A DNA stretch of 39,772 bases from an uncultured Spirochaetales bacterium (lineage in GTDB: Bacteria; Spirochaetota; Spirochaetia; Sphaerochaetales; Sphaerochaetaceae). The position numbers and the translations under genes are program-made. This document shows, piece after piece, positions 1 to 39,772 of this stretch (its first letter is position 1; each line of letters opens with the position of its first letter). The notes under the pieces are model-generated. The model did no database searches. It was given only the letters and a program-made list of their open reading frames with translations, and was not told the DNA's origin. The DNA is taken from assembly GCA_947305945.1 (NCBI GenBank), contig CAMZFA010000002.1:1-39772 (forward strand), read 5' to 3'.

Positions 1-1185
1 ATGAAGCTTCTCAATGAGGCCCTTGAATCATACAAGGACCATCCGCTCTATTCTCTTTTCAATGATTTGGTGAAGGACGCAGAATCAAACCTTCTCAACA
101 TTTGGAAGACATCTGTAAAGGATTTGCAGGCGGGAAAAGACGAGAACAAGAAGTCAGCATATCTGCACTTCAAGGCCTATGTGTCAGGCTCACTCATTGA
201 CCTGATGAACGAGACAACATCAAAGGAGCTGTCAGCAGAGGATATCTACAACAGATATGAGAACATCAAGAACATTGCAATCGGCAGTTGTTGGAAGGAC
301 ATGACATCGGAAACCCTAATGGATTCCGCAAAATCCACCCCGACAGAATCAGCCCTGAAGACAATGCAGATGTTCAAGGATAATCCCGATGCAGTCTACT
401 ACAACGACTATTCCGGGAATCTTGTATGGTTTGATCAGAAGATGCAGTCAACATTCGACAATGCAGCCCTTCAGATTCGTAATGACCTTGAAGAGCAGTT
501 CGGACTTCAGCTTGACGAGAAGCCGGACATCACCATCAAGGAGACCGCATCGGGCGCATACCCGGTTGCAAGGTTCAAATCCACAAACGGAAAGGAATAC
601 CGCGTTGACGGGGACGGCAACGTATTCGTTGTCGGAGCATCCGGAAACCTTATCTCTTATGGAAAGCTCGGTGAAACACCTGATCCGGTTCAGACAAAGA
701 CGGCGGAAACCTTTGCCGGAATCACGGTTGCCGAGGCCGTTGAGCTTGCAAGTCAGGCTCCGTCCACTCCGAAGCCGAACATTCCTTCAGCATCCTACAT
801 AAAGGAGCTGATTGAGGAAGGCTATACACCTGAGGAAGCCGTGCAGAAGGCCGTCAGCGAGAACCCTCCCGGAGCTTTCACGATTCCGACCCCGGCAGTC
901 AGCACCAATGAGAACAAGGATGCCTCTCAGTCATTGAGGGAATGGAACGATCAGATAGAAGAGAACACAAGAAGACAGAAGGATCAGGAATTTGCAAACC
1001 GCAATTCAGGAACACTCACTTCAAGTCAGGAAGCCTACGCCTCCGAGATTGAGGCTCAGGGCTATGACTACAATGAAGCCTTGCAGCTCGCTCCGCTTGT
1101 AGACAAGTACAGAGCAGAGGAAAAGCTTTCATTTGAGGAAGCCCTGAAGAAGGCTATCAGAGAACTTGGAATCAAGGAGCGGTAA
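1..1185 (+). CDS. C-terminal part of internal virion/ejection protein (probably continuous with the open ORF at 38225-39772 across the circular junction)
   Basis: ORF open from base 1 with no visible RBS; followed directly by the giant ejection protein; T7 gp15-like position; right-edge ORF ends in the same frame. Confidence 0.7.
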   Translation: MKLLNEALESYKDHPLYSLFNDLVKDAESNLLNIWKTSVKDLQAGKDENKKSAYLHFKAYVSGSLIDLMNETTSKELSAEDIYNRYENIKNIAIGSCWKDMTSETLMDSAKSTPTESALKTMQMFKDNPDAVYYNDYSGNLVWFDQKMQSTFDNAALQIRNDLEEQFGLQLDEKPDITIKETASGAYPVARFKSTNGKEYRVDGDGNVFVVGASGNLISYGKLGETPDPVQTKTAETFAGITVAEAVELASQAPSTPKPNIPSASYIKELIEEGYTPEEAVQKAVSENPPGAFTIPTPAVSTNENKDASQSLREWNDQIEENTRRQKDQEFANRNSGTLTSSQEAYASEIEAQGYDYNEALQLAPLVDKYRAEEKLSFEEALKKAIRELGIKER

Positions 1186-4100
1186 ATGACCCTTTATCAG
1201 CAGCAGGAACGTCAGGCAGAACAGAACAATAATCCGAGCATCACGGATATTCTCGCAAAACAGACCCGGGAAATGGTCTCAGATCAGAAGCGTTTATCTG
1301 AGAGAATCAACGGGGTGACAGGTCTTGACCTCACGCCGGACGAGTATTCAATGATCTCAACCGCAATGGCGAGCAGCAAGAATCCGGACGAGACGGCAAA
1401 CCGGTTCGCTCAGGCCTTGACCTATTCCCATAACTCGGGAATCACCTTTGAGGAAGCATACTCAAACCTCGATGCCCTGAATCTCAATCAGTTGGGAAGA
1501 AAGGTCGATGTCACGCAGACCGGAACGAAGGCCGTTATCAACAGCTTCAAGATCGGCAAGCTCACCGTGAAACGCCAAAGAATCGCTCAGGAGGCTTACA
1601 GGGCCTATCAGAACGGCATGGACGTTTCATCCATTCTCTCTTCAGACGTTGCGAAGGAAATCGAGGCGTTGGACAACGAGATTGCAGACCTTCAGGACTA
1701 CATGCCGAGAGCATGGTATACGGAGATTGCCAAGAACGCAGCCAACACTCTTTCCTATTCATTCAACGTTGCAGCCGCAGCCGCAGCAGGAAAGGCTCTC
1801 GGAGCTGTCGCAGGAAGCAACCCGGTAAGCGCAGGACTTGCTACCTTGTTCAGCTTCCTTGAAGGCTATCAACTCACCAAGTACGGCAACTGGTACGACA
1901 ACATCAAGGCCGGGGTGGACCCGAAGGTTGCGGACGCGGTTCAGACTGTCAGCGCAGGAATACAGGCGGCAATAGAATCCTACCTCGATGTAAACGTTGG
2001 TCTTGTGAAGTCATTGGGTTCAGGAACAGCGAAATCCATAGCCTCAAACACCCTGAAGAACATGTATGTGAACGGCACCTTGAACAAGGTCGGCATGTTC
2101 TTCACCAAGTATGCAATCAACATGGCCTCGGAAGGCACAGAGGAATTCCTTCAGGAGATCACCGAAGAGGTCTTTGACAACATGGCTTTCTCCCTGAGCG
2201 GCAAGGAAGCACCGAATGAACTCAAGGACATCCTTGCGAACTCAATCAAGGCGTTTGCCGGAGGTGCTTCCTCGGCAATCATCCTCGGTATCGGTGATGC
2301 AGCCTATGAGACCAAGATGAATGTGAATTATGCGCAGAACCTCAAGAAAGAGGCCATCGCAAACCCCTCAAAGGAAACATTCATAAACAACCATATTAAT
2401 GATGAAGAACTTGGAACCGCAAGCCGCAAGGACAAGAGCGAAATCCTGAGCAAAGCCTACGACAACACAAGAAAGGCCGCACAGGAAGAAGGCGTTTCCG
2501 TTTCTGAGGCAAAGACCATTGATACGGACTTTGACATCAATGACGATTTCAACCCCGAAACAGACAGTGACGAGGCCCGCACCTCGGAGCAGCCGGTTGA
2601 ACCGGTCAAGAGAATGGACAACGGCAGGCTCCGTGTTCAGGAATCCCAAAGGGTGACGCAGAACTCGGACGGAACGGAATCCCATACCCTGAATATCGGT
2701 TCCCGGGGAAGCTCCACAAGATACGGTTATGTGGACTACACGATTGATACTCAGAACAAGACAGTCACCATAGATCAGGTCGCAACAAGACTTGGTTATG
2801 AGGACCTTGCCCGCGATGCGGTCATGGAGGTCGAGAGGTCCCATGAGGGATGGAATATCGAATGGAACCCTGAGACAGCAGCACAACAGGCCATCAAGGA
2901 ACAGATAGTCAATGACCCGAACAACCCCAACCGTGGAAACCTTCAGTGGTTCAACGAAGGCGAGGACGTTGACACCAACATTCAGGTCGGAGAATGGATA
3001 AAGAAAACCTTCAGCAATCTCACAACAGAGCAGTCTGTCGTAGCTGCAAAGCTTCTTGAATTCACCGCAAAGTCTCAGGGCGTGGACACTAAAACATGGA
3101 TAAATGACCACATTCAGAACCTTCAATCCTTTGATGAATCCGGAAAGAAAGGCGCGGTCTCATTCAATGATTCGGACATAAAGGCCATAATCTACGCCGG
3201 AGAGAACGCGGACTTCTCCACGTTCAGCCATGAGACCTTCCATGTTCTTGTCAGGACCTCTCAGGCAGCATCAAAGCTTGCCGAGGCTTTCAGGAACGCC
3301 TCACAGTCATCAGATTTCGCAAGGTATGTGAACAGCCACAAGCAGATCATAAAGATGGACTTGGACGAGGTTCTTGAGGCCGTGAAGGACATGGGTGACA
3401 ACCCGCTTGAATGGACCCGTGCTCAGCATGAGGTTGCGGCAACCTTCTTTGAATCATATCTCCGGGACGGAAAGACATTCAGCGAGAAGCTGAAGAACAT
3501 CTTCACTCAGATTGCAGACTGGTTCCACAGAATCTATAAGGCCCTGAGAGGCGAAAACTCTCTCAATGACGAAATCGTGAAGGCCTATGACGAAATTCTT
3601 GCCGGGAATCCGGAGCTGAGAAAAACCGTTGAGGCCTCAAATTCCGACACAGATCAGCAGAACAATGTGAAATCCGAAGAATTCTCACCTGAAGACGAGG
3701 ACGAGGACAACGGCCTTGATGAATACGGTAATCCGCTTTACCAGTCAGAGGACAGAGAAAGCAGAATCGCTTCCTTTACGGACGAATCAAACTATTCTCC
3801 CGAGAACATTGAGGGGAACGTATACATTGATGCTGCAAGGAAAGAGCTGAGCAACAAAAACAGCATTGAGAAAGCCCAATATGAAAAAGAATTGATGATG
3901 GCGCATAAGTTGTCAGAACACTTCAATTGCAAGGTGTTCATGCTGCCTCCGACCATCGAAGACGGTTTCATATATGTTGAGAAGCAGTCCAACCCCGACA
4001 GTGTTGTGAAAGGATTCTTTGTTGATTTCAAACAGATCAATACAGACAAGCCGAACTCGGTGCAGCGCGCCATGAAAGAAGGAATCAGACAGGCGGATGC

Positions 4101-7100
4101 AGTTTACATTGAACTCGGAGACAATATCTCCATAGGCAATGCAACACGCGCTTTGATTGGTCAGGTTAAATCAAACAACAACAATCACGAAGGGTTTGGA
4201 ATAGTTATCTCTGATAGTGCCGGAAACTTCAAGGAATATCAGATAATAAAAAAGAGGCTTGTAGAAAGCCCCTTTATTGGCGGAGCGGAACTTGCGCCCC
4301 TCTCCAATGACAATTATAGCGCAAAATCCTCAGCCGTCAAGAGCGGCATAAAACGGCTCTATCAGCAGGACGGCACAGCCATTGAAGAGTATAAGGGAAC
4401 GCTTGTAGTTACCCACAATCTCACAGAAGGAAACCTTGAGGGCGTGTTGGGAATCGGCGGCATGCCGATGCCTTCTCTTGCAGTTACAAGACCGGACATC
4501 AAGATTGACAGTTTCGGCCCGATAACCCTTGTCGGAGATTCGCAGCTTGCAAATCAGCTCATGAGAAACGGTGAAATCTTTGACCGTGATATGTGGTCTC
4601 CGACAGCTCCGAGACCCGAATTTAAGGTTGACAAAAAGGGCCTGAAGAAATTTGACGATTGGATCAGAGACCTTCCTTATAAAGGCTCTCTTCATGTCAA
4701 CATGACAAATGCCTTGATGGATTATCAGAAGAACAGTCCGGAGAGTCTTGCTTCCTTCTATGCCTATAAAGACGGCATACGGATGGAGTATTGCAAAGAG
4801 AACGGCATAGACGTTGAGATTCCATACAGGCTTGTCAGATACAACTATGACGATAGAATCATGAAGGCTGCAAAGGCTTGGGCTGAAGAACACAACGAAA
4901 GATATCTAAGCTTTGAACAGACAGCCGAATTCCAAAAGGCAATCAAGCCGGCTGTAGATGAAGTCCTTGCGGAAATGGAAGCAGAGTATGAGCGCAAGTA
5001 TTCAAAAGAGAACACTTCAAAATTCAAAATGAATATAGGTCATGCTCTTATCGAATTTGTGCGGGACAATCTTACCACAGACAACTTTCATGAGCTTTCA
5101 AACCTTCTGAGCGAAGCTTCCCTGTATGAAGAAGGCAAGAAGGAAATGGATGTCTATGCTTTGAAGGATACACTTGATAAGGTCGCTCCGGCTGCGGATG
5201 TCGAGAAATGGCTACTTGAGAAAAAGTTCTCCGGCATTTTCTCAGACCCAATGATAACCATAGGTAGAAGCAAGGTTCCCTATAATGCTCAGAACATTTT
5301 TGAGGCAATGAGGCGCAGTCAGTATGTAGGAAACGGCCTCGGGACTATCACATACTCAAATTCCCTTGCAGCTTCAAGCGGCGCAAGAGCCTTGAGAACA
5401 AGACAGGCCGTTGCAGAGAAAGAGGGCCTGTTGGGTGATGTTAAAGATGAAAACTATGAAGATGCTTTCAATTCGTACCATGATTTGGCGGTAAAGAATT
5501 ATAAGTATAACGACACATGGGATGCTCTTGACGATTCAAACAAAGCAATTGCCAAGTACCTTGAATCAAACAACCGAACAACTGAAAACCTGAAACAGCA
5601 GTTGAAGAAGCTTGATTTCAATGTCACCGATGAACTTGTGTCAGAGGCGCAGAAGCTCGTTGATTACATCGAGGGAATGACCCGCAGATACTTTGAGGCA
5701 AAGCCCCGGAGAATCATGCAACTCTCAGACTTCAAGTACGCAATTGTCCCGACAAACGCCAAAGCCGAGACTGCTCAGGTTCTTCAGCAGGCGGGCCTTT
5801 CCGTTGTCAGGTCTGATTCAAGAGAAGAAGCCTTGAAGAAGATTGCAGAGAATGACACGAAGGTTCTATGGCAGCTTGATAACATGACCGAATCCTCGCT
5901 CATTGCAGAGGCAAAGGACTTTCAGACAAAGGATGAATTCATCGAGTTTGAGAAGGCTTTTGACCTTGACGGCATTTCAAGCGAAGAACTTTCCGAGATA
6001 TGGGATAAGGCCCACGGGGTGTATCAGGTCAAGAAGGAGGAATACACTTCCCCGATTGACCCGAACATGCCCGAAGAGGACAAGGACGAGGCCTTCAGGG
6101 TGATCATGTCAACGGACGAGGGAATCAAGGCCTTCATCCAAAGGCTGCGGGATGCCTTCAGCGCAAGGCGTGATGTACGCAGAAGCGGCGGACAGATCGG
6201 CGTTTACACTGAAGAGGACTACAACGCCATCATGCAGGACATCGCCAATGCGGACCGCGTTGAGACCGAGGCTGCACCGTATATCACAGCTCTTGCAAAA
6301 TCGAACAAGGACATCACCCCGGAAGCCATCAGCAAGGTCCGGGGAATGATAAACAACTCACTCAGAGACTACAGGGACCTCTACTCTCAAATCATCGGGG
6401 ACGAGAACTTTGCGGCAGGCGTTTACAATGAATTCCTTCCGAACATCAAGGATTCAAGGGCCAACGGCATGAGAATCACACAGAGGAAGGACCTTGCCAA
6501 CCGCATTGAAGGTGAACAGCTCCGGGAAGAGATCAGACGCGGAACCGAGAAGTATGACGGCACAGCCGAAAAGGTCATGGCTGTATACGACAAGGAGCTG
6601 AAGGACCTTCAGGACGATTACGCCAAGCTCAAGGAGCAGTACGACAAGACATATCTGAAAATGAGCGTTGAGCAGCAGAGCGCGGTCAGGAAGGCTCAGC
6701 AGATAAAGAAGATGGAATCAGCCATCGCAAGAGAGCGGCAGAACGTCAGGATGAAGCTTGATTCAGGCCGCCGCGTCTCCACCGAACAGCTTCAGAAGCT
6801 CAACGGTTGGGAGGACGAGCTGAATCTTCTCCACGAAGAGATCAAGGAACTCAGGAAGCAGGATGCGGTCAAGGCCACAATCGAGAGACATGAGGCACTG
6901 GACAAGCTGAAGGAAGCCATCAGGCAGAAGCAGAGGGACAAGGCCGCAGTCGAGGCCGTACACCGCTACAAGCGTGAACTCTACAACTCCATTGTCGAGA
7001 AGATACCCAACAACGTTGACTGGTCATACGTTCAGAAGATAAACGAGGTCATTGCCACCATCAAGGGAATTCAGGGCTATCAGAACAACTCCATCATGAT

Positions 7101-9462
7101 TGACGGCAAGCGCATGAAGCTTGAGGACTTCCGCAAGGGCGTTGAGGATGGCAGCATAAAGATTGAAGGTCTTTCGGACTATCAGCTCAAACGCTATCTC
7201 AACACCTCTCTTGCAGACCTCACCATTTCAGACCTTGAAACCCTGAAGGACACCGTTGACTACTACAAGATGATGGGAAAGCAGATGTGGCAGGCCAAAG
7301 TGGATCAGAGGAACTTTGAGGCCGAAATGTTCAGGAATCAGATTCTCGGTCAGGTCTACAAGGCCAAGAGCTATGACCCGGAGAAAGACCATTTGGCGGG
7401 TTCTGCTGAGAGCGACACCGTAAAGAAGAAAGGCCTTCTGAAGGGCGGATTCTACAAGACGCTCAACTGGAACCGCAAGGCTCAGATCATAGACAACGAC
7501 AGCAAGGGCCTCAACTATGACCTCACCGTTGAAGAGCGCAGGCAGCATCAGGACGAAATGCTCAGAGGCATACGCGACAGGGTTAATCCGGTCAAGGCCA
7601 TCCTTGAGGAAACAGGCCTGAAGGAGCAGGACTTCTATAAGACGGTCCCGGTTGTCTTCCCGGACGGCAAGGTTGAGAACTTCACAATCGGCAGGCTTGC
7701 ATATGGCATGCTCGCAGACAAGAACGAAAGGAACCTTTATGCGGTCTCTTACGGAAACCTTGTCACTCAGGCCGAGAAGGAAGCCATGACCGGAACGCAG
7801 GATCAGGCCAACGATCAGATAAAGAAGCTCGGAAACACAAGGTATCAGGCGTTCAAGGCTCAGGCGGAGGAATTCTTCAACGAGCATCCCGAATACATGA
7901 AGGTCATTGATGCCATCGTTGCGGACTGGAACAGCGAAGAGAACCTTGCAAGGATTCAGAAGATTCTCATTGATGAATACAACAAGCCGATGGAGGTCGA
8001 AGGTTTTTACATGACGATGCACCGTCAGGACTTTGACGGCACGGAATCAGCCTACAGGCTTCAGGACGATATGTACAACCTCAATGCCGGAAAGAGCAAG
8101 ACCACACCGGACAAAGGCTTCACCGAGAGCAGAATCGACATTTCCCCGATGAATCAGCAGCCGGTTGACATGGACATCTACCGTGTATGGCTTCAGAGCG
8201 TTGAGGATCAGGAGAACGTGATTGCGAATCTTCCCTATATCAGGAAGCTCAACAGAATCTACAAGAACCACGGAAGCAAGGGCCTCCGGAGCGCGATTGA
8301 GAACGCCCACGGCAGCGCAATCCTCACGGACCTCGACAACTACATCAACGAGGTTGCAAACAGCGCATTGTTCTCGGACACTCAGGAGATCAACGGTTAT
8401 GTTGGTTTGCTCAGAGGACAGCTTTACACCGCATATCTCGGTTACAAGATGTCGGGCATAGTCCTTCAGGGAATCACCTCACCGATGCCCTCCCTACAGG
8501 AAGTGAACCCGGCAGCTTTGGCAAAGGGCCTTCTGCAAATGACATTCCACCCCGTAAGCACATGGAAGAAGATCTGTGAGCTTTCGCCTTACATGGAACA
8601 CAGGTCAATGAACCCGACAATCGAGGCGATCAGGAAATATGCCTCACAGTATACCGATTCAAAGATGAAGGCAGCCTACAAGAAATTCCTTGAATTCGGA
8701 ACCGAGGGACTTGAGGCCGTTGACCGTTGGGCCGTTGCCGGCTCTTGGCTTGCAGTCTATGAGAAGAAGCTGAAGGAGCTTGGAGACAGCACAGAGGGAA
8801 TCAAGGCCGCAGCACACTATGCGGACAACTTCATACGCGACACTCAGCCCACCGGCGATGTGACCGAGCTTGCACCGCTTTTCAAGAGCAAGAACGCTTT
8901 TGCTCAGGCCTTCACTCAGTTCCAAGTCTCATTGAATGTGATATGGAACAACATCACCTACGATCTTCCGAAGGCCGTGAAGCATCATGAGTTTGCAAAA
9001 GCGGCAGGAATTGTGTTCGGCTATGCCCTTGCAGGCATCCTTTTGAATCTCGCACAGGAAGGCGTTGATGAAGATGATGAACCGGAGGACATTGCTGCAA
9101 AACTTGCCTATGCAGCCACAACTCAGTTTACTCAAAGCACTCCGCTTCTCGGCTCTCTTGTTGATTCAAGCTTTAAGAGAGCAATTACAGGCGAAGGTGG
9201 ATGGGTAACAAATACCAATCAGCTTTATCCCGGTCTTTCAAATATTGCGTCCGGTCTTGATTCGATAATGGCGAAGGGAATCAACGCAAACAACAGTGCA
9301 AAAATCGCAAAGGGTCTTGCCATCATGACAGGCCTTCCCACCTCGGGAGCCTCGGAGATTTGGCAGACCTTCTTTGACAGGAGCTTGGTTGATGCAATCA
9401 ACGAAGGAGATTTGAACTTTACCTTCAATCCGGGAGCTTTGCTCGGAAGAAGAGACTATTAA
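1186..9462 (+). CDS. Giant (2758 aa) polyvalent internal virion/ejection protein, T7 gp16 position
   Basis: Single long ORF; HETFH (HExxH) metallopeptidase-like motif with downstream QHEVAATFFESYL; CdiA-CT-like region; 'THNLTEGNLEGVLGIGGMPMPSLAVT' polyvalent-protein-type segment; coiled coil; C-terminal segment resembling large polyvalent-protein-associated domains; lies just before the tail fibre gene. Confidence 0.85.
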   Translation: MTLYQQQERQAEQNNNPSITDILAKQTREMVSDQKRLSERINGVTGLDLTPDEYSMISTAMASSKNPDETANRFAQALTYSHNSGITFEEAYSNLDALNLNQLGRKVDVTQTGTKAVINSFKIGKLTVKRQRIAQEAYRAYQNGMDVSSILSSDVAKEIEALDNEIADLQDYMPRAWYTEIAKNAANTLSYSFNVAAAAAAGKALGAVAGSNPVSAGLATLFSFLEGYQLTKYGNWYDNIKAGVDPKVADAVQTVSAGIQAAIESYLDVNVGLVKSLGSGTAKSIASNTLKNMYVNGTLNKVGMFFTKYAINMASEGTEEFLQEITEEVFDNMAFSLSGKEAPNELKDILANSIKAFAGGASSAIILGIGDAAYETKMNVNYAQNLKKEAIANPSKETFINNHINDEELGTASRKDKSEILSKAYDNTRKAAQEEGVSVSEAKTIDTDFDINDDFNPETDSDEARTSEQPVEPVKRMDNGRLRVQESQRVTQNSDGTESHTLNIGSRGSSTRYGYVDYTIDTQNKTVTIDQVATRLGYEDLARDAVMEVERSHEGWNIEWNPETAAQQAIKEQIVNDPNNPNRGNLQWFNEGEDVDTNIQVGEWIKKTFSNLTTEQSVVAAKLLEFTAKSQGVDTKTWINDHIQNLQSFDESGKKGAVSFNDSDIKAIIYAGENADFSTFSHETFHVLVRTSQAASKLAEAFRNASQSSDFARYVNSHKQIIKMDLDEVLEAVKDMGDNPLEWTRAQHEVAATFFESYLRDGKTFSEKLKNIFTQIADWFHRIYKALRGENSLNDEIVKAYDEILAGNPELRKTVEASNSDTDQQNNVKSEEFSPEDEDEDNGLDEYGNPLYQSEDRESRIASFTDESNYSPENIEGNVYIDAARKELSNKNSIEKAQYEKELMMAHKLSEHFNCKVFMLPPTIEDGFIYVEKQSNPDSVVKGFFVDFKQINTDKPNSVQRAMKEGIRQADAVYIELGDNISIGNATRALIGQVKSNNNNHEGFGIVISDSAGNFKEYQIIKKRLVESPFIGGAELAPLSNDNYSAKSSAVKSGIKRLYQQDGTAIEEYKGTLVVTHNLTEGNLEGVLGIGGMPMPSLAVTRPDIKIDSFGPITLVGDSQLANQLMRNGEIFDRDMWSPTAPRPEFKVDKKGLKKFDDWIRDLPYKGSLHVNMTNALMDYQKNSPESLASFYAYKDGIRMEYCKENGIDVEIPYRLVRYNYDDRIMKAAKAWAEEHNERYLSFEQTAEFQKAIKPAVDEVLAEMEAEYERKYSKENTSKFKMNIGHALIEFVRDNLTTDNFHELSNLLSEASLYEEGKKEMDVYALKDTLDKVAPAADVEKWLLEKKFSGIFSDPMITIGRSKVPYNAQNIFEAMRRSQYVGNGLGTITYSNSLAASSGARALRTRQAVAEKEGLLGDVKDENYEDAFNSYHDLAVKNYKYNDTWDALDDSNKAIAKYLESNNRTTENLKQQLKKLDFNVTDELVSEAQKLVDYIEGMTRRYFEAKPRRIMQLSDFKYAIVPTNAKAETAQVLQQAGLSVVRSDSREEALKKIAENDTKVLWQLDNMTESSLIAEAKDFQTKDEFIEFEKAFDLDGISSEELSEIWDKAHGVYQVKKEEYTSPIDPNMPEEDKDEAFRVIMSTDEGIKAFIQRLRDAFSARRDVRRSGGQIGVYTEEDYNAIMQDIANADRVETEAAPYITALAKSNKDITPEAISKVRGMINNSLRDYRDLYSQIIGDENFAAGVYNEFLPNIKDSRANGMRITQRKDLANRIEGEQLREEIRRGTEKYDGTAEKVMAVYDKELKDLQDDYAKLKEQYDKTYLKMSVEQQSAVRKAQQIKKMESAIARERQNVRMKLDSGRRVSTEQLQKLNGWEDELNLLHEEIKELRKQDAVKATIERHEALDKLKEAIRQKQRDKAAVEAVHRYKRELYNSIVEKIPNNVDWSYVQKINEVIATIKGIQGYQNNSIMIDGKRMKLEDFRKGVEDGSIKIEGLSDYQLKRYLNTSLADLTISDLETLKDTVDYYKMMGKQMWQAKVDQRNFEAEMFRNQILGQVYKAKSYDPEKDHLAGSAESDTVKKKGLLKGGFYKTLNWNRKAQIIDNDSKGLNYDLTVEERRQHQDEMLRGIRDRVNPVKAILEETGLKEQDFYKTVPVVFPDGKVENFTIGRLAYGMLADKNERNLYAVSYGNLVTQAEKEAMTGTQDQANDQIKKLGNTRYQAFKAQAEEFFNEHPEYMKVIDAIVADWNSEENLARIQKILIDEYNKPMEVEGFYMTMHRQDFDGTESAYRLQDDMYNLNAGKSKTTPDKGFTESRIDISPMNQQPVDMDIYRVWLQSVEDQENVIANLPYIRKLNRIYKNHGSKGLRSAIENAHGSAILTDLDNYINEVANSALFSDTQEINGYVGLLRGQLYTAYLGYKMSGIVLQGITSPMPSLQEVNPAALAKGLLQMTFHPVSTWKKICELSPYMEHRSMNPTIEAIRKYASQYTDSKMKAAYKKFLEFGTEGLEAVDRWAVAGSWLAVYEKKLKELGDSTEGIKAAAHYADNFIRDTQPTGDVTELAPLFKSKNAFAQAFTQFQVSLNVIWNNITYDLPKAVKHHEFAKAAGIVFGYALAGILLNLAQEGVDEDDEPEDIAAKLAYAATTQFTQSTPLLGSLVDSSFKRAITGEGGWVTNTNQLYPGLSNIASGLDSIMAKGINANNSAKIAKGLAIMTGLPTSGASEIWQTFFDRSLVDAINEGDLNFTFNPGALLGRRDY

Positions 9463-9474
9463 GGAGAACACGAC

Positions 9475-10428
9475 ATGATTACAAAAACCGTCAATGTTGT
9501 TCGTTATCTCGTTTCAGGAAACTCTTACCCTATAACCTATGGCTATTGGGACAAGGAGGAAATCAAGGTTTATCTCACCCAAGAGGACAATTCCCTTGTC
9601 CTTCTCACATTGGGTACGGATTATTCCCTGTCTTCCCCGAATGGGACCAATGGTGTTTTGGTCAAGGTTTCGGATTGGGGTACAGCGACAAAGATTACGA
9701 TTCTGAGAGAGGTTTCACTCACTCAGGAAAGAGACCTTGTAAACGGTCAGACGCTCAATGCGGAAACCATTGAAGCAGCACTGGACCATTCAATGGCAGC
9801 GATTCAGCAGCTCAAGGAAGAGCAGTCGAGATCGCTGAAGACAGCAGTTGATGAAGAGGGATTGGAGATAACGTTCCCCAACACCGAAGCGAGAAAAGGA
9901 ACCGGAAGCGGAACCGTAATCTGCTTTGATTCCTCCGGAAGTACAATCGTTCTCAGGGACTTGAAAAAGTTTGATCAGGACATCATTGATGCCGCAAACT
10001 CAGCACTTGAGGCCGCTCAGAGCGCACTTGAATCGGAAGCTTCCTATCAGCGCGCCCACAACGAGGGCATTTCAAACATCGTGAGCAACGAGACGGGTGA
10101 CTATGTGACCGTCTCAATCATTCAGAGAGACGGCACAACCACTTCCTATACCGTGCAGCGTGGAAAGAAGGGAGAGAAAGGCGATACCGGAGCAACAGGC
10201 GCAACCGGTGCAACCGGAGCGCAGGGACCTCAGGGTATTCAGGGGCCGAAGGGTGATACTGGTGCAACCGGTGCCACCGGAGAGAGCGGTGTCACTACAC
10301 CCATTGCGTCATTCTTCACCCTTGCGGTTGACGCGGACGGAAACCTCTATGCCTATCATGCGGACGAGGATTACCCGCCTGATTTCTATTACGATTCCGA
10401 TACAGGGAATTTGTATATCGACACTTAA
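9475..10428 (+). CDS. Tail fibre protein with T7 gp17-like N-terminal domain and collagen-like repeats
   Basis: N-term '[18 protein letters not shown]...GTDYSLS...[43 protein letters not shown]' typical of T7 tail fibre N-terminal family; 14 Gly-X-Y triplets at 10162-10287. Confidence 0.88.
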
Positions 10429-10447
10429 TTTATAAGGAGCGAAGAGC

Positions 10448-10711
10448 ATGGCAAGAACATTGATTGGAAACATCAAGGGACCCAAAGGTGATACCGGTGC
10501 AACAGGTGCAACAGGACCTCAGGGGCCTACCGGTGCAACCGGAGCCACCGGACCGCAGGGACCTACCGGGCCTCAGGGTCCTCAGGGCGAGACAGGGCCT
10601 CAGGGCTACATGAACCATGACGATGTTGCCTCCGTTGTATCGGAGGTTATCGCAACAGATCTCGGATTGACCGTATCAGACGGAAAGCTTTGTGCGGTCT
10701 ATACAGAATAA
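10448..10711 (+). CDS. Short collagen-like tail protein
   Basis: 14 Gly-X-Y triplets (10478-10603); RBS aaggagcg upstream; between tail fibre and DGR target. Confidence 0.8.
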
Positions 10712-10723
10712 TGGAGGAAAAAG

Positions 10724-11857
10724 ATGTCAGTTACAAAACCGGTAATGTTGGATGAAACTGGACAGGAAATGGTGGAAGTTCTCAGAGGTGTCAAGATGGC
10801 AATTGCCTCAGGAAAGGATTCTGAGATCACGACATGGAAGGAAATCCGCGCCAATGTGCGTAACGGATTGGGTGAAATCCTGTATCCCGTTGGAACAAAG
10901 TTTGTCATTTACAAGTATGCAAACGGCGCAACGAAATCAGGAACCCCGGTCAAGTATTATCTTGATGCGGTTGGACACAACAAGCACTTCCTTATCAGGC
11001 ATGGAGAGAAAACTGCGGATTATTCAATGACACTTCAGTTCCATGAGCTGCTGAATGATTCAATGCAGTTCGATGCTGCCGAGGATCAGTACGGAGTATC
11101 ACTTGATACATCGGTTGTCTCTTGGAAGACCTATTATTCGGACACCTCCGGAACGGTTGTCGTTGACCCGACAGGAAACCCGAGTACAAACGGATATTAT
11201 GAGAAGAATGATACTTCCACATATCCGAGAAGCACCTACGGTTCAAACAACTGGAGACATTCAGGAATCAGAAAATGGCTCAATGCAGACCCGGACACAG
11301 CAGCAGATGCTTGGTGGGCCAAGTCCACACCGTTTGACAAGAAGCCGGATTATGGCACATACCTCCCGTTCCAAGCTCTGCTTGCAGACAACACGGACGG
11401 TGATGCAGCCACACTTCTTGACGTTATCGGACCGGTCACGATCAGAACCATCCTGAATACCATCAAAAACCCGGACAACTCGGATTACTACCTTGATGCG
11501 GATGCTTCAGGCCAGTACGCAGTTGCTTCAAGACTTGCCTACGATGTGACGGAAGATACCTTCTTCCTGCCGACAACAAAGGAAGTTCATTGCAGCACAT
11601 ACAACGAGGACGGCGGAGTTCTTCTTCAGTATTATGACAAGTTCTCCGATTACGCCTCTCCGATTGGTGCATGGGGAAGCGCGGACACAAACCTTCTCAA
11701 GCACAAGCAGAACGCAAGTTCCGCCACGGATTGGTGGCTGCGCTCGGCGGGTACGGGCTATGCGCGCGATGCTGTGAGTGTGGGTTCCGATGGCACAGTC
11801 AACAGCGGCGGCGCGTACACTGCGTATGGGGTGGCTCCGATTTGCGTAATCTACTAA
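10724..11857 (+). CDS. DGR variable (target) protein; C-type-lectin-fold/DUF6273-like receptor-binding tip
   Basis: C-term WWLRSAGTGYARDAVSVGSDGTVNSGGAYTAYGVAPICVIY, encoded by VR that matches TR except at TR adenines; RBS ggagg. Confidence 0.9.
   Translation: MSVTKPVMLDETGQEMVEVLRGVKMAIASGKDSEITTWKEIRANVRNGLGEILYPVGTKFVIYKYANGATKSGTPVKYYLDAVGHNKHFLIRHGEKTADYSMTLQFHELLNDSMQFDAAEDQYGVSLDTSVVSWKTYYSDTSGTVVVDPTGNPSTNGYYEKNDTSTYPRSTYGSNNWRHSGIRKWLNADPDTAADAWWAKSTPFDKKPDYGTYLPFQALLADNTDGDAATLLDVIGPVTIRTILNTIKNPDNSDYYLDADASGQYAVASRLAYDVTEDTFFLPTTKEVHCSTYNEDGGVLLQYYDKFSDYASPIGAWGSADTNLLKHKQNASSATDWWLRSAGTGYARDAVSVGSDGTVNSGGAYTAYGVAPICVIY
11716..11844 (+). repeat. DGR variable repeat (VR), 129 nt, ending with IMH-like ggggtggctccgatttg
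   Basis: Manual alignment with 12338-12463: about 17-18 substitutions, all opposite A in TR, no non-A mismatches, plus one 3-nt insertion in VR. Confidence 0.95.
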
Positions 11858-11873
11858 TAATCCCAAGAACCGA

Positions 11874-11893
11874 AGGGGGCCGTTAGGTCCCCT
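11874..11893 (+). promoter_or_regulatory. Hairpin downstream of VR (agggggcc-gtta-ggtcccct), candidate DGR target-recognition hairpin
   Basis: 8-bp stem with one G.T wobble and 4-nt loop, 17 nt after the target stop codon; no T-run follows, so not a standard terminator. Confidence 0.5.
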
Positions 11894-11910
11894 GAAGGAG
11901 AGGTTTAACA

Positions 11911-12330
11911 ATGTCAGTGGTGAAGTCAAAGAGAATCACAAGACCTTTGAAGGCTTGCGTACTTGCCGTTCAGTTATTGGGAAAGACAATTGATGTGTGT
12001 TCAAGCAAGAACAACTTCCCTATAAGAAAGAAGTGGGCGATTCCGAGCGACCTCTACTATGAGGTCAGGGAATATTGCGTGAACATCAACCTTGCCAATG
12101 ATGTGAAGGTTTGTGATGCAAAGACCGCAAAAGAGCGGTTGGAGCATGATGCGGAAGCCGGAAAGCACTTGAAGAGGTTTATGATCCTCTGCAATGTGGC
12201 CTCTTTGACTTACCCGTTGGGTGAAACTGTGGTTAATTCTTGGATTGGCCTTGCCAATGAAAACGTTGAGCTATTCAATAAATGGCACAAGTCGGAGTTG
12301 GAGAGGTATTCAGGATTTTTGAATGGGTAA
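11911..12330 (+). CDS. avd: Avd-like accessory variability determinant
   Basis: 139-aa helical, basic protein between VR and TR; strong RBS (gaaggagagg); position and size match DGR Avd four-helix-bundle proteins. Confidence 0.75.
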   Translation: MSVVKSKRITRPLKACVLAVQLLGKTIDVCSSKNNFPIRKKWAIPSDLYYEVREYCVNINLANDVKVCDAKTAKERLEHDAEAGKHLKRFMILCNVASLTYPLGETVVNSWIGLANENVELFNKWHKSELERYSGFLNG

Positions 12331-12337
12331 TAGTTGT

Positions 12338-12463
12338 AAGTTCCGCCACGAATTGGTGGCTGCGCTCGGCGAATACGGACAATGCGAACAATGCTATGAA
12401 TGTGAATTCCGATGGCACAGTCAACAACAACGCGTACAATGCGAATGGGGTGGCTCCGATTTG
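12338..12463 (+). ncRNA. DGR template repeat (TR) within noncoding TR RNA region (about 12331-12572)
   Basis: A-rich in AAY triplets; pairs with VR with adenine-only differences; ends ggggtggctccgatttgG versus ...tttgC in VR; immediately upstream of RT. Confidence 0.95.
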
Positions 12464-12572
12464 GTTTGAAGGTTTTTCTATTCTGATATCCAGTATTCCG
12501 AAAGGTTGAACGCAGAAAAATAAAATCAAAACAAAGGAACTATTATCCAAGCCTTCGGGCAAATGGTAACGG

Positions 12573-13796
12573 ATGGCCTCTACGGTCTACGGACATAGAG
12601 AAACAGCACCGTGGCAGGGTGCAAGCCCTGCCGAATTATTTAAAGATATGGACGAGGTAAGAGAAAAGATTTCAAGCATCTATAGTCTCAATAAAGCGTT
12701 TGTGCGCTGCAAAACAGGAAGGCTTTGGAAACCTTCTGTTATGGACTATTACCTTCACATGATCCGTTACAACTACATTCTTCACATTCAGCTTGACGGA
12801 GACACCTACCGCGTTAAACCTTGCTATCACTTCACCATCTATGAGCCGATGATGCGAAACATTCAAGCTCCGCACCTCACCGACAGGGTTGTGCAGTCAA
12901 GCACCTGCAACAACTACCTCAAGGAGAAATTGAGGTATGTGTTCATCAGAGGCAATTGCGCCTGTCAGGAGGGAAAAGGAACCGATGACGCGAGAAACTA
13001 CTTCAAGGAACTTCTCAGGCGGTATTACCGCAGATACGGAACGGACGGGGTGGTTTGGAAGATAGACATTAGGCATTACTTTGCCTCAATAGACGGCGAT
13101 TGCTTGGATGCCATCAATCAGAAGTACATTCAAGATGAATGGGTTATATCATACATGGAGCAATGGGGTGTTCGGAAAGGCTCCAAAGGTTTAGGCCTCG
13201 GAGCTGAGACAAACCAGTTTGAAGCAGCTCTTGCTCTCCACCCGATTGACACATTCTTCAAGACGGTTGCCGGGTGCAAATACTACGTCAGATACCAAGA
13301 CGATATCATGATCATTCTTCGCAATAAAGAGGAAGTACACCGGGTCCAAGACATGCTGATTCAGCAGCTTGTGAAACAGAAGCTTACTCTCAATCAGAAG
13401 AAAACCCGTATCTTCAAGTTGTCGGCATGGTATTCCTTCCTCGGGTTCAACTTCACCGTGACTGAGACCGGCAAGGTTTTAATGCGTATCAAAGCGGAGA
13501 GTGTCAGCAGGCAACGGCGCAGATGCAGACACCAGTTCAACAATATTCCTTCCGAGGATATTGAGATTTCAGGTACTTGTTGGGCGGCAAACGCGTCCAA
13601 AGGTAATAACTACTTCATAGTCAGGAAGACGGAGGCTTACATTATGGAAATTGTAAGAGAGAAAAGAGAGCAGGAGAAAAAGATTGAGGCTTCTGCTGCA
13701 AGAGTTGAGAAGCTTGTTGCGAATCAGGAGTATATCGCAATGATGGCAGACATTGACCTTCCCGAGGAAGGAGAGAGGCAGGAGGTGGCTGAATGA
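12573..13796 (+). CDS. DGR reverse transcriptase
   Basis: YYVRYQDDIMII (catalytic YxDD, 13293-13304), upstream VVWKIDIRHYFASID, GLGLGAETNQF motif 4, LTLNQKKTRIFKLSAWYSFLGFNF. Confidence 0.95.
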   Translation: MASTVYGHRETAPWQGASPAELFKDMDEVREKISSIYSLNKAFVRCKTGRLWKPSVMDYYLHMIRYNYILHIQLDGDTYRVKPCYHFTIYEPMMRNIQAPHLTDRVVQSSTCNNYLKEKLRYVFIRGNCACQEGKGTDDARNYFKELLRRYYRRYGTDGVVWKIDIRHYFASIDGDCLDAINQKYIQDEWVISYMEQWGVRKGSKGLGLGAETNQFEAALALHPIDTFFKTVAGCKYYVRYQDDIMIILRNKEEVHRVQDMLIQQLVKQKLTLNQKKTRIFKLSAWYSFLGFNFTVTETGKVLMRIKAESVSRQRRRCRHQFNNIPSEDIEISGTCWAANASKGNNYFIVRKTEAYIMEIVREKREQEKKIEASAARVEKLVANQEYIAMMADIDLPEEGERQEVAE

Positions 13797-13930
13797 CAAC
13801 GACATGGTTTGACAGAATCAAGGACTTCTACGACAGGGGCCTTTGGACCAAAGAAATGGTCAGGAACGCCGTTGTGAAAGGCAAGATCACAGCCGAAGAG
13901 TATGAGCTTATCACGGGCGAAGCTTACTGA
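13793..13930 (+). CDS. XkdX family phage protein
   Basis: MTTTWFDRIKDFYDRGLWTKEMVRNAVVKGKITAEEYELITGEAY; typical XkdX pattern; ATGA overlap with RT. Confidence 0.85.
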   Translation: MTTTWFDRIKDFYDRGLWTKEMVRNAVVKGKITAEEYELITGEAY

Positions 13931-14102
13931 ATTCTACGGCATTGTCCCGGTCCCCGGAACGGATAACTATGTATTGCTGATAGGTGACATCCCTGTTGGC
14001 GTACATAGTTTCCCCGGGATGAATGAAGCAGAGGACTTTGTACTCTACAATTATTACAGCTTGAAGGAGGAAGCTGAAAAGATGAAGGAGCATATCAAGT
14101 GA
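13902..14102 (+). CDS. Small hypothetical protein (66 aa)
   Basis: ORF in same-strand cluster, overlaps end of XkdX. Confidence 0.45.
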   Translation: MSLSRAKLTEFYGIVPVPGTDNYVLLIGDIPVGVHSFPGMNEAEDFVLYNYYSLKEEAEKMKEHIK

Positions 14103-14356
14103 AAGTCGAGATTTTGAGTATCGTTGCAACGATCATTGTTTGCCTCTTCGGAAGCGGAGGTGTTGTCATGTGGGTTCTTAATCGTTGGGCTTCAAAGAAG
14201 GATGCAGGCCTGAAGGAAATCAAGGAAGGGATAAGGCTAGGTTTAGAGAACGATGCAGTCATATTCAAGGCCTTGAGGGACCACAAGATCAACGGCGAAT
14301 CCGAAGCCCAAGAAGTCAAGATGAACAATTATTTCAGAAAGTCATTCATTAAATAG
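14099..14356 (+). CDS. Small protein with N-terminal TM segment, lysis-region
   Basis: GTG start; ILSIVATIIVCLFGSGGVVMWVL hydrophobic segment. Confidence 0.6.
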   Translation: MKVEILSIVATIIVCLFGSGGVVMWVLNRWASKKDAGLKEIKEGIRLGLENDAVIFKALRDHKINGESEAQEVKMNNYFRKSFIK

Positions 14357-14364
14357 GAGGCTAT

Positions 14365-14694
14365 ATGTTGGCTGAGCAGTTGACAGGGTGGGATTTCCTT
14401 ATTATCGGTCTCACCGTTCTATTTGTTGAGTTTGTGGTCAAACTCATTTTCAAGGACGAGAAGTACAAGCTTGTTTGGAAGCTCTCGCCCATCGTCATTG
14501 ATGCAATCGTCTATGTTGTGATCGCACTGATCTCAAAGGGAACATGGTACACGGCCCTCATTCACGGAATCGCCGCAGGCCTTGCAGCAATGGGTTCCTA
14601 TGATGTGATTCTGAAGACCATGAAGGAATCCGGAATCAAATCACTCACCGATACAAACGAGGCGGTCAAGAAAGCGATACAGGGTGACAAATGA
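14365..14694 (+). CDS. Holin-like membrane protein
   Basis: 109 aa, multiple hydrophobic segments, RBS ggagg, immediately precedes spanin pair. Confidence 0.65.
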   Translation: MLAEQLTGWDFLIIGLTVLFVEFVVKLIFKDEKYKLVWKLSPIVIDAIVYVVIALISKGTWYTALIHGIAAGLAAMGSYDVILKTMKESGIKSLTDTNEAVKKAIQGDK

Positions 14695-14978
14695 ACGCCA
14701 TCACAGTAATCGCTATCCTTGTCGGAATCGCCGGGGTTCTCTTTGGAATTATCTGCCTGAAGAACAGGAAGATTGATTCTCAGAAGACAGAGATCAAGTC
14801 CAAAGACGCGGCGATCAAGAAAGCCGAGACGAACATTCAGGAGGTAGAAGATGTTCAGAAAGAAATCAAACGGCTTGACACGGAGACCGCTCCGCCTGAG
14901 GTTGTTCCTCCTGCTGCTGATGGTGATAGCGGTTCCCGTGTTGAGCGTCTTAACAAGTTGTTCAACGGTCAAAGCTGA
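14691..14978 (+). CDS. Rz-like i-spanin
   Basis: N-terminal TM followed by helical charged region; overlapped by Rz1-like ORF. Confidence 0.65.
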   Translation: MNAITVIAILVGIAGVLFGIICLKNRKIDSQKTEIKSKDAAIKKAETNIQEVEDVQKEIKRLDTETAPPEVVPPAADGDSGSRVERLNKLFNGQS

Positions 14979-15201
14979 GCCGGATTTTGACAACAGCGAA
15001 ATCCTGAAAGGCTTCATCGAGGAAATGCCGGAGCTTCCCGCCCTGCCTTCTTTGAATTGGACATACCGGGACGGTTTATACTGTCTGAGCGAGGCCGATG
15101 TTGACAAGCTGTTGAACTACGGTGAGAACGATATCCCTTCCTATAAGTATCAGATGGACCTTTGGAAGGCAAAACTGGATGTCATTCTCTCATATCTCTG
15201 A
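14851..15201 (+). CDS. Rz1-like o-spanin (lipoprotein)
   Basis: Signal peptide with lipobox VLTSC (Cys codon 14959-14961), Pro-rich PELPALP, starts inside the Rz-like gene in another frame. Confidence 0.7.
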   Translation: MFRKKSNGLTRRPLRLRLFLLLLMVIAVPVLSVLTSCSTVKAEPDFDNSEILKGFIEEMPELPALPSLNWTYRDGLYCLSEADVDKLLNYGENDIPSYKYQMDLWKAKLDVILSYL

Positions 15202-15226
15202 AGTCTCAAAACCAAATCCATTTTTC

Positions 15227-15475
15227 TTTAAGCAACCAACCGATTTCAAAGCGACCAACGGTTGTTTATCAGCGTAAACTACTTGCGTTACTAGCGAAAA
15301 AACTTTATATTACTCGTACATTGAGAAGTGATTTTACGTTGTCAGCGTAAATGTCAAAATCAATTGGATTGCGGCAATAGCTTCACCGCAATGAGATCGT
15401 AACGTTGTTGCGGACGTTCTATCTCTATAAAACAACTGATTTGTTTCGGTATTCTCAATGCTTTTAAGCAACCAA
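15227..15475 (+). repeat. 13-bp direct repeats TTTAAGCAACCAA (15227-15239, 15463-15475) plus variant AAAGCGACCAAC (15248-15259) upstream of int
   Basis: Exact repeats read directly; candidate integrase arm-type sites. Confidence 0.5.
15283..15311 (+). promoter_or_regulatory. Candidate sigma70 promoter upstream of integrase (TTGCGT-17-TATATT)
   Basis: Hexamers with 17-nt spacing; spacer contains AGCGAAAA operator-like motif. Confidence 0.4.
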
Positions 15476-15521
15476 TGGCTGTTTTTACGCAGCCATTTCG
15501 CAATCGACATTGAGGTACGAC

Positions 15522-16670
15522 ATGAAAAGATCACTTCCATTCAAACGCACTCCAAACGGAAAGTATTACTTCCGCTACTCCGATGCAGACGGCAATCGGA
15601 ATCAGAAATGCACAGGAACCTATGACTATGACGAGGCTCTTCTGATTATGAAGGCCTTCATGGGAAAGGTTGTCACTCCGGACATCCCCACATTCAGGGA
15701 CGAGCTGAGGCTTTACCAGTCAATCGACACGAACCCGAAATTCAAGACGGCGCAGATTGACGGCAGCCACTATTCAAGACGGTATGCACAGACCGTTGCG
15801 TACAAGGCCAAGAAGCTTGAGCAGATATGCCTAGAATCCTGCCCTGAGCTGTTTATGCTCAAGCTTGATGAATTTACCCGCCGGGATGCAAAAAGGCTCA
15901 CAGAGGCCATTGTCGCATCAATGGGACATTGCAGGACAGCACAGATATGCCAACAGGTCATGAAGGGCATCTTCTCCGAGGCCGTGCAGGACGGGGTGAT
16001 TCAAGTCTCCCCGGCCTTTGGTCAGAAGTGCATCAAGTATGATCCGAAGGAAAGATATGCGGTCCCCAACGAATGGCTTGCATGGGTAATAGACAGCCCT
16101 GATCTCTTCTTGGACCGGGAGGCATGGGCCTTCTTCTCCATTGCAGCCACAACCGGAATGAGAAGATCAGAGATTCTTGCATTGTCCACCGAACAGTTGA
16201 AAGGTGACGTTCTCACCATCAACAGAAACCTCTTGGGCACAGGCAAAGATTCAGAGATCGGTCTTCCGAAATGGGACATCATCAGGACCATTCCTGTTTC
16301 CAACATCACGCTTCAGATAATCAAGAGCATGAAGCCATATTCCAACGGGAGATACTTCTACAGATCATCAGCATGGGTGCAGAAGGTCTTTGACAACCTG
16401 AAGGCAACGCTCAACGGCTTGGACAAGGAGCATGAAGACTTTTGGTGCGATCTCACCCCGCATATCCTCAGACATTCATTCAACACGAATCTTCTTGTTT
16501 CAGGAGTGAATGACAATCTTATTGCCGAGTATTTGGGATGGCAGCATCAAGGGAAGCTTCTTGACATCCAACACAGATACACCCACTTCATCACGAAACA
16601 CCTGAGGCCGGTTTCGCAGAAGGTGGACGAGATTTACGCGTACAACGAAGAATTGCTGTTGGCTTTGTAG
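15522..16670 (+). CDS. int: Tyrosine recombinase/phage integrase
   Basis: TTGMRRSEILAL, HILRHSFNTNLLVSGVNDNLIAEYLGWQ, RYTHF motifs with R, H-x-x-R, Y. Confidence 0.93.
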   Translation: MKRSLPFKRTPNGKYYFRYSDADGNRNQKCTGTYDYDEALLIMKAFMGKVVTPDIPTFRDELRLYQSIDTNPKFKTAQIDGSHYSRRYAQTVAYKAKKLEQICLESCPELFMLKLDEFTRRDAKRLTEAIVASMGHCRTAQICQQVMKGIFSEAVQDGVIQVSPAFGQKCIKYDPKERYAVPNEWLAWVIDSPDLFLDREAWAFFSIAATTGMRRSEILALSTEQLKGDVLTINRNLLGTGKDSEIGLPKWDIIRTIPVSNITLQIIKSMKPYSNGRYFYRSSAWVQKVFDNLKATLNGLDKEHEDFWCDLTPHILRHSFNTNLLVSGVNDNLIAEYLGWQHQGKLLDIQHRYTHFITKHLRPVSQKVDEIYAYNEELLLAL

Positions 16671-16758
16671 CTTTGGTGTACATGTATCGTTTCTTTATTG
16701 CATGTACTATGTATAATGATAATCGGATTTGGTTTTGAGACAGTGTTTTTGAGACACC

Positions 16759-16793
16759 ACCGGCAGGATGCTATCTCCCTGCCGGTTTTTTTA
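16759..16793 (+). terminator. Rho-independent terminator after integrase
   Basis: accggcagg-N10-cctgccggt perfect 9-bp stem followed by ttttttt. Confidence 0.88.
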
Positions 16794-17012
16794 TCCGTAT
16801 GCAATTACCACAAAAATAATAAAACAGATCAGACTTATCATAGATGTTGGGAATAACCATTTCGGAGTTCCTTCATTGAAACATGACCTTTTGCCTCTGA
16901 GAAAATCAACATAGTGACTATTCTTATGATCAATTATCAAGAAAGGAATAAAAGAGCCACCAAAGATAATCAGCAATATCAAGCATATTATATCCCTTGT
17001 TTTCACCTTCAC
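16791..17012 (-). CDS. Small two-TM membrane protein (possible lysogenic-conversion/superinfection-exclusion gene)
   Basis: IICLILLIIFGGSFIPFLII and MISLICFIIFVVIAYG segments; minus-strand, between int and repressor. Confidence 0.55.
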   Translation of the reverse strand: MKVKTRDIICLILLIIFGGSFIPFLIIDHKNSHYVDFLRGKRSCFNEGTPKWLFPTSMISLICFIIFVVIAYG

Positions 17013-17052
17013 CTCTGCAAAGAAATCAACCTATGTTCAACACGCGTTCCAA

Positions 17053-17069
17053 CTTACGTTAAACGTAAG
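17053..17069. repeat. Palindrome CTTACGTT-A-AACGTAAG
   Basis: Perfect 8-bp inverted repeat with 1-nt centre; related copies at 17153-17169 and 20862-20878. Confidence 0.75.
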
Positions 17070-17194
17070 CCAACACCAAACCATACCATACCCTACAATT
17101 ATTACATATTCATTTCATTCATATATATGAAGTCATTTTCACACAAGTTCAACGTATGTTAAACGCAAGCTCTCTTATCAATTCTCCATTTTTA

Positions 17195-17524
17195 TTAAAC
17201 AACTTCAACTTCAGTTTTTTTATCAGGCATCCCGAGTAGTTCCCGGATTGCCCTGATCTTCCAATCCTCAGCTTTTTCAAGATATGGTATGAATTCAACA
17301 AACTCAGAGTTGACGGCATATTTGTTTTCTTCCTCCAAAGGATTGAACCCTAGAAATTTCTCTATTGCCTCCATCTGCTTGACCTTTGGAAATTGATTCT
17401 TGCGTTTCTGATAATAGATAGTCTCCCTCTTATATCCTATGGTATTTGCCATTTCAGTTACAGTGAGGTTCTTTTGCTCTAAGGCATAGTCAATTCGTTT
17501 CCAATAGGTCTTTGCGTCAGTCAT
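17195..17524 (-). CDS. XRE-type HTH transcriptional repressor (CI-like)
   Basis: MTDAKTYWKRIDYALEQKNLTVTEMANTIGYKRETIYYQKRKNQFPKVKQMEAIEKFLG HTH pattern; GGAGAG RBS on minus strand. Confidence 0.82.
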   Translation of the reverse strand: MTDAKTYWKRIDYALEQKNLTVTEMANTIGYKRETIYYQKRKNQFPKVKQMEAIEKFLGFNPLEEENKYAVNSEFVEFIPYLEKAEDWKIRAIRELLGMPDKKTEVEVV

Positions 17525-17554
17525 AATACTGTCTCTCCATATATAGAGGAAGGG

Positions 17555-17580
17555 ATTATAGTTTACGCTGATAGCGAAAA
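17555..17580 (-). promoter_or_regulatory. Leftward -10 TATAAT (17555-17560) with overlapping operator TTTACGCT-GAT-AGCGAAAA (17562-17580)
   Basis: Imperfect inverted repeat immediately upstream of the -10 of the repressor gene. Confidence 0.5.
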
Positions 17581-17607
17581 AAATCAACTATTTTTTACGT
17601 TTTATGC

Positions 17608-17636
17608 TTGACATAGCAGAAATTTTCCTCTATTGT
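17608..17636 (+). promoter_or_regulatory. Rightward early promoter TTGACA-17-TATTGT
   Basis: Consensus -35, 17-nt spacer; divergent from repressor. Confidence 0.7.
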
Positions 17637-17644
17637 AAGGTCAG

Positions 17645-17665
17645 ATAGCGAAAATTTCTCGCTAT
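17645..17665. promoter_or_regulatory. Operator-like inverted repeat ATAGCGA-N7-TCGCTAT
   Basis: Perfect 7-bp arms just downstream of the rightward promoter. Confidence 0.65.
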
Positions 17666-17675
17666 GAGAGGCAAT

Positions 17676-17957
17676 ATGACAGGTAGTTCAACAGACAAAA
17701 TCAGAGAAGCTTTTGAGGAATACACTGAAGCTCAGAACAGATTCATCGACAAGCTTAAAGGCATACTGATTCCCGATCCCGAAGCAGGCATAACATGGGT
17801 TTCCACCCGGCAGGCATCAGAGAGGACGGGAGCTGAATTAAGGAACATTCAAAACTGGATCACCTCAAACAAGGTCCGTTCAAGACGGTCCGGACATTGC
17901 TATGAAGTTGTCCTTGAGGATGTCATGACAAAGCATCTAAGCCGGATGAAGGCTTGA
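17676..17957 (+). CDS. HTH excisionase/Cro-like regulator
   Basis: TWVSTRQASERTGAELRNIQNWITSNKVRSRRSGHCYEV resembles MerR/excisionase-type wHTH; RBS gagagg; alternative ATG at 17664. Confidence 0.65.
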   Translation: MTGSSTDKIREAFEEYTEAQNRFIDKLKGILIPDPEAGITWVSTRQASERTGAELRNIQNWITSNKVRSRRSGHCYEVVLEDVMTKHLSRMKA

Positions 17958-17964
17958 GAATACC

Positions 17965-17996
17965 GAAAAAAAGCCGGGTAACGCAACTTACCCGGC
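17965..17996 (-). terminator. Terminator-like hairpin oriented for leftward transcription
   Basis: gccgggtaa-cgcaac-ttacccggc perfect 9-bp stem; A8 on the + strand 5' side gives a U-run on the minus transcript. Confidence 0.55.
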
Positions 17997-18118
17997 AAAC
18001 CAAAAAAAAGGAGGTATATGAAAAAGACCCTGCTGATTCAAAGTGTATCTGAACCTTCCTGAGAAGTATATGAACCGGACTTCAGCAAATTCACCAAATC
18101 CAAATAGGAGATAGCAAA

Positions 18119-18706
18119 ATGGCATTAAACGTAAAGACGCTTGCGAAATTATCAGACGCAAGAGTTCAAGTAAGTCAGTCAGGACTGAAGAAGTCCGGCA
18201 GAAACACATTCAGCAATTATGACTATTATGAGCTGAAGGACTTCCTTCCGAAGATATTGGAAGTCTGCAAATCAGTAGGTCTTTGTCCCATCGTCACATT
18301 CGGGGCAGAACAGACCAAGTTGACAATCTACGACACAACGGAACCGGATTCCTTCATTGAGTTCTGCTGTGATTCAGTCAAAGCACTTGTCAAGGGTGCG
18401 GCGGACATTCAGAACGAGGGAGCCAAGCAGACATATCTCAGGCGTTACCTCTACATGGCGGCATTTGAGATCGCCGAGGCAGACACGGTTGAGGTTGATG
18501 CAGCCGACAAAGCAAAGGTTGCAGCCGGTGACATGCACCGCATGGAGCTTCTTACAGAGCTTGCCAAGTACGGCCTCACGGTTGAGAAGCTTACCGCCTA
18601 CAAAGGTTCAATCGACAATATCCCCACCGATTATCTTGAAGATCAGCTCAACAAGAGAAAAGCAAAGGAAGCCGCGAAACAGAACACTCAGGAGGCCGCC
18701 GTATGA
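18119..18706 (+). CDS. erf: ERF-family single-strand annealing recombinase
   Basis: GLKKSGRNTFSNYDYYELKDFLPKILEVCKSVGL...AADIQNEGAKQTYLRRYLYMAAFEI typical ERF pattern. Confidence 0.88.
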   Translation: MALNVKTLAKLSDARVQVSQSGLKKSGRNTFSNYDYYELKDFLPKILEVCKSVGLCPIVTFGAEQTKLTIYDTTEPDSFIEFCCDSVKALVKGAADIQNEGAKQTYLRRYLYMAAFEIAEADTVEVDAADKAKVAAGDMHRMELLTELAKYGLTVEKLTAYKGSIDNIPTDYLEDQLNKRKAKEAAKQNTQEAAV

Positions 18707-19623
18707 CAGTGAAGTTCGATGCTGCTACACATACCTACACCAATGAATACGGTAAAACCTTGATCTCCGTTACGCAGCTTCTCAGGAAGCACAGTATAAC
18801 ACCGGATTTCTCTAAGGTAAACAAGGACCTTCTTGAGTTCAAGGCTCAGAGAGGAACCATGATCCACAAGGAAATCGAGGATTGGCTTTTCGGTGGAGAC
18901 GAAGGATTCACCTCCGAGTTTGAATACTTCCGGGACAACATCGCACCCATGTTCAAGTTCGCCCGTCCGGAAGAGATTCTTTTCACAAACGATTATGCAG
19001 GGACCACGGACCTTCTTGCGGTTGACGCAGACAGAAGCCTTTGGGTCGTGGACTACAAGACCGGACAGGTCCATAAGGAAGCGGTCAGGTGGCAGCTCTC
19101 CCTGTACAAGTACGCTTTCCTCTTCATGAGGGCGCAGGGCGTATATTGGGCCGATCTCCCCTATGATCCGGAAAAACCCATCAAGCTTGCGGTGTTCGAT
19201 GCAAAGGAGACCGGGAGCAAGTTCTATGAGGTTGAAGAGATTCCGGTAAAGCAGATTGACGAGCTTCTGAGGTGCGAGTTCGATGAAGAAACAATCTACG
19301 GAACAACAACACAGCTTGACGCTTCACTCGTTCAGAAGGCATTGGCCTTTGAGCAGGCAATAGCCTCACTGGATGCGGAGAAGAAGCGCATAGACACCGA
19401 ATACAAGAACATCAAGGCACAGATTCAGGCGGCAATGACCGAGAACGGCGTGAAGACCTATGAGACCGACAACATCAGGATCACGGTCAAGAGCGCGTAT
19501 GAGCGCACAACCGTTGACAGCAAGAAGCTTCAGGAGAAGTTTCCCGAGGTCTATGAGGCTTGCGCCAAGAAGAGCAAGGTTGCCGAATCACTTTCGATCA
19601 CCATAAAGGAAGCAGCCGAATGA
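18703..19623 (+). CDS. PD-(D/E)XK exonuclease-like recombination nuclease
   Basis: GTMIHKEIEDWL, AGTTDLLAVDADRSLWVVDYKTGQ, WQLSLYKYA; partner of ERF. Confidence 0.85.
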   Translation: MTVKFDAATHTYTNEYGKTLISVTQLLRKHSITPDFSKVNKDLLEFKAQRGTMIHKEIEDWLFGGDEGFTSEFEYFRDNIAPMFKFARPEEILFTNDYAGTTDLLAVDADRSLWVVDYKTGQVHKEAVRWQLSLYKYAFLFMRAQGVYWADLPYDPEKPIKLAVFDAKETGSKFYEVEEIPVKQIDELLRCEFDEETIYGTTTQLDASLVQKALAFEQAIASLDAEKKRIDTEYKNIKAQIQAAMTENGVKTYETDNIRITVKSAYERTTVDSKKLQEKFPEVYEACAKKSKVAESLSITIKEAAE

Positions 19624-20048
19624 AGTTTGAGAGGGTTATCAGCTCAACACAGCTTGAATCGTTTCTTCCTGAAATGAAGAAGGCCGCAGAGACCTCCAAG
19701 ACCGGATATGTCCATGTGCTTGTCGAACCACCGAGAAGACACAGGACAACCGGCCCGGGAAGTCAGGGAAACCACCTCAACGGACATATCCAACAGATTT
19801 GCGAGGTGACAGGCAATGACTTTGACGATGTGAAGAAATATGTAAAGCAGATGGCAATACCTATGGGCTATCCGATCATGCAGCGCAGAGGAATACCGGT
19901 CTATGACCTTTGGGGAAAACCGGTTGGAATCAGCGAGAAGGATTGCGACACGGTTCAGTGCGGCTTCCTCATTGATTGCGCCCACAGGTTGGCAGCAGAG
20001 CTTGGGATAATCCTGAAGGAGAACGAAAGTGAATACTGGTATTACTAA
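19620..20048 (+). CDS. Phage recombination-region protein (possibly NinB-like)
   Basis: ATGA overlap with nuclease; conserved-looking GNHLNGHIQQICEVTGNDFDDVKKYVK; position before NinG. Confidence 0.45.
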   Translation: MKFERVISSTQLESFLPEMKKAAETSKTGYVHVLVEPPRRHRTTGPGSQGNHLNGHIQQICEVTGNDFDDVKKYVKQMAIPMGYPIMQRRGIPVYDLWGKPVGISEKDCDTVQCGFLIDCAHRLAAELGIILKENESEYWYY

Positions 20049-20508
20049 GAAGCTGAAGCTCTCCACCGAGAGGGAAAAGGCGTTGAAGTCTTTTCAGAAG
20101 GCCCGCAAGCTTCAGGATGCAAACGATCTCGGCTATGTGAAGTGCATTTCATGCGGAGCCATAATCCATGTCTCCGAGGCAGACGGCGGACATTTCATCC
20201 CGAGGCAGTTCAAGGCCACGGAGCTTGAGCCTTCCAATGTCAATGCACAGTGCCGCAAATGCAACCGCTTTGAGGCCGGCAATCAGATCGGCTACCGCAA
20301 GGGTCTGATCGAGAAGTACGGAGAGGCCGAGGAAAAGAGACTTGAGAATCTTCACGATGCCGCAAGAGGCAGCGAGGAAGCCTACAACAGCCTTCCGGAA
20401 GAGGACAAGGCCCTGATCTACAGCAAGAGGACGGCGCAATACTACCATTCGGAATACCTGAAATGGAACAAGGTCTGCAATCAGTTGGCAGAAAGGGAGA
20501 GGATATGA
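20029..20508 (+). CDS. ninG: NinG-like recombination protein (HNH-type Zn)
   Basis: YVKCISCGAIIHVSEADGGHFIPRQF...NVNAQCRKCNRFEAGNQIGYRKGLIEKYG. Confidence 0.87.
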   Translation: MNTGITKKLKLSTEREKALKSFQKARKLQDANDLGYVKCISCGAIIHVSEADGGHFIPRQFKATELEPSNVNAQCRKCNRFEAGNQIGYRKGLIEKYGEAEEKRLENLHDAARGSEEAYNSLPEEDKALIYSKRTAQYYHSEYLKWNKVCNQLAERERI

Positions 20509-21170
20509 AGAGTTCCATAGACTTCTTCCGGCATGACATTAACGCTCAGCAGGACCTCAAGATCAGACGGATAATCCGGGATCATGGTTATGAGGGCTAC
20601 GGGGTGTATTGGCATGTTGTGGAAATCCTCTACATGTGCAACGGCAGCACCCCGTATGAGGACCTGAAGGCAGAGATTTCAGGTGTCGCACCTTTGGCGA
20701 TCCTTGATTCCCTGATTGATTCAGGACTGCTTCACCTCACCGAAGACAACATGGTTGTGTCGGACAGGGTTATGAAAGAGTTCGGATTTGCAGAGGAACG
20801 CAGGCAGAGATATTCAGAAATGGGAAAGCTTTCAGCCTCAAAGCGTTCAGCCGAGGTTCAACCTAAGTTAAACGTAGGTTCAACGCAAGTTGAGGAATCC
20901 AAAGAGAAACAGAAGCGTTTCGTCCCGCCTACCCTTGAAGAGATTGCCGCCTTCTGCAAGGAGAGAGGAAACAACGTAGACCCGAAGAAGGTCTTTGACT
21001 ACTACAGCGAAGGCAAGTGGAAGGGACAGGACGGAAAGCCGGTCCGCAACTGGAAGCAGAAGATCATCGCCGTATGGGAAAGAGACAAGAGGCCGGTCAA
21101 ACAGACAGTCTGCAATGATGCGGACAAGATGCGCTCAGACATGAACGCCAATGGAGGATTTGATCTATGA
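20505..21170 (+). CDS. Replication initiator/organizer with DUF4373-type N-terminal domain
   Basis: SIDFFRHDINAQQDLKIRRIIRDHGYEGYGVYWHVVEILY; followed by helicase-loader-like ATPase. Confidence 0.8.
   Translation: MKSSIDFFRHDINAQQDLKIRRIIRDHGYEGYGVYWHVVEILYMCNGSTPYEDLKAEISGVAPLAILDSLIDSGLLHLTEDNMVVSDRVMKEFGFAEERRQRYSEMGKLSASKRSAEVQPKLNVGSTQVEESKEKQKRFVPPTLEEIAAFCKERGNNVDPKKVFDYYSEGKWKGQDGKPVRNWKQKIIAVWERDKRPVKQTVCNDADKMRSDMNANGGFDL
20856..20894 (+). repeat. Iteron-like repeats GTTCAACcTAAGTTaAACGTAG / GTTCAACgcAAGTTgAG inside initiator gene
   Basis: 22-bp period direct repeat with internal near-palindrome CCTAAGTT-A-AACGTAGG. Confidence 0.55.
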
Positions 21171-21751
21171 TTACATATTTCACAGATAGGGTCCGTGTGT
21201 ATTCAGGTGTCCCGGGGAAATGCAAGAACCATTTCCTCAATCAGATAAAGACAAGGAACAAGGAGCAGGAGCTTTTCGCCAACCTTCTTGACGGACTGAT
21301 CAAGGGCAAATACTGGTCCATCAGTGTATTGGGAACTGTCGGAAACGGAAAGACAACGCTTGCTTGTGCGGCGGTCAACGAGTGGAACGACATCCATTAC
21401 TTCTATGAGGAAGGAGCCTACTACACCACACAGGGAGACCTTATCACCGAGTACAAGGACACATTCAACGATGAAAGCAGATTCACGGAAGCACAGGTGT
21501 TCAACCGCTATGCCCGCAAAGCGAAGCTGCTTGTGATTGACGAGCTTAACCCGAAGGACTGGACGGACTTCAACAAGAATGTCATTCAGAAAATCCTTAC
21601 GGAGCGTTACGCCAACGACAGACGCACGGTGCTGATCGGAAACCTTGAATCAAAGGACTTCAAGGCCATGTTCGACCCGCACATCATAAGCCGCCTGAGA
21701 GAGGGAGCGACCATCTACATGGTTGAGCCGGACATGAGGACAAGCCTATGA
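21167..21751 (+). CDS. DnaC-like helicase loader ATPase
   Basis: SVLGTVGNGKTTLACAAVNEW (Walker A), KLLVIDELN (Walker B). Confidence 0.85.
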   Translation: MITYFTDRVRVYSGVPGKCKNHFLNQIKTRNKEQELFANLLDGLIKGKYWSISVLGTVGNGKTTLACAAVNEWNDIHYFYEEGAYYTTQGDLITEYKDTFNDESRFTEAQVFNRYARKAKLLVIDELNPKDWTDFNKNVIQKILTERYANDRRTVLIGNLESKDFKAMFDPHIISRLREGATIYMVEPDMRTSL

Positions 21752-21900
21752 AGGACAACATGCCGAAGCACATCTGCAATCAGTGCGAATACATGAGAAG
21801 GGTTCCTTCCCTGTTTTCGGAGCTTGAGATCGTTGAGTGCAGCAAGAGGCTGTACAAGACCTTGAATACCATCCCTACGGGGGGGGGTATTGAAGTCTAA
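21748..21900 (+). pseudogene. Small Zn-ribbon-like protein, apparently frameshifted at a G9 tract
   Basis: CNQC...VECSK upstream of G9 (21879-21887); reading with one fewer G continues to 21964 giving ...LKSKWKTSPAWCPLKQEEKENDRY with the missing Cys. Confidence 0.6.
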
Positions 21901-21950
21901 ATGGAAGACATCACCGGCGTGGTGTCCGTTGAAACAAGAGGAAAAGGAAA

Positions 21951-22460
21951 ATGACAGATATTAACAGCGTGACAATGACAGGAAATCTCACGAAGGACAT
22001 TGAGATCAGGAACGGCGTTGCAAAGCTTTCGATCGCCGTAAACAGAAGCGTCAAGGACCCGAACACCGGGAACTGGAATGACGTTGCATCGTATTTCGAT
22101 TGGGTGAGGTTCCTCAGACAGGATTCAAACACTCAGGCCATACAGCAGAAGCTCGTCAAGGGTACTCCGGTCACTCTCATGGGAGAGGCAAGGCAGAACC
22201 GATGGCAGGATCAGAGCGGCGTTACCCAATACTCCGTCAACTTTGTGGTGAACAACTGGAAAATCCATGCAAGACCGCAGCCGGTCCCCGCTCCGCCTCA
22301 GGGCAACTACGGTTCATATCAGAACGGCGGTTATCAGCCGCAGCCGGGTTATCAGGGACAGCCTCAGGGCTATCCGCAGCAGACCCCGCCTCCGCAGCCG
22401 CCACAGCAGGACTACGGCAAGGGACCCGAGGCCTTTGACGATTCCGACATTCCGTTCTGA
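21951..22460 (+). CDS. ssb: Single-stranded DNA-binding protein
   Basis: OB-fold pattern VTMTGNLTKDIEIRNGVAKLSIAVNR...; Q/P/G-rich linker; acidic tip DDSDIPF. Confidence 0.93.
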   Translation: MTDINSVTMTGNLTKDIEIRNGVAKLSIAVNRSVKDPNTGNWNDVASYFDWVRFLRQDSNTQAIQQKLVKGTPVTLMGEARQNRWQDQSGVTQYSVNFVVNNWKIHARPQPVPAPPQGNYGSYQNGGYQPQPGYQGQPQGYPQQTPPPQPPQQDYGKGPEAFDDSDIPF

Positions 22461-22471
22461 GAGGTGCAGCC

Positions 22472-22792
22472 ATGAGAGTGACAATCGACATGATCCCTTA
22501 CGGATTCAACAACAGGATCACCAAAGAGACCCTTATGAGCATCACTTCACAGGAAGAGAGGTCGGTCAGACGGCAGCTCTCGGAGCTTGCGGCTCAGTAC
22601 CCGCTTTGCCTCTCTTCCCACTGGACCGGCGTTTTCAGGCCGCTTCCTGAAGAGAAGAACTACGTTGAGGTCTGCCGCAAGGAAACTCTTTCCCGGGGAA
22701 AGAACACCTTCAGCAGGATCAAGGCCTACAACACCTTTCTTGAGGATGATGTTCAGCCGAGCCTTCCGGTTTGGGAGGATTGCTATGAGTGA
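22472..22792 (+). CDS. Hypothetical protein
   Basis: 106-aa ORF, same-strand operon. Confidence 0.6.
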   Translation: MRVTIDMIPYGFNNRITKETLMSITSQEERSVRRQLSELAAQYPLCLSSHWTGVFRPLPEEKNYVEVCRKETLSRGKNTFSRIKAYNTFLEDDVQPSLPVWEDCYE

Positions 22793-23123
22793 CTACGGTT
22801 ATCGCGCCCTTGCAGCCGCAATCGTGAGGAACGCCTATCAGGAGTATTGGGACCACTACATCGCGTACCGCAGGAGTTTGGAAATGAACAAGCGTGGTTT
22901 CGCCGTTGACGCTCAGCACAAGATGGAGAGAATCGAGGGCTTCTTCAAGTCAGAGTGGTACACGGAGATTCTTTGCGGAATCTCCCCCACGATCTCACGG
23001 ATCAAGTTTGAGAAGGACTTCAAAGACAAGCTTTCCGAAAAGTATGAGGAACTGAAGCGGAAAGGCAAGAAGGGCTGTGATGTCGGTTGGCTCTTCACGG
23101 AGGAAAGACATGCGGGAGCTTAA
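22785..23123 (+). CDS. Hypothetical protein
   Basis: ATG at 22785 with GGAGG RBS; MSDYGYRALAAAIVRNAYQEYWDHY... Confidence 0.7.
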   Translation: MSDYGYRALAAAIVRNAYQEYWDHYIAYRRSLEMNKRGFAVDAQHKMERIEGFFKSEWYTEILCGISPTISRIKFEKDFKDKLSEKYEELKRKGKKGCDVGWLFTEERHAGA

Positions 23124-23433
23124 CACCAAAGAGAAGATATATGACGCAGCCATGAAGAAGCACGGAATCGCGGCGCAGTCCATGATCCTTGCCGAGGAAG
23201 CGGGAGAGCTTGTTCAGGCAACGAGCAAGCTTCTCAGACTGAATGACATGAGCAGGCTCGGAGAATTCAAGGAGCAGCTTGCCGAGGAAATAGCGGATGT
23301 TCAGATCATGATTGAACAGGTCTCCCGCTATTACGGCATCACCGCATACATGGTGAGCAAGCAGAAGTTCAGGAAGCTTGTCAGGCTTGCGGACCGGTTG
23401 GAGGGTGCTGCATGTTGTTCATCGAATGGCTGA
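23110..23433 (+). CDS. MazG-like nucleotide pyrophosphohydrolase
   Basis: AEEAGELVQATSKLLR...EEIADVQIMIEQV. Confidence 0.8.
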   Translation: MRELNTKEKIYDAAMKKHGIAAQSMILAEEAGELVQATSKLLRLNDMSRLGEFKEQLAEEIADVQIMIEQVSRYYGITAYMVSKQKFRKLVRLADRLEGAACCSSNG

Positions 23434-23546
23434 TTGCGATTTCCGAGGTCTTCTTTGTCGGACTTGTGCTTGACACATTGCTGAGGACGATAGAGAGGCC
23501 CCGGAAAAGGAGAAAGGGAAATGGCAGGAAAAAGCAGAGGGATTGA
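23412..23546 (+). CDS. Small single-TM protein (44 aa)
   Basis: MLFIEWLIAISEVFFVGLVLDTLLRTIERPRKRRKGNGRKKQRD. Confidence 0.45.
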   Translation: MLFIEWLIAISEVFFVGLVLDTLLRTIERPRKRRKGNGRKKQRD

Positions 23547-24114
23547 TACCTACGCCACACGGCATTGCCCGGTTGTGATCTACCGGAATGAGAAGAAGGT
23601 TGCCGAATACCCGTCCATTTCCGAATGTGCGAAGAAGATGGGTATGACACCGGCGAAGGTGAAGCACTTTCTTCACTATCCGGAGCTTTACAAGGGACTG
23701 GACTTTGACATACCGGGGACAAGCATCTATGAGACCAAGATAGAGACGGTTGTCCGCAAGCGCGGTTTGAAGAAGATCGTCAGGATCGTACGCAGGGACC
23801 GGCCCAAGAAACCGGTCAGAAGATTTGAAAGGGTTTACATCGGAGGAAACATGAAGATAAGACCACTGGACACGAACATACTTCTTGAGAAGGAAGAGGA
23901 AAAGAAGACGAAATCAGGCCTGATCCTGATTGAGAACGACAACTATTCAGGCCTGTCAATCGGAACGATCAAGGCTATCGGAGAGAATGTTGAATCGGTC
24001 AAGGTCGGAGATAAGGTCCTCTATCAGGACGCGGACACAACTCCGGTCATGATGGACGGAAAGACACTTTACATCGTTGAGCAGGGAAACCTGTTCGGCA
24101 TCATAACGGGGTGA
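23521..24114 (+). CDS. N-terminal NUMOD1/HTH-like segment fused to GroES co-chaperonin (or two products via internal start 23851)
   Basis: MKIRPLDTNILLEKEEEKKTKSGLILI...VKVGDKVLYQDADTTPVMMDGKTLYIVEQGNLFGII is a Cpn10 pattern; internal ATG 23851 preceded by ggaggaaac. Confidence 0.82.
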   Translation: MAGKSRGIDTYATRHCPVVIYRNEKKVAEYPSISECAKKMGMTPAKVKHFLHYPELYKGLDFDIPGTSIYETKIETVVRKRGLKKIVRIVRRDRPKKPVRRFERVYIGGNMKIRPLDTNILLEKEEEKKTKSGLILIENDNYSGLSIGTIKAIGENVESVKVGDKVLYQDADTTPVMMDGKTLYIVEQGNLFGIITG

Positions 24115-24117
24115 GCC

Positions 24118-24381
24118 ATGATCGGGAAAGACAAGATTCTACATGCGGTTGTCTGCATGGTTGCGGTTGTCGGTTGCGGCATTGCCACCTGTTGGATTTC
24201 AAAAGGCGTTTCCCTTGCATCCGGAATCGGCCTTGCAATCGGTTTGGGATTCGGAAAGGAATACGGCGATTCAAAGGCATCCGGCAACAAGTGGGATTGG
24301 TGGGACATCGTTGCTGATCTAATCGGTACAGGCATCGGAGCAATCCTGCTGCTTCTGTTTTGGGTCCTGATCGGGAGGTGA
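24118..24381 (+). CDS. Small membrane protein (YfiM/DUF2279-like)
   Basis: KDKILHAVVCMVAVVGCGIA...GFGKEYGDSKASGNKWDWWDIVADLIGTGIGAILLLLFW. Confidence 0.6.
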   Translation: MIGKDKILHAVVCMVAVVGCGIATCWISKGVSLASGIGLAIGLGFGKEYGDSKASGNKWDWWDIVADLIGTGIGAILLLLFWVLIGR

Positions 24382-24384
24382 ACA

Positions 24385-24534
24385 ATGGAAAAACCTACCG
24401 GATTCGGAGCATGTTACTACCTAAAGTTCAACTTCTTTGCATTGGACGAAAAGAAGTTCTACTGCAAGAAGAAAGATACCCACAATTTTCATTGTGAGAA
24501 ATGTCCATATCACAAACCAACAAAGAGAATATAA
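24385..24534 (+). CDS. Small Cys-rich protein (49 aa)
   Basis: CKKKDTHNFHCEKCPYH; not in ORF track because of length. Confidence 0.5.
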   Translation: MEKPTGFGACYYLKFNFFALDEKKFYCKKKDTHNFHCEKCPYHKPTKRI

Positions 24535-24544
24535 GGAGAAAGAA

Positions 24545-24796
24545 ATGACAAAATCACAAACAGCATTGAATATCGTTAAGAGTTACGTTCTTGAACACCT
24601 CGACAAATCAGACAACATACCCGACTTTGATGTTTATGTTGTTTGGTCGTGCTACATCTTGGGAAACGTGAAATTTCTGATTTCGACATCTCTTCTTGAC
24701 GGTATGTATTACGAAGTCACATTCAATGGTCAGAAGAACGAATGGTACTTTGATGCTTACAAGAAATTTGAGAACAGGTACATCAAAGGAGAGTAA
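24545..24796 (+). CDS. DUF6275-like protein
   Basis: VLEHLDKSDN...DVYVVWSCYILGNVKFLISTSLLDGMYYEVTFNGQKNEWYFDAYKKFEN; RBS ggagaaag. Confidence 0.75.
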   Translation: MTKSQTALNIVKSYVLEHLDKSDNIPDFDVYVVWSCYILGNVKFLISTSLLDGMYYEVTFNGQKNEWYFDAYKKFENRYIKGE

Positions 24797-24798
24797 CA

Positions 24799-25179
24799 AT
24801 GGATTGGTATTGCCTAAAAGACCCTTACAACAACACGGTGGTGGAATTCAAGGGAAAGCCTTTGTATGTAAGCGATCCGTCTGTTTTGAAATTCTTAATC
24901 AAGATGAACGAGATCAAGATTGAGAACATGCCAATGCTTGAGCTTGAAAAGCATGTAACGTGGAATTTGGGATTTCCTAAAGAAAGAGGCCTTTATGTCC
25001 TTTTCTTTCAAAACGTTTTTCCTGATGGGGTTCATGCTTGGTTTGCCGGAAAGGATTGTTCATACGTTCTTACCTATTTTAATGGAACAAATTTTACAGG
25101 CCTAAGCATCAAATGGCTTGATTCAAGAGTATTTCTCGGTTGGCAAAAAATCGAAGAGTTTTCAGGGAGGTATTTATAA
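24799..25179 (+). CDS. Hypothetical protein
   Basis: 126-aa ORF with start after preceding stop. Confidence 0.6.
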   Translation: MDWYCLKDPYNNTVVEFKGKPLYVSDPSVLKFLIKMNEIKIENMPMLELEKHVTWNLGFPKERGLYVLFFQNVFPDGVHAWFAGKDCSYVLTYFNGTNFTGLSIKWLDSRVFLGWQKIEEFSGRYL

Positions 25180-25431
25180 ATGGTCCACAAAAAGACAATT
25201 GAAATGGTTGAGGCAGCATGTGATTTTTGCGGAAGCGAAATTCCTGTAGCAGTTCTCAACAACATTCCTTGCCGAGACGGTAAGTATGAGAAGACTACTC
25301 TTGTCATTGTAACCGAGATCGGAGACAAGAAGACAAACCACGGAACGCTTTCAGGTGTGATGTGTCCCGAGTGTAGGAAGCTTCTTGTCAAATGGGGAAA
25401 CACAAATGCAGCAATGCAGCGTATTCAGTAA
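25180..25431 (+). CDS. Zn-ribbon-like hypothetical protein
   Basis: ACDFCGSEI...VMCPECRKLL. Confidence 0.65.
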   Translation: MVHKKTIEMVEAACDFCGSEIPVAVLNNIPCRDGKYEKTTLVIVTEIGDKKTNHGTLSGVMCPECRKLLVKWGNTNAAMQRIQ

Positions 25432-25446
25432 TCGGAGGTAGCAGAT

Positions 25447-25647
25447 ATGACTTTTTTAGAATGGTTACAGATTATATTTATCGTGCTTAAACTTTGCGGC
25501 AAGATTTCATGGTCGTGGTGGATTGTTTGTATACCCATCGTTGCTCATATAGTTTTTCAGATTATTGTTGGAATAATCAAGGCAAGAGAAGAAGCACGAA
25601 CCCTGAAAACCTTGCCAAGAAGCTTTTCGGAGGTTATTGATTTATGA
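25447..25647 (+). CDS. Small membrane protein
   Basis: Two hydrophobic segments; RBS ggaggtag. Confidence 0.5.
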   Translation: MTFLEWLQIIFIVLKLCGKISWSWWIVCIPIVAHIVFQIIVGIIKAREEARTLKTLPRSFSEVIDL

Positions 25648-25874
25648 CAACAGCCTCCATTGAGAAAGCATGTGCAGCAAGCAAATCACGGAAGGCAATC
25701 AGCAGCAGGCGGTTCATCGTTCACACAAAGAACGGGGACCGCCCCGCTCAGATCGTCATATCACCGGGCAGAAGTCCGGTGTTCGTCTATGCTTCTTGCC
25801 CCACTATCATTGTCCATGAACAGAGACCCACTTCAAGGGAAGTTGACAGCGTGAAGGAATGGGAGGCCTACTGA
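25644..25874 (+). CDS. Hypothetical protein
   Basis: ATGA overlaps both sides. Confidence 0.5.
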   Translation: MTTASIEKACAASKSRKAISSRRFIVHTKNGDRPAQIVISPGRSPVFVYASCPTIIVHEQRPTSREVDSVKEWEAY

Positions 25875-26542
25875 TGGCGAACACTTTCACGGTGGATAAG
25901 CATCCGCAGAAGAAGGCCATTATCAAAGACATTCTCTCCGGCATGCCCGAGACCAAAATTGCGGATAAATACGGATTGATTCAATCCAGTGTCCACAGAT
26001 ACAAGAACGGCAAGCTGATGAAGATGCTTGCCGACATTTGGGACGAGAGGAACACCGAGGCAGGAAAGACCCTTATCGAGAGGTTTGAGGAAGTTGCCGA
26101 AATGCTGAAGAAGCAGCTTCTTGCCTGTCAGGAATGGCTTCAGGACCCGGACGAGCCGGACAAGTACACCGTTGCTCCCCGGGCCTCTGAGGTCATTATC
26201 ATAACCGAATGGTGGGACGATGAAGGCCGGACACACCGAAAGAAGGAACATCTTGACAGCCTTCTCCGGGAGATCAGGGACGAAGGCCGCACACCCACGA
26301 CCATATTATTTGCAAACCAAGACACAAGAAAGATATTACTTGAGACCGCAAAGATGATTCAGGCCAACCTTGAGCAGATAGCAAAACTTCAAGGTGCGAT
26401 CTCAGACGTTATCGTAGCTCAGAACAATCCGACAATCATACTCTCCGAGATAGGAGGCGTTGTTCTCAACAACATCACCTTGCCCGGAGACAGGGAGGCC
26501 GTTGTTGCAGAGCTGCGAAGGCTACAGGCTGAAAGACAGTGA
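25874..26542 (+). CDS. terS: Terminase small subunit
   Basis: HTH N-term (IIKDILSGMPETKIADKYGLIQSSVHRYKNGKL) immediately before TerL. Confidence 0.75.
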   Translation: MANTFTVDKHPQKKAIIKDILSGMPETKIADKYGLIQSSVHRYKNGKLMKMLADIWDERNTEAGKTLIERFEEVAEMLKKQLLACQEWLQDPDEPDKYTVAPRASEVIIITEWWDDEGRTHRKKEHLDSLLREIRDEGRTPTTILFANQDTRKILLETAKMIQANLEQIAKLQGAISDVIVAQNNPTIILSEIGGVVLNNITLPGDREAVVAELRRLQAERQ

Positions 26543-26561
26543 ATTCGATTATCTCTGCGGT

Positions 26562-27449
26562 ATGCTCAGCCGGGTTGATTATGTAAATCAGCTCGGTTTC
26601 TCTCCGTTTGATTGGCAGAGGCAGATACTACAGGATGAATCGAAGCGCATAATCATAAACGCAGCCCGACAATCCGGAAAATCAACGATAGTTTCCTCTT
26701 TGCCATGCCATATAGCCAAGTACAGGAAAGACAGCCTGAGCATTGTCCTTGCGGCCACTGAGAAGCAGGCCGGCGAGGACATGGAAAAGATAAAGGGTTT
26801 CATTCAGTCGGACCCGACATATCCGGAAATCAAAAGATCAAGCGACAGCCTGATCAAGCTCTCAAACAACGCAAGAATCGTTGTCGTACCGGCAACCGAG
26901 AAGGCAGCAAGAGGATATTCCTGCCCTGATTTGGTCCTCATTGACGAGGCAAGCCGTGTAGACAACATCGTATATACCTCAGGAGTAAAGGCCATGTTCA
27001 CCAACAACGTGAACGGGGTGCTTGTACTTCTCTCCACTCCGGCAGGCAAGGACGGCTTCTTCTATGAGATTTGGTCAAACGGTTCAAAATCATGGAAGCG
27101 GTATGAGATCAGGTCCCCGTGGAATCCTCAGGGAACAGACCACGGAATGGACCTTCTTCCCTATCTTCCGGAAGAACAATACATACAGGAACGGCGGCAG
27201 CGCGGAATCATAGCCTGCTATTCACCCCGTCACAGACGGGAAGACGAACAAAGGGACAACCTTCTTGAAATGGGTTCCCTGATGTACAGGCAAGAGTATT
27301 GCTGCGAGTTCGTTGAGACAATCGACACCGTATTCAGCTATGAGGAAATCGCAAGGATGTTCGACAACACGGTTGATGCGCCTCAGTCAGGCATAGGCGC
27401 AGCTCCGGAGGCGGACATTGACTTTAGCAAGGCATTTGGAGGCATTTGA
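26562..27449 (+). CDS. terL: Terminase large subunit, ATPase half
   Basis: ARQSGKST Walker A, LVLIDEASRV Walker B, LLSTPAGKDGFFYEIW; start may be upstream (TTG 26460). Confidence 0.9.
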   Translation: MLSRVDYVNQLGFSPFDWQRQILQDESKRIIINAARQSGKSTIVSSLPCHIAKYRKDSLSIVLAATEKQAGEDMEKIKGFIQSDPTYPEIKRSSDSLIKLSNNARIVVVPATEKAARGYSCPDLVLIDEASRVDNIVYTSGVKAMFTNNVNGVLVLLSTPAGKDGFFYEIWSNGSKSWKRYEIRSPWNPQGTDHGMDLLPYLPEEQYIQERRQRGIIACYSPRHRREDEQRDNLLEMGSLMYRQEYCCEFVETIDTVFSYEEIARMFDNTVDAPQSGIGAAPEADIDFSKAFGGI

Positions 27450-28174
27450 TGCGTGAATATCTACTGTCATGGGATGTAGCTCAGAAGCAGGACAAGACAG
27501 CCCTTCAGCTTTGGAGGCGCACACCCTCAATAGTACCCGGCAACAGGATCGCCGAAGACCGGGTGTTCAACTACTTGGATTTGGTCTATCAGCGCGAAAT
27601 GGAAGGTGTTCCATATACCGAGCAATGCAAGGCCGTGCAGGAACTTCTCAACGGTGAGCGCATGAAGAACAACTGTGATCTCGTCATTGACGGAACCGGC
27701 ATCGGGCAGGCGGTTGTGGACATCATGCGGGAGCATGGACTTGAGCCGATTCCGATAGTCTTCACATCCGGGTTGACCATGAACGTGAAGTACGCCGAAG
27801 CGACAAGAAGATTCGGAGGATTCGGGAAAACGCTTGATTTGAGGACAATTGCTGAACTTTGCGTCCCAAAGGTGGACATGATTCACGCCGCAAAGGTGCT
27901 TCTTGAACAGAACCGGATTAGAATTGCAACAGGTGTGGCAAATGCGGAGGAATTCAAGAAGCAATTGCTTCACTTCAAAGGAAAAGTCAATGAGCGCGGC
28001 AACGTCTCATACGGCAATGACGCTGAGGCCAAACATGACGATTGGGTTGCCTGCTTCATAATGGCCTGTTGGTTCGCCAACTACTCAGGTCAGACGGACA
28101 ACGAAAGAAAGGTTCCGAAGAGCGGTGGAGACACCTACAAGACATGGAACCCGTTAGGTGATACGGAATGGTAA
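27449..28174 (+). CDS. terL: Terminase large subunit, nuclease half
   Basis: LLSWDVAQKQDKTALQLW, CDLVIDGTGIGQAVVDIM, HDDWVACFIMACW. Confidence 0.88.
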   Translation: MREYLLSWDVAQKQDKTALQLWRRTPSIVPGNRIAEDRVFNYLDLVYQREMEGVPYTEQCKAVQELLNGERMKNNCDLVIDGTGIGQAVVDIMREHGLEPIPIVFTSGLTMNVKYAEATRRFGGFGKTLDLRTIAELCVPKVDMIHAAKVLLEQNRIRIATGVANAEEFKKQLLHFKGKVNERGNVSYGNDAEAKHDDWVACFIMACWFANYSGQTDNERKVPKSGGDTYKTWNPLGDTEW

Positions 28175-29814
28175 CTGCAAAGCAGCTTGAAAGAATCACA
28201 AGAGCAAAATCCAACCTTGAGACGGACCGGGCCATTTTCATTTCCCGTTGGAAGGAAATTGCACGGCAGATGCTCTCTTCCTACGGTTCATGGGGCAAAT
28301 CGGCAGATACTCAGAAAAACCTTGACGATACGGCATCGAATTTCGACAACACGGCGAATCAGGCATCAAACCTCATGGCGGACGGTCTGATGGGTTCGTG
28401 TTTTGGACGCAATATCGCATGGTTCTCCCTTCTATTTGAGAAGAACGATTGGAACAAGGACAAATCTGCTGCCGAATGGCTCTACAATCAGGAGCGCATA
28501 GTCTACAGACAGTTTGACCGCAGCAACTTCTATGACGAGGCAAGGTCCTTTGTCCGTCTCGGAGCTGATTTCGGTACGGCAACGATGTTCATGCAGGAGC
28601 ATCCGGAGGAAGGAAAGCCCTTCTTCAGGACGCTTCACCCGAAAGATGTGGTCCTCATGGAGAACCGTTTCGGTGTTGTGGACACCATGATCAGGGACAT
28701 CTATCTCACAAAGGACGATGCGATCAAGGAGTTCGGAGAGAAGAAGCTTCCCGAGACAATCAGGACAAACGAGGACTACACGAAGAAGTTCGTCTTCCAT
28801 CAGTACATCGGCCCCAACTACCGCTTTGAGCTGAATGTGAAGGGAACGGACGAGTATATCAGCATCTATTGGAGTGACGAGGATGCCACAAAGACCCTGA
28901 AGGAAGAGCGTTTCCCGCGCAAGCCCTTTGTTGCTTGGCGTTGGAACCGCGACCTTGAGGGTTGTGTCTACGGAACACAGTCTCCCGGATTGATGCAGAT
29001 TTCCAACATGAAGTCCGTGAACAACCTCACCGAGAATGTTCAGAAGCAGTCACAGCTCATTGTTGAGCCGCCTATCAAGGCAACCGAAGGCCTTGTGGTC
29101 AACTTCAGACCGAGAGGCCTCAACTCGCTGAAGAACGGTGAGGATTTCGCTCCGGTGAACATCACGGGAGACCTCACATTCACGGAGAACGAGCGCAATT
29201 ACATCAGGCAGTCCATCAGGCAGGCCTACTATTCAGATTACTTCCTGCTTCTCTCTCAGAATTTGGACAAGACGAAGACCGCCACAGAGGTTGCGGGAAT
29301 CATGAGCGAGCAGAGCAACGTCATGAGCAGCTTCTTCAACAGGCTTGCAACCGAGTTCCTTGAGCCGGTGATCGAGTTTGTCTTTGAGAATGAAATGACA
29401 CACGGAAGGCTTGAGGCCATTCCTGAGAACTCAACATTCTCAGGCGAGGAAATCAAGGTTGATTTCGTATCACCGATGTTCCTGATTCAGAAGCGTTCAC
29501 ACACCGTTGACGGAATCGTTCAGGCAGCAGCTCAGATTCTCCAGTTCGCAGAGGTGAAGCCGGAGATCGTTGACAAGCTGCGTTTCGACAACATTGCCGA
29601 TGTGATTGCGGACGGTTGGAACGTGAAGAAGGTCCTCATTGAGGAAGACCACAAGGTTGCAGAGATCAGAGAGAAGCGCGCTCAGATTCAGGCTGCAATG
29701 GCAGATCAGCAGATGCAGAACGAGACCGGAAAGGCGCAGGCTCAGATTTACGATCAGCTTGGAAAGGCCCCGGAATCAGGCTCAGCGATGGCTCAGGAGG
29801 AACAGAGTGCCTAA
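28168..29814 (+). CDS. Portal (podoviral head-to-tail connector)
   Basis: 548 aa; SNLMADGLMGSCFGRNIAWFSL, FVRLGADFGTATMFMQE; after terminase. Confidence 0.88.
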   Translation: MVTAKQLERITRAKSNLETDRAIFISRWKEIARQMLSSYGSWGKSADTQKNLDDTASNFDNTANQASNLMADGLMGSCFGRNIAWFSLLFEKNDWNKDKSAAEWLYNQERIVYRQFDRSNFYDEARSFVRLGADFGTATMFMQEHPEEGKPFFRTLHPKDVVLMENRFGVVDTMIRDIYLTKDDAIKEFGEKKLPETIRTNEDYTKKFVFHQYIGPNYRFELNVKGTDEYISIYWSDEDATKTLKEERFPRKPFVAWRWNRDLEGCVYGTQSPGLMQISNMKSVNNLTENVQKQSQLIVEPPIKATEGLVVNFRPRGLNSLKNGEDFAPVNITGDLTFTENERNYIRQSIRQAYYSDYFLLLSQNLDKTKTATEVAGIMSEQSNVMSSFFNRLATEFLEPVIEFVFENEMTHGRLEAIPENSTFSGEEIKVDFVSPMFLIQKRSHTVDGIVQAAAQILQFAEVKPEIVDKLRFDNIADVIADGWNVKKVLIEEDHKVAEIREKRAQIQAAMADQQMQNETGKAQAQIYDQLGKAPESGSAMAQEEQSA

Positions 29815-30085
29815 AGAGAACGAAGCCCTACAGAAGAGACATGCTTATCAGAAAGTCTTCTGTCAGACCCCGGAGGGACAGAGCGTACTTGCGGACATCC
29901 TCAATATGCTCGGTTTCTTCTCGGTTGACCCTGCACTGATCAGCCCTGAGCAGACCGCAATCTGCAACAGGATTCTTCAGAATTGCGGAATCAACATTTA
30001 TGAGAATATCGGCAACTACATTCGCAGCATTGTAGATGCCGCAACGGATATAGACGTTGTACAGGAGGTAAAACATGAAAATTGA
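29807..30085 (+). CDS. Bbp19-like phage protein
   Basis: GTG start; KRHAYQKVFCQTPEGQSVLADILNMLGFF. Confidence 0.7.
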   Translation: MPKENEALQKRHAYQKVFCQTPEGQSVLADILNMLGFFSVDPALISPEQTAICNRILQNCGINIYENIGNYIRSIVDAATDIDVVQEVKHEN

Positions 30086-30932
30086 CTTCATGCCTAAGCT
30101 TTCCCCGGACGAAGGCGCAACCGGCGGTTCAGGGATTGACGATTTCCTCCCCCCTGCTGAGGAAGGCGGAGAGACCCCGCCCGCAGATCAGGGAGGAAAG
30201 GACGGTAAAGACGGACAGGGAGACAAAGACCCTGCATGGTTTTCCCAACTTCCGAAGGAGATCAGGGAGAACGCAGAGAACAAGGCTGTCTTGGGTAAGC
30301 ACAAGAACCTGAGCGACCTTGCTATGGCATATTTGCAGAACGAGAAGGACCTCGGAACCGCAATCAGGTTCCCGAAGAAGGATGATGCCGCAGGAATCAA
30401 GAAGTTCTTCATGCAGCTCGGGATGCCCGAGAACGCAACGGACTATGAGCTTGACAACTACGACATGAAGGAAGAGGACCTTGCAGATGCAAAGGAGATT
30501 TTCAGGAAGGCGGCACATTCGGCTTCCCTTACAAAGGGACAGGCAAAGGCAATGTGGCGGCATGAAATGGCTCTCTCCAAAGCAGCTCAGAAGCTCTCGG
30601 AGAATTCTCAGAAGAAGTATGAGGATTCCTTTGAGCCAAGCTATCACAAGCTCATGGAGAGCGCATATCCGGTTGAGGCCGAGAGGACAAAGGCAATCAA
30701 GGGAGAGATAAGCCTGATTCAGGGCATGTTCTCAAAGAACCCGGCTATTGCAAAGGCCTTCAAGACCTCCGGACTTGTGTACAACGCAGAGGTCATGCAC
30801 GAACTTGCGGGGTACATCAAACAGAACACAGCCGGAAGGTTTGTCGATTCTCAGGGCGGCGAACCCGAACAGAAACCGGTTGGAGTGATGGGAAACTATT
30901 CTGAGCAATTCCTGAAGGCGGCGGGCAAATGA
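30075..30932 (+). CDS. Scaffolding/capsid assembly protein
   Basis: Acidic, helical, between portal and capsid. Confidence 0.78.
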   Translation: MKIDFMPKLSPDEGATGGSGIDDFLPPAEEGGETPPADQGGKDGKDGQGDKDPAWFSQLPKEIRENAENKAVLGKHKNLSDLAMAYLQNEKDLGTAIRFPKKDDAAGIKKFFMQLGMPENATDYELDNYDMKEEDLADAKEIFRKAAHSASLTKGQAKAMWRHEMALSKAAQKLSENSQKKYEDSFEPSYHKLMESAYPVEAERTKAIKGEISLIQGMFSKNPAIAKAFKTSGLVYNAEVMHELAGYIKQNTAGRFVDSQGGEPEQKPVGVMGNYSEQFLKAAGK

Positions 30933-31078
30933 GCGGACTGTTGGACGAACTGTTGAAAGACGAAGAGCAGCCCGAGCAGAAGCCCGAGGCGAAGGGAATG
31001 TTTGAGTATTCCGACAAATTCAAGGAATACGCTGAAAAGAATAACACCGCCGTTGGCGGAGAGAAAGAAGGCGAGTGA
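30929..31078 (+). CDS. Small acidic protein (49 aa)
   Basis: ATGA overlap; MSGLLDELLKDEEQPEQKPEAKGMFEYSDKFKEYAEKNNTAVGGEKEGE. Confidence 0.5.
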   Translation: MSGLLDELLKDEEQPEQKPEAKGMFEYSDKFKEYAEKNNTAVGGEKEGE

Positions 31079-31175
31079 AAACGGACTTGTAAAGAATAGG
31101 AACGAACCTTGATTGGGAGTTCCGAAGGAATAAGAGGGACAGTAAGCTAGTCGTAAATAATTGAGAGGAAAGAAA

Positions 31176-32141
31176 ATGTCACTTCTTACACCCTATCAGC
31201 ATGTGAACATCGTAGAAGCACAGAGACGCGCCGGCTACAAGAACGCTGCTGAATTTCTCGGAGAACTGGCAATCAAGAACGACCTGTTGAATTTCCTGCC
31301 GTTCCTGCCTGCTTCTCATGGCATCTATCACCAGTGGCTTGAAGCAGCAAAGCTCGGCAAAGGCTCATGGGGAAAGGCCAACTCCGGTATCGCAAAGATT
31401 GCATCAACCTCAGACCTTCAGACAGAAGGAATCTTCACCTATGAGGCTGATTCTCTCGTTGACGATAGAATCCTCAAGACGGCACCCAACAAGATCGCAG
31501 TCCGCGATTCCGAGGATGCTGCAAACGCAGAAGGCTTCATGCAGGACTGGTTCACAAAGCTCTTCTATGCCGACGGATCAGACCCGGACGGCTTCAAGGG
31601 ACTTGCAGCCCGCAGAAGCGCAGTTGATTCCGATGTTGTCTTCAGTTGCGGTGGCTCCGGTTCAGACCTCACCTCACTGTGGCTCTTTGAACTCGGTGAG
31701 AACGGTTTCAACATGAGATACGCAGTCGGTGCACAGCCCGGTTTCTCCAACGAAGACAAAGGCCTTCAGTATGTTGCCGCCCCGGACGGAACAGGCAACT
31801 ATTGGGCTTGGGTAAGACACTTTGAGATTCTTGCCGGTCTTCAGATCAAGAAGAAGCACTCCGTGCAGAGACTTGCAAACATCGAGACAGCAGGAGCAAG
31901 CAATCTGTTTGACCCGGATATCTTCATCAAGATGAAGAACAAGCTGCCTGAGATGGGCCGCGGAGCAATGGGATTCGGCAACAGAACACTCCACGCAGAG
32001 GTCGAGACCGCCGCCTACAACAAGACAAACGCTGCCTACAGCCTTGTCGATATTGAAGGTTTCGGACCGGTCACACGCGTTGTCGGTGTTCCTATCATGA
32101 TCGCCGAAGTAATCACAGACACAGAGACAGCAGTCAGCTAA
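31176..32141 (+). CDS. Major capsid protein
   Basis: 321 aa, RBS gaggaaag, located after scaffold; typical podoviral order. Confidence 0.85.
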   Translation: MSLLTPYQHVNIVEAQRRAGYKNAAEFLGELAIKNDLLNFLPFLPASHGIYHQWLEAAKLGKGSWGKANSGIAKIASTSDLQTEGIFTYEADSLVDDRILKTAPNKIAVRDSEDAANAEGFMQDWFTKLFYADGSDPDGFKGLAARRSAVDSDVVFSCGGSGSDLTSLWLFELGENGFNMRYAVGAQPGFSNEDKGLQYVAAPDGTGNYWAWVRHFEILAGLQIKKKHSVQRLANIETAGASNLFDPDIFIKMKNKLPEMGRGAMGFGNRTLHAEVETAAYNKTNAAYSLVDIEGFGPVTRVVGVPIMIAEVITDTETAVS

Positions 32142-32153
32142 GGAGGAAGCGAA

Positions 32154-32528
32154 ATGAGAGACGCACTACTTAATTTCGGAAAGCTTCAGCCTGCAACAAA
32201 GGCCACCCGTGTATACTCAGCAAATCAGCTCGATCTCGGTGCGGTCAAGCAGAACCTCGGTGATGTGAAGAACCTCTATGCCTGCTTCCAGTTGGGCAAG
32301 GCCGTCACATCGGGAGATTCCTTTACTTTTGAGATTTACGATTCCGCAGACAACAGCACCTATGCTCTTGCCGTAGCCGGAAAGGAAATCACTTCAGGAG
32401 CAAAGGGAGACATTATCGAGGTCCCCATCCCGAAGAGCGTAAGGAGATACCTGAAGACAGGTTGCTATCCTGCATCAACAGGTACCCTCACGGCTCAGGA
32501 TGTTGAATCTTGGCTTGAGTTCCGTTAA
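32154..32528 (+). CDS. Bbp16-like capsid cement/decoration protein
   Basis: NQLDLGAVKQNLGDVKNLYACFQLGKAVTSGDSFTFEIYDSADN; after capsid. Confidence 0.72.
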   Translation: MRDALLNFGKLQPATKATRVYSANQLDLGAVKQNLGDVKNLYACFQLGKAVTSGDSFTFEIYDSADNSTYALAVAGKEITSGAKGDIIEVPIPKSVRRYLKTGCYPASTGTLTAQDVESWLEFR

Positions 32529-32535
32529 GGACTTC

Positions 32536-32567
32536 GGGGGAGGCAACTCCCCCATCCTTTATTTTTT
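32536..32567 (+). terminator. Rho-independent terminator
   Basis: gggggag-gcaa-ctccccc perfect 7-bp stem, then atcctttatttttt. Confidence 0.88.
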
Positions 32568-32580
32568 CCGGAGGCTTCAA

Positions 32581-32835
32581 ATGGCAATGACATTCAAATG
32601 CAATACAAACTGGTTCGATTCAAGTGCTGTCAAATTCTATGAGGAAGGCGTTGAATACGACATCGACCTTGACTACATGGCAAAGCTCGACACACTCAAA
32701 CGCTTCAACGGAGCAGAGGACGCTTACAAGGCAAAATCCGAAGCAATGAAGCCGAAAACAAGCAAAAAGGCCAAAAAGGAGCCTATTACCTCGGAAATCA
32801 CGAATTTAGAAGAAGCAAATGAGGCTGAAGCATGA
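32581..32835 (+). CDS. Hypothetical structural-region protein (84 aa)
   Basis: ATG 32581 with ccggagg RBS. Confidence 0.65.
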   Translation: MAMTFKCNTNWFDSSAVKFYEEGVEYDIDLDYMAKLDTLKRFNGAEDAYKAKSEAMKPKTSKKAKKEPITSEITNLEEANEAEA

Positions 32836-33395
32836 ACCTTGCATATCCCCGTGAATGGCTCGTCATAGCCAACAGAGCTTTGAACCTGATCGGAGAAACC
32901 GCGCTTCAGGACTTCACAGGAACAAGCGAATCAACTCAGAACATCACGATACAACTGCCGTCTGTCGTGCAGTCCGTTCTCTCTCAGCACACCTTCAGAT
33001 GTGCAAGGAAAAGGACTTCTCTTGCGGCGGTCCTTGATGCGCCTGCCTATGGGTACAGGTATGCGTATCAGCTCCCATCGGACTACTGCCGGATCGTTGA
33101 GGTCAACGGCACGGAAGACTTCTCAATCGAGGGAGACAAGCTGCTTTCAAACGACACAGGCATATTCATCACATACATCGCGCTCCCGGAGACACCTCAG
33201 ACGCTCACGCCCGCCATTCAGGAGTGCATCGTGTATCTTCTTGCACATACCCTTGCAAGGACCACAACCACAAACGACAATCTTGCAGTGATTCTCTATC
33301 AGCAGTATACGGCCCTTCTCGCTCAGGCGATCAAGCATGACGATGAAGGCAAGAGGCAGGATATGTATGAAGAGTGGTGGACGGAGAACAGGTAA
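32832..33395 (+). CDS. Tail tubular protein A-like (T7 gp11-like)
   Basis: NRALNLIGETALQDFTGTSESTQNITIQLPSVVQSVLSQHTFRCARKRTSLAA. Confidence 0.78.
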   Translation: MNLAYPREWLVIANRALNLIGETALQDFTGTSESTQNITIQLPSVVQSVLSQHTFRCARKRTSLAAVLDAPAYGYRYAYQLPSDYCRIVEVNGTEDFSIEGDKLLSNDTGIFITYIALPETPQTLTPAIQECIVYLLAHTLARTTTTNDNLAVILYQQYTALLAQAIKHDDEGKRQDMYEEWWTENR

Positions 33396-35428
33396 TGGCA
33401 AGCTACACCACGCTAAAGGCTCTATTCCAGTCAGGTGAAGTCTCGGTCTACTATGCGGGAAGGACGGACAGCGACATCTATGCCACAGGCGTTGCATTGA
33501 TGGAGAACGCCATTCCCCACCTTCTCGGAGGATTCCGCAAGCGCAACGGAACACACTTTTTCGGTTCGCTGCACAACTCTTTCATCAGACCGATTGAGCT
33601 TTACACAAGCTACAAGAGCTACGCTATACAGGCCGATGCAAGCAAATTCTACGTCTTTGATTCAGACGATCCTTCAACGGTGCTTTGCGAGTGTTCCCAT
33701 TCCTACGGAACGGACATCGAGAGTATCCAGTACAGGGCCAACAAGGGTGTGCTTTACATCGTCCACCACAAACACGCAGTACAGAAACTTGAGATAACCG
33801 AGAGCGGAGGCGTATACACAGCCACCCTCTCTACAATCACATTCGTTTCCGATTCAGACCCGGACAGGTGCATCACCTTCTCCGGAACAGGCAATTATCC
33901 ATCGGCAATCTGCTTCAAGGGAGGAAGGCTCTTCTTGGGAGCAACCGATAACCACCTTATAACCACCTACGGTTCAAGGACACCTTCAAACGGTCAGGAC
34001 AGATACAACGATTTCACGCTGTACGATACCAACTGGAACTATCAGAGGACCAGTGACACAACCGTTGACCCAAACAAGACATACTATGCCTATGTCACGG
34101 AACGCTACGTTCAGACAACGGACACAACTGTAGATAATACAAAGATTTACTATACAAAGTCAGGCAATGCCTATTCAAGGGTCATTCCGGTTGGAACCGA
34201 AGACCCGCAGGCGTTGAACTGGTATGAGTGTCAGTACCTCACAACCGGCATATACGAACAGGTCACACCGGGCGGAAGCGAGAACCCGGCGGCTCAGACT
34301 TGGTACGAATACGTCAGCACCGTTGAGGTCACGAACTCACATGCAATCGAGCTTGAAGAGAACGATATGTACGGAACGAAGATTCTTTGGTACGTTGTTC
34401 AGAACAGGCTCATTTGCGGCAACAACCGCTCAATCTTCATGGACACAGGCGCAGCAGCCACCCCGGAAGGGTTTGACCTCTCCGTTGTCCTCAACACCGG
34501 CACGACACCGGTTCAGGCGAAGGTCTTCAAGAACTACGTCTGTTTGGTCGGTCAGACCGGAAAATCCCTGCACATCATGGTGTGGGACGAGGATTCGGAA
34601 GGCTATGTCACAATAGACATGTCAAAGAACTCCCCGCACCTTCTCAGGGCAGGAATCAAGGACTTTGACATCGTTGTTGACCCGATTCCCACGGCATGGA
34701 TCGTCACGAATAGCGGAGAGCTTCTGTCTTGTGCTTATGACACATCCACAGGTCTTGCAGCATGGTCCAAACATCCGAGGACTTGCGGAAAATACGTTGG
34801 AATCACGGTTGCCGGAGAGAACCACAACAGGATATTCCTCACCGTCAAGGATGGAGAATACTACCACGGCGAGTATCTTGACATCACGGACCATGAGGCC
34901 ATTGACGATGCCTTCTATGTTGATTGCGGAGAGATCATCGAGAACGTCACGGCTCAGACCACGTTCACATTGAACTCAGCCCTTGAAGGCCATGATGTTG
35001 TCGCTCTCGGTGACAACGGCGTTATGCCCGTCAAGACCGTAGAGAACAACAAGGTCACATACGACACCCCGGTGAAGAAGCTCGTTGTAGGTCTCCCGAT
35101 CATAACGAAAGTACACACCTTCTCCCCGGAGATTCCTGCAAACGGAACCTCTCAGGGAAAATTCAGGAACATAAAGAACATACTGGTAAGGCTCTATGAA
35201 TCATACGGCGGAAAGCTCGGACAGACCGTTGAGGCGGCAGAACCTATCCTTCTCCGCAGATACGGCGCATACAGCTACGGCGATCCGATAACGCTTGTGT
35301 CTGAGGACATTGACATTGACATCAACTCAAAGAACACAAGAGACGGCTCCGTTTACATCATCCATGAGGAGCCGGTTCCCTTCAACCTTCTGAGCCTCAT
35401 AACCAAATACGAAGTGAGGGAGGCTTGA
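33395..35428 (+). CDS. Tail tubular protein B/nozzle-like (T7 gp12-like)
   Basis: About 677 aa; GGFRKRNGTHFFGSL..., follows tail tubular A with TAATG overlap. Confidence 0.72.
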   Translation: MASYTTLKALFQSGEVSVYYAGRTDSDIYATGVALMENAIPHLLGGFRKRNGTHFFGSLHNSFIRPIELYTSYKSYAIQADASKFYVFDSDDPSTVLCECSHSYGTDIESIQYRANKGVLYIVHHKHAVQKLEITESGGVYTATLSTITFVSDSDPDRCITFSGTGNYPSAICFKGGRLFLGATDNHLITTYGSRTPSNGQDRYNDFTLYDTNWNYQRTSDTTVDPNKTYYAYVTERYVQTTDTTVDNTKIYYTKSGNAYSRVIPVGTEDPQALNWYECQYLTTGIYEQVTPGGSENPAAQTWYEYVSTVEVTNSHAIELEENDMYGTKILWYVVQNRLICGNNRSIFMDTGAAATPEGFDLSVVLNTGTTPVQAKVFKNYVCLVGQTGKSLHIMVWDEDSEGYVTIDMSKNSPHLLRAGIKDFDIVVDPIPTAWIVTNSGELLSCAYDTSTGLAAWSKHPRTCGKYVGITVAGENHNRIFLTVKDGEYYHGEYLDITDHEAIDDAFYVDCGEIIENVTAQTTFTLNSALEGHDVVALGDNGVMPVKTVENNKVTYDTPVKKLVVGLPIITKVHTFSPEIPANGTSQGKFRNIKNILVRLYESYGGKLGQTVEAAEPILLRRYGAYSYGDPITLVSEDIDIDINSKNTRDGSVYIIHEEPVPFNLLSLITKYEVREA

Positions 35429-35429
35429 A

Positions 35430-38222
35430 ATGGCAGATTTGCTTAGCGGCTTAAAGACATTTGTCGATTGGTTCTCTTTGGGATTCAGTATCTCAAACCA
35501 ATATAAATCAAATAAAATCTCAGAAGAATACTACGAAGCACAGATGGATTCCACGGCTGAATCGCTGAATATCAGCAAGGAGAGCCTGAAGCTTCAGTAT
35601 GAAAACCTCCGCAACAGCTATGAGCAGACGTTGAATGACTTCAGGACAAATCGGTTGTCCGTCATGCAGCAGCGTGATTCCTATGCGGCAAGCATGGATC
35701 AGACGGGACTCACCATTGAGAACCTGATCAAGGGACAGGGCGGAATCGAGTATTACAACGCCCTTCTTTCCCGGTGGCAGGATGATTACGATTATCAGGT
35801 TGCCACAACCCGCAGGGAAGGCAAGGCAGCATACGATTCCCTGATGGCGAACTACACCGGAACCGAGGTCATGCATGCTGAGGCAGGACGCTCCGGAAAG
35901 ACAGCAGAGCTTCTTGAACAGCAGAGAAAACAGGACGTTGAGGCTTTTGTCGGCAAGGACATGAAGCTTGATGCCATCGGAGGCATATACAGTCAGACGC
36001 TCACAGAGCTTACAAAGGACCTTTCTTCTGATAAACACACATACATGACCCAACTCGGAATATTGGGTAAGAGCCTTGTGCAGGAAAGGGAGAATCTGAA
36101 GGACTACAGGACGAACCTTGCGGACATAGACAATGAAATCTCCAAATACGATGCTCAGATAAAGGCTTATGAAGATATTCTCACGGGAGAAAGCAGTGCC
36201 TTTGATCAGGACATCGAGAACGCCATGAGCGGACTTGAACCCGGAGAAGACGATACACCCGGAACAACAGACACTACAAATACCTCTACCGCTACACCTG
36301 ATCCTGTCACGGAAGATACCGAGCGAAACAACAGAATCATGGATTCCATTGTCAACGGTGACGATGATTCCTCTACTCCCGAGGTTGACCATGTGGGAAC
36401 ATCCGTAAGGGATTGGAGCGGTTATACCCTCAAAAACAATGACATTTCATCGAACTTGGCCTTTATAAAGGCAAATCCCGATAAGGTCACGCTTGAAGTG
36501 TTGGATGCTTCCAATCTCGGCAACGGTTGGACCGCTTTCCGGGCTACGGATGAAAGCGGAAAGGTTGTCGAGGTATACCGTGATGCAGACGGACGGATGA
36601 TCCAGTACGGCACAGACGAGAACGGCAACAAGACATACAGGCTTGTCACCGATGATGGCGATTGGAAAACCTACAAGGCAGATGATCTTGAAGACGCAAT
36701 CAAGGAGCTTGACAAACTGGATGAACTCGGAGACCTCGCACATGGCGGTGTTGCTCTCGGAGCGGGATTACTCGGTGGTCCGGTGGGAATCGGAATCGGC
36801 CTTGTCGATGCAATCTATTCCGGTGTGGCTTGGCTTGACAACAAGAGCAGGCAGTCTTCTTATGATGCTGTATACAAGGCCGCTCAGCAGCAGGCGGCTC
36901 AGCAGCTTATCGACCAGTATTCCGGCAACTGGTACAACGAACAGACAGAGGAAGAGGTCAGACAGGCGGCAGAGGAAGCCGGTTCACCCACATACATGTA
37001 TGACGGTCAGAAGTATGACACAGAGACCGGAGAAGCCCATGAGGAAACCCCGGCTATTCAGCAGGGTTTGGATAGCGGCGAATACAAATACGATTCAACC
37101 GGTGCTGTTGTAGGCGGCACATCAACGGAGCAGCCGGGTCCGAGGACTTCAGGCGGCGGCACTGGCGGAAGCTATTCCTCTCTTGAAGAGCGCGTTGCCG
37201 CAGAGCAGGCTCAGGTTGAATGGCAGCCCACCGTTGAAGAGCGCGTTGAGGCCAACATCGAGGCAGACAAGACTTCAAACCGCGTCAATGAAATGATAGA
37301 TCAGAGCAGCGCAAACCTCTACGGAAGCCCGGAAGAGCCTGAAACCGTTGAAGAACCCGAAGAAGAACCGGCCCCCGTAATTCAGACGGCTCCGGGATCG
37401 CAGACAGAACCGAGGCCCCGCACTTCGGGCGGCGGCACTGGCGGTAGTTACTCTTCTCTTGAAGAAAGGGTTGCAGCAGAACAGGCCGAAATCGAGAAGG
37501 CTAAAGCTGAAGCTGAAGCAGCAGCAAAGGCAGAAGAAGAAGCAAGGGCTGCAAAGGAAAAAGCCGAAGCAGAGGCAAAGGCTCAGGCAAAAGCGGAAGC
37601 TGAGGCAAAAGCAGCAGCAGAAAAGGCTCAGCGTGAGGCCGAAGAAGCTGCAAAGGCCGCCGAGGAAGCGAGAATCAAGGCAGAAAAGGAAGCCGAGGAA
37701 GCTCGCAAAGCTGAAGAGCAGAGGCAGGCCGAAGAAGCTGAAAGAGCAAAGGAAGAGGCAAGAAAGAAGGCGAAGGAAGCTGAAGAGGCAAAAGCAAAAG
37801 CAGAGGCAGAGGCAAAAGCAGCCGCAGAAGCTCAGGCGAAAGCCGAGGCCGAGGCAGAGGCAGCCAAGAAAGCCCAAGAGGAATCAATTCAAAGCCTACT
37901 TTCAAAATTCAGAAGTTTATTCTCAAAGTTCTTTGGTTCTTCATCCTCTTCAAGCACACAAAGTCAGTCGGAACCGGAACCCAAGCCGCGCACAACCGGA
38001 GGTGGAACCGGAGGAAGCTACTCTTCATTTGAGGACCGTGTTGAGAAGGAACAGGCTCAGGTGGAAGCTGCAAAAGCTTCTTCCAGTTCATCGTCCAGTT
38101 CTTCTTCAAGCAGCTATTCGCCGGCGGTTCAGGAAGGTTTGAATAGCGGAAAGTATAAGGTTGACGAATACGGCTATGTCGTAGCTGCCGGCTCAAGCAG
38201 CACACCGAGGGCAAGGAGATAA
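35430..38222 (+). CDS. Internal virion protein with coiled coil, A/K/E-rich stalk and repeated GGGTGGSYSS modules
   Basis: 930-aa ORF in T7 gp14 position; TolA-like A/K/E tract 37490-37880; repeats described in findings. Confidence 0.72.
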   Translation: MADLLSGLKTFVDWFSLGFSISNQYKSNKISEEYYEAQMDSTAESLNISKESLKLQYENLRNSYEQTLNDFRTNRLSVMQQRDSYAASMDQTGLTIENLIKGQGGIEYYNALLSRWQDDYDYQVATTRREGKAAYDSLMANYTGTEVMHAEAGRSGKTAELLEQQRKQDVEAFVGKDMKLDAIGGIYSQTLTELTKDLSSDKHTYMTQLGILGKSLVQERENLKDYRTNLADIDNEISKYDAQIKAYEDILTGESSAFDQDIENAMSGLEPGEDDTPGTTDTTNTSTATPDPVTEDTERNNRIMDSIVNGDDDSSTPEVDHVGTSVRDWSGYTLKNNDISSNLAFIKANPDKVTLEVLDASNLGNGWTAFRATDESGKVVEVYRDADGRMIQYGTDENGNKTYRLVTDDGDWKTYKADDLEDAIKELDKLDELGDLAHGGVALGAGLLGGPVGIGIGLVDAIYSGVAWLDNKSRQSSYDAVYKAAQQQAAQQLIDQYSGNWYNEQTEEEVRQAAEEAGSPTYMYDGQKYDTETGEAHEETPAIQQGLDSGEYKYDSTGAVVGGTSTEQPGPRTSGGGTGGSYSSLEERVAAEQAQVEWQPTVEERVEANIEADKTSNRVNEMIDQSSANLYGSPEEPETVEEPEEEPAPVIQTAPGSQTEPRPRTSGGGTGGSYSSLEERVAAEQAEIEKAKAEAEAAAKAEEEARAAKEKAEAEAKAQAKAEAEAKAAAEKAQREAEEAAKAAEEARIKAEKEAEEARKAEEQRQAEEAERAKEEARKKAKEAEEAKAKAEAEAKAAAEAQAKAEAEAEAAKKAQEESIQSLLSKFRSLFSKFFGSSSSSSTQSQSEPEPKPRTTGGGTGGSYSSFEDRVEKEQAQVEAAKASSSSSSSSSSSSYSPAVQEGLNSGKYKVDEYGYVVAAGSSSTPRARR

Positions 38223-38224
38223 AC

Positions 38225-39772
38225 ATGAGAGTTCCAACAGCAGATTATACTACTCAGCAAAACGCCATTGCCAATAAATATCAGGCCAAATCAGGCAAGT
38301 ATCTCGCTCAGCAGATAAACATAAACACCTCCAATGCAAAGGTGGCTCAGAAGTCTCTTCAGCTCTCAGGCAAGAGCTTGGAGCTTTCAAAGAAGAGCTT
38401 GGACAATCAGCAGACTTTGGCTTTGGCTCAGCAGGAATACTATCAGTCTATGGCGAGGCTCGACAAATGGGCTTTCGCCGTGGATGCGACACAGAAGATC
38501 GTGAGCAGCGTATACTCAATCGTTCAGGCAAGGGATGAAAGCAAGGCCAAAAGTGCCATAATGGACATCCTAAGCGAGAACGATGAACGCGCAACAACAT
38601 CGGTAGTCAATCAGAAAAACAAATTCATCACGGACCCGGAGACCGGGGAAATGAAGGCTGTCATTGATTCCGAGCTTACCGAATGGCAGAACTCACAGTA
38701 TGAGAAAATCAAGTCTATGGGCCTCACAACCGAGGTTGAGAAATCCGCAATGGCAACCCTTCAGGAAGCTTTCGGCAACACGAAAAGCACAATTCTTGAG
38801 GGCATGGCAAAGGATGCGGCTCAGGGACTTCAGGAATACAACCTTCTGTTAGAGGAAAGGGCTTTAGGTCAGGACCTCTACAGCATTTCCTTTGACGATT
38901 TCATCAATCCCGATATTGATGATTCACAGAAATACGCCTCAGGGTTCGCTCTCATTGACGGCAGAAACTACTATTCCGATTCAGAGAAGAAAACGGCGAA
39001 GGAGAACTACCGCCTGAAGAGTGACGAGCAGAGAGCGCAATACTATGTTGCGGAGGCCGCAAAGACCGGCGGCAAGGTCGCAGCATACACAAGAGCCGAA
39101 CAGCTCAGGGATTATCTCAACCTTGACGATGCCACGGTCACAAACCTTCTGAAGTATGCGAACACCGTTGAAGGCCAGTATGTCGATGCTCTCTCAACTC
39201 AGATGTCAGAGGCAATGACAACAGGCCTGAAGAGCGGTGTTCTTCCGGACGAGATTTACAGAAACATAGTCTCTCAGCTTGAGGGTGAATCCGAAGAACA
39301 TAAGAACGAGGCGATGCAGGCCGCAATGAACGCTCATGTCACTTGGGCCACGGCAGATGTCAGCGCGATCATATCAGGCTATTCTTCAGTTGACGAGGCA
39401 AGTCTTACACAGATGCTCTCAGACCTCTCGGAGCGCAGCGCATACTACAAGGGCGGAGCTGAAGCGGTGTTCGATAAAGCGGTTTCTCAGGTGAGCAAGC
39501 AGCTCAAAGACCTTGTGGGAGAACCGGCGGCAGAAGCCCTTATCGGTAACATTGATGCAGTCAAGGCAAACAACAAGGCTGTCAAGGCTGCCAATCAGGG
39601 CTTTGTCAATGCAGTCAAGACCGGTGACATTTCAGCCTACGATGCAGCCTTCATGATTGAGAGGACGGACCTGAAGTTCTCGGAGGACTATCTTGACGCA
39701 CTGTTGGACCCGGATTCAGAGGAATACAACCCGGAGTTGTACGCAGAGATCATTTCCTCTCACAACGACAGC
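38225..39772 (+). CDS. Internal virion protein, N-terminal 516 codons, open at window edge (missing from ORF track)
   Basis: ATG 38225 with caaggagat RBS; no stop to the final base; exactly 516 codons. Confidence 0.82.
   Translation, partial: MRVPTADYTTQQNAIANKYQAKSGKYLAQQININTSNAKVAQKSLQLSGKSLELSKKSLDNQQTLALAQQEYYQSMARLDKWAFAVDATQKIVSSVYSIVQARDESKAKSAIMDILSENDERATTSVVNQKNKFITDPETGEMKAVIDSELTEWQNSQYEKIKSMGLTTEVEKSAMATLQEAFGNTKSTILEGMAKDAAQGLQEYNLLLEERALGQDLYSISFDDFINPDIDDSQKYASGFALIDGRNYYSDSEKKTAKENYRLKSDEQRAQYYVAEAAKTGGKVAAYTRAEQLRDYLNLDDATVTNLLKYANTVEGQYVDALSTQMSEAMTTGLKSGVLPDEIYRNIVSQLEGESEEHKNEAMQAAMNAHVTWATADVSAIISGYSSVDEASLTQMLSDLSERSAYYKGGAEAVFDKAVSQVSKQLKDLVGEPAAEALIGNIDAVKANNKAVKAANQGFVNAVKTGDISAYDAAFMIERTDLKFSEDYLDALLDPDSEEYNPELYAEIISSHNDS

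Follow-up and report, generated by a model that had tools for sequence, protein, structure and literature searches.

Introduction

Residues 700-1000 of Bbp10, a protein of Bordetella phage BPP-1, served as a seed of the published CLCA_X zincin family (PMC3650047). The gene that encodes it, bbp10, adjoins bbp11, in which the BPP-1 transglycosylase resides. For polyvalent proteins, Iyer et al. (2017) predicted that zincins carried within the chain cut it into units, and the available part of that article gives no recognition site for such processing (PMC5512222). We found no proteomic evidence of Bbp10, or of the giant protein described below, in virions; the analysis in the BPP-1 study was confined to the two major bands (PMC3863775).

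Here, we describe a giant open reading frame (ORF) in a draft genome; the window is the whole of its contig, of 39,772 bases. We consider it rather probable, taking the parts of the claim together, that this ORF encodes a Bbp10-type virion or ejection protein of a BPP-1-like podovirus with a Treponema-lineage host, and that the protein consists of a constant frame and exchangeable cargo, with L-[FYW]-Q borders cut by its zincin. The frame with cargo exchange and the junction motif are new, while the assignment of the Bbp10 protease region to a zincin family was already known (PMC3650047).

The giant gene and its phage setting

The giant ORF (Table 1) comprises 2758 codons without an internal stop and predicts a protein of 310.6 kDa. 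Its ATG overlaps the stop codon of the preceding gene (TAAATG), its GC content by codon position (0.52/0.35/0.61) is of the coding type and, because homologous reading frames occur in 25 of 141 genomes of the host family, it is no chance ORF. The original prediction of a 2758-aa ORF at 1186-9462 is therefore borne out by the open frame, the ribosome-binding site, the codon composition and the homologous frames.

The gene preceding it is split by the contig ends, with 516 codons at 38225-39772 continuing in frame into 394 codons at 1-1185 to give a gene of 910 codons. Since this gene joins the contig ends in frame, the phage map would be circular or terminally redundant, and the contig probably represents a circular map. 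The 910-codon gene has no Pfam or PHROG match, and a search for a transglycosylase domain in this occupant of the bbp11 slot found none. Portal, major head and tail genes lie upstream of the giant gene at 28168-35428. The tail gene is separated from the split gene by an ORF of 930 aa (35430-38222), which possibly encodes another internal virion protein; it has no PHROG match, and its only Pfam match, to Borrelia P83, is weak and under the cut-off.

The gene order of BPP-1 is kept (portal/head/tail, giant gene, fibre, retroelement target gene, avd-position ORF, reverse transcriptase), and the giant ORF occupies the bbp10 position, flanked by the bbp11 slot and the fibre/mtd/avd/RT cassette. It had been predicted to lie between a gp15-like gene and a tail fibre: a fibre-like gene is indeed present downstream (9475-10428), but "gp15-like" holds for the position only. 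The template repeat (12338-12432) is distinguished from the variable repeat (11716-11810) by 15 substitutions, each at a template adenine, and the diversity-generating retroelement, which is of the BPP-1 type, looks complete and intact. The C-terminus of the retroelement target gene product (10724-11857) is DUF6273/Hoc-like. An integrase homologue at 15510-16670 (phrog_1, E 2.9e-32) suggests that the phage is probably temperate. The host genome carries a gene for an Omp85 protein, which points to a diderm host, and the closest named genomes in which a homologous protease region occurs are Treponema metagenome-assembled genomes (MAGs).

Table 1. Features of the giant gene, its protein and the adjoining cassette (window coordinates).
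Feature	Position	Strand	Basis or remark
3' part of the preceding gene, slot of BPP-1 bbp11	1..1185	+	5' part = 38225-39772
AAGGAG ribosome-binding site ahead of the ATG	1174..1179	+	sequence
Bbp10-type giant polyvalent protein, 2758 aa, 310.6 kDa	1186..9462	+	ORF and homology
N-terminal conserved region, aa 49-640	1330..3105	+	common to family relatives
Zincin-like protease region, aa 640-835, homologous to Bbp10 aa 761-953	3103..3690	+	alignment, PMC3650047
HETFH (HExxH), aa 682-686	3229..3243	+	H, E, H invariant in 18 sequences
E749, candidate third zinc ligand	3430..3432	+	invariant downstream Glu
LYQ junction site, aa 851-853	3736..3744	+	between zincin and CdiA_C-like module
CdiA_C-like tRNase segment, aa 936-999	3991..4182	+	just below Pfam cut-off
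LYQ junction site, aa 1058-1060	4357..4365	+	between CdiA_C-like module and PBECR5
PBECR5 predicted RNase, aa 1065-1284	4378..5037	+	Pfam, E 1.3e-21
Extension, aa 1285-1560	5038..5865	+	accompanies PBECR5 in other phages
LWQ junction site, aa 1561-1563	5866..5874	+	behind PBECR5 module
Linker, highly charged, helix-rich, aa 1700-1999	6283..7182	+	sequence
C-terminal conserved module, aa 2000-2758	7183..9459	+	aa 2298-2663 matches phrog_9880
Hydrophobic membrane-helix-like segment, aa 2606-2624	9001..9057	+	position kept in relatives including Bbp10
C-terminal tail ALLGRRDY	9436..9459	+	LLGR/LWGR-type tail in many host-lineage relatives
avd-position ORF	11911-12330		retroelement cassette
Reverse transcriptase (RT)	12573-13796		retroelement cassette

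Domain content and relationship to Bbp10

The best domain match of the giant protein, absent from the original prediction, is PBECR5 (78 bits against a cut-off of 25), whose candidate active-site His of the N-terminal helix, H1077, is kept in five of six aligned relatives and is Arg in the remaining one. The CdiA-CT-like segment that had been proposed is real but borderline (PF18451, E 7.8e-6, with 26.4 bits where the cut-off is 26.6). Together with the HExxH region, these domains give a single chain of disparate parts encoded in a late virion gene cluster, which fits the polyvalent type, and the idea of a polyvalent ejection protein was broadly right because of the bbp10 position and the matches to Bbp10 in the protease region and C-terminus. 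The membrane-like, Ala-rich character of the N-terminus is weak (12-14% Ala, one marginal hydrophobic segment at aa 349-367). The strongest hydrophobic segment of the protein (aa 2606-2624) is C-terminal, and the C-terminus, which had been likened to large polyvalent-protein-associated domains, matches no such domain in Pfam. Weak Pfam matches to SduA_C, InvH, GlutR_dimer and AvrM-A were rejected as chance, being below the cut-off or found in a single member. Searches against solved structures, for which the queries were the whole protein and profiles of its zincin, C-terminal, N-terminal and PBECR5 parts, returned nothing or chance matches only.

In the PHROG scan, aa 2298-2663 match phrog_9880 at E 5.2e-31. 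With a score of 2331 bits against this profile, Bbp10 belongs to phrog_9880, which places the giant protein in the Bbp10 family. An hhalign comparison of the C-terminal alignment with Bbp10 was not counted as evidence because Bbp10 sits in that alignment. In the protease region, the identity to Bbp10 aa 761-953 is 27% over 191 aa (E 2e-11). The HETFH motif had been located exactly, at residues 682-686, and QHEVAATFFESYL comes after it; H682, E683, H686 and E749 are invariant in 18 homologous sequences. The proposal of a putative Zn-peptidase at this motif is supported by a conserved HExxH..E site, by homology to Bbp10 and by the published zincin seed (PMC3650047). Pfam zincin models match none of the 18 family members. 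Fold models of the region reached a pLDDT of 51 from the single sequence and of 70.5 when two Treponema homologues were added (three sequences only), and Foldseek with these shallow models gave no significant match, zincins included (best viral match E 0.14). The sequence evidence favours a zincin around aa 682.

The "lysin/crystallin" names of Bbp10 homologues would instead make the giant protein a lysis protein, and homologues in Caulobacter and Antarctic phages have been named as such (PMC9239159). However, Pfam finds no peptidoglycan hydrolase domain in the giant protein, nor a lytic transglycosylase (SLT) domain in particular, and the location of the BPP-1 transglycosylase in the neighbouring bbp11 suggests that the name was probably transferred from that gene. 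We regard a lysis protein as very improbable.

Constant frame and exchanged middle

The number of aligned relatives per residue is ~17 at aa 700-800, falls to ~0-1 at aa 900-1050, stays at or below ~5 up to aa 1850 and reaches ~23 at aa 2450. Treponema-lineage relatives retain the N-terminal/zincin and C-terminal parts and have the middle exchanged, with ADP-ribosyltransferase, LPD3, RadC, MuF_C or PBECR5 domains found there. As judged from these alignments, the giant protein is a constant frame that carries exchangeable cargo. Most full-length host-lineage relatives also have a hydrophobic helix ~130-155 residues from the C-terminus.

Upstream of the ADP-ribosyltransferase and LPD3 domains, many relatives carry a recurring linker resembling APNGKPSNLSYEQWVTVRTPAFKxWFGDWE (loci L069, L070, L072, L075, L082, L108, L111, L117, L122, L124 and L127), a second conserved junction element. 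In Cobetia phage Carin1 (L048, 4660-13230), the PBECR5 module of the Bbp10 homologue precedes the protease, an order swapped relative to that in the window.

The L-[FYW]-Q junction motif

LYQ and LFQ were first noticed in a module alignment, where they flank PBECR5 modules on both sides. Across the first 27 proteins, LFQ was counted 26 times, where 8.8 would be expected, and these copies stand in 25 different contexts. In the mapped cargo, L[FYW]Q was counted 26 times, compared with one to six for the five permuted versions of the motif. No site among the 26 falls inside a recognised domain (domains cover 19% of the cargo; P 0.004). Because the motif had been found post hoc, the count was repeated on loci unused in its discovery. 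These held-out loci have 23 occurrences in the cargo, compared with three to five in permutations, although the number is somewhat inflated by the inclusion of partly similar proteins of one genome (L159, L160), and two and three occurrences in the N-terminal and C-terminal parts, respectively. The excess in the cargo is approximately sixfold over permuted controls in both sets. Closeness of the sites to domain edges, taken by itself, was not significant (P 0.07). In the giant protein, the sites at 851, 1058 and 1561 bracket the two cargo modules.

The excess has a limited range. It is absent from 277 other ORFs of the same loci (30 vs. 22-56) and from ten giants of other named phages, several of which have an HExxH motif (7 vs. 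2-8), and in phages of Proteobacteria, proteins of the Bbp10 type carry the protease but few L[FYW]Q sites. We accordingly rejected a motif rule valid for phages in general, and any L[FYW]Q rule would be restricted to this lineage. The same ten giants lend some support to a reading in which the ejection protein enters as one chain, like the virion RNA polymerase (vRNAP) of N4, with a zincin that is structural or directed at host proteins and with L[FYW]Q as a feature of uncut linkers, for example short binding segments. The N4 polymerase itself supports it further, having an HExxH domain yet being packaged unprocessed (available part of PMC5512222; PMC12633501). However, a passive linker need not show a motif that is confined to cargo, avoids domains and has flanks that resemble each other within a protein, and we consider entry as one uncut chain somewhat unlikely. 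In the held-out loci, the residues around the sites resemble each other more closely within one protein than they do across proteins (P 0.0003), as expected if the sites are fitted to one protease; internal duplication could also produce this likeness.

It is also conceivable that the sites are traces of cassette exchange, that is, borders inherited with the modules during recombination and devoid of any protein-level signal. The PBECR5 modules of several relatives do have a common upstream LFQSEDGRT or LYQSADGRT. Against this, the sites precede unrelated domains, have different flanks (71 distinct contexts) and use codons that differ from site to site, so that DNA homology does not account for all of them, and we hold this origin to be quite doubtful.

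Discussion

We propose that the sites at the cargo borders are processed by the built-in zincin, and the following sequence of events could connect the observations. The frame, packaged above the portal, would be formed by the N-terminal region with the zincin and by the helical C-terminal module with its conserved hydrophobic helix, and it would enter the envelope with the phage DNA. Gene position and analogy with the ejection proteins of the podoviruses T7 and N4 (PMC12633501) make it probable that virions package the giant protein and eject it together with the DNA or before it. The cargo would comprise the CdiA_C-like tRNase-type segment and the PBECR5 predicted RNase with its extension, and the built-in zincin would cut at or beside the L[FYW]Q sites at 851, 1058 and 1561, either before packaging or after entry, and thereby free the effectors. 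If cut after Q, the pieces would be of ~94, 23, 57 and 136 kDa, containing the zincin, the CdiA_C-like segment, PBECR5 and the C-terminal part, respectively. Zincins mostly recognise the residue that follows the cleaved bond, and a Q preceding it would be unusual. Given this preference, the cut could equally well precede L or F. Protease activity, injection and the nuclease targets are what we infer for this protein, which may likewise act on host defences.

We put forward only tentatively, and with confidence short of even, the proposal that phages of the Treponema lineage inject a self-processing effector polyprotein with a fixed frame, a built-in zincin, interchangeable cargo and a dedicated L-[FYW]-Q cleavage motif. 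If this is true, new effectors could slot in between the sites and be released one by one in the host. A recurring site at the cargo borders makes the zincin-processing idea of 2017 testable with small recombinant fragments, and L[FYW]Q borders would predict effector units in many uncharacterised giants. Such a site could also bring to light a common rule by which phages load the effectors they inject, in a host group whose phage biology is little developed.

Bbp10 of BPP-1 has the same gene slot and neighbours, a homologous zincin region, the C-terminal module and a conserved hydrophobic helix that lies about 150 aa before the C-terminus. It differs in its length (2052 aa vs. 2758 aa here), in an N-terminal region without detectable homology, in having no recognised nuclease cargo between the zincin and the C-terminus, and in its few L[FYW]Q sites, none of which lies in that interval. 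The likeness to CLCA_X zincins runs via Bbp10, with whose seed segment the protease region, HExxH included, aligns (PMC3650047). The T7 gp16 slot named in the original prediction applies to position only, behind the gp15 slot and ahead of the fibre genes; the PHROG scan returns phrog_9880 alone and no gp16-type match, and the searches made found no common domain, the N-terminal lytic transglycosylase of gp16 included. The N4 gp50 virion RNA polymerase is likewise a giant ejected protein with a membrane-type N-terminus, enzymatic cargo, an HExxH domain and a large helical C-terminal part (PMC12633501), whereas its cargo is an RNA polymerase placed before the HExxH domain and it is reported to be packaged uncut; sequence similarity to the giant protein, including a direct comparison with the zincin region, is not significant. 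Finally, polyvalent proteins with MPTase and PBECR domains similarly join unrelated effectors and a zincin in one chain encoded in a virion gene cluster and, as far as the available part of their description extends (PMC5512222), the fixed frame, the exchange limited to the middle and the recurring junction motif set the present protein apart from them.
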